64,000 bases of DNA from Leptolyngbya ohadii IS1 (GTDB lineage Bacteria > Cyanobacteriota > Cyanobacteriia > Elainellales > Elainellaceae). Location: the NCBI RefSeq assembly GCF_002215035.1, contig NZ_NKFP01000006.1:261083-325082 (forward strand). The letters run 5' to 3'. A program made the position numbers and the translations under genes. The notes under the pieces were generated by a model. The model saw only the letters and a list, made by a program, of their open reading frames with translations, was not told the DNA's origin and made no database searches. Shown one piece after another: positions 1 to 64,000 of the stretch (positions within the stretch are counted from its first letter, which is position 1; the number at the start of each line of letters is the position of its first letter).

Positions 1-611
1 GCCAGTTCTTTTGCAATGTCCATCAGCTTGTCAATAATCTTCTGATTTTTCTCATTGCGAGTACCGTAGAGCCGTGCTGAAAACACTGTAATAATTTCCA
101 TAATATCTTCAGCAATATCGTCCTCAAAGTCTTCCAGCGAATTGATATTCATGATCACCACTTGCGTCTGAAAGTTTTCGCAGAGGGCAAATATAAGATC
201 TACACCAAATCGCAGCAATCGATCGCGGTTTGTCATCACCAGTCGTTCCACATCGCCATCACAAATTCGCTGAATCAGCCTTCGTAAGCCGCTTTTGTGG
301 TAGTTCACTCCAGAACCCAGATCTTGAATTAGCTCAAAGTCCCAGCCATGAGTGGTGCAGAACGAGTGCAGATGGTTAATTTGCTCCTTGAGGTCTTTCT
401 TCTGACTATGATGGGATACTCTGGCGTAGGCGATCGTGACCCGCTCAGAACGGCTTTTGTGGGGCACCAGTTCCCGGAGTTGTGCCATATCGTATCTGCG
501 GTGTCCTGATGGCGTGCGCTCAACGGTAATTTTGCCAGCCGCTTCCCAACGGCGCAGCGTATCGCGAGATACCCCCAATTCTGATGCCGCCCGACCAATT
601 CCAACTTTCAT
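1..611 (-). CDS. IS607-family serine recombinase (TnpA), truncated by window edge
   Basis: Reading the minus strand from an ATG at 611 gives about 203 codons open to base 1, so the C-terminus lies outside the window. The N-terminus is a MerR-like helix-turn-helix (VSRDTLRRWEAAGKI, then a TPSGHRRY wing). A serine-recombinase domain follows, with YARVSHHSQKKDL holding the candidate nucleophile serine and TNRDRLLRFG the conserved arginine-rich motif. This order (HTH, then a small resolvase domain) is the IS607 TnpA signature. A partner tnpB would be expected beyond the left edge, which I cannot see. I found no clear element terminus upstream of 611. The family call is firm; whether the element is complete is unknown. 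Confidence 0.85.
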   Translation of the reverse strand, partial: MKVGIGRAASELGVSRDTLRRWEAAGKITVERTPSGHRRYDMAQLRELVPHKSRSERVTIAYARVSHHSQKKDLKEQINHLHSFCTTHGWDFELIQDLGSGVNYHKSGLRRLIQRICDGDVERLVMTNRDRLLRFGVDLIFALCENFQTQVVIMNINSLEDFEDDIAEDIMEIITVFSARLYGTRNEKNQKIIDKLMDIAKEL

Positions 612-897
612 AACCTCTCTCAGCAAGCCTTTTAGTGCAGCATAGCTTACTAAAGCTGCATAGGTTTGCATAGATTAGTGTTCTATCCTAGGAGGTATAT
701 ATTTGGATAGATCTAACCCTTTAAAGCGGTTTTTGCAGTTGAAATCCCCGCAAATTATCAAATGATTTGAAGGTTTTTTGAAAATAAAAATACTTGCCGT
801 CCCCAGCAGACAAAACTATACAAGCAGAGGTTTTATCAACCCCTTGGCTGGATTCTCTAAAAGTCTCCCTCATTGAGGTGTAGGAACCCTAAGAACC
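612..897. other. Intergenic region between recombinase and kinase operon
   Basis: AT-rich spacer of 286 bp between the recombinase start (minus strand, reading left) and the 3' end of the kinase gene. It probably holds the recombinase promoter and the IS607-like element end. I see no ORF, RNA gene or clear hairpin terminator. Confidence 0.4.
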
Positions 898-2058
898 TTA
901 AGACAACGCGATCGACAACGTGACATGAACCGTTATTTCCTGCTGATAAATACTGGAAATGGTGAGTTGTCCCCCCCATAGCTCGACCACCTTTTTCACA
1001 ATTTCTAGCCCCAATCCCATTCCTTGCTGTTCATATTTTTCTCGTTCAAACTGCATCAGGGCACCAACCCTGGCAATTTGTTCGTCGGTCATGCCCCGTC
1101 CAAGGTTACAAATCCAGAGGTGAAATATTCCGTCCTGACATTCACCCTTCAGAATGACTGGCGTGTTGGGCTGAGAGAACTTGAATGCATTCTCAACCAG
1201 CTCATCCGCTAGCAGCTGGAGATGTTCAAAAGAAACCTTTACATTAGCCTCTTCAAGTTTGCAGGTGAGATCTTCAGCACGTCCCATAACCTGGGCGATC
1301 GCCCTTGCCCGCTCAGCCACAATGCTACTACAGGAAATCTGATCCTCTCCCTTGCCGCTATTGGAAACCTGTTGAAGATCCAGCGCGGCGATTTCCAGAC
1401 GGCAGTAGTGTAAAAACCTTTGAGTTAATTTATTTAATCGACAGCTTGAGCTGTGCAGGATGCCCAATAACTCATCCAGGATTTCAGATTCTAAGCCCAT
1501 CTGATGAATTTCATGCATCAAAAAGTTGACTGCTCCCAACATACCGCTGAGGGGAGTCTTGAGTTCATGACCCAGTTTGGCAGTAATATTACCGCGTAGC
1601 TCTTGCAGATTGTCTTTGAGAAGAAATATCGTTCTCTGCTGGAATTGGGATAACGATTGAATTTGATCATATTGGCGTTTAATTCGCAGCATGGAATGAA
1701 TTCGAGCAGACAATTCCAACCGATTCACAGGCTTGCTGATGAAATCATCGGCTCCAGCCTCCAGGCAACGGGCAAGGTCTTCCTTAGCATTGAGGGCAGT
1801 CACCATAATGATGGGAATCGCCGCCCATTTCGGCATGGCTTTGATCTTTTGGCAAACCTGTATCCCGTCAAGTTCAGGCATCATGACATCCAGCAGGATC
1901 AGATCCGGTTGAAACAGGTCTAGTGAGTCGATCGCTTCTGCTCCATTGGAAGCATAGTGCAGGGTATAGGGCAGATTGGACAGCAAAAGTTCAACTACAT
2001 CAAAGTTATCTGTTTCGTCATCGACAATCAGAATAGAAGTCGTCGTTGTGGGATTCAT
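898..2058 (-). CDS. Response regulator-histidine kinase hybrid
   Basis: 386 residues. An N-terminal receiver domain (about 8-125) has the acidic pair DD near residue 13, phospho-acceptor Asp57 in LILLDVMMPELDG, and Lys109 in SKPVNR. A HisKA segment has His164 in KLGHELKTPLSG. The HATPase_c domain shows an N-box (ADELVENAFKF) and GMGLGLEIVKK. The receiver-first order is common in cyanobacterial cytoplasmic kinases, and there is no transmembrane segment. It lies 62 bp downstream of the large multisensor kinase on the same strand, so the two are probably one operon, and its receiver may take phosphate from that kinase. The signal and output are unknown. Confidence 0.88.
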   Translation of the reverse strand: MNPTTTTSILIVDDETDNFDVVELLLSNLPYTLHYASNGAEAIDSLDLFQPDLILLDVMMPELDGIQVCQKIKAMPKWAAIPIIMVTALNAKEDLARCLEAGADDFISKPVNRLELSARIHSMLRIKRQYDQIQSLSQFQQRTIFLLKDNLQELRGNITAKLGHELKTPLSGMLGAVNFLMHEIHQMGLESEILDELLGILHSSSCRLNKLTQRFLHYCRLEIAALDLQQVSNSGKGEDQISCSSIVAERARAIAQVMGRAEDLTCKLEEANVKVSFEHLQLLADELVENAFKFSQPNTPVILKGECQDGIFHLWICNLGRGMTDEQIARVGALMQFEREKYEQQGMGLGLEIVKKVVELWGGQLTISSIYQQEITVHVTLSIALS

Positions 2059-2120
2059 TATTTCTAGCGATTTCTGGCGTGATTATTTCTAAAATTCAGC
2101 GCTGGCAGGGATAGCGCCTA

Positions 2121-5100
2121 CTAGGCATAAACCGATTCTGAGGGCTGCTTCGATGCTAAAAGCGCCTGGATCACCGTAATTAAGTGTCTGAGTTTGACAG
2201 GCTTCATCAAGTAATCATTGGCTCCAGCAGCCAGACACCGCTCCCGATCGCCTTTCATCGCAAGGGCAGTGAGGGCAACAATCGGGACGTGCGCCAGGTC
2301 AGGATCACGACGAATATGCTGCATGGCTTCCAGACCATCCATTCCCGGCATTTGAATGTCCATCACAATTAAGTCCGGTTTTGCAGACTGCCCCAGGGCG
2401 ATCGCTTCCAGACCATTCTTGACCAGCAGCACGCGATAGCCTTTGACTTTCAGGTAGCTTGAAATTGTACTGATATTGGCTTCGTTATCCTCTGCCAGCA
2501 GGATCAGGGGAGATTCTTTCGGGTCGAAATGGCTCGACTCAATATAAATTTCAGCATCAGTCTCAAATGTAGGAGACGCGGTAGAAACGGCGCATGGCAG
2601 CTCGATGGTAAAGCAGCTTCCAGCATCCACTTTGCTCGTGACGCTAACCTTCCCGCCGTGAAGCTCCACAATCCGTTTGACGAGGGCAAGTCCCAGCCCC
2701 GTGCCTTCGTATTTGCGATTGAGGGCACTATCAATTTGAATGAAGGGCTGAAACAGCTTGTGGAGATGGTCTGGAGAAATCCCAATACCCGTATCGGTAA
2801 TGGCAATGTGCAAAAAGCTGTGGGGCGTAGCTGTCGCAGAATCCGCTGCAAAATCCGCCGCAGAATTTGTGCCGTTTGGGGTGTACAGGACTTGAGGATA
2901 GCTTACCTCCAGCGTGACCTGTCCTCCTTCAGGGGTAAACTTCACCGCGTTTGTCAGTAGGTTAATCAGAACCTGGCGGATGCGTCGCTCATCGACCAAC
3001 AAATAGGGCAGATAGGGTGCGAGTTTAACCGCTAGCCGAATGCTTTTTTTCAGCGCTTCCTGCTTAATAAACGCCAGGCTGGATTGAACCAGGGACGAAA
3101 CCGCAGTGGCAGTGCAGTCAAATTCCAGTTGACCCGCTTCAATTTTGGCAACATCTAAAATGTCGTTAATTAACTCCAGCAGGTGAGAACCGCTCCGCTC
3201 GATCGTACTCAGCGCCTTAATTTGCTGCTGGTTGATTTCGCCAAAGATAGTCTCCAGTAAGCCTTCCGTCATCCCCAGAATCGCGTTGAGCGGAGTTCGC
3301 AGTTCATGGCTCATATTGGCAAGAAACTCATCTTTGAGCCGGGTAGCCCGCGCCAATCCTTCATTCGAGATAGCAAGCTGGTGATTGCGCTCGGTGAGTT
3401 GCTGCTGTGCCTGCTGTCGTTCCGTGAGTTCCTGCTGGAGCCGCTTGAATAAGCTGGCTTGCTGGATCGCCACAGCTAACTGGTTGGCAATTTGCTGTAA
3501 AAGCTGGGCTTCAGATTCTTGCCAGACGCGCTTTTCTCGACAGGCATGAACCACCAAAATGCCCCACAGCTTGTTAGCTTCTCCAGGAGCGACCCAGCGA
3601 TGATTTTCCCCCGCGTAGATGTCTTGCAAAATCGGTGCAACAATTTTGGACTGAATTTGCCCTACCACCGCATATTCCACCAGGCAATCTGTCCAAAGAT
3701 CGTGCATCACATCGGGAACAATCCGAGGCTTACCCTGCCAGTAGGACTCAAGAATGTCTTGCGACCAGGTTTCGTTTTCCCAGTGCTGGTCTTTCAGCTT
3801 CGCAAATTCAGAGCATACGGCTTCCTCAACAATTTGGCTTTTACCGTCGGGAAAGAGCTGGAAAACGATGGCGCGATCGCTTTGCAGCACATCTTTCACC
3901 TGTTGGGCGACCGTTGCCAAAATTTCGTTGAGGTCTAGCGATTCGCGGATGCGTTGAACGATAGCCCCTAACGCCTGCTGATGACGGAGCTGAAGAGCAA
4001 TTTCTGCCTCTGCCTGCTGGCGCACCACCAGTTCCGACTGAATCTTGTCGTAGAGACTGGCTTGCTGAATCGCGATCGCCAACTGGTTTGCCAGCTGTTG
4101 AGTCAGGTCAATTTCTGCCAATTGCCAGTGCCGGGGTGCAGCACACTGATGAATACACAGTAGACCCCATAACTGCTCAGCGCAAAGCAACGGCATGATC
4201 AGATTAGCCCGCACCTGAAACTGAGCCAGAATATCGCTATGGCAAGGTTTAAGACCATTCCCGTAGATATCATCAATGGCATGAAAGCGACCTTTGGCAT
4301 AGAGACTTGAATAGTTTTCGCCAAAGCAATGGTCATGCACTCGTACCGCAACCACGGAGGGAAATTCACCCACTACAGACTCCGCAACGAATTCGCCATC
4401 ATCAAAGTTAGAGTCAGGACAGAACCGAAAAATACCAACCCGATCGGCTTGCAAAACCTGGCGAATCTCCTCACAAGCTGTCTCAAAGATCGTTTGGAGA
4501 TTGAGCGATTGGCGAATCCGCTGGCTGATTTCTCGCAGCAACGTTTCTTGAGTCGCCTGCTGACGAATTGTTTCTCTGGCTTGCCTGCGATCGCCGATCT
4601 CTTTAAGTTTCAGAAGATTCAGGGCGTGCAGCAAACTGGCATGGGTCACAACTCCAACCAAGTGGCTGTGTTCATCCACGATCGGCAAATGGCAAACACC
4701 GTGCTGCTCAAGCAGCTGAGCTGTATCCAGTAAGCTGGTAAAGGCAGATTCCTTCAGGGTTAAAACGGGTTGGGACATCACCTGGCGCACAGACTGGCGT
4801 TCCCAGGAAGAACCTTGAGCAACCAGGCAAATCACGTCCTGCTCAGTTAATATGCCGATGACCTGCCTGTTTTCCATCACCACCGCGTAGATCGATCGCT
4901 CTGCTGAGAAACCCTTTAGCCGCTGCTGTTTCTGCCGTCGTGTCACAGGACGAGATGAACTAGCATGGCTCATCTGGCTCATCTGGCTCATCTGGGCGAT
5001 CGCTGTCGCCACTGTTATATCCGGTGAGAGGATGAGGGAATTGGGGACAACGGCAGCCTCTAGCGCTGATAATTCTGACGAGGCATTAAAGTCGGGCATC

Positions 5101-5147
5101 AGGGGAACACACTGAGCAGAACATCTATAGATTTCCCGCAATAGCAT
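2121..5147 (-). CDS. CBS-GAF-GAF multisensor hybrid histidine kinase
   Basis: 1008 residues with no obvious membrane segment, so cytoplasmic. Order: a CBS pair (about 30-170; GILTEQDVI and GVVTHASLL turns), a GAF domain (about 205-365), a second GAF domain (about 395-565), a coiled linker, HisKA with His614 in NMSHELRTPLNA, HATPase_c (GTGLGLALVKRIVELHGG), and a C-terminal receiver with Asp930 in DLIVMDIQMPGMDG. CBS pairs usually bind adenine nucleotides; neither GAF domain was tested for a chromophore-binding Cys. Its receiver could phosphorelay to the downstream gene at 898-2058. The start is uncertain: ATG at 5147 or at 5099 (MPDFNASS), neither with a strong ribosome site. A 9 bp tandem repeat encodes MSQMSQMS near residue 55. 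Confidence 0.85.
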   Translation of the reverse strand: MLLREIYRCSAQCVPLMPDFNASSELSALEAAVVPNSLILSPDITVATAIAQMSQMSQMSHASSSRPVTRRQKQQRLKGFSAERSIYAVVMENRQVIGILTEQDVICLVAQGSSWERQSVRQVMSQPVLTLKESAFTSLLDTAQLLEQHGVCHLPIVDEHSHLVGVVTHASLLHALNLLKLKEIGDRRQARETIRQQATQETLLREISQRIRQSLNLQTIFETACEEIRQVLQADRVGIFRFCPDSNFDDGEFVAESVVGEFPSVVAVRVHDHCFGENYSSLYAKGRFHAIDDIYGNGLKPCHSDILAQFQVRANLIMPLLCAEQLWGLLCIHQCAAPRHWQLAEIDLTQQLANQLAIAIQQASLYDKIQSELVVRQQAEAEIALQLRHQQALGAIVQRIRESLDLNEILATVAQQVKDVLQSDRAIVFQLFPDGKSQIVEEAVCSEFAKLKDQHWENETWSQDILESYWQGKPRIVPDVMHDLWTDCLVEYAVVGQIQSKIVAPILQDIYAGENHRWVAPGEANKLWGILVVHACREKRVWQESEAQLLQQIANQLAVAIQQASLFKRLQQELTERQQAQQQLTERNHQLAISNEGLARATRLKDEFLANMSHELRTPLNAILGMTEGLLETIFGEINQQQIKALSTIERSGSHLLELINDILDVAKIEAGQLEFDCTATAVSSLVQSSLAFIKQEALKKSIRLAVKLAPYLPYLLVDERRIRQVLINLLTNAVKFTPEGGQVTLEVSYPQVLYTPNGTNSAADFAADSATATPHSFLHIAITDTGIGISPDHLHKLFQPFIQIDSALNRKYEGTGLGLALVKRIVELHGGKVSVTSKVDAGSCFTIELPCAVSTASPTFETDAEIYIESSHFDPKESPLILLAEDNEANISTISSYLKVKGYRVLLVKNGLEAIALGQSAKPDLIVMDIQMPGMDGLEAMQHIRRDPDLAHVPIVALTALAMKGDRERCLAAGANDYLMKPVKLRHLITVIQALLASKQPSESVYA

Positions 5148-5376
5148 CTATAGACTCAGCAAGGGGAAATAAGCTAAAAACCTGGCTATGCCTGTTTTCC
5201 CAACTTCAGAAAAGTCACCCAAAAGTCACTAAAAGGAAAAGCCATCAAAAAGCCGTCTACCCCTTTAGGAAAATAGACGACCTGATAAAATCTTCAAAAG
5301 TAAAATAAACTGATGATCCGCAAGTTAAGCTTGGCTGCTAACCCTTCATGTTCACTTTCAGGCGGTATCAATCGGA

Positions 5377-5868
5377 TTAGAAGGGAATTTCGTCGTAGTC
5401 TACCGGGTCGGCGACGGGGGCAGCGTAGGCAGGAGGTTTGCTGGACTCCGGTCTGGATGCTTTACCGACGGCAGGCTTAACGGTAGGAGTTGCTGGAGGA
5501 GCCGCTGGGGGTGCTGTGGGGGGGGTCGTCGCGGGCGTGCTGGCAACAGTGGTCAGGGTGGCATCGGCATTGACACGATGAATTCGCTGCGCGGTGAGTT
5601 CTGCCCGCTTTTCCTTGAAGCCTTCCTGACGATCGATCAGATTCATGCCGAGCCGTCCTTCCACGATGATCTTGTCGCCCTCGTGATAGCTTTGCTGGAT
5701 TTCCTGTGCCAGATTGCCCCAGCCCACAACTTTCAGCTTGGAAGGTGGATCGTCGTCCCGCAGTCCCGGAAACTGCACCCACATTTCTGCTACGGGGGTC
5801 TGGTTATCCGGCGTATAGCGCAACTGCGGATCTTGCGTCACTTCAGCCATCAAAATGCAGTTATTCAT
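5377..5868 (-). CDS. ssb: Single-stranded DNA-binding protein
   Basis: 163 residues. The N-terminal OB fold (about 1-105) begins MNNCILMAEVTQDPQLRYT and carries the core VVGWGNLAQEI and KIIVEGRLGM. A Pro/Ala/Thr-rich disordered linker follows (about 106-155), then the acidic tip DYDEIPF, the peptide by which bacterial SSB recruits replication and repair partners. Length and tip fit cyanobacterial SSB, which coats single-stranded DNA in replication, recombination and repair. It stands alone between the kinase operon and the nucleotidyltransferase gene. Confidence 0.93.
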   Translation of the reverse strand: MNNCILMAEVTQDPQLRYTPDNQTPVAEMWVQFPGLRDDDPPSKLKVVGWGNLAQEIQQSYHEGDKIIVEGRLGMNLIDRQEGFKEKRAELTAQRIHRVNADATLTTVASTPATTPPTAPPAAPPATPTVKPAVGKASRPESSKPPAYAAPVADPVDYDEIPF

Positions 5869-5976
5869 AGGTCAGCAGGCTCCTGACTGTACAAATGTAT
5901 TACTTCGGGTTACTATCCTACTTTAAACCACCAAAATCCAGATTGGTATAGAAAATTTGTGGATGGGTAGATGAGT

Positions 5977-6055
5977 AGGGGGCAGGGGAGCAGGGGTTAA
6001 AGCTAGCATTCCTTGGAAGATTTCTTGTGGGGTGGGTATCTTGCCCGCCCAGTGC
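5977..6055. repeat. Low-complexity GGGGAGCA tract and GC-rich dispersed motif
   Basis: The spacer downstream of the nucleotidyltransferase gene holds a GGGGAGCAGGGG-type tract (5977-5997), which recurs at 41411, 44311, 59781 and 60845. A hairpin-prone motif (GGTGGGTATCTTGCCCGCC, near 6033-6051) follows. A related motif, TGGGCGTCTCGCCCG, is near 41550. Both look like dispersed intergenic repeats. Confidence 0.6.
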
Positions 6056-6111
6056 AACATTGCTCACTCTAACCAGGACAGGCAATCCCCAACTTCTGGG
6101 AAAGCAGGGGG

Positions 6112-8682
6112 TTATTCGACGAGATCCATGAGGTCGATCGGGCGATCGTCCTGACTGTGAACGTGATCGACAAATTCCTGGACGTAGGCGCGGTATTCGC
6201 GGAGGGTTTCGTCTACCCAGTTGCGATCGTAGCTGTCGGCGTAGAGGTGGACGAGGGGTTCGCCAGCGTCGGGGAGGAGTAGCACCCAGCTTTCGCGATC
6301 GGGGCTGAAGATTTTTACGCCATCGGTAAGGTCGAGGGGGCTATTGGAACGGGTTTCGACGAGGTGACGCATCAGTGCCCCTTTGGCTGCCCAGGGACAG
6401 CGGACAGTGATGGAGCGATGGCAGACACGCGGTAGTTCTGCCCGAATTTGTCCTAGAGTGCGGGGAGGACGGTAGGCATCCTGCTGATGCAGAGAGAGCA
6501 GTTCCAGCAGTTTGGCGATGCAGAACATGGCATCATAGCCGGGGTGCATTTGAGGAAAGATAAATCCGGTGTCGCCGCTGCCGCCCAGAACCACGTTTGG
6601 ATTGGTGTGGCAGGCTTCCATCAGGGCAGTCGGATTGGCTTTGGTGCGAATTACTTTACCGTCATGGCGACGGGCAATCTGTTCCACGACGCTGGAGGCA
6701 CTGACGGGGACAACGACCACACTGCGGGGATGCTCCATCAGCATCAGGTGAACCATCAGAGCAGTTAGCATTTCACCGCGAATCGCATTGCCCGACTCGT
6801 CCACTAAAATGAGCTGCTCGCCGTTGGCAGACACCTGCACGCCCATGTTGCCCTTGAGTGCTTCCACCACATGCCCCAACTGACTCAGGAGAGCTTCGCG
6901 ATCGCCGCTGGACGGCACATTATGGCTGAGGCTGGCGTTGAGCACTACAGCATCGCAGCCAAACCGTCCTAGAATCAGGGGCAAAATCGCGCCCGTGACG
7001 GCATAGACGTAATCGATCACGATCTTGTAGTTGCCGTTTCGCATCGCCTCGGCATTGAGCATTCGCTCGAAGCAGGCACTATAGATTTCCGTGGTTTGCG
7101 TCACGGTTGCCACGTTGCCGATCTCCTGGATCTGCGCCCGCCGGAAGTCCTCTTTGAAGTAGGCTCCTTCGATCTTTTTCTCCCGCGCCTTCGAGAGGTT
7201 GATGCCCTTGTGGTCAAAGAATTCGATCAAAATATGATCCGATCGCTCTGGATGGACTCGCACATGAATTCCACCTGCAACCGCCAGGGTGGGCGTCACC
7301 GTCCGGGAAACCGGAATCGCCGTAGCCTCCAGATTTTGTACATTGACCCCCACGGACATCAATCCGGCAATCAGCGATCGGGATACCATGCGGGCGATCG
7401 GACGCTGATCGCGGGACACGACCACCTGGGAACCAAATTTTAGCGTGGAGCCAAAGGCAGCCCCTAAGCGCACCGCAAATTCCGGCGTAATGTCTACATT
7501 TGCCTGCCCGGAAACGCCCCGCTGTCCAAACAGATTCCGATGGGCGGCGTGTCCCCAAATCAAGTTCATGTTCAGGGTGGCTCCTGGCTCAATCCGCTTG
7601 CTGGGCCAGATACGGACATTGGGACTCACCAGCGCTTCTTCGCCGATGGTAGACAGGGAACCCACCACTGCCCCTTCCAAAACGTGCGCCCGTCGATCGA
7701 TTCTGGTGCCCCGTGCGGCAATACAGGCGCGTAGCTGTGCCTCTTCTCCGACAATTACCCCATTCCAGACGATCGGGCGTTTTAGGTCAGCATCTGCGCC
7801 AATAATAGCGTTATCGCCAATCACGGTACCGCCGGAAATTTGAACCCTGGCACCAATGCGGCAGTTATGACCAATGAGAGCGGGGGCTTCCAAACGAGCC
7901 GAGCCGTCGATGTGGGTATTTTGTCCCACCCAGATTCCGGGCGATCGCTCCGCATATTCCAGCTCCAGCTTGATTTTTTGATTCAGGGCAGCGTACTGCG
8001 CCTCACGATAGGCATCCAGATGTCCAATATCGCACCAGTAGCCGGTTGCCACATAGCCGTACATTGGCTCCCCCTTTTCCAGCAGCAGGGGAAATAGGTC
8101 TTTGGAAAAATCGGTTTCCTGGTTGGGCGGCAGGTAGTCCAGCACTTCCGGTTCCAGAATGTAAGTTCCCGTGTTCACCGTGTCGGAGAAGATTTCGCTG
8201 CTGGAGGGCTTTTCCAGGAATCGCTGAATCCGGTGTTCTCCGTCGGTAATCACCACGCCAAATTCCATCGGGTTTGGCACATTGGTGAGAATCAGCGTTG
8301 CCTTCGATCGCCTTTCTTTGTGAAACCGGATTGCCGCCGACAGGTCAAAGTCAGTCATACAGTCGCCGCTGATCACCAGAAAGGTTTCGTCCAGAAGCTC
8401 TGCCACGTTTTTCACGCAGCCTGCTGTTCCAAGGGGCTGGTCTTCCTCCACCGCATAGGTCATCTGCACGCCAAACTCGCTGCCGTCCTGGAAATAGTCG
8501 CGCATCAGGTCGGGCAGGTAGTGGAGCGTCGCAATAACTTCCGTAATATGGTGACGACGCAGCAGATTCACAATATGTTGGGCGATCGGACGATTTAGCA
8601 CCGGAACCATCGGCTTGGGCAGATCACAGGTTAACGGTCTGAGTCGGGTTCCTGACCCCCCTGCCATCAGCACTGCTCTCAT
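6112..8682 (-). CDS. Sugar nucleotidyltransferase fused to a degenerate phosphohexomutase
   Basis: 856 residues from the ATG at 8682, chosen because AAGGAG lies just upstream and MRAVLMAGGSGTRLRPL is the family N-terminus. Residues 1-230 are an NTP-transferase domain (GGSGTRLRPLT, then DLPKPMVPVL, and SGDCMTDFD), about 245-375 left-handed beta-helix repeats, and about 380-840 a phosphomannomutase-like fold. The likely reaction is sugar-1-phosphate plus NTP to NDP-sugar (GDP-mannose or similar) for glycans. The mutase part looks inactive: the phosphoserine loop is GGIHVRVHPE (about 470) instead of TASHNP, the metal loop is SANGEQ (about 618) instead of DGDGDR, and the sugar loop is GGSGDTG (about 700). 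Fusions of this kind are known in cyanobacteria; the substrate is not proven. Confidence 0.82.
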   Translation of the reverse strand: MRAVLMAGGSGTRLRPLTCDLPKPMVPVLNRPIAQHIVNLLRRHHITEVIATLHYLPDLMRDYFQDGSEFGVQMTYAVEEDQPLGTAGCVKNVAELLDETFLVISGDCMTDFDLSAAIRFHKERRSKATLILTNVPNPMEFGVVITDGEHRIQRFLEKPSSSEIFSDTVNTGTYILEPEVLDYLPPNQETDFSKDLFPLLLEKGEPMYGYVATGYWCDIGHLDAYREAQYAALNQKIKLELEYAERSPGIWVGQNTHIDGSARLEAPALIGHNCRIGARVQISGGTVIGDNAIIGADADLKRPIVWNGVIVGEEAQLRACIAARGTRIDRRAHVLEGAVVGSLSTIGEEALVSPNVRIWPSKRIEPGATLNMNLIWGHAAHRNLFGQRGVSGQANVDITPEFAVRLGAAFGSTLKFGSQVVVSRDQRPIARMVSRSLIAGLMSVGVNVQNLEATAIPVSRTVTPTLAVAGGIHVRVHPERSDHILIEFFDHKGINLSKAREKKIEGAYFKEDFRRAQIQEIGNVATVTQTTEIYSACFERMLNAEAMRNGNYKIVIDYVYAVTGAILPLILGRFGCDAVVLNASLSHNVPSSGDREALLSQLGHVVEALKGNMGVQVSANGEQLILVDESGNAIRGEMLTALMVHLMLMEHPRSVVVVPVSASSVVEQIARRHDGKVIRTKANPTALMEACHTNPNVVLGGSGDTGFIFPQMHPGYDAMFCIAKLLELLSLHQQDAYRPPRTLGQIRAELPRVCHRSITVRCPWAAKGALMRHLVETRSNSPLDLTDGVKIFSPDRESWVLLLPDAGEPLVHLYADSYDRNWVDETLREYRAYVQEFVDHVHSQDDRPIDLMDLVE

Positions 8683-9040
8683 AATTTCTCCTTCCTTACT
8701 CCCGCTTAACTCCGTCTTTTTGAGAACTGGCAAATGCGTTGGGCTGCGAACTCGTCTGCCAAATCAGGCTATTCCAGGATGCTGCTGCACTGAGCTATTC
8801 TTGGGCTAATTCACTGGGCTTAATTCACTGGGCTTCCTATCAGTCTCCTACAGTCCATTCGGGTTGAGATGTCCGATGAGAGAGATTCTGAGCTTTACGT
8901 AACAAATGTTTATAATCGCTGAGTGTGAAATTACTCAATCGATCGCTTAAATCGTTAGCTCAAAGGTAATCCTATGGCAGGAGTCCGGCTTGCTGCCCTA
9001 AACTTGAAGGAAAGCTTTAGGTTCAAAAAGCACTCAACCT
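8683..9040. promoter_or_regulatory. Divergent intergenic region
   Basis: About 358 bp between two divergent genes, so it should contain both promoters. AAGGAG just upstream of 8682 is the ribosome site of the nucleotidyltransferase gene. A 14 bp direct repeat (AATTCACTGGGCTT) occurs twice near 8808-8835. No RNA gene is recognisable. Confidence 0.4.
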
Positions 9041-9217
9041 ATGAAACTTTTGGTCTTTCTGGCGATCGTGGTCTATGTAGTCGGCGTAGTGAAGTTCTGG
9101 AACGGCTTTCACCGCACTCATTTTAGCAGCCGCAAGCTTGTCCTTTCCCTGCTGTGGCCCCTGCTGATTTTCAATGCTTCCTATCGGCAAAATTTCCGTC
9201 GTGCCCTGCGCGGGTAA
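9041..9217 (+). CDS. Small membrane protein, 58 residues
   Basis: The frame starts at an ATG (MKLLVFLAIVVYVVGVVKFW), ends at TAA 9215-9217, and encodes 58 residues. Residues 2-19 form one hydrophobic helix and about 33-45 (LVLSLLWPLLIFN) a second; the C-terminus is basic (RQNFRRALRG). I do not recognise a named family. Small two-helix proteins ending in Arg/Lys are common in cyanobacteria, but the function is unknown. The preceding AAGGAAAG near 9010 is too far to be the ribosome site. Codon use resembles the neighbours and includes a HIP1-like GCGATCG, which supports real coding. Confidence 0.6.
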   Translation: MKLLVFLAIVVYVVGVVKFWNGFHRTHFSSRKLVLSLLWPLLIFNASYRQNFRRALRG

Positions 9218-9267
9218 AAATTCCTGAGGAAATTCTCAGCAGCATTCTTTCACCTCCTGGTTTATTG

Positions 9268-9315
9268 ACAATCCCGATTACAATCCCGATTACAATCCCG
9301 ATTACAACCCCAGTT
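9268..9315. repeat. 12 bp tandem repeat (ACAATCCCGATT, four units)
   Basis: Three exact units and a fourth degenerate unit (ACAACCCCAGTT) end 7 bp before the methyltransferase ATG, where a ribosome site would be expected. Copy-number change here could affect translation of the downstream gene; that is inference. Confidence 0.85.
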
Positions 9316-9322
9316 AAAACCT

Positions 9323-10066
9323 ATGGCAAAAGAGAAGGGCAGTTCGGCAGGCGGCGTCGGGAAGGGATTGGGGGACGTTCTGGGCAAGCCATCGGTGGAT
9401 TGGCAGTCTCAGGCAGATGCGATCGCCCTGCGGTTTAACCGGGAGTATCGCCGAGAAGCGGTACAGCTTCCGCCCGAAGTTGAGGAAATGCCGATTTTTC
9501 GCGAGTGGGCAACGGGACAGCTCACAGGTCGGCTAAATTCGCCTTTCTGGGAAATTGCCAAGCCGCAAAAGGGACAAAAATGCCTGGATTTGGGCTGCGG
9601 TGTGAGTTTTTTGATCTATCCCTGGCGCGACTGGGAAGCCTACTTCTATGGGCAGGACATCAGCACCGAAGCGCGGGACGTTCTCAATATGCGCGGACCT
9701 CAGCTTAATTCCAAGCTGTTTAAGGGCGTGCAGCTAGGCAGAGCCGATCAGCTTAAGTACGAGCCTGCCTTTTTCGATCTGGTAATTGCCAACGGGTTTA
9801 GCTGCTACTACCCGATCGATTACTGGCAGCAGGTGTTAGCCGCCGTGAAGCGAGTTCTCAAACCGGGTGGATTTTTTGTTTTCGATGTGCTGATTCCCGA
9901 CGCGCCAATCGCGGAGAATTGGGCAATTCTGGAAACCTACCTGGGCGCAGAAGTTTTTCTGGAATCGCTGGAGGACTGGAAAAAGGCGATCGATGCTGCG
10001 GGGGGAAAGGTGGTGAAGACGCAGCCGGGGGAAGTGTTTCAAATGTACAAGGTGAAGTTTGGCTAA
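9323..10066 (+). CDS. Class I SAM-dependent methyltransferase
   Basis: 247 residues. Motif I of the Rossmann methyltransferase fold is CLDLGCGVSFLIYPW (about residue 90). The acidic strand-2 end is GQDISTEA, and FDLVIANGFSCYYPID and VLKPGGFFVFDVL match later motifs. It should transfer a methyl group from S-adenosylmethionine; the substrate is not evident. The first 45 residues are basic, glycine-rich and probably disordered. No Shine-Dalgarno sequence is visible because a tandem repeat fills the upstream site. It converges on the C39-like gene, with ends 43 bp apart. Confidence 0.85.
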   Translation: MAKEKGSSAGGVGKGLGDVLGKPSVDWQSQADAIALRFNREYRREAVQLPPEVEEMPIFREWATGQLTGRLNSPFWEIAKPQKGQKCLDLGCGVSFLIYPWRDWEAYFYGQDISTEARDVLNMRGPQLNSKLFKGVQLGRADQLKYEPAFFDLVIANGFSCYYPIDYWQQVLAAVKRVLKPGGFFVFDVLIPDAPIAENWAILETYLGAEVFLESLEDWKKAIDAAGGKVVKTQPGEVFQMYKVKFG

Positions 10067-10109
10067 AAAAATTGGAAGTTTAGTTCCCTCCAGAATTGGG
10101 AGCCTGGGG

Positions 10110-11222
10110 CTAATCAATCCAGCGAATCCGCCCCATTGAATCTGCTGTCTGCTGAAGTCCGATCGCCGGAAAAGTGACGATCGCTCGATCGAGGGTAGGC
10201 ACATCCCTCAGAAAGGAACCGCTGAGCAGCAGGACGGTTTGCGGGTCGAGTTTTCCGGTGGGCTGGAGTCCCATTTTGGCTTGGAAGTTGCGGGTGGCAG
10301 TTTCGATCGCGTCGGGGGAAACAGAATTCGATGCAGTCAAATAGCCGAGCTGCATCAGGTAACGTGCCGCATCCGCAGGAGCCAGGGTTGTGTCGCCGGG
10401 ACGAAAAATCGGTAGATATTGCTTGCGCCAGATTCGCTCAAAGTCTGCTCTGGATAGGCGTAAAATTTTGCCGCGATCGGGATCGGCAATCGTGGCAGTG
10501 GTGTCATCCATTGCCAGCAAACCAACTGCGTGGGGTGCCCGTCCTCGCTTCAGTTCCAGCCAGGTTGCCAGCACACCGGGACGATTGATTTGCCGCATTT
10601 GCTCCCAGGTTGGCTTTAGCTCCATGCCATCCAGATTCATCTGCTGCAAAGCGCCTACCAACTGCGGCATCGAAGTTCCAAGCTGGCTGGTTCCCGCCAG
10701 ACGCGCCACGCTCGATTCAGTGGCATCAATATTCAACCGCCGCAGCACCGATGCCAGAGCCGCCGGGGCACAGCTACTATCCGAAGTTTGGCGAAAAATG
10801 CCGTTGGGCTGAAGATTGTCCTCCAAACCCGCGTAAATTGGCGCAAGAAAATACCGCTCCGACGAATGGAACGCCATCAAGCCCAGCAACCCCAGCAGGG
10901 CAACCACCACCACCTGAAGTCGCGCCGTTCGCCAGGTGACCACAAACGCCAGTCCGCAAAATCCCACCAGAATTACCCGCATCGCAGTCCAGGTAAACTG
11001 CATCCCGGAAACTCGCCATTCGATCGGAAGTGCCTGCACGTGAGACAGGTAGGACACCAGCACCAGCAGCCCAACATAGACGCCCAGAAAGGTCAGGGAC
11101 AGCCAGTTTCTCCCCTGAAACAGATTGTCTGCCGTTGCTCCTCGCCGCAGCAGCACTCGCCCCATTCTCACACCGCCCAAGAAGCCCAGTCCGCTCAGCA
11201 AAACAGTGACAGCCTGTTCCAC
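10110..11222 (-). CDS. Membrane C39-like peptidase with peptidoglycan-binding domain
   Basis: 370 residues. About three or four N-terminal membrane helices (residues 5-20, 40-60, 80-98, 102-118) precede a papain-like C39 domain. Gln145 and Cys151 lie in RQTSDSSCAPAA, His231 in APHAVGLLA and Asp247 in ADPDRG, giving the oxyanion Gln and the Cys-His-Asp triad. Residues about 285-350 resemble a PG_binding_1 domain (NFQAKMGLQPTGKLDPQT). Bacteriocin exporters use C39 to cut double-glycine leaders, but there is no ABC domain here. With the peptidoglycan-binding part, an envelope processing or remodelling protease is more likely. The substrate is unknown. Confidence 0.8.
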   Translation of the reverse strand: MEQAVTVLLSGLGFLGGVRMGRVLLRRGATADNLFQGRNWLSLTFLGVYVGLLVLVSYLSHVQALPIEWRVSGMQFTWTAMRVILVGFCGLAFVVTWRTARLQVVVVALLGLLGLMAFHSSERYFLAPIYAGLEDNLQPNGIFRQTSDSSCAPAALASVLRRLNIDATESSVARLAGTSQLGTSMPQLVGALQQMNLDGMELKPTWEQMRQINRPGVLATWLELKRGRAPHAVGLLAMDDTTATIADPDRGKILRLSRADFERIWRKQYLPIFRPGDTTLAPADAARYLMQLGYLTASNSVSPDAIETATRNFQAKMGLQPTGKLDPQTVLLLSGSFLRDVPTLDRAIVTFPAIGLQQTADSMGRIRWID

Positions 11223-11900
11223 AGTGTTTTCTACCCTTGGTTTGCCCTGATTCTGCGTACCTATTATTTACTGTATTCTTTCTGATACAGGTTGGCTGTA
11301 AAAGCAGCGCCCTAACTTCGTTGTCCAGGTATCGAAAGTTTCTTTGTTTTGTCCGCGTTTGTCCTCGTTCTTGTCCTCTTTCTAATGCTCTGCGTTGGAA
11401 TCCTCTTTGTCCTCTTTCCAATGCTCTGCGTTGGAATTCATAGTAGGAGACTCCGCCTCCAGATCACATGAGTTAGCGGCAGAGCCACAGCCGAGCCACA
11501 TCCAGGCTGAGCCTGGACACCAGAGGTAGCCTGGGCACCAGAAATCCTTGATACCAGAGAAGGCTTGACACAAGAGCAAACCATTCTCCAATCGATCGCC
11601 AAAATTGCTAAATAATTTGCCAATAATCTGCCAATAATTCTTAAAATTTCCGTTGCGATCGCATCTTCTCCCTGCATCTCAAAAGCTGTGATCCGGCTTA
11701 CAGTCCACATCTAGCGGCTTACGTCTTTCCCACCTGGGGGAGATGAAAATTCTCCCATTCAAAGAGATTCTTACTCTATTAGGAATATTCATTTATCGTG
11801 CTGCGATTCCCTCCGAGTGACCCTTTACGGAACTGCTCTGCATCGCCAGCCTCGCGCAAGCTCTTTGCGTGATTTTATTCTGTATTAGAAGGAAAGGGAC
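11223..11900. other. Long divergent intergenic region with dispersed repeat
   Basis: 678 bp between the minus-strand peptidase gene and the plus-strand repeat protein. It holds the dispersed repeat at 11376-11540, probable promoters for both genes, and an AAGGAAAGGGAC ribosome site just before 11901. No RNA gene or additional coding region is supported. Confidence 0.5.
11376..11540. repeat. Dispersed repeat, CTCTGCGTTGGAAT family, copy 1
   Basis: Contains TCCAATGCTCTGCGTTGGAA, in which TCCAA and TTGGA pair around CTCTGCG, then a CTCCGCCTCCAG block and a GGCTGAGCCTGGACACCAGA block. The first hairpin is present twice here. The same block order is found at 22811-22900 and 46295-46412, so this is an interspersed noncoding repeat. 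Confidence 0.85.
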
Positions 11901-14900
11901 ATGGTTCATTCGTTCACAGTTATGGAGTCTTGGGGCAGGCTGTCCTGGATTGCACAGGTTCCCGTCGATCCAACCCTGGCACGCCCCGAACAAACATCGG
12001 TTCTGTTTTCGGGACCACAATTCTTTGTTGCCCTGATTTCGGGCATTTTGTTGGCATTTGCGATCCAGCTTGTGCTGACAAACCTCTCGGTGGCAGCCGG
12101 AATTTCGATTCTGGGACGTTCCACCGATCCCGATCATCACGATTCGCACCGCTCCAACCATTCCGATCACGACGATTCCCACGATTCGGGAGTAGGCTCT
12201 ACCATTCGCAAAATTGGCTTTGGCGTCGGTATCTGGACGCTGATTAGCGTTAGCCTGGCGCTGTTTGTTGCCTGCTACCTGGCGGTTCAGCTGAGTCTGC
12301 TGACGAGTTCTGGACTGGGAGCGATCGTCGGACTGGTGATCTGGGCGGCGTACTTCTCGCTGCTGGTCTGGGTCAGTTCCTCGACCGTGGGTTCGATGGT
12401 GGGTTCTGTCGTACAGGCAGCGACTTCTGGCTTCCAGGCAGTGTTTAACACCGCAACGGCAGCGATCGGCGGACAGGTGGCAAAGCGTCAGGCAGTTTCG
12501 ACCGCAGAAGCGATTGCCTCAGCCGTGCGGAATGAGATCGGTAGCGCCATTGAGCCAAGCCAGATTCGCCAGTCCATTGAGGATTATGTCGATCGGCTGC
12601 ATCTGCCGAACTACGACCTGGGCAAGGTACGACACGATTTTGAAACGCTGCTGAACGATCCAGAAGTTCAGGCATTGGCGGACAATAACCGTCTGAGCCA
12701 GATCGATCGCCAGACGTTTGTGGATCTGGTGAGCCGTCGCACAGACTTTTCGCCCCAGGAAGTGAACCGCTTTGCAGATCTGCTGGAGGGTGCTTGGCGG
12801 CAAACCCTGGGTAAACGGCAGCGTCGTGATCAGATGGCAGAGTTAACCACCTATCTGCAAAATACGCAGAATGGTCAGCTCAAGATCGATGAACTGAATC
12901 GGAAGATCGATCGCCTGGCGGAAGAACTGCGTCAGACCCAGGCGAATAACGCCAGCATGACCAGCAACCTGACCAACAGCCTGAATAGTGCGGTGAATGC
13001 CGCAACGAATGCCGCCAGCAGTGCCGCAGATGCTGCCCACCACGCAGCCGATACGGCTCAAAGCAGCCAGGGCAGCGGTCAGGGCATGAACCAGGGCATG
13101 ATGCAAAACATGATGAACCAGGGCATGATGCAGCAGACCGCCATGACGGGTCTGAACACGCTGATTGGTCTGGTAATGGGTCGAACTGATTTATCGGATA
13201 TCAACGTGAATCAGATTATCGATCGCCTGAAGGCAATCCCGACGACGGTTTCTGATCAAACAGATAAAGTCGTTTCGCAGGTGAAAGGAGATAATCAGCC
13301 CTCTCCGATTCGCACGGATGTCGAACACTATCTGAGTACGACCTATTCGTGGCAGATGACGCCCGAAAGACTCGATCGGGAATTCCGCGAAGTCCTCTAC
13401 GATCCAGCAGCAGACCCGGATGCAGTGATCAATCAAGTGTCGCGTCTGAATCGCCAGTTCTTTGTGCAAATTCTTGCGGCTCGCGGGGTGTTAACGCCTT
13501 CGCGCATCGAAGAAATTGCTGACCAGCTTGAGCGAATTCGTCAGGATGTGTTGACCTCGGCACGGGCAGAAAAAGAGCGGGAGATTTCGATCGATTTGCA
13601 GCAGCGAATTGAAACCTATCTCACCACCACGCCGAAGGATCAGCTCTTTGCAGAAAATACGCTGTCGGACTTCAAGGCAATTCTGCACGACGCCGAATCC
13701 GATTACGAGACGACATCGCTGCGATTTGCGCCCTACAGCCGGGATAACCTGCGGCAGATCCTCATGCAGCGTCAGGACATTTCGCCCGACGAAGCGGAGA
13801 TGATTCTGAACACGCTGGAGAATGGTCGCAATCAGGCGCTCGAAGAGTCGCGATCGCTGGATCAGCAGGCGAAAGAGCGGTTGACCAATCTGCGCGATCG
13901 GTTTGCCAGCTACCTCAGCAGCACGGGCAAAACGGAACTCAGTCCGGAAGGCATTCAGCGGGATTTAACCCTGCTTTTGTCCGATCCGCAAACGGGAGCT
14001 TCTTCCCTGCGAAATCGTCTGGGCAGCTTCGATCGCGATACAGTGGTTCAGCTGTTGCGCCAGCGTCAGGATTTGACCGAGGAGGACGCAAACCGGATTG
14101 TTGGTCAGGTGGAATCGACCTGGAATTCCGTGGTTCACGCGCCGCAAAACGCAGTCAGTACGGTGAGAGATCGCGCCAGCCAGACCGTTGGTGCAGTTCA
14201 GGATCGGACGAATCAAACGATCGATACCCTGGCACAATACCTGCGGAACACCAACAAGGAAGCCCTCAACCCCGAAGGCATCCAGCGAGACCTGCAAACC
14301 CTGCTGCACGATCCGCGTGAAGGCTCGGTTGCCCTGCGTCGCCGACTGTCCAGTATCGATCGCGATACGTTGGTGCAGCTGCTCAGTCAGCGTCCGGATA
14401 TCACGCCGGATCAGGCAAACCAGGTGATCGATCAGGTGCAGAATTCGATCGCGCAAATCACGCGCAGCCCCCGTCGTCTGGCACTCAGAACGCAGCGGCA
14501 GGTGATGGGCTTCGAGTCTATGCTGGAGGACTACCTGCGGAATACCGACAAGGAAGAACTCAATCCCGAAGGGATCAAGCGCGATCTGCAAACCCTGCTC
14601 AACGATCCCAGAACGGGCATGAGCCAACTCTCCGATCGCCTGTCCCAGGTGGATCGATCGACACTGGTAGCTCTGCTGTCCCAACGTCAGGATATGACGC
14701 GGGAAGAGGCGGAACGGGTGGTCGATCAGGTCAACTCGACGCTGATGCAGTTCCTCGATCAGATTCGTCAGGTACAGTACCGCATTCAGTCTGTCATTGA
14801 CAGCATTCTGGAGCGGATTCGCCAGTACCTCAACGGACTCGATCGCCCCGAACTCAACTACGAAGGCATTAAGCGCGATGTCCTGCAACTGTTTGACGAT

Positions 14901-15230
14901 CCGCAGGCAGGATTTGACGCCCTCCGCGATCGCCTCAGCCACTTCGATCGAGGAACGCTGCTGGCAATCCTGGGTGCAAGATCGGACATTCCCGACCACT
15001 ACGCGCACCGGATCGCAGACCAGATTGAATCCGCCCGGATGGGTGTGCTGCAACGGGCAGAGCGGGTGCAAATGGAGGCACAGCGTCGCGTCGAAGCCGT
15101 CAAATATCAGGCGCAGCGTCAACTTGACGAAACCCGCAAAGCCGCAGCAACAGCAGCCTGGTGGCTCTTTGCAACAGCGGTTGTCTCGGCGGTCACAGCA
15201 GCAATCGGTGGATCGATCGCGGCTAGCTAA
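11901..15230 (+). CDS. Large membrane protein with seven tandem repeats
   Basis: 1109 residues; ATG preceded by AAGGAAAGGGAC. Membrane helices lie near residues 37-60, 102-127 and 130-155, with a possible C-terminal one (about 1083-1105). Between helices 1 and 2 is a His/Asp-rich stretch (DPDHHDSHRSNHSDHDDSHD). Seven repeats of about 75-80 residues start near 222, 471, 560, 660, 775, 870 and 970. Each carries a consensus like YLxxTxxxELxPEGIxRDL, then LLxDPxxG, DRDTLVQLLxQR and an Asp-rich helix with xxDQVE. A Met/Gln-rich insert (about 394-416) follows repeat 1. I do not recognise a named family. The repeats look helical and may form a scaffold; the His stretch could bind metal. Both roles are speculative. 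Confidence 0.85.
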   Translation: MVHSFTVMESWGRLSWIAQVPVDPTLARPEQTSVLFSGPQFFVALISGILLAFAIQLVLTNLSVAAGISILGRSTDPDHHDSHRSNHSDHDDSHDSGVGSTIRKIGFGVGIWTLISVSLALFVACYLAVQLSLLTSSGLGAIVGLVIWAAYFSLLVWVSSSTVGSMVGSVVQAATSGFQAVFNTATAAIGGQVAKRQAVSTAEAIASAVRNEIGSAIEPSQIRQSIEDYVDRLHLPNYDLGKVRHDFETLLNDPEVQALADNNRLSQIDRQTFVDLVSRRTDFSPQEVNRFADLLEGAWRQTLGKRQRRDQMAELTTYLQNTQNGQLKIDELNRKIDRLAEELRQTQANNASMTSNLTNSLNSAVNAATNAASSAADAAHHAADTAQSSQGSGQGMNQGMMQNMMNQGMMQQTAMTGLNTLIGLVMGRTDLSDINVNQIIDRLKAIPTTVSDQTDKVVSQVKGDNQPSPIRTDVEHYLSTTYSWQMTPERLDREFREVLYDPAADPDAVINQVSRLNRQFFVQILAARGVLTPSRIEEIADQLERIRQDVLTSARAEKEREISIDLQQRIETYLTTTPKDQLFAENTLSDFKAILHDAESDYETTSLRFAPYSRDNLRQILMQRQDISPDEAEMILNTLENGRNQALEESRSLDQQAKERLTNLRDRFASYLSSTGKTELSPEGIQRDLTLLLSDPQTGASSLRNRLGSFDRDTVVQLLRQRQDLTEEDANRIVGQVESTWNSVVHAPQNAVSTVRDRASQTVGAVQDRTNQTIDTLAQYLRNTNKEALNPEGIQRDLQTLLHDPREGSVALRRRLSSIDRDTLVQLLSQRPDITPDQANQVIDQVQNSIAQITRSPRRLALRTQRQVMGFESMLEDYLRNTDKEELNPEGIKRDLQTLLNDPRTGMSQLSDRLSQVDRSTLVALLSQRQDMTREEAERVVDQVNSTLMQFLDQIRQVQYRIQSVIDSILERIRQYLNGLDRPELNYEGIKRDVLQLFDDPQAGFDALRDRLSHFDRGTLLAILGARSDIPDHYAHRIADQIESARMGVLQRAERVQMEAQRRVEAVKYQAQRQLDETRKAAATAAWWLFATAVVSAVTAAIGGSIAAS

Positions 15231-15271
15231 ATCCGCACGAGTTGCTTGAAAGGACTGTTTGGAATTCAACG

Positions 15272-15296
15272 GGGCATGGCGTGGCTGTGCCCTTTT
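15272..15296 (+). terminator. Possible Rho-independent terminator
   Basis: A short GGGCA/TGCCC stem with a loop of about 11 bases is followed by TTTT, 40 bp after the stop of the seven-repeat protein. The stem is weak, and the DUF3891 gene starts only 30 bp later, so read-through is plausible. Confidence 0.4.
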
Positions 15297-15324
15297 CTGT
15301 GGATTTTCTTAGGAGGAAATAATT

Positions 15325-16062
15325 ATGATTTCAAACTTAGTTGAAGACGGATGGCAGGTCATTTATCACCGTGCCCACGCCCTCCTCGCCGCCCAGCTCG
15401 CGGGACACTGGAAACGATCGAACGCCCCCATCCGCCTCTATGAAACGATCGCCGCTATTTCCCACCACGATGATCTGGAGCGGGAATGGGAAGGCAACGA
15501 ACTCACCCCCGCAGGCGCACCGCTGGACTTTACACTGGCACAGATTTCCGATCAGGAGTCGATCGCCAGTATGCGCGAACAGATCACCAGTGCCCGCTAC
15601 CGGGGAAGATTTGTGACGCTGCTGACCTCCAAACATCTGACCTTCCTGAGTCAGGACAAATGGGGCACCTCGCCGGAATGGGACGAGTTTCTGAACGAGC
15701 AGATGGAGCTGCAAACCCGCTATCAGAAAGAGCTAGGCATTACTAAAGATGAAGCGGAACGGGCTTATCAGTTCATGCGCTGGTGCGATCGTCTGTCCCT
15801 GATTCTGGCGCAGCAGAAGGTTCCAGAGATGGGACGCGCCCTGGAAATCACCAGCGGTATAGACGGCGTGCGCTATGACATCCGTCAGCTGAAGGACGGC
15901 AAAATCACCGTAGAACCCTGGTGCTTTGAAGACAATGAATTCACGGTAAACGTGGAAGCCTGCCATCTTAAACAGCTTCAGTTCAAAGACAACAAGCAAC
16001 TGGTGGAAGCCCTGCAAAATGCGCCGATCGCTATCCTGGAATGGACGTTTACGAAGGTCTAA
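15325..16062 (+). CDS. DUF3891 family protein
   Basis: 245 residues; the ATG is preceded by an excellent AGGAGGAAATAATT ribosome site. MISNLVEDGWQVIYHRAHALL and the HHDDLEREWE motif (near residue 53) match DUF3891 as I remember the family. The histidine/aspartate pairs (RAHALLAAQ, AISHHDD) recall HD-type metal phosphohydrolases, but activity is not established. It is probably cytoplasmic, with no signal peptide or membrane helix. It lies 94 bp downstream of the seven-repeat membrane protein on the same strand and may share its transcript. Confidence 0.8.
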   Translation: MISNLVEDGWQVIYHRAHALLAAQLAGHWKRSNAPIRLYETIAAISHHDDLEREWEGNELTPAGAPLDFTLAQISDQESIASMREQITSARYRGRFVTLLTSKHLTFLSQDKWGTSPEWDEFLNEQMELQTRYQKELGITKDEAERAYQFMRWCDRLSLILAQQKVPEMGRALEITSGIDGVRYDIRQLKDGKITVEPWCFEDNEFTVNVEACHLKQLQFKDNKQLVEALQNAPIAILEWTFTKV

Positions 16063-17090
16063 TCTCCCACTGCAATCGAGTATTTTACGATATTTAATAG
16101 TCCCCCATTTATGGGGGATTTAGGGGGCGACAAGGCAGCTCACTCAGGCAAACTCGACTTGTATAGATACAGTTATAGATACAGTAGGCAGTCTACTCTC
16201 TGTCGATTACGCTTCAACCCCTCACTCGATCTCCCCTCACAGACGATCGCCCAACTATAGCCAATTCCCAACAGAATCGCACGACTTTTTATGACGCAAA
16301 TCTTAAGGGAGTTGGTAGAGTTCTTGATTTCGCTACGATCCTGACTTATCATGCTCAGGTGTCAATCGCTAGCTTACAATTCAAGCTGGTTTATCGGTTT
16401 AGTAGGGGTCAAATTCTCGGTCGGCTTTATCGTTAGTCGGATTCATTCGTTCAGATTGTTGCTGAAGTTCCCGCGTTGAAGACCGCGCACCGAAAGTTCT
16501 CGAAGTAAAATTTCTGCATTAATTCAGCTTTTTAGATCAGGATTATTCGAGCTAATTCCGTTTAGCAGTGGCTCATTCGCTCAGTTGCGCTCAGTTACTA
16601 CGCCCAGCTATTACCCCCAGTTGAATTAAACCTACTGGTATTTCTTTTGACATCGTCACAGCATTGCCCTGCGAAGCCTATTGATTAGGTTCGTTTTGAA
16701 TCTTCGCCTGTTTAAAAAACGCAGCTTTCAAGTTCAAGCTGATCCTCCAGCCGATATTTTGGAATCATTTTGCGTCGATCGCTTTTCATCGAGTTAGCGA
16801 TTCAGCTTGCTATTTTCGAGAAATACAACTCATCCCTGGAGAAATAGGGGATGCAAATTCACGATGCGAGAAATCGGAAGTTGGGGTTAGAAATCCCTTA
16901 GATTTTCCTTATAAAAGCTTCTTACACTCATTAAGTGATTTCCTACTGCTCGCACTTTCGATCGCCTTCAGTCAACCATCACATCTTGGTAAGAAACCCC
17001 TACTTAAAACAGTCGATTCACGCAGAATTTACTGACTTTTGCCGCAAATAAACGGCTCATTCACTGTCTCTTGTACTTGGTGCTTCATCT
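16063..17090. promoter_or_regulatory. Long noncoding region upstream of the PstS-DUF4912 gene
   Basis: About 1 kb with no convincing ORF. A CCCCCATTTATGGGGGATTT-type dispersed repeat lies at 16102-16130. The rest is AT-rich, lacks tRNA-like folds that I can recognise, and probably contains a long 5' leader and promoter for the gene at 17091. A phosphate-responsive Pho box (direct repeats of a CTTAACC-like heptamer) was looked for but not convincingly found. Confidence 0.4.
16102..16130. repeat. Dispersed CCCCCA/TGGGGG repeat, copy 1
   Basis: Hairpin CCCCCATTTATGGGGG followed by ATTTAGGGGGC. Related copies occur near 19690, 26567, 26718, 40330-40490 and 50395. Common as intergenic repeats in cyanobacteria. 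Confidence 0.75.
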
Positions 17091-19661
17091 ATGTCAAAAA
17101 ACAAAAACCGCTCTCCTGGCTTAACCCGATCTCTTGCCTCGATCGCCGCTGCTCCGCTCCTCCTCCTGCCGATGGGAGTACAGGCTCGTGAGCTGCTGAT
17201 TGCTCAGGCTCCTAATTCTGCTCCTGCTTTCCAGCTTCCCAGTTCTTTGCCGAATGGGACGAGCGTTAAGGTGGACGGCTCTAGCAGCATGATTGTCTCC
17301 AACGAAGGCTTGAAGCAGAGATACGAAGCTCAGTTTCCCGGAACCCAGGTTAACCTGGCAACGGGTGGTACAGATGCCGCTCTCAATGCTCTTTCCGAAG
17401 GCACAATCGACATTGCCGCGATCGGACGGCTACTCACCGACGCCGAGAAAGCGCAGGGTTTGCAGCAGGTACCCCTGAGCCGCGAAAAGATTGCCATTAT
17501 CGTCGGTTCCGACAATCCCTTTCAAGCTAGCCTTACCGCCGAGCAGTTCGCGCGAATTTTCCGGGGTGAAATTACCAACTGGTCAGAGGTTGGCGGTCCC
17601 AATGCCCCCATCCGGTTTGTCGATCGCCCGGAATCTAGCGACACCCGCCAGGCGCTCAGCCGTTATCCGGTCTTCCAAAATGCGCCTTTCCAAACTGGAG
17701 CAACCGCAACCCAGGCAGCAGACGACACCGCTGCAATTATTGAGGAACTGGGGACAGATGGCATTAGCTACGCTCCTGTCAGCCAGGTTCCCGACCAGCC
17801 CGGTGTGCGAATTCTGCCGATGCACGACACTCTGCCCACCGATCCGCGCTATCCCTATTCCCAGCCTCGCAACTATGTCTACAAGGGCAATGCGACCCCG
17901 GCTGTTCTGGCATTCTTAGGATTTGTGACCTCTGCACCAGGACAAGAGGCGATCGCAGCAGCCCCTCCCGCAGCTCCGGCTCCCAGTCCTGAAGCAGCAG
18001 CGGCTCCAGCAGCAGTTCCGGCTCCCGATACCCCTACGGCAACAACCGCTCCGGCTCCTGATCCGACTGCGGCGGCAACCGCCCCTATAGCCGAAACAAC
18101 TCCCGCGAACCTGTCCCGTCTCTGGTGGCTCCTCCTACCGCTGTTGGGCTTGCCCCTGCTGCTGTGGTTCCTGAAGGGCAAGGGTGCGGCAGTTCCCCCC
18201 GTAGCTGCGGCTGCGGCTGAGCGGAAAGGACGAATCATTCTTACCCCGCGAGATTGCCGTAATGCCTATGCCTACTGGGAAGTTCCGGACGGAGAATTTG
18301 CAGAGGCTCGTCGTCAGGGAGGTCGGGATCTGAAGGTTCGTGTCTATGACGTGACCGACATTCCCAACATGGATCGGCAGCGTCCCCACAGCATGAAGGA
18401 ATTTGACTGTGCTGCTAACGCCAGAGATCTCCACGTGCCGATCGCCCTGGACAACCGGGATTACCTGGCTGAGCTAGGCTACACCACCGCAGACAACGAG
18501 TGGATTCCGATCGCTCGATCGAGCCATGTGCGTGTGCCTGCCTGTGTTCCTTCGGGCAATGGCAAAGGTCTGGGGACGGCTGCGGTGGTGGGAGGAACTG
18601 CGGCTGCGGCAGTGGCAGGCGTTTCGGCGGCAAAAGCGATCGCCCCCACTCAGCGAGTTCTTCAGCCCAGCCGGATGATTCTCGTTCCCCGTACCCCAGA
18701 AAAGGGCTATGCCTACTGGGAAGTCCCGGAAGCCCGCAAAGCGGAACTGAAGCAGGAAGGCGGCGAGAAGCTCATGCTGCGTCTCCACGATGTCACCGAT
18801 AAATCAACTGACGCCCACACCGTTCGCTATTTTGAGTGCGACGAAACGGCATCGGATCTACACCTGCCCCTCACGCCCGATCGCGACTACGTGGCGGAAC
18901 TGGGCTATATGACGAAGGACAATCGCTGGCTCAGCCTGGCAAAAGCCGATGCGGTTCATGCACCTGCCGATATTCAGGGCACCTTTAAGCCCGTCAAGCG
19001 ATTTTCGCCGGAGGAGGAAGCCGCTAAAATCACGGCTCTTAAAGCACCTGAACCCGAAGTAGGCATGATGGGACGCCTCGGTGAACTGGCGGGAGGAACA
19101 ACCAATCGGGTGACTGATCTGGCAGGGGATGCCCGCAAGGGGACGGCAAATCTGCTGGAGAAAGTGACCAACACCACCACGAACCTGGCAGGCAATACCA
19201 CTGCGGCAATGGGCGCGGCGATCGCGGGGGGTACGGCTGCGGTGGCAGGGGCTGCCAGTGGGGCGAAGTCCCTCCTGAATCGGCAAACCTCCGAAGCAGG
19301 CAGTTCCGAAGCAGTCAAAAAGTTTGAGCAGCCGCAGGACTGCCGCATTATTCTGGTGCCGCGCAACTCCAAAGATGCCTATGCCTACTGGGAAGTTTCG
19401 GAATCCTACAAGAAAGTGCTACGGGAGCAGGGTGGAACTCGGCTGATGCTGCGGGTTCACGATGCCACGAATATCGACATCGACGATCAACCGCCCCATA
19501 GTACCCAGACTTACCCCTGCAAGGAAACCGACCAGGATAAGCACGTCGCCATTCCGGTGAGCGATCGCGACTACATTGCCGAAATCGGCTACTTCACAGA
19601 GGACGATCGATGGCTGCGGCTGATTCGCTCCTTCCATGTCCATGTGCCAGCAGGCAACTAG
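17091..19661 (+). CDS. PstS-like substrate-binding protein fused to three DUF4912 domains
   Basis: 856 residues. A Sec-type signal peptide (about 1-33, ending near VQA) precedes a PBP-like phosphate-binding domain of the PstS type (about 45-285), with VDGSSSMIV as the ligand loop, then LATGGTDAAL, FRGEITNW and RPESSDTRQAL. An Ala/Pro linker (about 285-343) and one membrane helix (about 346-365, WWLLLPLLGLPLLLWFL) lead to three DUF4912 units near 380-480, 525-625 and 755-850. Each starts RIILxPR and contains AYAYWEVP and DYxAELGY. Ala/Gly-rich linkers separate them. If the signal peptide is cut, the binding domain is outside and the DUF4912 units inside the membrane, suggesting a transmembrane sensor rather than a transporter component. 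No pst transporter genes are nearby. Function inferred. Confidence 0.85.
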   Translation: MSKNKNRSPGLTRSLASIAAAPLLLLPMGVQARELLIAQAPNSAPAFQLPSSLPNGTSVKVDGSSSMIVSNEGLKQRYEAQFPGTQVNLATGGTDAALNALSEGTIDIAAIGRLLTDAEKAQGLQQVPLSREKIAIIVGSDNPFQASLTAEQFARIFRGEITNWSEVGGPNAPIRFVDRPESSDTRQALSRYPVFQNAPFQTGATATQAADDTAAIIEELGTDGISYAPVSQVPDQPGVRILPMHDTLPTDPRYPYSQPRNYVYKGNATPAVLAFLGFVTSAPGQEAIAAAPPAAPAPSPEAAAAPAAVPAPDTPTATTAPAPDPTAAATAPIAETTPANLSRLWWLLLPLLGLPLLLWFLKGKGAAVPPVAAAAAERKGRIILTPRDCRNAYAYWEVPDGEFAEARRQGGRDLKVRVYDVTDIPNMDRQRPHSMKEFDCAANARDLHVPIALDNRDYLAELGYTTADNEWIPIARSSHVRVPACVPSGNGKGLGTAAVVGGTAAAAVAGVSAAKAIAPTQRVLQPSRMILVPRTPEKGYAYWEVPEARKAELKQEGGEKLMLRLHDVTDKSTDAHTVRYFECDETASDLHLPLTPDRDYVAELGYMTKDNRWLSLAKADAVHAPADIQGTFKPVKRFSPEEEAAKITALKAPEPEVGMMGRLGELAGGTTNRVTDLAGDARKGTANLLEKVTNTTTNLAGNTTAAMGAAIAGGTAAVAGAASGAKSLLNRQTSEAGSSEAVKKFEQPQDCRIILVPRNSKDAYAYWEVSESYKKVLREQGGTRLMLRVHDATNIDIDDQPPHSTQTYPCKETDQDKHVAIPVSDRDYIAEIGYFTEDDRWLRLIRSFHVHVPAGN

Positions 19662-19861
19662 ACAAAGCGGATGTCGTCGATCCTCCAGCATTGGGGGATT
19701 TAGAGGGCGTCCATGTGCCAGCCGGCAGCTAGGCAGTAGCCAGGCAAATCCGATCGGCAGGCAAACCAGGCGAATCGATCGGGGAAGGAGGCAGGCTTCC
19801 TAGCTTAGTTCCTTCCCCCAAGAGGGGCGAAATTCTTCCCTGACGATCGCTAACTGACTTC

Positions 19862-19904
19862 ACGTTTCACCCTTCTACAAATTCACATTTCAGAGGAAAT
19901 CATC
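19862..19904 (+). promoter_or_regulatory. Ribosome binding site of the DUF937 gene
   Basis: CAGAGGAAATCATC immediately precedes the ATG at 19905 with normal spacing and sets that start. The upstream spacer (19662-19890) also holds a TTGGGGGATTTAGAGGGC copy of the dispersed repeat near 19690. Confidence 0.6.
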
Positions 19905-20414
19905 ATGGGACTGTTTTTCGACGTACTGAGCGCTATCAACAATCCGAGCCAGCAGGGCAGTGTGACGCAGCTTGAGAACATCACCAGCACGATGCAACAG
20001 CTTGCCACAACCCAGGGACTTGATGCCAGCAAAATGCAGTCTATCCTGGCTGCCGCAGGCGGAATGATTGGTCCAGCAATGCAAAATCGTCAGGGTAGCT
20101 TACCCGGTGAAAATCAGCTGGGCAACCTGCTCGGACAAATCACCGGAACGGGCGCACCCGCAACTGCCCTTTCTGCCCTCTTCCCGCCCCAGGTACAGCA
20201 GCAGCTTATCCAGGGAGTGGCGCAAAAAGCAGGCATCAACGCCAGCATGATTCAGGGAATGCTGCCTACCCTGCTACCTGCGATCATGGGACTGCTGAAC
20301 ATGGGGTCTTCCAGCGGCGGCGGCACGAATTCTCTGTTGACCAGCTTCCTGAGCGGCAACAACGATCTGGGTGAAGTCTTCAAGTTTGCCAACCGCTTCT
20401 TGAATCCGGCGTAG
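19905..20414 (+). CDS. DUF937 (YidB-like) family protein
   Basis: 169 residues; strong ribosome site AGAGGAAATCATC. The protein is rich in Gln, Gly and Met, with helical blocks typical of DUF937 (MGLFFDVLSAINNP, MQSILAAAGGMIGPAM, LLPTLLPAIMGLLNMG). No signal peptide. The family function is unknown; members are small and helical. It lies 243 bp after the PstS-DUF4912 gene in the same orientation and is followed by a clear terminator, so it is the last gene of this block. Confidence 0.75.
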   Translation: MGLFFDVLSAINNPSQQGSVTQLENITSTMQQLATTQGLDASKMQSILAAAGGMIGPAMQNRQGSLPGENQLGNLLGQITGTGAPATALSALFPPQVQQQLIQGVAQKAGINASMIQGMLPTLLPAIMGLLNMGSSSGGGTNSLLTSFLSGNNDLGEVFKFANRFLNPA

Positions 20415-20436
20415 CGTCAGACATCAGATCCAGTGC

Positions 20437-20509
20437 AGGAGCGAAGTCTCCAGAGCCAAATTGCCAGACAAAAGGCAGTCCCAACTCTGAGTGAATTTCG
20501 CTCCTTTTT
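20437..20509 (+). terminator. Terminator-like hairpin after the DUF937 gene
   Basis: AGGAGCGAA (20437-20445) pairs with TTCGCTCCT (20497-20505), followed by TTTTTC. The loop is long (about 50 nt), so it may contain secondary pairing. Confidence 0.6.
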
Positions 20510-20568
20510 CTTTGGATTTTTTGATTTCACATTCCGTTTTTTCGGGCGATGAGTATGCCAATATAGGC

Positions 20569-20669
20569 TACAGCGTTCACAAGTAGGTTGTGAACAAGGG
20601 GGGTGGGGGTCGCGCCCCCAGGCAGGGGAACCCCTGTACCCCGTTCAAACCCTGCAAAGGATTGCTGTA
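20569..20669. repeat. MITE-like 101 bp element, copy 1
   Basis: Bounded by TACAGC and GCTGTA, an inverted end. Inside are three hairpins in a row: GTTCACAA/TTGTGAAC, TGGGGGT/GCCCCCA-type, and CAGGGG/CCCCTG. A second copy with the same architecture is at 54270-54374. It carries no ORF and lies directly upstream of ddl. Confidence 0.8.
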
Positions 20670-20699
20670 TCTAGAACGAGGAGAGTGGGAGAACCAGCT

Positions 20700-21758
20700 A
20701 TGACCACATGCACAGTCGGCTTACTTTTCGGTGGACGATCGGGAGAACACGAAGTCTCGATTCGGTCTGCCCAGTCGATCGCCCGTGCCCTGGCAACCCC
20801 TCCCAATTCAGACAAATATCAGCTTTTGCCCTTTTACATTCAGAAGGACGGCTGCTGGCAGAGTGGAGAGATCGCGCAGCAGGTTTTAGATTCAGGTGTT
20901 CCCCTTTCTACTGAGGATCAGAACGGCGATCGCGCTAAACTCTGGAACCTCCCTGCCGAGGCTGCAACCGTTGATGTCTGGTTTCCGATTCTGCACGGTC
21001 CGAACGGTGAGGATGGCACAGTCCAGGGATTGCTGAAGCTAATGCAGGTTCCCTTTGTCGGCTCTGGCGTGCTGGCGTCTTCGGTAGGCATGGACAAAAT
21101 CGCCATGAAAAGCGTCTTCGCCCAGGCGGATTTACCCCAGGTGAGATACGAAACGGTGACGCGATCGGAGGTGTGGTCAAATCCCTGCGTATTTCCCAAG
21201 CTCTGCGATCGAATTGAGGCGAGCCTGGGCTATCCCTGCTTCGTTAAACCTGCCAACCTGGGGTCATCCGTAGGAATTGCCAAAGTTCGCACCCGCAGCG
21301 AGTTAGAAAATGCGCTGGACAATGCCGCCAGCTACGATCGCCGCATTATTGTGGAGGCAGGCGTGACGGCAAGGGAAATCGAATGTGCGGTGCTGGGAAA
21401 CGATCAGCCTAAAGCCTCGGTTCTTGGCGAAATAACCTTCAGCAGCGACTTCTACGACTACGAAACCAAATATACGCCCGGACTTTCCAGCCACATTATT
21501 CCGGCTCCCCTACCTGCTGACATCACTGCTCGGATTCAGGAAATGGCAATCCAGGCATTTCAGGCGATCGATGGTGCAGGCATTGCCCGCGTCGATTTCT
21601 TCTATGTCGAGGCAACAGGGGAAATTCTGCTGAACGAAATCAACACCCTGCCCGGCTTTACTGCCACGAGTATGTATCCAATGATGTGGGAAGCCAGCGG
21701 AATTCCCTTCCCAGAATTAGTCGATCGATTGATTGGGTTTGCCCTGGAGGCTCATTAA
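20700..21758 (+). CDS. ddl: D-alanine--D-alanine ligase
   Basis: 352 residues from the ATG at 20700, chosen because [20 protein letters not shown] is the family N-terminus and GGGAG sits upstream at normal spacing; an in-frame GTG at 20685 is less likely. It joins two D-Ala using ATP to make the peptidoglycan precursor dipeptide, in the cytoplasm. Visible motifs are [25 protein letters not shown], the ATP-grasp stretch [19 protein letters not shown], and the Mg-binding end [12 protein letters not shown]. Length fits the family. The promoter region overlaps the repeat at 20569-20669. Confidence 0.95.
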
Positions 21759-21982
21759 TCATCTCCAGGCGGGACTGGCTGCGCCTAGCCACAATTAAAC
21801 GAAACGCATAGAATAAAACTAGCAGGATCGAGATGTCTTGAAGGCGGTTCCTGCGCTCGTGCAGTGCGCTCGGTCTAGGGTGTACGTCTGATAAAGAAAT
21901 TCAGGCACAGGTTTTAAGTGCGGTTCGTGGGTGTGATCAATCTGATGTAGTCAATCTTGATGCAGGGCTAGGACTGCAAGCA

Positions 21983-22774
21983 ATGGGCAGGCAATCCATC
22001 CGTCAGCAAGCCGAGTCAAACGTTCATCGCCGATCCGCCACACCGCCGCGATCGCAAACTGGCTTGGGAAAGGCTGCATCACCGCATCCCCGCCCCCCAG
22101 CAAAATCCCAGCAGTCGGCTCAGAAATCAGCTCAAAAATCAGCTCAGAAAACCCTTAAAAAGCGATCGTCACGTCCCTGGCTGCTGCTCGTCTTCCTGCT
22201 CTGGGGCATCTCCCTGGCAATGGCGCTTATGGCAACCCGATCGCTGCTTGATCCAACCGTTGTTTCTTCAACATCCGGCATACCGTCTGAGGTGGATCCT
22301 GCTTCGGAATCCGCCTCGCTACCGATCGCCGCTGAAGACCCTTTGCCCCAGGCAAACCTGAACGAAAGCTATTTCTATCAGCCCGCCGAATCCAATCATC
22401 TACCGATTATGGCTCTGGGTTCAACAGCAATTAGCTGCGCCATGAGCTGTATTTTGGTCGCAAGGGCACTGCAACCCCGCCGATCGCCACCACAGCTTAA
22501 AGGTCGATCGAAGAAGCGAACCGCCCCAAAGTCAACTTCGGTTCAGCAGCCCCAGCTTCCTGCCGCAAAAGCACCCGTTAGCCAATTCGCCCCGGCAAAA
22601 CCACCCCTTGCCCTCCCGGCTGCCATCGAGCGGACAGCTCATGAAAAAAGCGAAACGGCTCAATCGGCGATCGTCTCCGTGATGCCCCCCGGACAAGACA
22701 TTCCTCTCGATTGGGAGGAACCCAGCTTAGCGGACAGTTTAGATTTGCGTCAGCGTCGAGTACTGCCCTTCTAA
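21983..22774 (+). CDS. Hypothetical two-helix membrane protein
   Basis: 263 residues. A basic, Gln/Ser-rich N-terminus contains a 12 bp tandem repeat (SAQKSAQKSAQK, near 47-58). Membrane helices lie near residues 67-88 (WLLLVFLLWGISLAMALMA) and 139-160 (PIMALGSTAISCAMSCILVA). The C-terminal part is Pro/Lys/Ala-rich and probably disordered, ending in DLRQRRVLPF. I do not recognise the family. No obvious Shine-Dalgarno sequence; the start is the first ATG of the frame. It follows ddl by 224 bp in the same orientation but may be independent. Confidence 0.6.
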   Translation: MGRQSIRQQAESNVHRRSATPPRSQTGLGKAASPHPRPPAKSQQSAQKSAQKSAQKTLKKRSSRPWLLLVFLLWGISLAMALMATRSLLDPTVVSSTSGIPSEVDPASESASLPIAAEDPLPQANLNESYFYQPAESNHLPIMALGSTAISCAMSCILVARALQPRRSPPQLKGRSKKRTAPKSTSVQQPQLPAAKAPVSQFAPAKPPLALPAAIERTAHEKSETAQSAIVSVMPPGQDIPLDWEEPSLADSLDLRQRRVLPF

Positions 22775-22810
22775 GTTTTACCGTTTGTCCCTCATTTCTA
22801 AAGACTAGCC

Positions 22811-22900
22811 CTCGTTCCAATGCTCTGCGTTGGAATACATTTATGAGGCTCCGCCTCCAGCTTCACGAATAGGCGGCAGACCCCAGACACCAGAGTTAGC
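22811..22900. repeat. Dispersed repeat, CTCTGCGTTGGAAT family, copy 2
   Basis: TCCAATGCTCTGCGTTGGAA hairpin, then GGCTCCGCCTCCAG, GGCGGCAGA and CAGACACCAGAGTTA in the same order as copies 1 and 3. It lies between the convergent hypothetical gene and cupin gene. Confidence 0.85.
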
Positions 22901-22905
22901 AGGCT

Positions 22906-23481
22906 TCATTCCTGCTCTGGCTGAAGATTGTTCTGAAGAACATCCCCCTGAGACTGCCGTTTCGCCTGGGATTTCAGCATTCTGGCTTTAAGCTGAGCGT
23001 TTCTCTCCTCAACGGCTCGATCGCCTGCGTACCAGGGCGGAATATCTTCGTAGTGGGGAATGCCATCATCGATCAAATAGCGAGCATTGGCAGTTTTGGG
23101 ATACCCCTCCGCAACGCCTCCCGCACAGAAAATCAGCAGAGCGGTCTGATCTGCCGCCCGGAGTGCCCGTCTTGCCTGGGGAGAAACCCGCACCAGGTCG
23201 CCCCGTTCCAGCGGAATGAGTTCGCCGTCTACGACCAGCAATCCCTGCCCCTCAATCACGGCATAGACCTCTTCCTGCGCCGTATGACTATGGGTAAATG
23301 TGTAGCCTTCACCGGGAGGCAGGTGAATCAGCCCCAGCGCCACGCCTCGAAGCTGCAACTGTCGCCAGGGACTCACATGAAGCGGAAGCTGACTAAAATC
23401 ATAGTGAACTTTCGTGAAAGGCGAGTCACCGGATGATGCATCGGGCTGGCTTTCCTGAGATACCTTTTCTGGAGATTCCAT
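22906..23481 (-). CDS. Cupin domain protein
   Basis: 191 residues. One cupin barrel (about 45-140) has motif 1 HSHTAQEEVYAVIEGQG (metal-binding His-x-His plus Glu) and a second conserved strand ERGDLVRVSPQARRAL. PPGEGYTFTHSH is typical of small single-domain cupins. The metal and substrate are unknown. The C-terminal tail is charged and probably disordered. It lies 23 bp downstream of the DUF2973 gene on the same strand, so they are probably co-transcribed. Confidence 0.8.
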   Translation of the reverse strand: MESPEKVSQESQPDASSGDSPFTKVHYDFSQLPLHVSPWRQLQLRGVALGLIHLPPGEGYTFTHSHTAQEEVYAVIEGQGLLVVDGELIPLERGDLVRVSPQARRALRAADQTALLIFCAGGVAEGYPKTANARYLIDDGIPHYEDIPPWYAGDRAVEERNAQLKARMLKSQAKRQSQGDVLQNNLQPEQE

Positions 23482-23504
23482 CGGGAAAACTCTAGTCGAA
23501 TACC

Positions 23505-23798
23505 TTAGCGAGTTTCTTCCGAAGGATCATCCTGCACACCCGGAGAAGCGTTAAAAATCGCATCCAGCCGTTCGCGGGCATCGTCCACGTTGATCGATCG
23601 CATGACCAAATAAGGCTCGTTCGTCAGATTGCCAGACTCGTCTAGCAGTTCAGGATGGGGCACAAACCGACGGCTCTGCTGCCGATTGCCATAGGAGCGC
23701 TGAGAATCGATACCCAGCATCATCATGCTGCGAATTAAGTTGCCAACCGCCAGGAATGCCAGGATGGTAAAGGCAAAAATGTAAAGCAAATGAAACAT
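23505..23798 (-). CDS. DUF2973 family small membrane protein
   Basis: 97 residues from the ATG at 23798, chosen because GGAGGCAAGCTTCT lies just upstream; a longer frame to 23819 lacks a ribosome site. One membrane helix (MFHLLYIFAFTILAFLAVGN) is followed by a soluble tail ending in a charged stretch. DUF2973 is restricted to cyanobacteria, often next to DUF2605, as here (24095-24436). Function unknown; the pairing suggests a conserved two-gene unit. Confidence 0.8.
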   Translation of the reverse strand: MFHLLYIFAFTILAFLAVGNLIRSMMMLGIDSQRSYGNRQQSRRFVPHPELLDESGNLTNEPYLVMRSINVDDARERLDAIFNASPGVQDDPSEETR

Positions 23799-24094
23799 AG
23801 AAGCTTGCCTCCAGACCAAATCTCTCAGAAATCAGATGCGTCTCGTCGCCTCTCGTTGCCCAAATCCAAGTTATAGCCTCGCGTCGAACCAGCTACCAGA
23901 ACCGATCGCCGGAGCCTATTGCCCCAATCAGCAGAGGGTGAAACACCTTGTCGCTAAACCGTTTCACGATTCTCCACTGAAATTCACTCGTTCACACTAT
24001 ACACAATACTTTTTTAAAAGTTATCTTCCTTTAGTTTCTCAGATTTTGGAAGGATTCGTCATCTGGAATACCTCCCCAATTAGATTGATTCCCC

Positions 24095-24436
24095 TTAACG
24101 AAGGTCTGCCTTTTGAGTGCGATAGCGCATTCCGACCTGCCAGCATTCCGTCACCAGTTGATGCCAGGGCATTAGCACTGCCGTATCTAGCCCTACCTGC
24201 CCGTCTGTCAAATTCATCAGAGTTTGAGCGGTAGAAACTTCCTGCTGCGCCTCCAGCACCCGCGCCAGCAAATCCGCCTGCTCTTCTGGGGTGAGGAACT
24301 CGATCGTTTCAGACTCGAGCAAATTGCGCGATCGATTAAACCAGTATTGAAAGTCTTCCAGCAGGGGCTGAAGCAGGTTCTTCAGCAAATCCGGATCGGG
24401 TGAGGAATTGGAATCAAACATCTTGGAATCAAACAT
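24095..24436 (-). CDS. DUF2605 family protein
   Basis: 113 residues. Helical and soluble, with LLKNLLQPLLEDFQYWFNRS, EEQADLLARVLEAQQEV and MPWHQLVTECWQVGMRYR, which match the cyanobacterial DUF2605 family. The start could be ATG 24436 or the in-frame Met at residue 6; the duplicated MFDSKMFDSN arises from a short tandem repeat (CTTGGAATCAAACAT). It is probably co-transcribed with the DUF2973 gene downstream. Function unknown. Confidence 0.78.
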   Translation of the reverse strand: MFDSKMFDSNSSPDPDLLKNLLQPLLEDFQYWFNRSRNLLESETIEFLTPEEQADLLARVLEAQQEVSTAQTLMNLTDGQVGLDTAVLMPWHQLVTECWQVGMRYRTQKADLR

Positions 24437-24660
24437 TTTGATATGAATTGATATCAGAATTGCGAACAGGTAGAGCGGTCTATCTGTGAAAGCGGTCTAT
24501 CTATGAATTTGTACGGTCTAGCTTAACGTATTTTACGAAATGTAACAAATATGAATCCGGGCTGCGCTACCTCTCAGAAAAACAATTTGGCACTACGGCT
24601 CAGCCGATCGGTGGATAAGATAGAGGCTGGAGCGTTAAAAGTTCACTTTTTTTCATCCCC

Positions 24661-26553
24661 ATGTCCCATTCAGAAGCCAATGCTGCTGTAGAGCAGTCCC
24701 AACCACTCCAGGTCAACTCCGAGAAAGCACCTTCTCAGCAGACAGATCAGCAGACCACCGCTGAAAAAGTTCATCTGCCGCGCACCAGCGAATCCGAGGC
24801 ACTGAAGAAGATTCGCCACACGACTTCTCACGTCATGGCAATGGCGGTGCAAAAGCTGTTCCCAAAAGCACAGGTGACGATCGGACCCTGGATTGAAAAT
24901 GGCTTCTACTATGACTTTGATAGCCCCGATCCCTTTACGGAGAAGGATCTGAAGGCAATCAAGAAAGAGATGACCAAAATCATCAACCGCAAGCTGCCCG
25001 TGATCCGGGAAGAGGTAAGCCGCGAGGAGGCAGAGCAGCGGATTAAAGCAATCAACGAGCCGTACAAGCTGGAAATTCTGGAGGACATCAAAACCGAGCC
25101 GATCACGATCTATCACCTGGGCGAGCAGTGGTGGGATCTGTGCGGCGGTCCTCACCTGGAAAACACCAGCGAACTCGACCCGAATGCGATCGAGCTAGAG
25201 TCGGTGGCGGGGGCATACTGGCGCGGCGATGAAACCAAGGCACAGCTCCAGCGTATCTACGGCACTGCCTGGGAAACCCCGGAACAGCTCGCAGAATACA
25301 AACGCCGCAAAGAAGAGGCGCAGCGACGCGATCACCGCAAACTTGGAAAAGAACTGGGCTTGTTTATCTTTGCCGATCCGGTTGGTCCCGGTCTGCCGCT
25401 CTGGACACCCAAAGGAACGATTCTGCGATCGACCCTCCAGGACTTTTTGCAGCAGGAGCAGATCAAGCGCGGCTATCTGCCCGTCGTTACGCCCCATATT
25501 GCCAGAGTCGATCTGTTCAAGATTTCGGGACACTGGCAGAAATACAAGGAAGATATGTTCCCGATGATGGCGGACGACGAGGAAGACCGGGACAACGAGC
25601 AGGGCTTTGTGATGAAGCCGATGAACTGCCCCTTCCACATCCAGATCTATAAGAGTGAACTGCGATCGTACCGGGATCTGCCGATGCGGTTGGCGGAGTT
25701 TGGCACGGTCTATCGCTACGAGCAGTCGGGCGAATTGGGCGGTCTGACTCGCGTGCGCGGCTTCACTGTGGATGATGCCCACCTGTTTGTCACCCCGGAG
25801 CAGTTGGATCAGGAATTCCTCAACGTGGTGGATCTGATTCTGTCGGTGTTCAAGAGCCTCCAGCTGAAGAACTTCCGCGCAAGACTCAGCTTCCGCGATC
25901 CCGAATCCGACAAGTACATTGGCTCCGATGATGCCTGGGAAAAGGCACAGGGGGCAATCCGTCGAGCCGTGGAAACCTTGGGCATGGATCACTTTGAGGG
26001 CATTGGCGAAGCCGCCTTTTATGGTCCCAAACTGGACTTCATTTTCCAGGATGCGATCGGGCGAGAATGGCAGTTGGGAACGGTGCAGGTGGACTACAAC
26101 CTCCCCGAACGGTTCGAGCTAGAGTACGTCGCAGAGGACGGCACGCGCAAACGCCCCGTAATGATTCACCGCGCCCCCTTTGGCTCCCTGGAACGACTGA
26201 TTGGCATTCTAATCGAAGAGTATGCCGGAGACTTCCCTCTGTGGCTGGCTCCCGAACAAATCCGCCTCCTCGCAGTCACAGAAGAATATCTGCCCTTCGC
26301 CAAACAGGTCGCGGATCGAATGAAGGCGATCGGCATTCGGGCGATTATCGATCAGAGCGGCGAACGCCTGGGTAAGATGATTCGCAACGCTGAGAAGGAA
26401 AAGATCCCCGTCATGGCGGTGATTGGTGCGAAGGAAGTGGAGGCAAATGCCCTGAGTATCCGGACTCGTGCATCGGGTGAATTAGGAGCGATTCCCGTGG
26501 ATCAGGTAATCGATCGAATGAAGCAGGCGATCGAGTCCTATGGGAGTTTTTAA
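24661..26553 (+). CDS. thrS: Threonine--tRNA ligase
   Basis: 630 residues. Charges tRNA-Thr with threonine and has an editing domain. The N2 editing site shows HTTSHVMAMA and CGGPH. The catalytic core has the zinc ligand Cys in MKPMNCPFH, motif 2 (RYEQSGELGGLTRVRGF, then DDAHLF) and motif 3 (HRAPFGSLERLIGILIEEY). The anticodon-binding domain (about 530-625) contains AVIGAKEVEANALSIRTR. The usual N-terminal TGS domain is absent: about 40 disordered residues precede the editing domain, as in cyanobacterial ThrRS. It stands alone on its strand. Confidence 0.95.
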   Translation: MSHSEANAAVEQSQPLQVNSEKAPSQQTDQQTTAEKVHLPRTSESEALKKIRHTTSHVMAMAVQKLFPKAQVTIGPWIENGFYYDFDSPDPFTEKDLKAIKKEMTKIINRKLPVIREEVSREEAEQRIKAINEPYKLEILEDIKTEPITIYHLGEQWWDLCGGPHLENTSELDPNAIELESVAGAYWRGDETKAQLQRIYGTAWETPEQLAEYKRRKEEAQRRDHRKLGKELGLFIFADPVGPGLPLWTPKGTILRSTLQDFLQQEQIKRGYLPVVTPHIARVDLFKISGHWQKYKEDMFPMMADDEEDRDNEQGFVMKPMNCPFHIQIYKSELRSYRDLPMRLAEFGTVYRYEQSGELGGLTRVRGFTVDDAHLFVTPEQLDQEFLNVVDLILSVFKSLQLKNFRARLSFRDPESDKYIGSDDAWEKAQGAIRRAVETLGMDHFEGIGEAAFYGPKLDFIFQDAIGREWQLGTVQVDYNLPERFELEYVAEDGTRKRPVMIHRAPFGSLERLIGILIEEYAGDFPLWLAPEQIRLLAVTEEYLPFAKQVADRMKAIGIRAIIDQSGERLGKMIRNAEKEKIPVMAVIGAKEVEANALSIRTRASGELGAIPVDQVIDRMKQAIESYGSF

Positions 26554-27045
26554 GGAATTCGCCCTCCTAGCCCCCCATCTATTTCTTTCCGCTCCTGAGG
26601 AGCGAGTGGGGGGAACCGAATCAAAGCAGTCACTCTGTTTGCCATGCTTGGGCTAAATGTTGCAAAGTTTCTCCTTCATAGAGGATCTACTGAGTAGGCA
26701 CAAATTCTGATCGGAAGTCCCCCAGAATTGGGGGATTTGGGGGGCGGCAAGAGCTACAACTCAGACCGACTCAATCATTGAAACACAGTAACTTTCGACA
26801 GAGATCTAACAGGAATTCAAACATCCGATCGGCTATCCCCCCCGCTTGTCAAGAAATCCGATCGCCGAATTCATCGCTTGATACAGCCGATCGATGCCGG
26901 ACTAGGCTAGAATTATGACGGCTTCGTTACAGAAGTTGATAAATTTCTGACTCAATTGAGAAGCCGTTACATTATTTAGCTGCCGCTTTCTGCCATTGGA
27001 TCGGGGCAGACTCTAACTCGCTTAATCTCTCACACTGGATTTTTT
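26554..27045. other. Intergenic region with dispersed CCCCCA repeats
   Basis: 492 bp between thrS and typA. It holds two related repeats: CCCCCCAT...GCTCCTGAGGAGCG...GGGGGG near 26567-26613, and TCCCCCAGAATTGGGGGATTT near 26717-26745. These may also end thrS transcription. The typA promoter is probably in the last 150 bp; no RNA gene was recognised. Confidence 0.5.
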
Positions 27046-28836
27046 ATGACGCTTCCCATTCGTAATGTCGCCATTATTGCCCACGTTGACCACGGCAAAA
27101 CGACGCTTGTAGATGCTCTGCTGAAGCAGTCCGGCACATTCCGCGAAGGGGAAGACGTTCCAGACTGTGTGATGGACTCCAATACGCTGGAGCGAGAGCG
27201 GGGCATTACCATTCTTTCTAAAAACACAGCGGTTCACTACGGCGATACCCTGATCAACATCGTAGACACCCCCGGTCACGCCGACTTTGGTGGTGAGGTC
27301 GAGCGGGTTCTTGGCATGGTGGACGGTTGTATTTTGATCGTCGATGCCAACGAAGGTCCGATGCCCCAGACACGCTTCGTGCTGAAGAAGGCTCTGGAGA
27401 AAGGACTGCGCCCGATCGTTGTAGTGAACAAAATTGACCGTCCCCAGGCAAATCCGTTTGGGGCGATCGACAAGGTACTGGATCTGTTCCTGGAACTGGG
27501 TGCAGACGATGACCAGTGCGAGTTCCCCTATCTGTTCGCATCGGGACTGAGTGGCTTTGCCAAAGACCAGCTCGAAGACGAATCGGTAGATATGAAGCCG
27601 CTGTTTGAGGCAATTCTGCGCCACGTTCCGCCGCCAGTGGGTGATGCGAGTAAGCCGCTTCAGCTTCAGGTAACGACCCTCGACTATTCCGACTATCTGG
27701 GACGGATTGTGATCGGTCGGATTCACAACGGCACGATCCGTATGGGTCAGCCTGCTGCCCTAATCAAAGAGGATGGCTCGATCGTCAAAGGCAAAATCAC
27801 GAAGCTGCTCGGCTTTGAAGGGCTGAAGCGGATCGAAATGGAAGAGTCTTCTGCCGGAAATATCGTCGCGGTTTCTGGCTTTGCCGATGCCAACATTGGC
27901 GAAACGATCACCTGCCCGAACGAGCCGCAAGCACTGCCGCTGATTAAGGTGGATGAACCGACCCTGCAAATGACTTTCTCGGTCAACGATTCCCCCTTCG
28001 CTGGACAGGAAGGCAAGTTTGTCACCTCCCGTCAGGTGCGCGATCGCCTGATGCGCGAACTGGAAACCAACGTGGCGCTGCGGGTAGAAGAAACCGATTC
28101 CCCCGATCGCTTTGCGGTGGCGGGACGGGGTGAACTGCACCTGGGCATTTTGATTGAAACGATGCGTCGGGAAGGCTACGAATTCCAGGTGTCGCAGCCG
28201 CAGGTAATCTACCGCGAAGTCAGCGGGCAACCCTGTGAGCCGTATGAATTGCTGGTGCTGGACGTTCCTGAAGAGGCAGTCGGCGGCTGTATGGAGCGTC
28301 TGGGTCAGCGCAAAGGTGAAATGCAGGATATGCAGGTGGGCGGCAATGGTCGAACCCAGTTGGAATTTGTGATCCCGGCACGGGGTCTGATTGGCTTCCG
28401 GGGCGACTTCATGCGCCTGACGCGTGGCGATGGAATCATGAACCACAGCTTCCTCGACTATCGCCCGCTCGTTGGTGAACTGGATATGCGCCGCAACGGA
28501 GTGCTGATTTCCTTCGAGGAAGGCACGGCAACTTTCTACGCCCTGAAGAACGCGGAAGATCGCGGAGTCTTCTTCATCACGCCGGGAACGAAGGTCTACA
28601 AAGGCATGATTGTGGGTGAGCATAACCGTCCGCAAGACCTGGAACTGAACGTCTGTAAGGCGAAGCAGTTGACCAACCACCGCGCAGCCAGCGGCGACGA
28701 ACTGGTGCAGCTTCAAGCTCCGGTAGACATGAGCCTGGAACGGGCACTGGAATACATCGGTCCCGATGAACTGCTGGAAGTCACTCCGACTTCGATTCGT
28801 CTGCGGAAGATGAGCAAGAAGCTGGCAAAGCGTTAA
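27046..28836 (+). CDS. typA: Translational GTPase TypA/BipA
   Basis: 596 residues. Ribosome-associated translation-factor GTPase involved in stress and cold responses. G1 is [12 protein letters not shown], the switch region has ERERGITI, G3 is [14 protein letters not shown]4 is NKIDRP. The C-terminal part contains the BipA-specific [19 protein letters not shown]. Length matches the family. A 7 bp stem-U7 terminator follows. The gene is monocistronic. Confidence 0.96.
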
Positions 28837-28886
28837 GCCATTTCTGCTAGCGACATCATCGCAAACTAACTAAATCAAATCCTCAA

Positions 28887-28912
28887 GGTGGGCAACTCGT
28901 CCGCCTTTTTTT
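28887..28912 (+). terminator. Rho-independent terminator of typA
   Basis: GGTGGGC (28887-28893) pairs with GTCCGCC (28899-28905) through five Watson-Crick and two G-U pairs, followed directly by TTTTTTT. Confidence 0.8.
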
Positions 28913-29180
28913 GTGCTGTTTTTATTCTGAGAATAGGGCGATCGGACTTTGGCAACAGCGTGAAGCGATCGTCCGTTTTCTAACTGGTGTTAGGAAATGG
29001 GTAAGCGCAATTTGCTAGCGAGGGTTAGTAGAGGAAAAAGGGCGATCGGAGCTTTAGTGAGACATGAGCGATTGGTTCACTAAACGTTGAGTCATCCTAT
29101 GTGTTCACTTATGCCTTGCATCCCTACTTTAGGGCGATCTGCGAATTCAATCTACACCAATTCTTGAGGAGTACTCGCTA
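28913..29180. other. Spacer between typA and the next gene
   Basis: No ORF or RNA gene supported. TTGAGGAGTACTCGCTA at the 3' end is the ribosome site of the gene at 29181. Confidence 0.4.
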
Positions 29181-29762
29181 ATGATTATTTCGACTTTTGA
29201 GCTTTTGGTTAAACCTCAGCTTCCAAAGGATTTGCCGCCAGGAATACCTGCTAAAACAAAACAACAAATCGACAGGTTGAGACGGAATACGATTCAAGGC
29301 TACTTTCTGACGATCGCGAATTTGAGTTCTGTTAACGTTAATCTCACCCTGACGTTTACTGTGCAGCTTCCTGCTGGAACTTCTCTTAAAGATTTGGTCG
29401 CGCTCTTTGACACAACGGGTTCTGCAATGGGTGACGATCTTCCCGTCATCTTAGAGCCTGTGAATGGCTCCACGAACAAATTTACGGCTTCTGCTCGTCT
29501 GATGGCGCAAGGCACGGGATTATTCCTCATCCAACCGAACATCCTTAAACCAGACTTATTGGAGGATGCAACTTTTGAGGTCAGAGGATACGTGGAAGTT
29601 TCTCTTGCTGACTTACCTGTTGGAATGGGAGAGGTTGCTATTTTGATTACGCCAGAACACCGAGGAACTTTTTACGAGGATTTGAACGGTACAGGCTCAG
29701 CCCGACGCGATCAAATTGCCTATGCACTGCCCGTTCCTAACGGTGGACTGTTCAAATTCTAA
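29181..29762 (+). CDS. Hypothetical protein
   Basis: 193 residues; the start is supported by GAGGAG at normal spacing. No signal peptide or membrane helix. The sequence is rich in alternating hydrophobic/beta residues (FLTIANLSSVNVNLTLTFTV; VILEPVNGSTNKFTASA), which suggests a beta-sandwich. I do not recognise a named family. AT-richer than typA. It could share a transcript with the DUF1350 gene 133 bp downstream, but nothing proves it. Confidence 0.6.
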   Translation: MIISTFELLVKPQLPKDLPPGIPAKTKQQIDRLRRNTIQGYFLTIANLSSVNVNLTLTFTVQLPAGTSLKDLVALFDTTGSAMGDDLPVILEPVNGSTNKFTASARLMAQGTGLFLIQPNILKPDLLEDATFEVRGYVEVSLADLPVGMGEVAILITPEHRGTFYEDLNGTGSARRDQIAYALPVPNGGLFKF

Positions 29763-29895
29763 TCTCCGCTCGCATTCCCATTAAGCATTCCCATTAAATT
29801 GTCTAGCTGAATCATATTAACTGAGTCACATTTAGGTGGGTGAATCGTTCCATCCACCATGACTTTTCAAATCCTTGATTCTGGGTCGTCAAACA

Positions 29896-30834
29896 ATGGA
29901 AATTCCCTTCAAATTTTATCCAGTCGCTTCAAGCTGGGTTGCCTTTCACCCAAAGCCTAAAGGAATCTTTGTATTTATTGGGGGAACGTTCTATGGAAGC
30001 TTCTCAACCCTCTTTTACCAATATCTGCTGAAACAGCTTTTTGCAGAGGGCTACACGATAATTGTACTGCCGTTCCGTTTTACCTGGCGGCATTGGTCTG
30101 TTGCGCTCAGTCTTCTGCGGGAACAGCAAATTCTCCGCGATCGCATTCCTAAAATTCTGAAAGACTCTGGGTTTGAGGATGAAGAGTGCAAAGTTTACCT
30201 AGAGAACAAAAATTACATTTGGTTGGGTCACAGCCTGGGCTGCAAGTACATTGCGCTACTCGAATTCCTGGCAAACTGGAAACAGAACTCTCCTGAGGTT
30301 CACGATCGAATTAGGAGTTCTTTGAGCAATTCCGAGGCACAGATTGCGGAAATTGAAAGACAAATCGCAGGTATTGATGTCTCTTTAAAAGATCAGTACT
30401 CTATTCTGCTAGCTCCCGAAATTAGCGGCACTGAAGCGGCTATCCCCATCCCCCAACTGTCTGATTTAATCGATCGCCTAAATCTCGGCGTACAGCCCAC
30501 CCCGGAGGATACGTTTAGCTTGATTAAAAATAGCCCCCTCTTCAATCTCACGGGACTGATCTCCTTCAGATGCGATGGGTCGATTGCTGGCACCAAAGAC
30601 GACAAAATCTTGAGAAACACGGATGGAACAATCAATAGAAAAACCAACACCGTTCCCTGGCTGCGTGAGGTAAAGCCGCAGCTTCAAGAATTCTATAGAG
30701 AAATTGAGGGAGGGCATTTACGCCCATTGGGACTTCGGCTCGGCGATCAGGTATTTGGGCAAATCGCCGCACCGCCTAACAATCTTGTCCCCACAGTTCT
30801 CCATCTTCTAGACTGCTTACGCAAAGATAGATGA
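29896..30834 (+). CDS. DUF1350 family protein (alpha/beta hydrolase-like)
   Basis: 312 residues from the ATG at 29896; an in-frame TTG at 29875 is a less likely start. The fold looks like an alpha/beta hydrolase. IFVFIGGTFYGSF would be an oxyanion-type strand, and WLGHSLGCKYIALLEF carries a nucleophile-like G-H-S-L-G with Ser in the elbow. DUF1350 occurs in cyanobacteria and plants (chloroplast). An insertion (about 150-210) is predicted to be coiled. The substrate is unknown. No clear ribosome site is visible. Confidence 0.75.
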   Translation: MEIPFKFYPVASSWVAFHPKPKGIFVFIGGTFYGSFSTLFYQYLLKQLFAEGYTIIVLPFRFTWRHWSVALSLLREQQILRDRIPKILKDSGFEDEECKVYLENKNYIWLGHSLGCKYIALLEFLANWKQNSPEVHDRIRSSLSNSEAQIAEIERQIAGIDVSLKDQYSILLAPEISGTEAAIPIPQLSDLIDRLNLGVQPTPEDTFSLIKNSPLFNLTGLISFRCDGSIAGTKDDKILRNTDGTINRKTNTVPWLREVKPQLQEFYREIEGGHLRPLGLRLGDQVFGQIAAPPNNLVPTVLHLLDCLRKDR

Positions 30835-30885
30835 TGGTGAAATGTATAACCGATCGTTGTATCCACTCGTCAATCCATTCACACT

Positions 30886-31257
30886 ATGCCGATCGTCACT
30901 AAAATTGCTCTGATTCTTGTTGCTCTGATTCACGTTGCGATCGCCGCTGTCGAAATATTTTTCTGGCAGGTTCCAGCCGTTTATCAGCGGTTAAATTTCT
31001 CGTCTGAGGTAGCGGCACAGGTTGCGCCGATCGTCCAGAATGCAGGACTGTACAACAGCTTTATTGCGGCAGGCTTATTCTGGGGAGCGTTTGGAAGAAG
31101 CTGTACAACTCAAATCCGTTATTTCTTTCTGGTCTGTGTGGCGATCGCGGGACTATTTGGCGCAGTAACCCTAAGACCAACCACGATCGTTTTGCAGACA
31201 TTTCCGGCGGCGATCGCGCTATTTCTGACTTGGAGGGCACAGGCTAAAATCCGTTAA
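30886..31257 (+). CDS. DUF1304 family membrane protein
   Basis: 123 residues, mostly hydrophobic with about four membrane helices (IALILVALIHVAIAAVEIFFW; YNSFIAAGLFWGAFG; FFLVCVAIAGLFGAV; FPAAIALFLTW). The NAGLYNSFIAAGL motif is characteristic of DUF1304. Function unknown. It lies 51 bp downstream of the DUF1350 gene and may share its transcript. Confidence 0.8.
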   Translation: MPIVTKIALILVALIHVAIAAVEIFFWQVPAVYQRLNFSSEVAAQVAPIVQNAGLYNSFIAAGLFWGAFGRSCTTQIRYFFLVCVAIAGLFGAVTLRPTTIVLQTFPAAIALFLTWRAQAKIR

Positions 31258-32144
31258 GAAGCCTTGAAGCGGTTATTTGAAGATGCGGGATGTGGAATTT
31301 GTGGGCAGAACTCAGGGTGGTATCCAAGCGTAGCTGTTGCAAAAGTCCAGATGTTCAATTTTAGTCATGCCCCGATCGATGATCGGTTCAGTGCCGATTA
31401 GCAGACTTTTTTATACCTAAACGCCTAAAGAGGATCTTAAGCGGAAGGATTTCTGTCCATATCAACAGGATAGGGATTTTAGCTGGCTTATATTTTCAAG
31501 TTAGCGTATCAGTAAGGTTCGCTAATGAAAGGGAACTCTCAGAACCTAATGAAAATGGTATCTTAAGATACAATACAATCGACCTTTGAAGGCTAGGATT
31601 CCCAATAAGGGATCTACTAGTATTGTTTATCATCTAATTGATATTTCAGACTTCCGATTAGCACATTGATGTTTACAGTCAAGCAATTAACTTCCCAATG
31701 ATACCCATAGACTGATTGAGAATAATGGGTCGTAATTAGAAGTGAGCAATCTCTAGATTCAACAAGCTAAAGCCTTTAAAGTCCTTATTCTACAAGGATT
31801 TTAGACTTAGCATTTTACATATTTTGGTTGAGGAGCAGAATTTGGAAGCTGATATCTGGAAGAACCCTGAAAGATGCAACTTCAGCAATTTTTGTTTTTT
31901 CTCCAGATGAAGTTCTAGCAAAGTTTCTTGACTTGAGATTTTCAGGAAGAATAATATAAATACAACCGTAAAATTACTTAATCGTTCATTGCAGGAAATG
32001 CAGCCAGATTATAGCAAAAGTGTCTGCTGCGATATCAGCCAGGAACATGAAAAACTGTAGCTTGATAGGTGAGTACACCTATATGGAATGGATTAGTCGC
32101 GACAGCCCTGTTAAAAAACAGCTATTTCACCCAAACTATTTATC
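31258..32144. promoter_or_regulatory. AT-rich intergenic region before the exopolysaccharide genes
   Basis: 887 bp, visibly AT-richer than the flanking housekeeping DNA after the first 150 bp. No ORF of meaningful length or RNA gene is recognised. It probably carries the promoter and a long leader for the glycosyltransferase gene. The composition shift marks the left edge of an apparently acquired segment. Confidence 0.4.
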
Positions 32145-33017
32145 ATGAATATACACGAAAGCACAGAACCTGATACTGAAAAAAAAACAGACAGTATATT
32201 AGGGATAGAATGTGCAGTTTCATATGACTACTCTCTGGATCTCGGTACGGTAGTAATTAGCTGGATAAAGAAATCAGAGTCCAGATATATATGTTGTGCA
32301 AATGTCCATATGTTAGTGATTGCAAAAGAATCAAGAGAGTTTAGGGATGTAATTACTTCAGCAGATTTAATCACATTAGATGGAAGACCAATTTTTTGGT
32401 TGGTTTTTTTGAAAAATATATTCTACTATTTTCTTGGTTATTCCCCTCTAAACAAACATAGAATTTTGCAGTTTTGCGGTCGAGACGTGATGGAAGAAAC
32501 TATTAAGCTGGCTTCTGACATGTCTTTTCCAATCGGTTTCTATGGAAACAGGAAAGAAGTTTTAGACAGTTTGATCTCGAAGATAAAAGCAGATTACTCT
32601 AAAGTTCGAATAAATTATATATTCTCCCCACCATTTCGACCTCTATCTCCACAAGAGGATATGGAAATAATTTCTGCAATAAACAGATCAAATATTCGTA
32701 TTCTATTTGTTAGCCTTGGATGCCCCAAGCAAGAGTATTGGATGCATGACAAGAAAAATAAAGTTCAAGCAGTCATGATAGGCGTAGGAGGGGCATTTGA
32801 AGTTGTTTCAAATTTCAAACCACGACCGCCTAAAGTTGTTCAGAATTTAGGTTTTGAGTGGCTTTTCAGACTTTTATTAGAACCCAATAGACTAATTTTT
32901 AGAAATTTATATTATAGTCCAAAGTTTGTGCTAATACTCTTAACTCGATTTATCCTCAAATCTATTAAATACTCACGCTCAAGACTACATATTATTAAGT
33001 TTAGCGTAAGCAGATAA
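32145..33017 (+). CDS. WecG/TagA/CpsF-family glycosyltransferase
   Basis: 290 residues. The GT26 family transfers an N-acetyl-mannosaminuronic acid, N-acetylmannosamine or glucose unit onto a lipid-linked sugar for cell-surface polysaccharide. Visible motifs are CCANVHMLVIA, ADLITLDGRPIFWL (the conserved Asp-Gly), FYGNRKEVLDSL and FVSLGCPKQEYWM, the family signature; GVGGAFEVVSNF closes the core. The C-terminus (EWLFRLLLEPNR) is the usual membrane-associating tail. The gene is AT-rich with many AAA/ATA codons, unlike the neighbours, which suggests transfer. It precedes a deacetylase gene with the same composition. Confidence 0.87.
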   Translation: MNIHESTEPDTEKKTDSILGIECAVSYDYSLDLGTVVISWIKKSESRYICCANVHMLVIAKESREFRDVITSADLITLDGRPIFWLVFLKNIFYYFLGYSPLNKHRILQFCGRDVMEETIKLASDMSFPIGFYGNRKEVLDSLISKIKADYSKVRINYIFSPPFRPLSPQEDMEIISAINRSNIRILFVSLGCPKQEYWMHDKKNKVQAVMIGVGGAFEVVSNFKPRPPKVVQNLGFEWLFRLLLEPNRLIFRNLYYSPKFVLILLTRFILKSIKYSRSRLHIIKFSVSR

Positions 33018-33070
33018 AGCCTAAATTCAATCGGAAATTTAGGCTTTGAATGTCTCTATCCACTTGAATC

Positions 33071-33925
33071 ATGACTAATCAAACTGATGTTTCTCATGCT
33101 TTCACAATAGATGTTGAGGATTGGTATCATGGTACAAAATATGTGTATGAAGATATTCGAGAATCAAGAAGGCTAGACTACAGTCTCAACCTGTTACTTG
33201 ATATTCTTTCAGAATATGATGTTTATGCAACTTTTTTTTGGCTAGGCAAAGCCGCAGAAGAAAACCCAAAGCTTTTAAAGAAGGTTGCTTCCCTTGGTCA
33301 CGAGATAGGATGTCATGGCTGGAATCATGAACCCATCTGTAGGATGGATAGAAATCGCTTTAAAGATGAAACTTATCACGCACTATCCTTGCTTTCAGAT
33401 CTTTCAGGAAGAACAGTTACTGTGTATAGAGCGCCCTATTTCTCAATTACACAGGAATCACTATGGGCATTACAAGTTCTCGTTGAGCTAGGAATTCAAT
33501 ATGATTCTAGTATTTTCCCACTAAAGAAGGGACAATACGGAATACCGAATTTCACCCCAGACATTCATGATATCGCTACAGAATCAGGGTTCATTACTGA
33601 GGTACCCATATCAATTAACAAGGTACTTGGGTTCTCCATTCCAGCTTCGGGAGGTGGCTTTTTTAGATTCTATCCGTTTCAAGTAACCTATTGGAACTTT
33701 TGTTCTCTGCAAAGAAGCAGAAAACCTGCAATTTTCTATATACATCCTTGGGAACTCGATCCCTCACGCCCTTTCTCGAATCAGACCTTTACAGAACGCG
33801 TGAGGAACCAGTTAGGAATAAAATCAACAGAAGTAAAAACAAAGAGGCTTTTGAAAAATTTTTCATTTAATACCCTTACCAAAGTAGCCTTAAGTTTTAA
33901 GAATATCTTGGCTTCTACACACTAG
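33071..33925 (+). CDS. Polysaccharide deacetylase (NodB-like)
   Basis: 284 residues. The NodB-homology domain removes acetyl groups from polysaccharide amino sugars. FTIDVEDWYHG holds the catalytic/metal Asp pair, HEIGCHGWNHEPI the H-x3-H metal site, and YRAPYFSI the next conserved motif; FYIHPWELDPSRP closes the site. This arrangement resembles the DUF3473-linked deacetylases of exopolysaccharide (XrtA/PEP-CTERM-type) clusters. There is no signal peptide, so it may act inside. AT-rich like the preceding glycosyltransferase, 53 bp downstream of it, and probably the same operon; 84 bp after its stop is the IS5-type remnant. Confidence 0.87.
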   Translation: MTNQTDVSHAFTIDVEDWYHGTKYVYEDIRESRRLDYSLNLLLDILSEYDVYATFFWLGKAAEENPKLLKKVASLGHEIGCHGWNHEPICRMDRNRFKDETYHALSLLSDLSGRTVTVYRAPYFSITQESLWALQVLVELGIQYDSSIFPLKKGQYGIPNFTPDIHDIATESGFITEVPISINKVLGFSIPASGGGFFRFYPFQVTYWNFCSLQRSRKPAIFYIHPWELDPSRPFSNQTFTERVRNQLGIKSTEVKTKRLLKNFSFNTLTKVALSFKNILASTH

Positions 33926-34009
33926 TACAAGTGCTGTCTGGTGAAGTGCGTTATAACGTGCCTTGGTAATTCTAAAATTGGCTTGTTTTTCTATGAGATC
34001 TTCAACATT

Positions 34010-34727
34010 AGACCTCCTGCACGAATCAGGAGGAATGTGCCAGTTCGTAGTTGAGCAGTCCCGCAATCAAGTTCAAGCGCAAGCCAAATTGCCGCCTTCG
34101 ATTGCGGTAGCGTCCCGAGAAGATGCGGTCTTCCCTTTGTCGGTGGCGGTGGCAATCAGTTGCCCTGTATTGAAGTCCACGAGCAACTGCGCCGGAGCGC
34201 GTGTGGCATTTCTGCTTCCCACTGTAGTAGCGTTTCTGTTTTTTTCGGGCGTTCAATCTCAACCTCGCCCACGTCCACCAGCAGCACTTTCCATTCCCAC
34301 CCCGGTTGGTACAACTGCTGCTGTCTGGGCAAGCGAAACTTGCCGCACTTGATGAGGATATCTTCCACTTTGCGGACAATGCGTCCTACTGTCGTTTCAT
34401 GCAGTCCCCAACTCGTGCCGATGTGGCATTGGGTGCGATACTCCCGCCAATACGCCAACGCCACCAATAGTTGGTCTTCTACACTCAGCTTATTTTGTCC
34501 ACCTCGCTTGCCCTGGCGTTCCAGGTGGGGACGTAATTCCTCGACCATCTCACCGAAGGTCTCCCGGCTCACACCGCACAATCGCTTAAACTCTCTAGCA
34601 CTCAGAGCTTCCAGTTCTAGGTAGCGCATGACTGTTCCTCCTTTGAATCAGTTCTGCCATGCTCACACTGGTTTTGCAAGCCTTTTGCCCCCAACTGTCA
34701 CACTCCTACCATTCATGCAGGAGGTCT
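34010..34727 (-). mobile_element. IS5-type insertion sequence, deletion remnant, 718 bp
   Basis: Ends are inverted repeats beginning AGACCTCCTGCA(C/T)GAAT on both sides. The same 3 bp, ATT, flanks both ends (34007-34009 and 34728-34730), consistent with a target-site duplication. The transposase is broken (34026-34629), and a full-length relative should be about 900-1000 bp, so it has lost an internal part. It probably moves only if a transposase is supplied in trans. Confidence 0.88.
34026..34629 (-). pseudogene. IS5-family transposase remnant
   Basis: Frame 1 starts at 34629 (MRYLELEALSAREFKRLCGV) with a helix-turn-helix region and the start of the DDE domain (VLLVDVGEVEIERPKK). At an A7 tract (CCGAAAAAAACAG), homology moves to the +1 frame (KKQKRYYSGKQK). 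This may be programmed frameshifting, which some IS5 elements use, or a decay mutation. Homology then jumps from a QLIATATDKG segment (another frame) to the C-terminus YRNRRRQFGLRLNLIAGL, so the central DDE region is missing. Inactive on its own. Confidence 0.8.
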
Positions 34728-34924
34728 ATTGAACTGTGTTTATGAGAATTTAGATATTTTTTCTGAATTACCTCACCTATTATCAAAAACCTCAAATAAT
34801 GCTGCCGTAACGAACATATTCCCGATCGCATCATCCATATCAATTTCTTAAATATCAAAGGGTTTGATTGGCAGCGAGGGTATCGTTTAATAAATAACCT
34901 CAGTTTCCGGGAGGAAGATGTCCT

Positions 34925-35380
34925 ATGACACTGGCAGACGGCAAACCCTCAGATTATTCCGATCGCGATTGCCCCCCCAGCTCCTCACCCACGGAAATTA
35001 TTACCGTTCGACCGGATGCAGAAACCCTAACGAAGCAGCGATTACCCTATTTTGTGGGCATTTCTGGCAGCACAGCGGGCGCGAAGGGAATTTCCATGAA
35101 TCTGGTGATTATTCCGCCCGGAGGTTCCGCAGAACCGCACTATCACCGGGACTATGAGACGGCGATTTATCTCGTTAAAGGACGGGTTGAAACTCGCTAT
35201 GGGGAAGGACTGAAACAAACGATCGTCAACGAGGCAGGGGATTTTCTGTTTATTCCGCCGGGAGTTCCCCACCAGCCCCATAATCTCAGCGATACGGAAC
35301 CTGCCCATGCCCTGGTTGCCAGGAACGACCCAAATGAACAGGAGAATGTGGTGCTTTACGAACTGGTTGGAGAAAGTTGA
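34925..35380 (+). CDS. Cupin domain protein
   Basis: 151 residues. One cupin barrel: GGSAEPHYHRDYETAIYLVKGR provides the His-x-His and Glu metal ligands, and AGDFLFIPPGVPHQPHNLS the second motif with its His. LTKQRLPYFVGISG precedes it. Single-domain cupins bind a metal and have varied functions; none can be assigned here. Its 3' end overlaps the convergent repeat-protein gene by 25 bp (35356-35380). Start is the ATG at 34925, after a weak GGAGGAAG. Confidence 0.82.
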   Translation: MTLADGKPSDYSDRDCPPSSSPTEIITVRPDAETLTKQRLPYFVGISGSTAGAKGISMNLVIIPPGGSAEPHYHRDYETAIYLVKGRVETRYGEGLKQTIVNEAGDFLFIPPGVPHQPHNLSDTEPAHALVARNDPNEQENVVLYELVGES

Positions 35381-37077
35381 GCTGACAGAGGCGGCAGATT
35401 GACGATCGCCAGAGCGCGATTGAGCAGCGCAAAGCCCGGTTCGGTTTCACCTGCTTGAATCAGGGCAACGGCGATAACGGATAGGTCTTCCGCCTGTCGG
35501 CGTTTCGAGGAATACTGCTCGATCAGGTCGAGGGCGCGATCGTATTGCTGATTATCAATTAACACCCTTGTAATGCCTTGAAGAGAATTCAATTGTTCAG
35601 CAGAAGTGAGAATTTTCTGAGCAAACTGTAGAGCCTGATCATATTCTCCTATGTGAGCTAAGGTGTAGGCAAAGTTTCCATAGGTTCTCAACCGAATCGA
35701 TTCATTCTGGATTGTATTAACCAGGGATAAAGCCTGTTCACGATCGCCGTTCACAAACAGATGCCTTGCGATGCTGGATATTGCTTCACTGGATTGCTCC
35801 GGAATTGTAATCCTGCTGGTAATCTGCAAAGCACGATCGATTTGATTGGCTTCAAGCAAATTTTTAACGGTTTGCAATAAAACATTTTGGCAGGCTCTTA
35901 CGCTTTGCTGGGGATTAGAAATCATGCCTGTCACTTGAACTGCGAATGGGTACTGACCCACTTTTGCCAGGTCTAATGCAATCCCTTCCAGGAGGTAAAC
36001 ATTTGGATCAGCAATGCGAATTTGCTCAGCAATATTGATGACTCGTTCATACTCCTTCTGAATTGTCCAATAGTATGCAAGCCGACTCAACATAGAAGCT
36101 CTAGAGCCGCGATCTTGGATCATTTGAGCAATGTCAAAAGCTCTACTCGGACTTTGCGGATAAACCGTCTCAAAAATACTTATCCGCAATGTATCTGGAT
36201 CAGAGCTGTCTCGACTTATCTCTAGAGCTAAAGCAATTTGATTTTGGTGAACCAAAGCCACGGCAATTGCTCGTCTTATTGAAAGATTTCTTTCTTCGGT
36301 AGTCCGATTTAATTCAATTGCGCGATCGATCTGTCCCTGCGTGACCAGTTGGGTTGCAATGTCGTTAAAAATAAACGATCGATTGAAAAAATCATTCAGC
36401 TCAAAAGTACTGTCGATCGCCTGCTGAATGACCTGATTTGCTTTCTCGATCTCGCTAGCCTCATATAGCTGATTCGACACTGCAATCATTCCATTAATTC
36501 TGATCTTTTCATACCTGTCATCGATAAAGTCTATCCTGGGTATTTGAGCAAGCGTCTCTAGTGCGTTATCGAGCAATTCAGCATTGGCTAGTGTACGAGC
36601 GATATAAGTTAACACACTGACTTGTTCTTCTGACTCTTCCAGGGATTTAGCTTGCTGAACTGCCGTTTCAAATAAAGTTTGAGCTTCTTCATTTCGTCCT
36701 GCCCTAGCCAGCGCTTCTGCGGTATCAGCCAGAGCAGCAGATCGAAAAGCAGGAGACTCGATCGTCCGAGAAATTTCTAGTGCCTGATCGAACTCGCCTC
36801 TTTGGGCTAAACCAGCAGCAATCATTTCCATTGCCTGCGCCTTTAACTCCGGGGTTTGGATTGTTTGAACAAGCTGTATCGCCAAGCTAGATTCACCTGC
36901 TGAGATCAGGGCTGAAATGAGCGTGTGAAGCTGCTGGGGCTGAAGTTCTGAATAGGCTGAGCTGATTTGGTCGATCGCTTCAGCAAACTGTTCGTACTTT
37001 TTTGCACGAATTAACAAATCTAAGACTGTGTAAAGCTGAAACTGCTGATCTTCCGCATTACTGATTACTCTCACCAA
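35356..37077 (-). CDS. TPR-like repeat protein, C-terminal part after a stop codon
   Basis: 573 codons of helical tandem repeats of about 34-38 residues (units such as AQALEISRTIESPAFRSAALADTAEALARAG and FDQALQFAQKILTSAEQLNS shorter forms), a TPR/solenoid-like architecture for protein binding. The frame begins with TTG/GTG directly after a TAA, which ends an upstream in-frame segment (37078-37383) bearing a signal peptide. This part has no start of its own that looks natural, so it was probably the mature part of a secreted protein. Function unknown. It overlaps the cupin gene by 25 bp at the 3' end. Confidence 0.65.
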   Translation of the reverse strand: MVRVISNAEDQQFQLYTVLDLLIRAKKYEQFAEAIDQISSAYSELQPQQLHTLISALISAGESSLAIQLVQTIQTPELKAQAMEMIAAGLAQRGEFDQALEISRTIESPAFRSAALADTAEALARAGRNEEAQTLFETAVQQAKSLEESEEQVSVLTYIARTLANAELLDNALETLAQIPRIDFIDDRYEKIRINGMIAVSNQLYEASEIEKANQVIQQAIDSTFELNDFFNRSFIFNDIATQLVTQGQIDRAIELNRTTEERNLSIRRAIAVALVHQNQIALALEISRDSSDPDTLRISIFETVYPQSPSRAFDIAQMIQDRGSRASMLSRLAYYWTIQKEYERVINIAEQIRIADPNVYLLEGIALDLAKVGQYPFAVQVTGMISNPQQSVRACQNVLLQTVKNLLEANQIDRALQITSRITIPEQSSEAISSIARHLFVNGDREQALSLVNTIQNESIRLRTYGNFAYTLAHIGEYDQALQFAQKILTSAEQLNSLQGITRVLIDNQQYDRALDLIEQYSSKRRQAEDLSVIAVALIQAGETEPGFALLNRALAIVNLPPLSAQLSPTSS

Positions 37078-37383
37078 TTAAAGTGCAGCAATAAGCTGAT
37101 CTGCTTCGACCAGTCCACGTATGATAGGCGGTAAAAAATTTCCCGTTTGCCACGATGATTCATCCTGCGACTCTATCGGTTGCGGATAGGGCATTGGAGG
37201 CTCCTGATAGGCGGATGCGCTTGGAGGTTCTCCTTGTGGAATAGCTGGACAGGATGGAATTTGCAGTGAATTTTCAGGCAACGAAGCAGAGTTTGCCAAA
37301 GTAGAATTTGCAGCCAGACACGAAGCAGAATAAAAAGCCGTGAAGAGGAGAACCTTGAATCTGGTTAGCTGTTGGGGCTGCAT
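37078..37383 (-). CDS. Signal peptide and N-terminus of the split repeat protein
   Basis: 101 residues from the ATG at 37383. A Sec signal peptide (LTRFKVLLFTAFYSASCLAA) is followed by a Pro-rich segment and ends at QLIAAL then TAA (37078-37080). The next codon of the same frame begins the solenoid protein (VRVISNAEDQQ). The most likely reading is one secreted gene broken by a nonsense mutation or a sequencing error; a true two-gene arrangement is less likely because the second part lacks a ribosome site. Confidence 0.6.
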   Translation of the reverse strand: MQPQQLTRFKVLLFTAFYSASCLAANSTLANSASLPENSLQIPSCPAIPQGEPPSASAYQEPPMPYPQPIESQDESSWQTGNFLPPIIRGLVEADQLIAAL

Positions 37384-37629
37384 GAATGCAAAATTTAAAG
37401 TAGAGTGCAATGAAAGAGTTGTGCCTTTGCCAACCCCACGTAGCTATTATTTCCAATCCATCCTGTATTGAGCCAAGAGTGAATATGCTGAGGTTTACAG
37501 CAGGGGAGCTGACTTCTCCTTCGTCTCCGCGAAAAAAACGCAGAGTTAAGGCAATGCTGAACGATTCCAGCTCATGACCCTAACTTTGCGTCTCTGTTTT
37601 TTGTAGCTTGTATCTGTAGACTTATCCGT
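37384..37629. other. Spacer between dxs and the repeat protein
   Basis: 246 bp with no ORF. A TAACTCTGCG(TTT/TTTTC) pair near 37535-37605 could form part of a hairpin region (GCGAAAAAAACGC at 37529). Nothing further is supported. Confidence 0.3.
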
Positions 37630-39540
37630 TTAGCTGACAGACTCGCTCAGCACCGCCGCAGGAGCCATCAGCTTCAGAACGCGATCGGCAATTTGGGGCG
37701 AAGTCAGGCCCAACTCGGTGAGGGATTCGTCTGGCGTGGCGTGGTCTACCAGAATATCGGGTACACCCAGGCGCGTCAGCGGCACCATGACCTCGTGATC
37801 CATCAGGGACTCCGCAACGGCAGAACCAAAGCCGCCGGTAATGCAGCCTTCCTCCAGCGTCACGACTCGCTTCACCTGACGGGCGATCGGCACAATCAGC
37901 TCAGTATCCAGCGGTTTGGCAAAACGGGCGTTGATCACCGTGACTTCGATGCCGTGCTCGCTAAGGATTTCCGCCGCCTGCATAGCAGGGTAGACCATCG
38001 AGCCGTAGCCCAGCAGCAGCACATCATCTCCGGTTCGCAGAATCTCCGCTTTGCCGATCGGCAGAGGCTCCCAGCCTTCCTCCATCAGAGGCACACCATG
38101 ACCATTGCCGCGCGGATAGCGCATCGCGATCGGACCCTCGGTGTACTCTACGCCCGTCACAATCATCCGCTGAAGTTCGGCTTCGTCCTTCGGAGCCATC
38201 AGCACGATGTTAGGAATGCAGCGCAGGTAGGCAATGTCGTACATCCCCTGGTGCGTCGGGCCATCTGCCCCCACCACACCCGATCGATCCATGCAGAAGA
38301 AGACCGGGAGATTCTGGATGCAGACATCGTGAACGATCTGGTCGTATCCCCGTTGAAGGAAGGTGGAATAGATTGCCACCACGGGACGCATCCCTTCGCA
38401 AGCCATGCCTGCTGCCAGGGTAACGGCGTGCTGTTCCGCAATGCCCACATCCACGTACTGCTTCGGCAGTTTTTGCTGGAGTTTGTCCAGTCCGGTTCCG
38501 GTTGCCATCGCTGCGGTAATGCCAACAATACGAGGATTTTGGGCTGCCAGAGTGGTCAGCGTGTGGGCAAACACCTTCGAGTAGCTGGGCGGCTTGGGCT
38601 TGCTGGCGGGGTGAGGCTTTCCGGTTGCCAAGTTGAAGGGAGTCTGCGCGTGGTAGCCCACCTGATCCTGTTCGGCGATCGCATAGCCCTTGCCCTTGGT
38701 CGTCGCAACGTGAACCAGAACGGGACCGCCATGCTGATGGGCAAGTTCAAACGTGGTGATTAGCTCCTCCAGGTTATGACCGTCGATCGGTCCCATGTAG
38801 GTAAAGCCCAGTTCCTCAAAGACCGCACCCACTTTGGACACTGCCAGACGCTTCATCCCTTCCTTGAGGCGAGACATCTCTGGCTTAAAGGCACCGCTAA
38901 ACGGCAGATGCTTGAACTGCTCCTCCAGGTTATCCGTGAGGAACTGCATGGGAGGACTGAGGCGCATTTTGTTGAGGTAGCGCGACAGTGCCCCCACGTT
39001 GGGCGAAATCGACATATCGTTGTCGTTCAGGACGACCAGCAGATTGGTCTTGGGCAGGTGTCCGGCATGGTTGATTGCCTCCAGCGCCATTCCACCCGTC
39101 AATGCCCCGTCACCAATCACAGCAGCGACTTTGTAGTTATCGCCCTGCATATCCCGCGCCAGAGCCATCCCCAACGCCGCCGAAATGCTGGTCGAAGCGT
39201 GACCTGCACCAAAATGATCAAACTGATTTTCGCTGCGCTTGAGATAGCCCGCCACGCCATCTTTCTGCCGCAGGGTATGAAACTCGTTGTAGCGACCCGT
39301 AATCAGCTTGTGAGGATATGCCTGATGTCCTACATCCCAGATCACCTTATCGCGATCGAGATCCAGCGTTTGATAAAGTCCGATCGTTAATTCAACGACT
39401 CCCAGCCCCGGTCCTAAATGCCCCCCACTGGTTGCCACGGTTTCCAGGTGCTTTTCGCGGATCTGGCGAGCGATCTGCTTGAGCTGCTGTATCGATAAAC
39501 CATGCAACTGGTTGGGATGGGTAAGTTCGCTCAGATGCAT
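37630..39540 (-). CDS. dxs: 1-deoxy-D-xylulose-5-phosphate synthase
   Basis: 636 residues. Catalyses the thiamine-diphosphate-dependent condensation of pyruvate and glyceraldehyde-3-phosphate, the first step of the MEP isoprenoid pathway, which supplies carotenoids, phytol and quinones. Visible: [17 protein letters not shown], the ThDP-binding [32 protein letters not shown], and the transketolase C-terminal region. The central [15 protein letters not shown] carries the catalytic Glu. Length is typical. Substrate for crtE (52072-52986) follows from this pathway, though it is not adjacent. Confidence 0.97.
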
Positions 39541-40130
39541 ATTAGGTGAATACCTTCCAGGCTATAAAATGGGCTATTGATTATTGTCACTCTAATCCGA
39601 ATCGGGACACGGTTCAGCAATTCTCATCACGCCTATTAGGAAATCTTAAAATGGCAAATCTGCCCTAATTTGCAGCCAGCCTCCCGTTTTTGGATGCCGA
39701 ACCCGCAATTCCCTGGCGTGAAGATAGAGCCTTTCGCCCCCAACATTCCTACCATAGAGCCGATCGCCTCGAATTGACAGCTTTAGCCCGATCGCCGTAT
39801 GCACCCTCAACTGATGGGTTCGCCCGGTCAGGGGAATCAGTTCCATCCGCGTCTGACCATTCGATATTTCTATAATCCGAAACTGCGTCACACTCGGCTT
39901 CCCCCGCTCCCAATCCACTTTCTGATAGGGTCGATCGTCCGGGTCACTCCACAGCGGCAAGTCAATCGTCCCCTCATCCTCCCCCAACACCCCATCTAGA
40001 ATCGCCTCATAGATTTTCTGAACCTGCCGCTGCGCGAATTGGTCTGCAAGCGATCGATAGCTCTCCCGATCTTTCGCCAGCAGAAGAACGCCGGAGGTGT
40101 CTTGATCGAGTCGGTGGACGGGTAGAAGAG

Positions 40131-40195
40131 TGGATGGGTGGATGGGTGGATGGGCAAGGAGTGATTCACTGTCCCCCCTGCTCCCCCACTCCACA
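40131..40195. repeat. Low-complexity tract at the RluA frameshift
   Basis: Three 8 bp units (GGATGGGT) at 40131-40154 followed by CCCCCCTGCTCCCCC, the complement of the GGGGAGCA repeat. The reading frame changes inside this tract. Confidence 0.75.
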
Positions 40196-40329
40196 ACCGA
40201 GACAACACCGCATCCTGCCGATCGCCAGTCCGTCCCGGAACGGAAAGCAGACCTGCGGGTTTGTCGATCGCAATTAGGAACTCGTCTTCGTAGAGGATAG
40301 TTAGATCGGGAGTCGATCGGATAGATCCT

Positions 40330-40490
40330 GCATTACCCCCTAAATCTCTGTTACCCCCTAAATCCTCCATAGATGGGGAACTTTGAATTGCGAGGATTGC
40401 CTTTTGCAAGGAGTTTGTCTGCGGCTCGGTTCCCCTTCTCGATCCTGAGGAGCGGCAATGAACAATTGGGGGGTTAGGGGGGCGGTTCGG
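40330..40490. repeat. Dispersed repeat inserted within the RluA coding region
   Basis: Contains TACCCCCTAAATC twice, GATCCTGAGGAGCGG, and TTGGGGGGTTAGGGGGGCGG. Similar arrangements occur around 26567-26613. Translated, it gives a Pro/Ser/Gly-rich stretch absent from typical members of the family. Confidence 0.65.
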
Positions 40491-41410
40491 GAGCCCTGAC
40501 AGCAGAAAGCCCATGATCGGCTGACACCGTTCCGTACAAGCTCCGTAAAACTCTCCCGGTACTTTCCCACCATCCGCAGAGGGTTCGCCCCACCAAAACT
40601 CTGCTAAGGCGATCGCCCTCAAACCATTCGCAGCAGCATAGTGAAGCAATTTTGGGGCACAGCAGTCTCCGGTTCCGGTAGGAAGATAACCTGCGGGCAT
40701 CAGGGATTCGAGGGAGGCGGTTTCTCCAGCGAAGTTGGTCAGGTGGTATGCCGTGTAAAGCTGTGCCTGGAGGTGGCGCGATCGTTCTTTGCGCTGGCGT
40801 TTCAGTTCGAGGATGCGGGCATCGGTGCGATCGAGGATTTGCTTCAGGGGAATTAGCTCTGCGTCTCGCTGCTGTTTCAGGTGACGGCGATCGCGTTTGT
40901 CGTTGCGGCTTTCGTCGTCCAGGGTGGCTAATGCCTGAGTCAGTTCGTTGCCTGTCAGGGTGGCTTGCAGGATTTCCCGGTTTGCCTGTCTTACCTGTTT
41001 GTGCTGTTGCTGTCTTTCCGTGAGTTCTGCGAGATGCTGCTGCCAGAACTGCGATCGCTCCTGATACATCTGCCGTTCTGGAATCTGATGCAGATGAATT
41101 AGCTCTTGCTTGATTGCCTCAAGTTCCACGAGGGTTTCTGCTTCGGCTAGTGCCACGCGATCGCGCCCCGGAATGGGAGGAACCCAACCTGCGATCGTAC
41201 TTTCCCCGTTGAGTAATCCTGAGAAAGCTTTCAGAACTGAATGTTCTCCGATCGCCGTTTCTACCAAAAGGACACCGTACATTTTGCCCTCTCGAAATTC
41301 TGCCCCATTGCCTAATTGCTGCATCAGTCCTTGGGCGATCGCCTCAATCAGTTCCGTGCGGGGAAGGTGGAGGAGGTTGCCGGTGCGGGGGCAGTGTCCG
41401 GTGTAGTGGT

Positions 41411-41463
41411 AGCGGGGGAGCAGGGGAGCAGAGGAGCAGGGGAGCGGGGAAGCGGGGAGGAAG
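41411..41463. repeat. GGGGAGCA tandem tract overlapping the RluA start
   Basis: GGGGGAGCAGGGGAGCAGAG and continuing variants. It encodes the Pro/Ser/Ala/Leu-rich N-terminus of the RluA-type gene on the other strand. Confidence 0.8.
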
Positions 41464-41627
41464 GTGGCGATCGGATGAAGCATTTAGAAGAAAGACATGA
41501 CGACTAGGCTCATCGGATGCAGGCAACATTTTTGGATTCTTCTTGTGGAATGGGCGTCTCGCCCGTCCGGTCAAATCCAGTTAGAAGTCTCACTCATCCG
41601 GTCAAACAAGTTAGAAGTCTACGTATT

Positions 41628-42446
41628 CTATTTTTCCACCCGATTTCTCATTTGCTCGATCGCTTCTACATAATCCGGCGTTAGCTCATCGGCGACTCGG
41701 CAGGCTTCTCGATCGACTGCCAATAAATCATTGCCCCAGATTACTTTACCGACAGGAACGGCACTGCCGCGATCGGGTTGCCAATCGACGCTGATAAATT
41801 TCTCGTTGGCATCAACGACGGCTCCGTCGAACAAGTGCCCGATCGTAAAGTAAACGTCCTGCAAGACCAGCGGTACGGAGGGGCGATGAAGCTGTCCGCG
41901 AGAGTGGGGGCTTCTTGCTTTATAGCGGCTGCGGGGAAACAGTCCGTAGAGGTTTTTCAGCGAGGCGGAAATGAGCGGCTGTTCTTTTAAAACTGTTCGC
42001 TTCAGCGCACCGACGCTAATTCGACAATCTACTTCTTGCAGAAGGGCAGGAGCCAGCATAGTAGGAAATCGGACGGGATGGGGCGAGGCTTCGCCGTTCT
42101 CCCTTCGGGATAATCGATTGGGGTACTCCTGCATCGGCAGCGTGTCGGCATCGATCAGGCGCATTCCATCGTCCATCAGCTCATACAGTCCGTTACGACT
42201 GGCAATTTCAGGCAGCGATACGGGAGAACAAACCCCTTCCACAATCAGAATTTCAGCGGTGGGATTTGCCTGTCGTAATCCGTTCAGCACCCTCCCCAGC
42301 ACCCCCATACTTACCGTGACGGGCGGTTTTTTGGGATAGCCCAGGTTTGGCTTCACGAGAATTCGACAGGCATTTTTTGCAGTTGCAGGCGGCTCGTAGA
42401 TAAAGTCAGCCGTTGCCGAAACCTGAGTGAACAAACCAGAAACCAT
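41628..42446 (-). CDS. DUF362 domain-containing protein
   Basis: 272 residues. CRILVKPNLGYPKKPPVTVS is the DUF362 opening strand and nucleophile-like loop; VNFPTMLAPALL-type and ISVGALKRTVLKEQPLISAS follow. GHLFDGAVVDANEKFIS and NDLLAVDREACRVADEL complete the domain. No cysteine cluster for iron-sulphur binding is evident. Function unknown. The start at 42446 has no strong Shine-Dalgarno sequence. It is the last minus-strand gene before the rearranged region. Confidence 0.78.
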   Translation of the reverse strand: MVSGLFTQVSATADFIYEPPATAKNACRILVKPNLGYPKKPPVTVSMGVLGRVLNGLRQANPTAEILIVEGVCSPVSLPEIASRNGLYELMDDGMRLIDADTLPMQEYPNRLSRRENGEASPHPVRFPTMLAPALLQEVDCRISVGALKRTVLKEQPLISASLKNLYGLFPRSRYKARSPHSRGQLHRPSVPLVLQDVYFTIGHLFDGAVVDANEKFISVDWQPDRGSAVPVGKVIWGNDLLAVDREACRVADELTPDYVEAIEQMRNRVEK

Positions 42447-42852
42447 AATCTTGTGAAAACCTGTGCGGATTGCACTTTAACTGCAATGAATAAATAACCA
42501 GGACAACTCAGGCAGCAGCGAAGTAACATCGATCGCAACCTCCCAGAGAATAGCGCATCCGCAACCTAGTTCCACCTTTGCTGCCAATTTGACTATACAA
42601 AATGAATATTGCCGACAAGTTGAAACATAAAAAAATGGGTATAGAACCAGGAACCCTTCACAAAACTAAAAGAATTTAAGTGTATTACATAAAACATTTT
42701 TGATCTTAAAGGTTACGTATATTCACAGGCACTATAATTGAATTTCTTCTTGCAATCGGGGTTCATTGAATAAGCGACTACATCTTTACGGTGTGTTCTG
42801 TAGACTTGCTTTTTATTTTTCCTTCTCAGTCCGGTCATTTCGCGAATTTCCT
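42447..42852. other. Intergenic region upstream of the duplicated-repeat ORF
   Basis: 406 bp, AT-rich, between divergent genes. No RNA gene recognised. Probably contains both promoters. Confidence 0.35.
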
Positions 42853-43872
42853 ATGAAAACCCATTGGTCGAAGATTCTGCTATTCGTTACAGCAACATCG
42901 GTTCTCACCACAGGTCTTCTGAACCTCCTTACCGCACAGGCACAGGCAAAAAACCAAACTCAACTTCAAGCCCAACCCCCCGCAGAAGTTCAGCAGCCAG
43001 CCCGCGACGACGAATCTGATGAGGCTGCCTTGCCGCTGGTCTGCCTGGGCATGGGTTACGCAGAGCAGGAACCGGAGCAGGACAACGCCGCTCATTTAGG
43101 ATTGGGCAGCGTGCAATCCAGCAAGCTTCATTCAATCAAACCGTCCATCTTTACGGGGCAGCAACCAAAATCCGCAATCCTCCCAGGTCAGGTAGGTTGG
43201 GGAACCCTTCAGCAACTCGGCAAGGGAACAACCGCTTCACTTCAACTCCTTCTAACCCGGAATACTGATTTAGCTCAAAATTCTTCGGAGCAGAATCATT
43301 TAGATCGAAATACAGCAACCGATCGCAGCCAGGACGACGATGATGGGCTATTTGCCCCTGGTTTTAATGCAGGTCGGGTCTGTGACATTCTCAGCTTAGC
43401 GGTTCTAACACCTGCCCTTCTTGTCCCCAATACCGGGGCTTCCTCATCCGGAGACACGGTGCCCTCTGGAACAAATCCCCAAGATCCGATCGATCGACCC
43501 ACCAATCCCACCGACTCGATCGGTCAGCCCCCTTCTTCCAACCTATCTTCCAATCCCCCCTCCGAGGGCTTACTGAACCAGTCCGCAACTGTCTTAACCA
43601 CCTCCCAACCCCCCGCAGAAGTTCAGCAGCCAGCCCGCGACGACGAATCTGATGAGGCTGCCTTGCCGCTGGTCTGCCTGGGCATGGGTTACGCAGAGCA
43701 GGAACCGGAGCAGGACAACGCCGCTCATTTAGGATTGGGCAGCGTGCAATCCAGCAAGCTTCATTCAATCAAACCGTCCATCTTTACGGGGCAGCAACCA
43801 AAATCCGCAATCCTCCCAGGTTTCCTGGCGATCCCGTATAGTCAGAAACTTTCGTCACCGGAATTCCGGTGA
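42853..43872 (+). CDS. Secreted hypothetical protein carrying a 218 bp exact duplication
   Basis: 339 residues from the ATG at 42853 (MKTHWSKILLFVTATSVLTT), which starts a Sec signal peptide cut near AQA; a longer frame from 42766 also exists. The mature part has no recognisable domain and is Gln/Pro/Ser-rich. The 218 bp segment 42971-43188 is repeated in frame at 43604-43821 (PPAEVQQPARDDESDEAAL). The ORF then runs into a palindrome that also forms the truncated start of purH, so its C-terminus (FLAIPYSQKLSSPEFR) is very probably artificial. The true gene end is uncertain. Confidence 0.45.
   Translation: MKTHWSKILLFVTATSVLTTGLLNLLTAQAQAKNQTQLQAQPPAEVQQPARDDESDEAALPLVCLGMGYAEQEPEQDNAAHLGLGSVQSSKLHSIKPSIFTGQQPKSAILPGQVGWGTLQQLGKGTTASLQLLLTRNTDLAQNSSEQNHLDRNTATDRSQDDDDGLFAPGFNAGRVCDILSLAVLTPALLVPNTGASSSGDTVPSGTNPQDPIDRPTNPTDSIGQPPSSNLSSNPPSEGLLNQSATVLTTSQPPAEVQQPARDDESDEAALPLVCLGMGYAEQEPEQDNAAHLGLGSVQSSKLHSIKPSIFTGQQPKSAILPGFLAIPYSQKLSSPEFR
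42971..43188. repeat. 218 bp direct repeat, copy 1
   Basis: Identical to 43604-43821 as far as I can read (offset 633). Both copies begin at CCCAACCCCCCGCAG and end at CTCCCAGGT. Confidence 0.9.
43604..43821. repeat. 218 bp direct repeat, copy 2
   Basis: Second copy, ending directly before the palindrome at 43825. In frame with copy 1 within the same ORF. Confidence 0.9.
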
Positions 43873-43902
43873 CGAAAGTTTCTGACTATACGGGATCGCC
43901 AG
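43825..43902. repeat. 78 bp perfect palindrome at the purH start
   Basis: Two 39 bp arms (43825-43863 and 43864-43902) meet at GGAATTCC. The right arm is the purH coding sequence for PVTKVSDYTGSPE; the left arm is its inverted copy. Fold-back structure. Confidence 0.9.
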
Positions 43903-45311
43903 AAATCCTGGGCGGACGGGTCAAAACTCTGCATCCGCGAATTCACGGCGGCATTCTGGCACGGCGGGATGTGCCGCAGGATCTCACTGACCTGGAAGCA
44001 AACCAGATTAATCCGATCGACCTGATTGTGGTCAACCTCTACCCGTTTCAGCAAACGATCGCCAAACCGGGCGTTACCCGACCGGAAGCGATCGAGCAAA
44101 TTGACATTGGAGGTCCGGCAATGGTGCGAGCCTCCGCCAAAAACTTTGCCCATGTGACGATTCTCTGCAACCCCAATCAGTACGGCAGCTACCTGGAAGA
44201 ACTGCGGCAAAACGGAAGTCCTTCGATCGCCTTTCGGCAAAACTGTGCGCTGCAAGCCTTTGAGCATACCTCGGCATACGACCGGGCGATCGCGGATTAT
44301 TTGCTCAAGCAGGGGAGCGGGGGAGCGGGGGAGCAGGGAGCAGGGGAGCAGGGAGAGGGTTTGCCCGATCGGTTTAGCCTTAGCGGCGAGAAGATGCAGC
44401 AGTTGCGCTACGGCGAGAATCCCCATCAGCCTGCGGCGTGGTATCAAACCAGTCCGAGCGGCTGGACAGCAGCAAAACAGTTGCAAGGCAAAGAGCTGAG
44501 CTACAACAATCTGGTGGATCTGGAGGCGGCGCGGCGCATTGTGGCAGAATTTCCTGTTTCAGCTCCGGATTCTGAAGCGGCTGCGGTGATTATTAAACAC
44601 ACCAATCCCTGTGGCGTGGCGTTGGGCAGTTCGCTGGTAGAGGCGTACACGAAGGCATTTAACGCTGATTCCACCTCTGCGTTTGGCGGCATTGTGGCAC
44701 TGAATCGATCGATCGACGCTGCCACCGCTAATGAACTTAAGAAGACCTTCCTGGAATGTATTGTCGCTCCGGGCTGTGATGCAGAAGCGGCGGAAATTTT
44801 GGCGGCAAAATCGAATCTGCGGGTGCTGGTATTGCCGGATCTGACCCAGGGGGAGAAAGAGCTGGTACGTCAGATTGCGGGCGGATTCCTCATCCAAACC
44901 GCTGATGACCAGATCGCTAACCCAACCGAGTGGAAAGTTGTCACCGATCGCCAGCCCACCGAGTCCCAGCTTGCCGAACTGCTGTTTGCCTGGAAGGTCT
45001 GCAAGCACGTTAAATCCAATGCCATTGTAATAACCCGCGATCGCACGACGCTGGGCGTTGGGGCAGGGCAGATGAACCGCGTTGGCTCCGTCAAAATTGC
45101 CCTGGAGCAGGCAGGCGATCAAAGTCAGGGGGCAATCCTTGCCAGCGATGGCTTTTTCCCGTTCGATGATTCCGTGAGAACCGCAGCCGCAGCAGGCATT
45201 GGAGCAATCGTTCAGCCGGGGGGCAGTATGCGCGATGCAGAATCGATCGCAGCCGCAAACGAATTGGGCATTGTAATGGTACTAACGGGAATCAGACACT
45301 TTTTGCACTAG
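43869..45311 (+). CDS. purH: Bifunctional AICAR transformylase/IMP cyclohydrolase, 5'-truncated
   Basis: About 480 residues. Catalyses the last two steps of purine synthesis (AICAR formylation, then ring closure to IMP). KVSDYTGSPEILGGRVKTLH, HGGILARRD and VVNLYPFQQT are the IMP cyclohydrolase part; SFAYGENPHQ-like LRYGENPHQPAAW, then NPCGVALG, DSTSAFGGIVALN and QMNRVGSVKIA mark the transformylase. The normal first 40 or so residues are missing, replaced by the palindrome; the frame begins at GTG 43869. A low-complexity insert (QGSGGAGEQGAGEQGEG) from a GGGGAGCA tract interrupts the linker near residue 150, in frame. Activity of this truncated form is doubtful unless the assembly is wrong here. 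Confidence 0.9.
   Translation: MTKVSDYTGSPEILGGRVKTLHPRIHGGILARRDVPQDLTDLEANQINPIDLIVVNLYPFQQTIAKPGVTRPEAIEQIDIGGPAMVRASAKNFAHVTILCNPNQYGSYLEELRQNGSPSIAFRQNCALQAFEHTSAYDRAIADYLLKQGSGGAGEQGAGEQGEGLPDRFSLSGEKMQQLRYGENPHQPAAWYQTSPSGWTAAKQLQGKELSYNNLVDLEAARRIVAEFPVSAPDSEAAAVIIKHTNPCGVALGSSLVEAYTKAFNADSTSAFGGIVALNRSIDAATANELKKTFLECIVAPGCDAEAAEILAAKSNLRVLVLPDLTQGEKELVRQIAGGFLIQTADDQIANPTEWKVVTDRQPTESQLAELLFAWKVCKHVKSNAIVITRDRTTLGVGAGQMNRVGSVKIALEQAGDQSQGAILASDGFFPFDDSVRTAAAAGIGAIVQPGGSMRDAESIAAANELGIVMVLTGIRHFLH
44311..44360. repeat. GGGGAGCA tandem tract within purH
   Basis: AGGGGAGCGGGGGAGCGGGG and continuing variants, inserted in frame between the two domains of purH. Confidence 0.85.
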
Positions 45312-45356
45312 TTTGGATTCTTTGTTTCAAAACAGTCGTTTCATGCCAGGTCGCCC

Positions 45357-46247
45357 ATGTCGCAATTCCAGGATTTGCCAGAAGTCGTCAAAGTCACCCT
45401 GCTCCTGTCGGGCGGGCAGCAGTATCAGGTTGCGATCCAGTCGGGCAATCCGCTGCTGGGTCAGCTCTTTGAAGTGATGGCAGACTGGGAAGGCAAACGA
45501 GTGCGGCGACTGTTCCAAATTCCGATTAATCAGGGGCAGGCGGTATTGGCGTTTCCGTGCGATCGTCTCATTGGCATCGTCACCGAACCGCCGATCGTCA
45601 TGCAAACTCAGAGCAACCCGCCGATCGCCGCAGCCCCCAATCAGCCTGTCACCCCTTCTGGAATTTTGCCGTCGGAATCCGTTCAGATTGATGACTTTTT
45701 ATCCCCGGAAGATCATCAAATGCTGCTGAACTACGTTCTAGAACGTGAGGAAAAATTTGTCCCCACCACAACTTCAACCGGGCTGGCAGACTATCGGCAA
45801 TCTATTGTACTGTACGATTTCCCAGAAGTTCACGAATTCATCACCAATCGGATTCGCGCGATCGTTCCCGATGTCGTCAAAGCCCTGGGTCTGCCGCCGT
45901 TCACTCTTCAAGAAATCGAAGCGCAAATTACCGCCCACAACGATGGCAATTTCTACCGCGTTCACAACGATAACGGCAGTCCGGAAACCGCAACCCGCGA
46001 ACTCACCTACGTTTACTATTTCTACCGTCAGCCCAAAGCCTTCTCCGGCGGAGAGCTAGTGATCTACGACAGCAAAATTGAAAACAACTACTTCGTTCAG
46101 GCAGATACTTTCCAGACGATCGATCCTAGAGACAACAGTATTGTTCTCTTCCTCAGCCGCTATATGCATGAGGTTATGCCCGTACATTGTCCCTCGCGAT
46201 CGTTTGAAGACAGTCGCTTTACGGTCAACGGCTGGATTCGCCGCTAA
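45357..46247 (+). CDS. 2-oxoglutarate/Fe(II)-dependent oxygenase (prolyl 4-hydroxylase-like)
   Basis: 296 residues. The N-terminal about 80 residues are a small beta region; the C-terminal about 105-296 form the 2OG-Fe(II) domain. His203 and Asp205 lie in RVHNDNGSPETATRELTYVY, His271 in RYMHEVMPV, and Arg287 (2OG-binding) in EDSRFTVNGWIRR, giving the complete iron facial triad. Hydroxylates an unidentified substrate, perhaps a protein residue. It starts 46 bp after purH and could be co-transcribed. Confidence 0.87.
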   Translation: MSQFQDLPEVVKVTLLLSGGQQYQVAIQSGNPLLGQLFEVMADWEGKRVRRLFQIPINQGQAVLAFPCDRLIGIVTEPPIVMQTQSNPPIAAAPNQPVTPSGILPSESVQIDDFLSPEDHQMLLNYVLEREEKFVPTTTSTGLADYRQSIVLYDFPEVHEFITNRIRAIVPDVVKALGLPPFTLQEIEAQITAHNDGNFYRVHNDNGSPETATRELTYVYYFYRQPKAFSGGELVIYDSKIENNYFVQADTFQTIDPRDNSIVLFLSRYMHEVMPVHCPSRSFEDSRFTVNGWIRR

Positions 46248-46294
46248 TCAATATTTTCCAAAACAAAGTCATTTTCTGAAATAAAGTGATTATT

Positions 46295-46412
46295 CCCCGT
46301 TCCAATGCTCCGCGTTGGAATGCGTGTGGGAAGCTCTGCCTCCAGATCCGATAAGCTAGCGGCAGAGCCGCCTCCGAACCGCATTTAGGCTGAGCCCAGA
46401 CACCAGAGTTAC
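46295..46412. repeat. Dispersed repeat, CTCTGCGTTGGAAT family, copy 3
   Basis: TCCAATGCTCCGCGTTGGAA hairpin, then GCTCTGCCTCCAG, GCGGCAGAG, GGCTGAGCCCAGACACCAGA. Closest in block content to copy 1. It occupies most of the 323 bp convergent spacer 46248-46570. Confidence 0.85.
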
Positions 46413-46570
46413 CGGATCTTTTATTCTGTAATGATGAAGAAAGCAAAAATCCCCTGATCTTCGTTATCGAATCGATCGGGGGATGCATATGAAACTTTTG
46501 CAGAAAAAGAGCATTAATAGACTTACAGGATGCGTTAGAACAGCGTAACGCATGAATATCGTCAGCCTAG

Positions 46571-47170
46571 CTACACTGAACCCTTTGCGCCCAGTTCGGT
46601 CAAATCCGCAGTGGATTCAGCCGCAGCCCGCTCCTTATCCAACCGACGCTTCCGCGCATAGAACTGAATAATTGCCGCCATTGCCACAATCATTGCCAGG
46701 ATGCTCCAAGCTGCTGCCGAGGTGGGAAAGCTATTTTTGAAAACTGCCAGCATAATAATCGCGACAAAAAACACGGTCGGGATTTCGTTAAACCAGCGAA
46801 ACTGCTGCCCGGTAAAGCGAAATTCGCCTCGCGCCATTTGCTTCATTAGCCGTAAGCAGTAGTGATCGTAGATCAACATACAAACGACAAGTGCGATTTT
46901 AACGTGTAGCCAGCGTTCCTGAAGTAGCGCAGGCACAGTAATAACCATTGCGATCGCCATTGTCAGCGTCAACACTAGAGCTGGCGTCATAATCAGCCGA
47001 TACAGCCGCTTTTCCATCACCTGATATTGCTGCTGCAAAATCGATCGAGCGGGTTCGGACTGCTCGTTGGCTTCGGCATGGTACACAAACAGCCGGGGTA
47101 GGTAAAACAATCCAGCGAACCAAGCCACAATACCAACAATATGAAACGCTTTGAACCAGAGATATGTCAT
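46571..47170 (-). CDS. hemJ: Protoporphyrinogen IX oxidase HemJ
   Basis: 199 residues with about four membrane helices. HemJ oxidises protoporphyrinogen IX to protoporphyrin IX in heme and chlorophyll synthesis. LWFKAFHIVGIVAWFAGLFY carries the conserved N-terminal His and Trp; PRLFVYHAEA the second His; RWLHVKIALVV and GQQFRWFNEIPT the later conserved motifs. The charged C-terminus (RKRRLDKERAAAES) is probably cytoplasmic. The start at 47170 agrees with the family N-terminus. Together with ycf54 it belongs to the tetrapyrrole functions of the window. Confidence 0.92.
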   Translation of the reverse strand: MTYLWFKAFHIVGIVAWFAGLFYLPRLFVYHAEANEQSEPARSILQQQYQVMEKRLYRLIMTPALVLTLTMAIAMVITVPALLQERWLHVKIALVVCMLIYDHYCLRLMKQMARGEFRFTGQQFRWFNEIPTVFFVAIIMLAVFKNSFPTSAAAWSILAMIVAMAAIIQFYARKRRLDKERAAAESTADLTELGAKGSV

Positions 47171-47276
47171 GGGATGTCTTTATCTATTATCCAGCCCTCA
47201 TTGTATCGAGTGGAAAGGGGATCAAGATAGATGGAAAGGCAGCCCCAGCGACAGGAATTCACAAAGTTTAATAGGC

Positions 47277-47501
47277 TTATACAGCGTGCTTGAACAGGGT
47301 ATCGAGATAAACTCTGGCAGCTCGGCGATAGCTGCGGGAAGAATCCGGCGCAGCACTAGTGCCGTTTTGCAGCAAGAAGAGAGAGAGAGCAGCACAGAAA
47401 ACCCGATCCTGATCCCAGTCGGGGTGCGTTTCCAGATAGCTTTGAAGCGATTCGTGCAGTTCTTCGGGAATTTCCGCCAGGATGCTAACCGTTGCTTGCA
47501 T
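47277..47501 (-). CDS. DUF2811 family small protein
   Basis: 74 residues from the ATG at 47501 (MQATVSILAEIPEELHESLQ); a longer frame from 47636 reads into the inverted repeat and is not credible. The helical ETHPDWDQDRVFCAALSLFL and AARVYLDTLF match DUF2811, a cyanobacterial family of unknown function. Soluble. Same strand as hemJ, 106 bp upstream of it, so possibly co-transcribed. Sequence beyond about 47620 upstream is part of the rearranged region, so the promoter may be disrupted. Confidence 0.78.
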   Translation of the reverse strand: MQATVSILAEIPEELHESLQSYLETHPDWDQDRVFCAALSLFLLQNGTSAAPDSSRSYRRAARVYLDTLFKHAV

Positions 47502-47619
47502 GGGAACCTCGTTAGAGAAGAGATAAGTGTAAAAGATATCGTCAAACGCTTCGGATGAAGCAGATTTATTTTGGGAGCACGCCAATCTCTGAACCGGAAA
47601 AGATTGCGATCGTTTATCC

Positions 47620-47935
47620 CAGGGAAGAAACTGCAACGAATCACAGTCTCAAAATCACAGCTCAAAGCAGAGCTAACCCAACCTCCTGGAACCCTGCTGA
47701 TCCGTGCTGGAACAGGCTTGAGTCGCTTCGGCGAGATGCTCTTGTCTTTGGTGGTCGCATCATTTTGCGCTATGGGGGGGTAGGGTTGTCAATGCCAATT
47801 TTTTGTGGCATGAAATTCGCTTTCAAATATCCTTCACGAAGGAATGAGGGTTTCAGGCTAATTTTTGTTGCATTTCTTAACAATACACTTCCCGATTCCC
47901 GTAAAACGCCCAGTTCTTCAGTAATCCCCAGGAAT
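47620..47935. repeat. 316 bp inverted repeat, left arm
   Basis: Reverse complement of 48194-48509 as far as I can read. Outer border CAGGGAAGAAACTG; inner border ATCCCCAGGAAT. Contains no recognised gene. Confidence 0.9.
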
Positions 47936-47965
47936 TCCCCAACCCCTGATATCACCGTTTCAGCC

Positions 47966-48028
47966 TGTGGAAAACCCAGTTTAAAGCTGTGGAAAACTAT
48001 TCACTGCCTGTGGAAAGCTTGTGGAATA
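47966..48028. promoter_or_regulatory. DnaA-box cluster, oriC candidate (copy 1)
   Basis: Four sites in a row: TGTGGAAAA at 47966-47974 and 47988-47996, TGTGGAAAG at 48009-48017, TGTGGAATA at 48020-48028. The complement TTTTCCACA is the DnaA-box form used in cyanobacteria. Spacing is 11 to 22 bp. AT-rich sequence (AATTGTAAAGTTTTGTAAAG) follows, suitable as an unwinding element. No dnaA or dnaN is in the window, so it could also be a dnaA-type promoter. Confidence 0.6.
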
Positions 48029-48080
48029 GGTGGGGAAAAGCAGACCAATTGTAAAGTTTTGTAAAGATTCCTGGGGATTA
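47967..48080. repeat. 114 bp direct repeat with DnaA boxes, copy 1
   Basis: Identical to 48094-48207 (offset 127). Begins GTGGAAAACCCAG, ends CTGGGGATTA. Confidence 0.9.
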
Positions 48081-48093
48081 TCCTGTTGAAACA

Positions 48094-48207
48094 GTGGAAA
48101 ACCCAGTTTAAAGCTGTGGAAAACTATTCACTGCCTGTGGAAAGCTTGTGGAATAGGTGGGGAAAAGCAGACCAATTGTAAAGTTTTGTAAAGATTCCTG
48201 GGGATTA
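48094..48207. repeat. 114 bp direct repeat with DnaA boxes, copy 2
   Basis: Second copy. The first box has lost its leading T (AGTGGAAAA at 48093-48101); boxes 2-4 are repeated at 48115, 48136 and 48147. It overlaps the inner end of the right inverted arm. Confidence 0.9.
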
Positions 48208-48509
48208 CTGAAGAACTGGGCGTTTTACGGGAATCGGGAAGTGTATTGTTAAGAAATGCAACAAAAATTAGCCTGAAACCCTCATTCCTTCGTGAAGGAT
48301 ATTTGAAAGCGAATTTCATGCCACAAAAAATTGGCATTGACAACCCTACCCCCCCATAGCGCAAAATGATGCGACCACCAAAGACAAGAGCATCTCGCCG
48401 AAGCGACTCAAGCCTGTTCCAGCACGGATCAGCAGGGTTCCAGGAGGTTGGGTTAGCTCTGCTTTGAGCTGTGATTTTGAGACTGTGATTCGTTGCAGTT
48501 TCTTCCCTG
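48194..48509. repeat. 316 bp inverted repeat, right arm
   Basis: Inverted copy of 47620-47935. Directly joined at 48509/48510 to the inverted, partial pdxJ copy. Confidence 0.9.
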
Positions 48510-49105
48510 CCGGGAATGCAGGCTAGCAGGTACACGTTGCGGCGCGCCAGCCGATCTCGCGCATTTCCTCGTATTCCGCCAGCAATCTCCCGCCCACAGC
48601 CTTTTTCAAGGAAGGTTAGTTCCTGGGCACGGCTGGCATCGTCGTGGGCTTCCGCGTAGCGTCCGGTATGCAGTTCGATAAACTTGGCTTTGACGGTCGC
48701 AGCAGCATCAATCTGTGCTGGATCAGCATCGATAAACAGGCTGACGGGAATGTTTGCCTGCTGGAGGGCATTCACCACCTGTTCCATCCGACCAATCTGA
48801 CCTGCGACATCTAATCCGCCTTCAGTTGTCACTTCCTCCCGACGTTCGGGCACCAGCGTTACATAGTCCGGGCGAATATCCAGGGCAATCGCCACCATTT
48901 CATCGGTTGCCGCCATCTCTAAATTGAGATGGGTTCGCACGGTTTGACGCAACAGACGCACATCCCGATCCTGGATATGCCGTCGGTCTTCCCGCAAATG
49001 CACCGTAATGCCATCGGCTCCGGCAAGTTCCGCCAGGACAGCAGCCCCGATCGGATCAGGTTCAACGGTACGGCGTGCCTGCCGAATGGTTGCAACGTGG
49101 TCAAT
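48510..49105 (-). pseudogene. Inverted partial pdxJ copy (left arm of palindrome)
   Basis: 48596-49105 is the reverse complement of 49106-49615 (510 bp). The adjoining 48510-48595 still aligns with pdxJ (49616-49701) without gaps but with about 26 substitutions in 86 bp. In it, the conserved [10 protein letters not shown] has become [10 protein letters not shown], so the segment cannot encode a working PdxJ. The reading frame stays open into the next repeat. Confidence 0.85.
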
Positions 49106-49807
49106 ATTGACCACGTTGCAACCATTCGGCAGGCACGCCGTACCGTTGAACCTGATCCGATCGGGGCTGCTGTCCTGGCGGAACTTGCCGGAGCCGATGG
49201 CATTACGGTGCATTTGCGGGAAGACCGACGGCATATCCAGGATCGGGATGTGCGTCTGTTGCGTCAAACCGTGCGAACCCATCTCAATTTAGAGATGGCG
49301 GCAACCGATGAAATGGTGGCGATTGCCCTGGATATTCGCCCGGACTATGTAACGCTGGTGCCCGAACGTCGGGAGGAAGTGACAACTGAAGGCGGATTAG
49401 ATGTCGCAGGTCAGATTGGTCGGATGGAACAGGTGGTGAATGCCCTCCAGCAGGCAAACATTCCCGTCAGCCTGTTTATCGATGCTGATCCAGCACAGAT
49501 TGATGCTGCTGCGACCGTCAAAGCCAAGTTTATCGAACTGCATACCGGACGCTACGCGGAAGCCCACGACGATGCCAGCCGTGCCCAGGAACTAACCTTC
49601 CTTGAAAAAGGCTGTCAGCAGGCGCTTGCTGCCGGAATTCGGGTGAATGCGGGACATGGTCTAACCTACTGGAACGTTTACCCGATCGCCTGCCTTCCCG
49701 GCATGGAAGAACTCAACATTGGGCACACCATTATCAGCCGTGCCGTTTTGGTGGGCATGGAACGAGCCGTGCGCGAAATGAAGCTGGCAATTCGGGGGGA
49801 GTTTTAG
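49097..49807 (+). CDS. pdxJ: Pyridoxine 5'-phosphate synthase, start altered by palindrome
   Basis: About 236 residues from GTG 49097 ([16 protein letters not shown]). Condenses 1-deoxy-D-xylulose-5-phosphate with 3-amino-2-oxopropyl phosphate to pyridoxine phosphate (vitamin B6). [56 protein letters not shown] and [15 protein letters not shown] are the TIM-barrel active-site motifs. The usual first few residues before VNIDHV are lost because the frame passes through the palindrome centre at 49105/49106; a longer open frame to 48929 is the inverted arm. It is followed by ycf54 at 163 bp, the same neighbour order as in Synechocystis. Confidence 0.9.
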
Positions 49808-49840
49808 GTCAACCCTGATCCGCTTTTCAATTCTAAATTT

Positions 49841-49902
49841 CCAGCCAAACTCCCAGCCAAACTCCCAGCCAAACTCCCAGCCAAACTCCCAGCTAAATTC
49901 CC
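49841..49902. repeat. 12 bp tandem repeat between pdxJ and ycf54
   Basis: Unit CAGCCAAACTCC repeated about five times, the last degenerate (CAGCTAAATTCC). Noncoding, within the probable pdxJ-ycf54 transcript. Confidence 0.85.
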
Positions 49903-49969
49903 AAGTCCAGAAAGGAATTCTCATAGTAATTCCAACTTGTAATCCCTTGTAAATTAAAACTTCAGGATC

Positions 49970-50299
49970 ATGACAACCTACTATTACGCCGTTGCCAGCC
50001 AGAAATACATGCTGGAGGAAGAGCCGACCGAGGAAGTCCTCAAAGAGCGGACGCGCCACTACCAGGAACAGGAAAAAGAGCGCGACTTTTGGCTGGTGCT
50101 TCAGCCCGCCTTCCTGGATGCCCCAGAACTGGCAGCGGTCAAAGCCAAGTGTCCCCAACCGGCAGCGGCGATCGTCTCTACAAATTCTCAGTTCATTACC
50201 TGGCTGAAGCTGCGCCTGGAATATGTGGCGACAGGTCAGTTTGAGGCTCCCTCTGCCACCATTCCCGACCCGATCGCGTCTCTGGCACCCACAGCGTAA
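49970..50299 (+). CDS. ycf54: Ycf54, Mg-protoporphyrin IX monomethyl ester cyclase accessory subunit
   Basis: 109 residues. TTYYYAVASQKYMLEEEPTEE, VLKERTRHYQEQEKERDFWL, FLDAPELAAVKAKCPQPAAA and STNSQFITWLKLRLEYV are conserved through the Ycf54/DUF2488 family. Ycf54 is required for the aerobic AcsF cyclase step of chlorophyll synthesis, where it stabilises the enzyme complex. Length matches cyanobacterial members. Its position after pdxJ supports the identification. Confidence 0.92.
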   Translation: MTTYYYAVASQKYMLEEEPTEEVLKERTRHYQEQEKERDFWLVLQPAFLDAPELAAVKAKCPQPAAAIVSTNSQFITWLKLRLEYVATGQFEAPSATIPDPIASLAPTA

Positions 50300-50545
50300 G
50301 AATCGCCTGAGTAGGGCTATTTGAGCCGCATTGTCGGTTCTGGATTGCCCCCTAAGATTCTCTATGGTGGGCATTAGTAGCGATTCTATATTGCCCCCTC
50401 AATCCCCCGATTCTGGGGGACTTTGTGTATTCGGGCGTTTTTGGGTACTGCTGAGCCGAACAAAGCGGCAATAAATATCCTGAACGCTCTGGCACTTCTG
50501 CGAAGTTTGAGTGATAATCTGCCTGTGTTCAAAGGATGGTTGGCA
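50300..50545. other. Spacer with dispersed CCCCC repeat
   Basis: ATTGCCCCCTAAGATTC and ATTGCCCCCTCAATCCCCCGA flank a CCGATTCTGGGGGACTTTG hairpin (50350-50425). These are members of the CCCCCA/TGGGGG family. No gene supported. Confidence 0.5.
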
Positions 50546-51547
50546 ATGAGGCAATCTGTGAAGCAATCCGTGAAGCAATCCGTGAGGCAATCTATGGGGC
50601 AGTCTGTCACCCAGCCCGTGAAGCAACGCTGGATCACCCGATCGCTTCTCTCTACCTCATTTTTCTTGACCTCATTTTTCTTAACCCCCGTGATGCTGGC
50701 TGCCATCCTTGGTCAAGCGGAACGGGCGATCGCGCAGTCCCTGCCCATCTGCGATCCACCCCGTGCAGATGAATATTTGCTGCTGGTGCGTAATCCCAAT
50801 GCTGATACCCAAAATCAGCTCCGTCAGCTGCTTCCCTCCAGTGCAGTCCTCACCGATTGTTTGTACGACAGCAATCCGGTTGTGCGAGTTGAGGGATTTG
50901 TGAGCGCGGAAATTGCCAATGCCTGGGCGCAATACCTCAGCAATAGTGCCGGACTTCAGGCGATCGTTGCCCGTCCTCCCGCCGTTGCTGCAAATTCCCC
51001 TGCCACCCCTTCGACTCCTTCGGCAGCTTCCGCAACAGAAGCAAATTCCACAGCCAATTCGGGGGCAAATTCTACCGCTTCCGCAGCCACAAACTTTCCC
51101 AGTCCAACCATCACACCCAGCCAACCTGCCCCAGCCAATCCACCCAGTACTCCCACTCCCCCGGCTCAACCTGCCCCAGCGACAGCGAATAGTCCGGCGA
51201 ATAATTCGGCGAATAATCCGGCAAGTAATCCGGCAAATAACCCAGCCCCTGCTCAACCAACAGCCACCGCAGCCCAGACTGCTTTCAATCCTCAGCCACT
51301 TGGCACCGGATATGCCGTAGTAGTGAACTATTTCAACCGTCCTGAAGTTGCGCTGGATGTGCAGCAAATCACCAGCCGAGAGGTGGGCTTAGTTGCGTTT
51401 GAGCAGCGTCCCTATCTGCTGGCAGCCTACACCCCCGATCCGGCAGCGGCTTCTGCGGTGCTGCGGAGTTTGACAGAGCGAGGATTGACGGCATCGATCG
51501 TGGATAGTCGAAGAGCAATTCTTCTGACCCCCTCTGTTGCCCGGTGA
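50546..51547 (+). CDS. Secreted protein with a SPOR-like C-terminus
   Basis: 333 residues from ATG 50546; a longer frame to 50423 covers a repeat and is less likely. The N-terminus carries 12 bp tandem repeats (QSVKQSVKQSVRQS), then a signal/anchor (FFLTSFFLTPVMLAAILG). A folded region (about 65-145, CDPPRADEYLLLVRNP) precedes a Ala/Asn/Pro/Thr-rich linker (about 150-255) with another short repeat (NSANNPASNPANNP), and a C-terminal SPOR-like region (GYAVVVNYFNRPEVALDVQQ to about 330). SPOR domains bind denuded peptidoglycan, hence possible septal localisation; this match is weak. Function unknown. Confidence 0.6.
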   Translation: MRQSVKQSVKQSVRQSMGQSVTQPVKQRWITRSLLSTSFFLTSFFLTPVMLAAILGQAERAIAQSLPICDPPRADEYLLLVRNPNADTQNQLRQLLPSSAVLTDCLYDSNPVVRVEGFVSAEIANAWAQYLSNSAGLQAIVARPPAVAANSPATPSTPSAASATEANSTANSGANSTASAATNFPSPTITPSQPAPANPPSTPTPPAQPAPATANSPANNSANNPASNPANNPAPAQPTATAAQTAFNPQPLGTGYAVVVNYFNRPEVALDVQQITSREVGLVAFEQRPYLLAAYTPDPAAASAVLRSLTERGLTASIVDSRRAILLTPSVAR

Positions 51548-51573
51548 GGGAATAACCTAGAAGAGGGAATAAC

Positions 51574-52029
51574 CTAATAGGCAGGCGACGCGATCCAAGA
51601 AATTGCCGCGCCCAGGGCAGAACCGACAATCACCTGAACAGGCGTGTGCCCCAACAGTTCCTTTAACCGATTCTCATTGAAGGTGGGGTTTTCGCGGAAT
51701 AGCTCATCCACGATCTGATTCAGAATTCGCGCCTGCTTCCCGGCCGCCTGCCGTACTCCGGCTGCATCGTACATCACAATTACAGCAAACACAAAGGCGA
51801 TCGCAAAATCGCTGCTTTCCCAGCCTGCCGTTTGTCCGATTCCTGCTGCCAGAGCCGTAACCAGCGCCGAGTGAGAGCTAGGCATTCCTCCCGTTTCTAC
51901 CAAAGTGCGAAAGTTAATTTTGCCGTCGCGAATCAAAGACACAAAGAGTTTGATGATCTGCGCCAGCAGGGAGGCAAGCAGCGCAACGAGCAGCACGTGG
52001 TTGTCAAGAATCGCGGGGAAGTCCTGCAT
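51574..52029 (-). CDS. Divergent PAP2 family protein (DUF212)
   Basis: 151 residues from the ATG at 52029; a TTG 15 bp upstream gives a slightly longer frame. About four membrane helices. GGMPSSHSALVTALA is the DUF212 signature, related to the PAP2 phosphatase SRxxxxxH motif. The end (LLGHTPVQVIVGSALGAAIS) is the last helix with its conserved His. Membrane phosphatase of unknown substrate. It is 42 bp downstream of crtE on the same strand and probably co-transcribed, as is common in cyanobacteria. Confidence 0.85.
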   Translation of the reverse strand: MQDFPAILDNHVLLVALLASLLAQIIKLFVSLIRDGKINFRTLVETGGMPSSHSALVTALAAGIGQTAGWESSDFAIAFVFAVIVMYDAAGVRQAAGKQARILNQIVDELFRENPTFNENRLKELLGHTPVQVIVGSALGAAISWIASPAY

Positions 52030-52071
52030 GATGGCTTGGGGCAAAGGTTTAGGGCAGTCGGGTGAGGCAGT

Positions 52072-52986
52072 CTAGTTTTTGCGGGCGGTGATGTAGTCAG
52101 CTAATGCCATCAGCGGATAGGCACGTTCTCCATAAATTTCCAGCTTTGCCTTTGCTTCACTCACCAGCTGATCCGCCTGACGCTTTGATTCCTCAATGCC
52201 CCAAAAGCTGGGATAGGTTGCCTTTTGCGCCTGTAAATCCTTACCTGCGGTTTTACCCAGTTCTTCCTGGGTCGCCGTGATATCCAGCACGTCATCAATG
52301 ATTTGGAACGCTAGCCCAATGTTCTGGGCATAGTCCGACAACCGCTGCCGATCGTCCTCACTTGCCCCCGCCAGAACTGCGCCGCAGACCACGGAAGCCT
52401 CTAGCAGTGCCCCAGTTTTATGGCGATGGATAAAGGTGAGCGTTTCGATCGTGACATCCGATCGCCCTTCGCACTCCAGATCCACCACCTGACCGCCCAC
52501 CAGTCCGGCTGCCCCCACGGCACGACCTAATCTGGCAATGACTTGCAGAACCCGATCGGCGCTTACCCCCTGCGTCTGGGTGGCAATAAACTCGAAGGCG
52601 TATGCCAGCAGTCCATCACCCGCCAGGATCGCGATATCTTCGCCGTAGACTTTGTGATTGGTGGGTTTGCCGCGCCGGAAGTCGTCATTGTCCATTGCGG
52701 GCAAATCGTCGTGGATCAGCGACATGGTGTGGATCATTTCCAGAGAACAGGCGGTTGGCATTGCCATTTCGGTCGTGCCGCCAATGAGTTCACAGGTTGC
52801 CAGACAAAGGATCGGACGCAGACGCTTGCCGCCCGCCATGAGCGAGTAGCGCATTGCTTCATAGATTTTTTCCGGGTAGACAACCGCGATCGATCGATCG
52901 AGTGCCGCCTCAACCTGTGCCTGCTGCGCTGCCAGATAGCGTTTCAGGTCAAACTCAAGATACTGCTGACTGTTGGTTGCAACCAT
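52072..52986 (-). CDS. crtE: Geranylgeranyl diphosphate synthase
   Basis: 304 residues. Adds isopentenyl units to make C20 geranylgeranyl diphosphate for carotenoids, phytol and quinones. First Asp-rich motif: [18 protein letters not shown] (DDxxxxD from residue 93); second: [19 protein letters not shown] and [11 protein letters not shown] also fit. The residue before the first motif region ([13 protein letters not shown]) has no large block, consistent with C20 chain length, but this was not tested. Followed by DUF212. Uses the MEP pathway product started by dxs. Confidence 0.93.
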
Positions 52987-53107
52987 GCTTTGATCCGCTG
53001 AACTGATTCTGTGAACAAACTGCTTGTCTCTGTACTGCGACTAGGGAGACTTGATAACTGCTGCGACTTTGTGACTGCTACAACTTTGCGACTATTGCGA
53101 CATTTAC

Positions 53108-53977
53108 TTATCGCGACATCCGCTGCCGATAACTCCATACTGTATTGTGCAACAGCATGGTCACAGTCATCGGTCCAATTCCGCCCGGAACCGGAGTAAT
53201 CCAGTCCGCCACGTCTTTCACTGTTTCATAATCCACGTCTCCCACCAGGCGAGATTTGCCGCTTGCCTCGTCGGTAACGCGATTGATTCCCACATCTACC
53301 ACAACCGCGCCCGGTTTCACCATTTCTGGCGTGATCAGATTCGGACGTCCCACTGCCGCCACCAGAATATCGGCGCTGCGGGTAATGGCACTCAGGTCAG
53401 GCGTGCGGGAATGGGCGATCGTTACAGTTGCATCCTCCGCCAGCAGCATCAGCGCCAGGGGTTTACCAACGAGAATACTGCGCCCGACTACCACCGCCTG
53501 TTTACCCTTCGCCGAAATGCCGTACTCCTGGAGCAGCCGCATCGATCCGGCAGGGGTACAGCTTTGCAGTCCCGGTTCTCCCCGCACCAGTCGTCCCAGA
53601 TTGACGGGATGCAGACCATCGGCATCTTTGTCTGGGTGGATTTGATTCAGTAGCGCCACGGAATCCAGGTGATCCGGCAGGGGAAGCTGCACCAGAATGC
53701 CGTCTACCCGATCGTCCTCATTCAATGCCTGGATGGTTTGCTCTAGTTCCGTCTGGGTTACCTCCGCCGGAAAATGTTGACCAAAAGAGGCAATGCCCAC
53801 CCGCGCACAAGCCTGCTCTTTGTTTCGCACATAGGCTGCACTGGCAGGATTATCGCCCACCATCAGCACTGCCAGCCCCGGAGGTCGTCCGTAGCGATCG
53901 CTCAGGGTCTTTACTTCGTCGGTCAGTTCTGCCTGAATTTTGGCGGCGAGTGCCTTGCCATCAAGAATGCCTGTCAT
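53108..53977 (-). CDS. folD: Bifunctional methylenetetrahydrofolate dehydrogenase/cyclohydrolase
   Basis: 289 residues from the ATG at 53977 ([18 protein letters not shown]); the frame extends upstream to 54196 but with no family homology. Interconverts methylene-, methenyl- and formyl-THF. [63 protein letters not shown] and VDVGINRV, then [18 protein letters not shown] are the family motifs. Supplies formyl-THF to PurH. It lies 121 bp upstream of crtE (same strand), so the operon folD-crtE-DUF212 is plausible. Confidence 0.95.
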
Positions 53978-54414
53978 GGTGCGTTGGGGATGAGCGTCAG
54001 GGGACAGTCGTCTCTCCGATCGATGTCCTTTTGTGGGAAACAGGTTCGCATCGGCTAAACTGCCCAAATTCCATAGTTTAACGTCTATTGGTACTTGTGA
54101 AAGGGCGATCGGCTCAGGGTGACAAGAATTTTGACGGTTAGCAATTCTCTGCCAATCTCGATCGCGTCTAAAATCTTCGGAGCAGTCATCCAGCAATTTC
54201 TATATCCAGTAATCCCTATGTAGTTTGTGTAGTTTGAAGAATAGAGTTCGAGAAAAATAGCCTGAAAAATACAGCGTTCACAAATTGTTTGTGAACAAGG
54301 GGGTGTGGGGGCTTCGCCCCCAGGCAGGGTCACAGCCCCTGCACCCCGTTCAAATCCTGCAAAGGATTGCTGTAGAGCCCGAAAAATAGCTTGAAAAATC
54401 CAGTCAGAAAAATC
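53978..54414. other. Divergent intergenic region with MITE-like element
   Basis: 437 bp between folD and the lipoprotein gene. Contains the 105 bp repeat at 54270-54374 and, presumably, promoters for both genes. No RNA gene seen. Confidence 0.5.
54270..54374. repeat. MITE-like 105 bp element, copy 2
   Basis: Same ends (TACAGC/GCTGTA) and same order of three hairpins as 20569-20669: GTTCACAAATTGTTTGTGAAC, GGGGGCTTCGCCCCC and CAGGGTCACAGCCCCTG. Loops and spacer bases differ while stems pair, showing maintained structure. Confidence 0.85.
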
Positions 54415-54819
54415 GTGAAAAGTTCCGATCGTCCTGCTTCTCCCGCCAAACTCCCCCTCCCTCACCGCCGATCGATCGCCGCTGGGATTACGCTTGCCCT
54501 GGTGCTAACTGGCTGTAGCACCGTAACGACGATCCAAGATGTACAGAATCGTCCGCGCCGCTGGTTTTCGACAGTGCAGCTTCAGGGGACGGTGGGCGAT
54601 CGGGTTCCCTTAATCGGGGCAGAAGTCTATGAGCTAAAGGACGGGACGGGGAGCATCTGGGTATTAACCGACGATCGCAGCCTGAACACGGGGCAACAGG
54701 TGAAAATTCGGGGAGAGATTCAGATTGAAGACATCACGATCGAGGGGCAAACCACCCAGGAGGTGTACATTAAACAGCAGCAGGTTCTGGAAAAACAGAC
54801 TGAGCCGCAAAACCCATGA
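54415..54819 (+). CDS. Small lipoprotein
   Basis: 134 residues from the GTG at 54415; TTG at 54391 is also possible. A signal helix ends in the lipobox [10 protein letters not shown], so Cys is lipidated. The mature part (about 45-125) looks like an OB-fold-type beta barrel ([36 protein letters not shown]). Function unknown. It overlaps the Nudix gene by the ATGA at 54816, so the two are translationally coupled. Confidence 0.7.
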
Positions 54820-55334
54820 GCGATCCTGAAACTTCGATCGATCCCCGTTCCTTCGATCCCCGTCCCCACGTTGCAGTTGCCATATTATGGGAGGAGAGTA
54901 GCTCCCAGGCAGAAACGGCTTCGCCTCGGTTTCTCATGCAGCTCCGGGACGATAAACCGCAGATCCTCTATCCCGGCGTCTGGGCATTTTTCGGCGGGCA
55001 CCTGGAGCCAGGAGAGTCCCCCGAAGAGGCGATGTGGCGTGAACTTCAGGAGGAAATTGCCTACCAGCCGCCCCACATCCAGCACTTTCACTCCTACCCC
55101 GATGATCCCCGCGTGATCCGGCATATCTTCTCCGTTCCGCTCACCGTTCCCTTAATCAATCTTGAACTCAACGAAGGAATCGACTTAAGACTGCTTACCA
55201 TAGAAGAAATACGGCGAGGCGACTGCTATTCCGATCGCATCGGACAAACCCGCGCCCTCGCCCAACCCCACCGACAAATTTTGCTAGATTTTCTTCGGGA
55301 GGGGTTCCCGATCGCAGACGAACCGGAAAGCTAA
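54816..55334 (+). CDS. Nudix hydrolase
   Basis: 172 residues. The Nudix box at about 61-82 reads [20 protein letters not shown] with the initial Gly, so the metal-binding RELxEE is complete. [10 protein letters not shown] and LMQLRDDKP form the first strands. Hydrolyses a nucleoside diphosphate linked to an unknown moiety. It overlaps the lipoprotein gene by 4 bp and the next gene starts at its stop codon, giving a three-gene operon. Confidence 0.87.
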
Positions 55335-56224
55335 TGGCAGCGAAATTCTCTAAGTCGAAACCCTATCGCATCCGAGAAAGCACCAAAGCAAAGCACGTCA
55401 GCATCAAAGTAACCCATCTGGGCGACGTGGAAATTGTGGTGCCTAAAGGCTTCGATCGCCGCAAGCTTCCCGAAATTCTGGAGAAGCGGAAGGACTGGAT
55501 CGCCAAGACCACCCAGCGAATCGAGGCTGAACGGCAATCGTTCCCAGGGGCTGCGGCTGAGCTAGGCAGCGGTGGCACGATTCCAGAACGGCTCTGTTTA
55601 AGGGCGATCGACGAAAACTGGACGATTGAATATCAATCCGCAGGACAAACCACCGTCAGGGCGATCGCATCCAGCTATCAGATCGTTCTCACCGCCCCTA
55701 CCGAGGAACCCCCTGCCCCCTACAAACTCCTGCGTCATTGGCTCACCCGTCGGGCTGAACAAAAGCTCGTTCCCTGGCTGCGGCAGCTTAGCGCCGAACT
55801 AAATCTTCCCTTCCAGGGCGCCTCTGTGCGCGGACAAAAGACCCTCTGGGCAAGCTGCTCTGGCAAGAAAAATATCAGCCTTAACTACAAGCTGCTGTTT
55901 CTGCCGCCCCATCTGGTGCGCTACGTGCTGATCCACGAACTCTGTCACACAGTACACCTGAACCATTCTCCCCCCCCCCAGGCGCAGATTATCTTTGTGG
56001 ATACGCCCGGAATCCACAAGCCGCACCATCAGTTGGGGGAAGTGCTGGTTAAAAATGCCCAAATTGCGATCGATTCAGTGGATGTGGTGCTGTTTGTAGT
56101 AGATGGCTCGGTGCCGTCGGGTAAGGGCGATCGCATCCAGCTATCAGATCGTTCTCACCGCCCCTACCGAGGAACCCCCTGCCCCCTACAAACTCCTGCG
56201 TCATTGGCTCACCCGTCGGGCTGA
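55334..56224 (+). CDS. YgjP-like metallopeptidase domain protein, 3' end replaced
   Basis: Start at 55334 overlaps the Nudix stop. Residues 1-213 are the genuine DUF45/YgjP-like part: IKVTHLGDVEIVVPKGFD, KLPEILEKRKDWIAK, ASVRGQKTLWASCS, and RYVLIHELCHTVHLNHS, whose HELCH and His are zinc ligands. After a C10 run (55970-55979) the frame continues into a copied era segment, then into a shifted copy of its own middle part, and stops at 56224. The normal C-terminus (typically a further ligand region) is missing. Zinc protease activity of the family is not demonstrated. Confidence 0.7.
   Translation: MAAKFSKSKPYRIRESTKAKHVSIKVTHLGDVEIVVPKGFDRRKLPEILEKRKDWIAKTTQRIEAERQSFPGAAAELGSGGTIPERLCLRAIDENWTIEYQSAGQTTVRAIASSYQIVLTAPTEEPPAPYKLLRHWLTRRAEQKLVPWLRQLSAELNLPFQGASVRGQKTLWASCSGKKNISLNYKLLFLPPHLVRYVLIHELCHTVHLNHSPPPQAQIIFVDTPGIHKPHHQLGEVLVKNAQIAIDSVDVVLFVVDGSVPSGKGDRIQLSDRSHRPYRGTPCPLQTPASLAHPSG
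55979..56134 (+). repeat. Duplicated era segment within the ygjP-like region
   Basis: Copy of 56777-56932 (offset 798), about 156 bp, encoding QAQIIFVDTPGIHKPHHQL onward. It ends in GGGCGATCGC, where it joins a duplicate of the YgjP-like gene. Confidence 0.9.
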
Positions 56225-56333
56225 ACAAAAGCTCGTTCCCTGGCTGCGGCAGCTTAGCGCCGAACTAAATCTTCCCTTCCAGGGCGCCTCTGTGCGCGGA
56301 CAAAAGACCCTCTGGGCAAGCTGCTCTGGCAAG
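56124..56333 (+). repeat. Duplicated segment of the ygjP-like gene
   Basis: Copy of 55658-55867 (offset 466), 210 bp. The shared joint AGGGCGATCGC (56124-56134) lies in both source sequences and includes a HIP1 site. It is in a different frame from the first copy. Confidence 0.9.
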
Positions 56334-56524
56334 GGTCGATCGTTCTTGCAGGAGAAATTGCTGTATTGCGCTTATCCTTCTCCTATCCTTAGGGTGATTT
56401 GCTGACAACAATCGGTGCGAATATGGGGAATAGGCTCAAGTAATAAATTTAAGTAGTTGCCTCAATGGTTTGCCTCAATCTGTTACCTCAATTCGTTTCT
56501 GCTGCCGCTTAGGTATAAATTTCT

Positions 56525-57526
56525 ATGACCGATTACCCCAATGGAGAGGGTACTTTGAATCGCCCTTCTGCTGACTCGCCGGACTTCCTAACTTTCGATG
56601 AGCCTCTGATTCCGATCGCCCCACCCGGATATCGATCGGGCTTTGTCGGTATTATCGGCAGACCCAATGTGGGTAAATCGACGCTGATGAATCAGCTGGT
56701 GGGGCAGAAGATTGCGATTACCTCTCCAGTTGCCCAGACGACGCGAAATCGGCTGCGCGGCATTCTCACCACCCCCCAGGCGCAGATTATCTTTGTGGAT
56801 ACGCCCGGAATCCACAAGCCGCACCATCAGTTGGGGGAAGTGCTGGTTAAAAATGCCCAAATTGCGATCGATTCAGTGGATGTGGTGCTGTTTGTAGTAG
56901 ATGGCTCGGTGCCGTCGGGTAAGGGCGATCGCTTTGTCACGGAGTTAATTCGCCGCACGGATACTCGCGTGATTCTGGGACTCAACAAAATCGATCAGCA
57001 GCCGGAAGAAACGGAGGCGATCGCACAAATCGATCAAACCTACGCCGAAATTGCGGAGGAGCGGGGCTGGTCGCTGGTCAAGTTTTCTGCCCTGTCGGGA
57101 GCCGGATTAGAGGAACTGCAATCGAACCTGGTTGAGGCACTGGAACCCGGACCCTACTACTACCCGCCCGATCTGGTGACGGATCAGCCGGAACGCTTCA
57201 TTATGGGGGAGCTGATTCGGGAGCAAATTTTGCTGCACACCCGCGAAGAGGTGCCCCACTCCGTTGCCATCTCGATCGATCGCGTTGAAGAAGCCCCGGA
57301 CATTACGCGCATCCTGGCAACCATCAATGTCGAGCGCAACTCGCAGAAGGGCATTCTGATCGGCAAGAGCGGGCAGATGCTCAAAACGATCGGCTCAGCC
57401 GCCCGCCAGCAAATTCAAAAACTGATTATGGGCAAGGTCTACCTGGAGCTGTTTGTGAGAGTGCAGCCCAAATGGAGACAGTCGCGCAATCAGCTTGCCG
57501 AGTTTGGATACCGCATCGAAGATTAG
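56525..57526 (+). CDS. era: GTPase Era
   Basis: 333 residues. Era is the 16S rRNA-binding GTPase of 30S ribosome maturation. G1 is GRPNVGKST (about 45-53), the switch QTTRNRLRGI, G3 DTPGIHKPHH, G4 NKIDQ; the KH domain has AISIDRVEE, ERNSQKGILIGKSGQMLKTIG and ELFVRVQPKWR. N-terminal about 38 residues are an extension. It is intact here even though its middle is also copied upstream (55979-56134). Start ATG 56525, with no strong Shine-Dalgarno sequence. Confidence 0.95.
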   Translation: MTDYPNGEGTLNRPSADSPDFLTFDEPLIPIAPPGYRSGFVGIIGRPNVGKSTLMNQLVGQKIAITSPVAQTTRNRLRGILTTPQAQIIFVDTPGIHKPHHQLGEVLVKNAQIAIDSVDVVLFVVDGSVPSGKGDRFVTELIRRTDTRVILGLNKIDQQPEETEAIAQIDQTYAEIAEERGWSLVKFSALSGAGLEELQSNLVEALEPGPYYYPPDLVTDQPERFIMGELIREQILLHTREEVPHSVAISIDRVEEAPDITRILATINVERNSQKGILIGKSGQMLKTIGSAARQQIQKLIMGKVYLELFVRVQPKWRQSRNQLAEFGYRIED

Positions 57527-57826
57527 TGCCAGAATCAAGTAGTGCCAGAATCAGGTAAAGCCTGCACGGACTGGGCTGATCAATATCAGGAGTTCGATTT
57601 TCTTAAGCTTCTTCCACCCAATTCCGCAATTTCACCGCTGCAACTGGGAATCCTGAGCAAAGGAATCGAAGGCAGATTTGCCGATCGTCCTGAAGTTTTT
57701 GGTCTATCAAACAGCGCGATAGGTGCAGTTCTCTTCCCTGGGTGAATCTAAGAAATAGGAGAATCTAAGAGAGCGATCTTTCCTCTGATTCCGCTGTCCG
57801 TTCCACCCCTTGTCTTAAATGATCCC
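57527..57826. other. Spacer between era and the sensor kinase
   Basis: 300 bp. A 16 bp direct repeat (AGTGCCAGAATCAAGT-type) lies at 57527-57556. No convincing gene; the only small frame has no ribosome site or recognisable product. Confidence 0.4.
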
Positions 57827-59773
57827 GTGCCTGATCTTTTCCCCCAAACCGATTCCGAACTAAGCCTGAGAGAAGTTTTGACTGCCCCATCCTCTCTTGG
57901 CGCTTCTGGCACATCCCCATCTTCTGGCACCCACGCTGAAACGAGTATTTCGCCGCAGGACTGGGAACGACAGCAGGCAGAGTGGCGCAGGCTCGTCCGG
58001 GCGATCGCAGGCTCCGCCAAAAAATCGCTCGATCTTAATCTGATGCTGCAAACCGCAACCCAGGAGGTGCAGCAGGTTCTTCAGACCGATCGGGTGATGA
58101 TTTACCAGAACAAACCGCGCAGCGTCGGCACTATCCTGGCGGAGTCGTTTTTTAGCGAAGAGGTGCAGGTGCAGGTGCAGGCGCAGTCCAGTCTGCTTCG
58201 ACAGTTTCAGGCACTTTGCCGCCAGCTTAAGCGGTCTAAATCCCTTTCTCAGACAGAGACATTCAATTTTAACCTCGATCCGTCCTGTCACCAGGAGTTT
58301 CAGATTCGGGCAGAGGTGATCATCCCGGTCGTGGTGCAGAATACGCTCTGGGGTCTGCTGATCGTTCACCAGTGCCGTTTCGATCGCCAGTGGCAAGCCT
58401 GGGAGTTGAACCTGCTGAACCAGCTCGCCATTCACCTGGAAAGTTTGATTCAGCAAGCAGAGCTGTATCGCGAAGTCCAACGGCTCAACACCGATCTGGA
58501 GCGCCAGATTCAAGCCCGCACCGCAGAACTTCAGCTTGCGTTTGAGTTTGAGGCAACTCTGAAGCGGGTAACGGATAAAGTCCGGGATAGCCTGGACGAG
58601 CATCAGATTCTAGAAACAGTGGTGGCAGAGCTGGCAAAAGCAACGGGTGCAAACGGCTGCAACGCTGCCCTCTACAACCTGGAAGCAGGCACCTCAACCA
58701 TCCACTACGAGTACACCAACGATCTCTCACCCTACCAGGGGCGGATTGTTTCCCTGGAAGCCTTTCCCGAAATCTACAATCAGTTGTTTGAGGGACACGC
58801 TTTCCAGTTCTGTTCGCTGATTCCTAATCCGGTGCGCGGGCGAGCTGCCATGCTCACCTGCCCGATTGTGGATGACCAGGGCGTTTTGGGCGATCTCTGG
58901 CTGATTAACCAGGCATTCTGCCGCTATACCGAGCAGGACATTCGATTGGTGCAGCAGGTCGCCAACCAGTGCGCGATCGCCATTCGACAGGCTCGTTTGT
59001 TTCAGGCGGCACAGGCACAGGTGAAGGAGCTGGAGCGGCTCAATCGGCTAAAGGATGATTTCCTTAGCACCGTTTCCCACGAACTCCGCACCCCAATGGC
59101 AAATATGAAAATGGCGATCCAGATGCTTGCCGTCGCGCTCAAACAGGCAGGCGTCCTGGAAGCACAGGAACAGCGCATCGCCCAATACTTTAAAATTCTG
59201 ACCAACGAATGTCAGCGGGAAACTAGCCTGATTAACGATCTGCTCGACCTGTCGCGCCTGGATTCCGAGAGCCAGATCTTGAAGATGACCCCCGTCGATC
59301 TCACCTCCTGGTTGCCCGCCATTACCCACTCGTTTGTGGAACGAGCGCAGGAACAGCAGCAGCATCTTAAAGTCCACGCCGCTACCCCTCTGCCCACGAT
59401 CGTCACGGATTTGAGCTACCTGGAGCGCATCCTGATCGAACTGCTGCAAAATGCCTGCAAGTACACCCCCGCCGAGGAAACCATCACGATCGCCGCGACA
59501 GCCCTTCCGCCCGAAAAAGCCAGCGAACCGAGCATTCTACTCACCGTTAGCAATACAGGGGTACAGCTACCCGCTTCCGAGCTATCCCGCATCTTTGAAA
59601 AGTTCTACCGCATTCCCAACAACGATCCCTGGCAGCATGGCGGCACCGGGCTGGGCTTAGCCCTTGTCAAAAAGCTCGTCGAACACCTGCGCGGCACCAT
59701 CTGGGCAGAAAGTGATTCCCAGGAGACCCGCTTCTGCATCATCCTCCCTACCTACGCGATCGCCCAGGACTAA
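57827..59773 (+). CDS. GAF-GAF sensor histidine kinase
   Basis: 648 residues from the GTG at 57827. Two GAF domains (about 60-205 and 250-385): SLDLNLMLQTATQEVQQVL and DRVMIYQN; then HQILETVVAELAKATGAN. HisKA has His418 in STVSHELRTPMANMK, HATPase_c GGTGLGLALVKKLVEHLRG. No receiver or membrane segment, so a partner regulator is elsewhere. Neither GAF domain shows a recognisable bilin-binding CH motif. It is followed by a GGGGAGCA-type low-complexity spacer. Sensor input unknown. Confidence 0.87.
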   Translation: MPDLFPQTDSELSLREVLTAPSSLGASGTSPSSGTHAETSISPQDWERQQAEWRRLVRAIAGSAKKSLDLNLMLQTATQEVQQVLQTDRVMIYQNKPRSVGTILAESFFSEEVQVQVQAQSSLLRQFQALCRQLKRSKSLSQTETFNFNLDPSCHQEFQIRAEVIIPVVVQNTLWGLLIVHQCRFDRQWQAWELNLLNQLAIHLESLIQQAELYREVQRLNTDLERQIQARTAELQLAFEFEATLKRVTDKVRDSLDEHQILETVVAELAKATGANGCNAALYNLEAGTSTIHYEYTNDLSPYQGRIVSLEAFPEIYNQLFEGHAFQFCSLIPNPVRGRAAMLTCPIVDDQGVLGDLWLINQAFCRYTEQDIRLVQQVANQCAIAIRQARLFQAAQAQVKELERLNRLKDDFLSTVSHELRTPMANMKMAIQMLAVALKQAGVLEAQEQRIAQYFKILTNECQRETSLINDLLDLSRLDSESQILKMTPVDLTSWLPAITHSFVERAQEQQQHLKVHAATPLPTIVTDLSYLERILIELLQNACKYTPAEETITIAATALPPEKASEPSILLTVSNTGVQLPASELSRIFEKFYRIPNNDPWQHGGTGLGLALVKKLVEHLRGTIWAESDSQETRFCIILPTYAIAQD

Positions 59774-59780
59774 CCTGCAT

Positions 59781-59840
59781 CTCCCCCACTCCCCTTTCCC
59801 CTACTCCCTGCTCCCCTGCTCCCTGCTCCTCACCTCCCCA
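59781..59840. repeat. CCCCTGCTCC low-complexity tract
   Basis: TCCCCCACTCCCCTTTCCCC and continuing, complement of the GGGGAGCA tracts. It enters the 3' end of the beta-lactamase-like gene, supplying its last few codons (EGMGEMGR). Confidence 0.8.
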
Positions 59841-60798
59841 TTTCCCCCATCCCCTCCACCACCAGCCGCGACACAAACGGCAACAGGTCCTCACTCTGGC
59901 TCTGCTTTTTGCCTTCCGTAAACACCACCAGCACATAGGGCAAACGAGGCTTTGCCGTTCCACCTTCAATGGAATCAGGCAGTTCAACATAAGCTGCATC
60001 GTGGCGCACCTGGCTCATCCATCCTGCCTTCGACCAGAGTTTTGCCCCAGGTGGCAAGCCCTCCCCCAAAAAGCCCGTCACTTGATTTTCGGGATCGGCA
60101 GCAAGTTCAGCGGCATCCAGACTGCGTCGCATCAGCGCCATCATTGCCTGCGATCGCTTCGAGGAAACGGCAACGCCCCCCATCAGACTATGAATTAATC
60201 GAGCCGTGGCATCGGTTGTTAGCGTATTGCGGTTTTCCCGCAGTTCCCCCAGAAATGCCCGTTCCCGCCCGTATGGCCCGTCGCACCAGGTTTTTTGATT
60301 CACATTAATGCCTTCTAGCTCGACCCAGCCGAGGGATTGAAAGTAGCGGTTGACGATGTTTCGCTGGGACTTCCAGGTTTCAAACGGTTCGGGCGGCAGG
60401 TCGGGTCCGCTGGTTGTTCCAGTTAAAACATCCACCACCAAACTGGTTGCATCGTTGCTGGAATCCACAATCATGTCTCGCACAGCCCGATCGAGTTCCG
60501 CAGAAGGGGGAATCATCCCCTGCTCCAGCCATTCCGCTACGGCAACCAGATAAAACAGCTTCACCACGCTTGCCGGATAGATCTGCTCGATGCCCCGGTA
60601 GGAAAAACCACGCACCGGATATTTCCAGAATTCCTCCGGTGTTAACGCACCCCCTGTATTCACTGGAATTGGCTCATCGTACACCAGCCAAGTCATGGCA
60701 ATTTGATGGCGCTTCAGGTCTGGGAACCTTGCCCAGGTCGCCTCTAAAATACGATCGCCTAACTGCTGAAGCCGTTCATCTCGACGGAAGAAAGGCAT
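59830..60798 (-). CDS. Class A beta-lactamase-like serine hydrolase
   Basis: 322 residues from the ATG at 60798, chosen for GGGAGGTTTAACG upstream. The S-x-x-K motif is Ser77 in YPASVVKLFYL and S-x-N is in VDSSNDATS (about 113-115). A KTG-like triad position is WSKAGW, so Lys-Ala-Gly replaces Lys-Thr-Gly. There is no signal peptide, which is unusual for a periplasmic lactamase. Fits the cyanobacterial serine hydrolases of the beta-lactamase superfamily; peptidase or esterase action is possible and antibiotic resistance should not be inferred. Confidence 0.8.
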   Translation of the reverse strand: MPFFRRDERLQQLGDRILEATWARFPDLKRHQIAMTWLVYDEPIPVNTGGALTPEEFWKYPVRGFSYRGIEQIYPASVVKLFYLVAVAEWLEQGMIPPSAELDRAVRDMIVDSSNDATSLVVDVLTGTTSGPDLPPEPFETWKSQRNIVNRYFQSLGWVELEGINVNQKTWCDGPYGRERAFLGELRENRNTLTTDATARLIHSLMGGVAVSSKRSQAMMALMRRSLDAAELAADPENQVTGFLGEGLPPGAKLWSKAGWMSQVRHDAAYVELPDSIEGGTAKPRLPYVLVVFTEGKKQSQSEDLLPFVSRLVVEGMGEMGR

Positions 60799-60844
60799 CG
60801 TTAAACCTCCCATGTTTTCCATGATCCCCAGTCCAGGTTACATC

Positions 60845-60889
60845 GGGGGAGGGGGGAAGGGGAGCAGGGGAGCAGGGGAGCAGGGGAGG
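60845..60889. repeat. GGGGAGCA tandem tract
   Basis: GGGGGGAAGGGGAGCAGGGG with three units, in the divergent spacer between the hydrolase and NlpC/P60 genes. Same unit as in purH and the RluA-like gene. Confidence 0.85.
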
Positions 60890-60935
60890 TGAAACAATAT
60901 TAAGAGATGAGGAAATAGCGAAACGGGGTGGAGAA

Positions 60936-61688
60936 ATGGTTGTGCTGACGCTGGCGCTGCTGAAGAAAGCGATCGAGATTAATCCGGCGCAGGAATACGA
61001 GTGCCTGGGGAATCTGAATCTGTACGATTCGCCTGAGCTTAAAGCACTGGCAACACAAGTCCTACCGGGACGACAGCTTAAAATCCTGGCGCTGCCCTTT
61101 GACGAAGCGGGACAGGTGAATGGGAATGCGATTCGGGTGTGTCTTTGTGAAGACGATTATCCGGGCTGGATTGCTGTGGAGGATCTGGATTTGCTGGTAA
61201 CGGCTGAGGTTGCCTACGAGCCGCTTTTTCTACCCGAGGCGGAGATTCGCACTCGTTTGCCGCAGGTTATTGCCTTCGCCTATGCCGCCATGAACGAGCC
61301 AAATCGGTATTTGTGGGGCGGCACTGTGGGACCCAACTACGACTGCTCTGGCTTAATGCAAACTGCCTTTGCCTCCGTGGGCATCTGGATTCCCAGGGAT
61401 GCTTATCAGCAGGAAGCCTTTGTCTGTCCGCTAGCGATCGAGGAACTCGAACCCGGAGATCTGGTCTTTTTTGGCACGCCCGATCGAGCGACCCATGTTG
61501 GTCTGTTCATTGGGGACAACTGCTATCTGCACAGTTCTGGCAAGGATCAGGGCAGAAACGGGATCGGGATCGATGTTCTGGCAGAAACCGATGATCCGGT
61601 TAGCAGCGCATATTACAGGCAGTTGCGCGGAGCAGGTCGCATCCTTAGCAGCTACCAGCCAACCCTTTCGTCAACGGGTGTATTTTGA
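60936..61688 (+). CDS. NlpC/P60 family peptidoglycan endopeptidase
   Basis: 250 residues. An N-terminal SH3-like region (about 15-95, GNLNLYDSPELKALATQVL) precedes the NlpC/P60 domain (about 105-245). Cys137 lies in NYDCSGLMQTAF, His187 in THVGLFIGD and His199 in CYLHSSG, giving the Cys-His-His triad. It resembles the structurally known cyanobacterial gamma-D-glutamyl-L-diamino acid endopeptidases that recycle peptide crosslinks. No signal peptide. Start ATG 60936 follows GGTGGAG at short spacing. Confidence 0.9.
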   Translation: MVVLTLALLKKAIEINPAQEYECLGNLNLYDSPELKALATQVLPGRQLKILALPFDEAGQVNGNAIRVCLCEDDYPGWIAVEDLDLLVTAEVAYEPLFLPEAEIRTRLPQVIAFAYAAMNEPNRYLWGGTVGPNYDCSGLMQTAFASVGIWIPRDAYQQEAFVCPLAIEELEPGDLVFFGTPDRATHVGLFIGDNCYLHSSGKDQGRNGIGIDVLAETDDPVSSAYYRQLRGAGRILSSYQPTLSSTGVF

Positions 61689-62143
61689 AGATCTGTTTTG
61701 AGAACACAGCCTCCTCACCAACACAGGCTCTAGCCTGCGTTCAATCCATAATTAAATACAGTTTAGAAATCTAATTTGAAAATTCTTATCGATTAATCGG
61801 TCGTCGATCCCAAAATATTTATCTAATAAGAATTCTGATAGTTTCGGCTTTCGATCTGCAACTGAAAACCAATTAACTCTCTTAATCAAAGAACCAGCTG
61901 AATTCCAGCTAACTGTTAAGCGAATCTTGACATCAGAAAGGGCATCGACGACTGACCGTGTTTCGTCTCGATGCCCTCGCTGGTTCGCTCCTCACACATT
62001 GGTTAGCATAGCAAACCCGTTTTGGTTTGTCACGCTTTTAGAGAAAATCTGTCGGAGGTATGACGATTTTATCTAGGTAAATATAGAGGCTGAGTCTACC
62101 AAAAGAAGGACGAATTTGGGCTTAACGAATTCGCCGCTAACCC
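61689..62143. other. Convergent intergenic region with a hairpin
   Basis: 455 bp between convergent genes. Mostly AT-rich and featureless apart from the hairpin at 61939-61977. No ORF. Confidence 0.5.
61939..61977. terminator. Hairpin, possible terminator or small RNA part
   Basis: AGGGCATCGA (61939-61948) pairs exactly with TCGATGCCCT (61968-61977). No T-run follows on the plus strand, so it is not a classical terminator; it could serve either convergent gene. Confidence 0.5.
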
Positions 62144-63241
62144 TCAAAGAAACAAAGGAGTGGGTAGCCCGATCGATCGTAGCAACCCATGCAGCAGCTT
62201 TTGTGTAATGCAGGTTAACCCTAGCCGTACCTGTGCCTGTGCCGGGTCGAAATGCTGGGTGCCGTCGGCAATGCGACACGCCGCATAAAACGTCTGCCAC
62301 GTCTGACTGAGGCGATCGGCTTGCTTCAAGACTGCCTGCCGATGAGGCAATGCCTCTTCATCCCAAATTCCAACCTCTACCATGCCATCTAGGGTGGCGC
62401 AAAGCTGCTCAACAAGCTGCCACTCGGCAGGGTGACTGCTGCGAAAGCTGCCATGGGGCAACAGCCAGGGACATGGATGGGGCTGCTGAATTTGCCACAG
62501 GCAATCTGGCTCTAAATCTGGCTCTAAATCCGTATTGCGATCGGTGGAGCCGCCTAAACTTCCGTTGAGCAATCCCAGTTGCTGACCCAGCCGCAGGAAA
62601 CTATGACAGCGGGCGTAGGCGTGCAGTATCGGAAAAACGTTAGTAGAATCACGGACAAACGTAGCCATTGGATTACAGGGCTGGGCATCCCGGAGCAGGT
62701 TGGAGGAACCGCTAAACCCGGGTAAAACGCTATCGAGCAGGAGTTGCAGCCAGCAGGACAAGCCCGAAGGCAAGAGCCTAAAGTAGATCCAGCCCGCAGG
62801 CGCAACCTCAATCTGGAAGCAGGACGTGAGAGGCTCAGAATTGGGGCTGTTTTCCGTTGGGCTGGATGCCGTCATTAGGATCTCTACTAAATCTTCTGCC
62901 AACTGCAAGGGCGATCGTCCCATCGTCGGAGCGTATTTTAGGGCAACCGCCGAGACATATTCGATCTGACTGGTTTGACTGGGTCGAATTTGCTTAAGCG
63001 GGAACTCCTGTTCCTTCCTGTCTCGTCTGTTTAGCGATTGGTCAGCATCTACCCGTACAGAAAACCGTTCTTCCTCCGAATTGGGGAATTGTTTGATCGG
63101 GTTCTGCCCTATAGAGTTATCCTCAGGGTTCCTTTCTAGGCAAATTCCTGGGTAGATTCCTGGGCAAATTCCTCGATAAAGTGCTTTTTGTATCTGATAA
63201 GCTAGCCGCGATCGGAGCGCAGCGTATAAAATGGTATGCAA
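62144..63241 (-). CDS. DALR anticodon-binding domain protein (stand-alone)
   Basis: 365 residues. The N-terminal region resembles the arginyl-tRNA synthetase start (YAPTMGRSPLQLAEDLVEIL), and the C-terminal about 130 residues (RQAVLKQADRLSQTWQTFY; GLTCITQKLLHGLLRSIGLP) resemble a DALR anticodon-binding domain. The catalytic Rossmann core with HIGH is absent. Such free-standing proteins occur across cyanobacteria and may bind tRNA or assist a synthetase; no activity is shown. Two short in-frame tandem repeats are present (GICPGIYPGICL; DLEPDLEPD). Start at ATG 63241 is uncertain. Confidence 0.7.
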   Translation of the reverse strand: MHTILYAALRSRLAYQIQKALYRGICPGIYPGICLERNPEDNSIGQNPIKQFPNSEEERFSVRVDADQSLNRRDRKEQEFPLKQIRPSQTSQIEYVSAVALKYAPTMGRSPLQLAEDLVEILMTASSPTENSPNSEPLTSCFQIEVAPAGWIYFRLLPSGLSCWLQLLLDSVLPGFSGSSNLLRDAQPCNPMATFVRDSTNVFPILHAYARCHSFLRLGQQLGLLNGSLGGSTDRNTDLEPDLEPDCLWQIQQPHPCPWLLPHGSFRSSHPAEWQLVEQLCATLDGMVEVGIWDEEALPHRQAVLKQADRLSQTWQTFYAACRIADGTQHFDPAQAQVRLGLTCITQKLLHGLLRSIGLPTPLFL

Positions 63242-64000
63242 TCTTGATCTCTTAGTAAAATTACTGAGCTTTCTTGAACCTGAGTCGATTAATCTAGACT
63301 CACCTCTCTTTCAACAGCCTTTTGTGTCAGTCGCTTTGCGTTGGTTGTAGCACACTGCATTTCTACCCAGGATTGAGACAGGTTCAGGAGTTAGCGATTG
63401 GCGGCTTTGCCCTAATCCTTGCCCCAGTCCTATTGTCTCCCATAGGTTGTTTCCCCTAAATTATCTACCAAGCAACTGTCTACCAAGCAATTGTTTACTA
63501 CGATCGCCATCCGTAATCAGGGTTCAGTTCAGCAAATCGGAAAGAATTTGTTTTACGGGTATTGAACGGTAGAATCGGTGCGACATTCCTGTTCAGTCGG
63601 CTAATTGAGATAGGCTTTGTGCAAACAAGATGCAGCTTTTGCATTAGTACTTGTGCATCATCAGGCATCTTTATGTCAAAGCATTCCGTCAAACCATCGA
63701 TAGAATTAAGTTGCCAAGACAATTTTGTCACGGCAATGTTATTAAGACAGTCTAGGGTTCAGTAGTTTCTCTCAGCCAATGACTTAATGTGATAGAGCAA
63801 ATCGGAGAAAGCGATCAAGGCATTCATCCTTCCTGTCACGCAAGCCTGATAGTCCGAGCCTGATAGTCCGAGCCTGATAGTCCGAGCCTGACAGTCCGAG
63901 CCTAATAATCCGAGCCTGACAGTCACCTGTTTCTGTTTGCTTCAGTTTTTCCTATCGTTACTGTCCAGCGCAGTTCAGAGTCCCCCATCTCTACTGATTG
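63242..64000. other. Right-end intergenic region
   Basis: 759 bp without a supported gene; one 77-codon minus-strand frame near 63498-63731 has no ribosome site or recognisable product. It contains direct duplications (GATAGTCCGAGC arrays at the far end; TACCAAGCAA twice near 63467-63490). Confidence 0.4.
63844..63925. repeat. 14 bp tandem repeat array
   Basis: Unit GCCTGATAGTCCGA: three exact copies, then GCCTGACAGTCCGA, GCCTAATAATCCGA and a partial unit. 14 is two 7 bp units, resembling the short tandemly repeated repetitive sequences of cyanobacteria. Confidence 0.85.

What the first reader, a model, noticed from the sequence alone, without database searches (positions are those of the whole stretch)
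17091..19661. PstS-like binding domain tethered to three DUF4912 domains
A periplasmic phosphate-type binding domain is joined through one membrane helix to three tandem DUF4912 domains. No pst transporter genes are nearby, so a sensor or signal-transfer role is more likely than uptake. It is flanked by other uncharacterised proteins (seven-repeat membrane protein, DUF3891, DUF937), all on one strand, which may form a functional block. Seen: the domain order and motifs. Inferred: topology and role.
Basis: partly seen in the sequence, partly recalled or inferred. Interest (0 to 1): 0.75.

Follow-up and report, generated by a model that had tools for sequence, protein, structure and literature searches.

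The report
Membrane receptor with fibronectin-like cytosolic arms
This cyanobacterial gene encodes a protein with a phosphate-binding-type domain outside the membrane, one membrane helix and three fibronectin-like domains probably inside the cell; it belongs to an unstudied family whose ligand pocket has changed, so it looks more like a sensor or tether than a part of a phosphate pump.

Summary
In detail: ORF 17091-19661 (856 aa) is signal peptide, PstS-type binding domain, Pro/Ala linker, one helix, three DUF4912 domains. It is not a one-off: 31 genomes (own included) of a 292-genome sample carry binding domain-helix-DUF4912 fusions, with 1-5 DUF4912 copies. Their binding domains form one clade apart from stand-alone relatives. 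DUF4912 is predicted as a fibronectin-III-like sandwich. Cysteines (1 in 14,964 residues of binding domains, 210 in 13,729 of DUF4912) and charge bias put DUF4912 in the cytosol. The phosphate reading is weakened: the glycine of the S-G-T phosphate turn is Asp/Glu in 61 of 64 fused rows, with linked changes nearby; the genome's pstS-pstB pair lies elsewhere. Of the neighbours, only the DUF937 gene is a recurrent partner (20 of 26 testable short-type loci, 0 of 30 long-type); DUF3891 and the 1,109-aa protein are not. Best reading: a single-helix receptor or tether that recruits cytosolic partners through non-enzymatic domains. Two relatives carry a glycogen phosphorylase that lacks the cofactor lysine. 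Ligand, topology and partner binding are untested by experiment.

The parts
17091..19661 (+). gene for the 856-aa binding domain-helix-DUF4912x3 protein
17091..17207 (+). probable Sec signal peptide, residues 1-39 (hydrophobic core and a conserved A-Q before the mature start)
   Evidence: sequence; Ala38 invariant and Gln39 nearly invariant in alignment A2; no signal-peptide program was available
17250..17936 (+). PstS-type periplasmic binding domain (PBP_like_2), residues 54-282, with altered pocket (Gly112, Asp184)
17964..18119 (+). Pro/Ala-rich linker, residues 292-343, predicted disordered
   Evidence: sequence; pLDDT under 50 at 292-357
18120..18176 (+). single transmembrane helix, residues 344-362 (LWWLLLPLLGLPLLLWFLK)
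   Evidence: hydropathy
18228..18557 (+). DUF4912 copy 1, residues 380-489, FN3-like
18663..18974 (+). DUF4912 copy 2, residues 525-628
19335..19655 (+). DUF4912 copy 3, residues 749-855
19905..20414 (+). DUF937 protein, 169 aa, no visible signal peptide; conserved neighbour and likely partner

Best explanation
A single-helix (bitopic) envelope receptor or tether. Outside: a PstS-type clamp that no longer works with a transporter and has a changed ligand pocket, on a flexible Pro/Ala stalk. Inside: a string of three fibronectin-III-like DUF4912 domains, without enzyme motifs, that serves as a docking arm. Its most likely cytosolic partner is the small DUF937 protein encoded next to it. Closing of the clamp on its ligand, or binding to something in the envelope, would change how the inner arm recruits or arranges partners. 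Shown by sequence or statistics: architecture, one clade, opposite compartments (indirectly), altered pocket, linked DUF937 gene, FN3-like fold (predicted model). Inferred: signal transfer, partner binding, ligand other than free phosphate.
For: Architecture in 57 ORFs besides the window's. Fused binding domains monophyletic: 63 sequences, no stand-alone one inside, support 0.941. Cys 1/14,964 against 210/13,729 residues; charge in>out 53, equal 10 (the window protein among them), out>in 0 of 63. All six Cys of the window protein lie in DUF4912 domains. DUF4912 also occurs behind Rho_N in proteins whose sequence shows no signal peptide. Pocket changes: D/E at 184 in 61 of 64 fused rows, Gly 17 of 20 stand-alone; D178 63 of 64 against N 18 of 20; R158 60 of 64 against Q 14 of 20; K133 61 of 64 against A 12 of 20; R186 64 of 64; Q258 62 of 64 against R 18 of 20. 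DUF937 adjacent in 20 of 26 short-type, 0 of 30 long-type loci. DUF4912 model pLDDT 94.8 and FN3 matches up to Z 10.0.
Against: No ligand, partner or topology experiment. R113, R179, S183 and T185 of the site are mostly kept (64, 59, 61, 53 of 64), so phosphate binding is not excluded. Asp at the turn can still offer its backbone NH. Six of 26 short-type loci lack the DUF937 neighbour. The full-length model is weak (mean pLDDT 70.4, pTM 0.38), so no domain arrangement is known. Scores below the NCBI PstS cut-offs are not special to the fused family: five of five stand-alone relatives tested are below too. A purely structural role without signalling fits as well.
Confidence: 0.5

Rival explanations
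1. Phosphate sensor: the domain binds phosphate as PstS does and reports its level to the cell interior through the helix.
For: Closest solved relatives are phosphate-binding or putative phosphate-binding proteins, 4gd5 with phosphate bound. Arg, Ser and Thr of the site are mostly conserved.
Against: Turn glycine replaced by Asp/Glu in 61 of 64 and other linked changes; Thr185 replaced by Leu, Val or Ile in 11 of 64; matches to a (recalled) Pho-box pattern occur at chance level in the window, 24 against 24.9 expected, none between 10,067 and 23,777.
Confidence: 0.2
2. Structural tether: the outer domain grips an envelope component and the inner FN3-like arm anchors a cytosolic assembly; no ligand switch.
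For: FN3-like arrays of variable number (1-5) and linkers of variable length; output modules of the clade lack intact enzymes among those scanned.
Against: Pocket residues stay strongly conserved (e.g. R113 and R186 in 64 of 64), which suggests a small ligand.
Confidence: 0.2
3. Substrate-binding protein of an uptake system (Pst or another ABC transporter) that is merely membrane-anchored.
For: Fold and family; the NCBI family name TIGR02136 is hit at 90.3 bits.
Against: 90.3 bits against a cut-off of 206.6, while two other binding proteins of the same genome pass one model each (L129 337.9 against 205; L130 291.3 against 206.6); pstB with its pstS (L129) lies at 3.98 Mb, the gene at 0.28 Mb of the 4.26-Mb contig; DUF4912 arrays have no place in uptake.
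Confidence: 0.06
4. DUF4912 domains are outside the membrane, as most FN3 domains are.
For: Nearest solved folds are extracellular FN3 domains.
Against: Cysteine density and charge bias; DUF4912 behind Rho_N in apparently cytosolic proteins.
Confidence: 0.04

Closest known systems
Sll0540 of Synechocystis PCC 6803 (PDB 9l8j, stand-alone putative phosphate-binding protein)
   Same: binding domain, 44% identity, TM-score 0.92-0.93 by target length
   Different: stand-alone; keeps S-G-T and S-R at the pocket (alignment) where the window protein has S-D-T and G-R
PstS of the Pst transporter (own-genome L129; phosphate-bound 4gd5)
   Same: fold; Arg, Ser and Thr of the site
   Different: no helix or DUF4912, coded near pstB, canonical S-G-T turn
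Rho_N-DUF4912 proteins (own-genome L006 and relatives in most cyanobacteria)
   Same: DUF4912 domain
   Different: no binding domain, no signal peptide visible, one DUF4912 copy
Bitopic bacterial receptors with a binding-protein sensor domain (histidine kinases, chemoreceptors; recalled, not searched)
   Same: outer clamp, membrane helix, inner module
   Different: inner module is FN3-like, with no kinase, cyclase, methyl-accepting or DNA-binding domain in the Pfam scan; one helix, not two flanking a sensor

Membership tests
PstS (Pst phosphate-binding protein) | PstS-type binding-protein fold | tested here: met
PstS (Pst phosphate-binding protein) | score over the curated NCBI PstS cut-offs | tested here: not met
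   TIGR02136 90.3 of 206.6, TIGR00975 27.7 of 205. Control: L129 and L130 of the own genome each pass one model; five of five stand-alone Sll0540-like proteins also miss (132.6-144.9 bits for TIGR02136)
PstS (Pst phosphate-binding protein) | the phosphate ligands of E. coli PstS (T10, F11, S38, D56, R135, S139, G140, T141; passage of PMC10846223) | tested here: not met
   alignment through L129: R135, S139, T141 kept as R179, S183, T185; S38 is T94; G140 is D184; D56 is R113, but Arg there is shared by 19 of 20 stand-alone rows. T10/F11 fall beside an alignment gap and are not judged
PstS (Pst phosphate-binding protein) | coded with pstCAB | tested here: not met
   (pstB and PstS-type genes searched; pstA and pstC not)
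PstS (Pst phosphate-binding protein) | binds phosphate | not testable with these tools
   needs binding assay
DUF4912 (PF16258) | score over the Pfam cut-off | tested here: met
   three stretches
FN3-like fold | structural match of a DUF4912 model to FN3 domains | tested here: met
   copy 3 only: pLDDT 94.8; 5dft_A Z 10.0, rmsd 3.1, 89 aligned, 8% identity; a shared fold, not proof of descent
bitopic receptor with binding-protein sensor | outer binding domain, one helix, cytosolic module | tested here: inconclusive
   hydropathy, charge and cysteine statistics agree; no experiment
bitopic receptor with binding-protein sensor | known output domain (kinase, GGDEF, methyl-accepting, HTH) | tested here: not met
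   none in the Pfam scan at E<=0.1 (the LysR_substrate hit is the binding fold)
DUF937 (PF06078), neighbour protein | score over the Pfam cut-off | tested here: met
   28.9 against 25.4 bits

The most novel reading that the evidence does not exclude
Cyanobacteria hold an unrecognised class of transmembrane receptors in which a phosphate-binding fold was repurposed once, with a rebuilt pocket (S-G-T to S-D/E-T and linked Lys/Arg/Asp changes), and then joined to inner modules that bind but do not catalyse: FN3-like DUF4912 arrays, a glycogen phosphorylase without its cofactor lysine, TPR repeats. They would connect the outer envelope to cytosolic assemblies, possibly of carbon stores, by recruitment and not by phosphorylation or second messengers.
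Probability: 0.3. Interest if true: 0.75.

Novelty: new variant of a known kind. Interest (0 to 1): 0.52.

Why it matters
Searches of the open-access full-text library found one paper that names DUF4912 (a cotton gene list) and two that name DUF937, and none on this fusion; subscription papers were not searchable. A receptor family in at least 31 of 292 sampled genomes of the phylum, with a predicted fold for its inner domain, a candidate partner and named pocket positions, can now be tested directly. It also warns that proteins named 'phosphate ABC transporter substrate-binding protein' in cyanobacteria may have nothing to do with phosphate uptake.

Tried and rejected
Pho regulon: a recalled cyanobacterial Pho-box pattern, up to 3 mismatches, matched at chance level and not near the gene; the pattern is from memory, so this is weak. 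Promoter and terminator scan: at chance level. Rfam: nothing at 15-21 kb. Mobile origin: no plasmid record covers 80% of the protein, 25 records match with low coverage, all under 60% identity; DUF4912 copy 3 has no match in phages. Solved relatives of DUF4912 by sequence: only two engineered proteins, over a 38-39-residue stretch, judged spurious. A link of DUF4912 to glycogen: suggested only by the phosphorylase fusions beside DUF4912 fusions (L077, L098) and sub-threshold Glucodextran_B hits in three Rho_N/DUF4912 proteins of the phylum; too thin to claim. A recalled fusion of DUF4912 with GH57 enzymes in Firmicutes was not tested. The paper behind 9l8j was not found. Short and long types are not clean clades on the tree, and several inner branches have low support.

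Weak points of my controls: the stand-alone set (20 rows) is my pick of part of the list; fused rows include one identical pair (L086/L102) and six ORFs without a DUF4912 of 60 aa or more, one of them cut by a contig end. Counts are not independent because the sequences are related. The helix finder took the most hydrophobic stretch before the first DUF4912, and picked an Ala/Gly stretch instead of the true helix in L106 and probably L111. Of the candidate fused places, 40 regions were fetched; G153, G078, G103, G233 and G051 were not, so 31 is a floor. Most short-type loci were found with the window protein as query, so they are near relatives.

Full report
Observation. The ORF is as described. 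The window lies in a cyanobacterium-phylum genome at C6:261083-325082. Pfam finds the binding domain and three DUF4912 stretches far above cut-off. The closest solved protein is Sll0540 of Synechocystis (9l8j), titled a putative phosphate binding protein. Papers that mention sll0540 (four; passages seen) list it as a PstS homologue without functional test in the passages seen.

Family. The own genome has DUF4912 in three proteins: this one (x3), a second binding domain-helix-DUF4912 protein of 1,169 aa (L007), and a Rho_N-DUF4912 protein of 508 aa (L006). In the phylum sample 154 of 292 genomes have DUF4912, many with the Rho_N type as judged from ORF length and the few scanned. Fetched regions and named-genome loci give 63 binding-domain ORFs over 370 aa (62 distinct), 57 of them with DUF4912 (16 with one copy, 17 with two, 19 with three, 2 with four, 3 with five); the window's is one more. 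They come from 31 genomes of the 292 sample (own included) and 20 named-genome loci, e.g. Fischerella, Chlorogloeopsis, Calothrix, Nostoc, Chroococcus. Two layouts occur: short type (DUF4912 soon after the helix; 27 distinct proteins, the window's included) and long type (long linker before DUF4912; 30).

Single origin. On a FastTree tree of 83 binding domains rooted on the own PstS (L129), the 63 fused sequences form one clade with no stand-alone sequence inside (support 0.941). Repeats keep their places: in 14 three-copy homologues, copy 1 is closest to window copy 1 in 13, copy 3 to copy 3 in 13, copy 2 to copy 2 in only 9.

Topology. Charge next to the helix is higher on the DUF4912 side in 53 of 63 proteins, equal in 10 (the window protein among them), never lower. 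Binding domains hold 1 Cys in 14,964 residues, DUF4912 domains 210 in 13,729; all six Cys of the window protein are in DUF4912 copies. DUF4912 is therefore most likely cytosolic.

Fold of DUF4912. The model of copy 3 from 57 aligned copies has pLDDT 94.8 and is an all-beta sandwich with one helix. Foldseek and the second aligner return FN3 domains (best Foldseek E 2.9e-4; 5dft_A Z 10.0, rmsd 3.1 over 89 residues, 8% identity). Trp21, Arg80, Gly87 and Trp95 of copy 3 are invariant in all 57. No solved relative was found by sequence. In the full-length model the binding domain and the three copies are well predicted and the linkers are not.

Pocket. E. coli PstS holds phosphate by T10, F11, S38, D56, R135, S139, G140 and T141 (passage of PMC10846223). 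Aligned through L129, R135, S139 and T141 correspond to R179, S183 and T185; G140 corresponds to D184. At 184 the 64 fused rows have D 56, E 5, G 2, L 1; the 20 stand-alone rows have G 17, S 2, N 1. Other contrasts: 112 G 54 of 64 against S 18 of 20; 178 D 63 against N 18; 158 R 60 against Q 14; 133 K 61 against A 12; 258 Q 62 against R 18; R186 in 64 of 64 against 5 of 20. Thr185 is Thr in 53, Leu in 9, Val 1, Ile 1. So the site is not decayed but changed in a concerted, conserved way, which argues for another ligand or an internal carboxylate in the oxyanion site. This is inference; kept Arg, Ser and Thr leave phosphate possible. The NCBI PstS models miss the window protein by far (90.3 of 206.6), but the control shows that five of five stand-alone relatives also miss (132.6-144.9), so this point carries little weight beyond saying that neither group is standard PstS.

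Context. Of the window neighbours only DUF937 recurs: it lies within 450 bp in 20 of 26 testable short-type loci (17 directly downstream on the same strand, 1 upstream, 2 downstream on the opposite strand), in none of 30 long-type loci and none of the ORFs without DUF4912 (L073 ends at its contig end and L102 duplicates L086, both left out). In the 292-genome sample 61 genomes have a DUF937 relative; only G000, G101 and G174, in all three of which the pair is adjacent, have two, the rest one. The seven best DUF937 scores belong to the seven genomes in which I found a short-type gene (G000, G101, G123, G174, G111, G080, G011), though in G123, G111, G080 and G011 the two genes are not adjacent (in G123 the fused gene is split between two contig ends). 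DUF3891, the 1,109-aa protein and four other window neighbours have no match (E<=1e-5) in the other loci. No plasmid or phage copy was found (phages with copy 3 only).

Relatives with other inner parts. L098:8762-13237 (G011, same family as the window genome) and L077:5249-9460 join the same binding domain and helix to TPR repeats and a glycogen phosphorylase. Each lies directly upstream of a short-type DUF4912 gene on the same strand. Both lack the lysine of the G-N-M-K-F cofactor motif that 11 of 11 stand-alone cyanobacterial phosphorylases keep (that this lysine carries the cofactor is recalled), so they are probably inactive. L094 has WD40 repeats before the helix and TPR after it. The picture is a receptor clade with non-catalytic inner modules.

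Mechanism. I commit to a bitopic receptor or tether that recruits partners (confidence 0.5). Shown: anatomy, clade, pocket change, partner gene, predicted fold. Inferred: compartment (strong), partner contact (moderate), ligand change and signal transfer (weak to moderate).

Novelty. Single-helix receptors with a binding-protein sensor are a known kind (recalled); the inner FN3-like array, the rebuilt pocket and the DUF937 partner make this a new variant. Searches of the paper library gave nothing on it (listings, and passages only of the papers named above and of PMC7713314).

Noticed in passing
window 42971-56932: Several exact direct repeats of 114-218 nt and a 606-nt inverted repeat with no spacer (48500-49711, 96% complementary) break or duplicate ends of housekeeping ORFs; this looks like local assembly error, well away from the finding.
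   Followed up: partly
L098:8762-13237 and L077:5249-9460: Binding domain-helix-TPR-glycogen phosphorylase fusions whose phosphorylase lacks the cofactor lysine, each directly upstream of a binding domain-DUF4912 gene.
   Followed up: yes
L094:4091-7699: Binding domain followed by WD40 repeats, then a membrane helix and TPR repeats, in one ORF of 1,202 aa.
   Followed up: no
L007:1504-3522: Downstream of the own-genome long-type paralogue, on the same strand, lies a multi-receiver response regulator (three receiver stretches, Trans_reg_C, Hpt).
   Followed up: no
L076, L077:9926-12802 and L082, C-terminal ends: A conserved domain of about 100 aa (two copies in L076) follows DUF4912; in L076 and L082 Pfam gave it no family over cut-off (L077:9926-12802 was not scanned).
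   Followed up: no
L093, L104, L105, L110, L111, L114, L120, L124, L125: A 366-378-aa ORF that looks like a MerR-type regulator (not scanned) lies upstream, same strand, of nine long-type genes.
   Followed up: no
window 16099-16130 and in 19680-19710: A dispersed repeat of about 30 nt flanks the gene on both sides; the upstream copy has some 34 relatives elsewhere in the genome.
   Followed up: no
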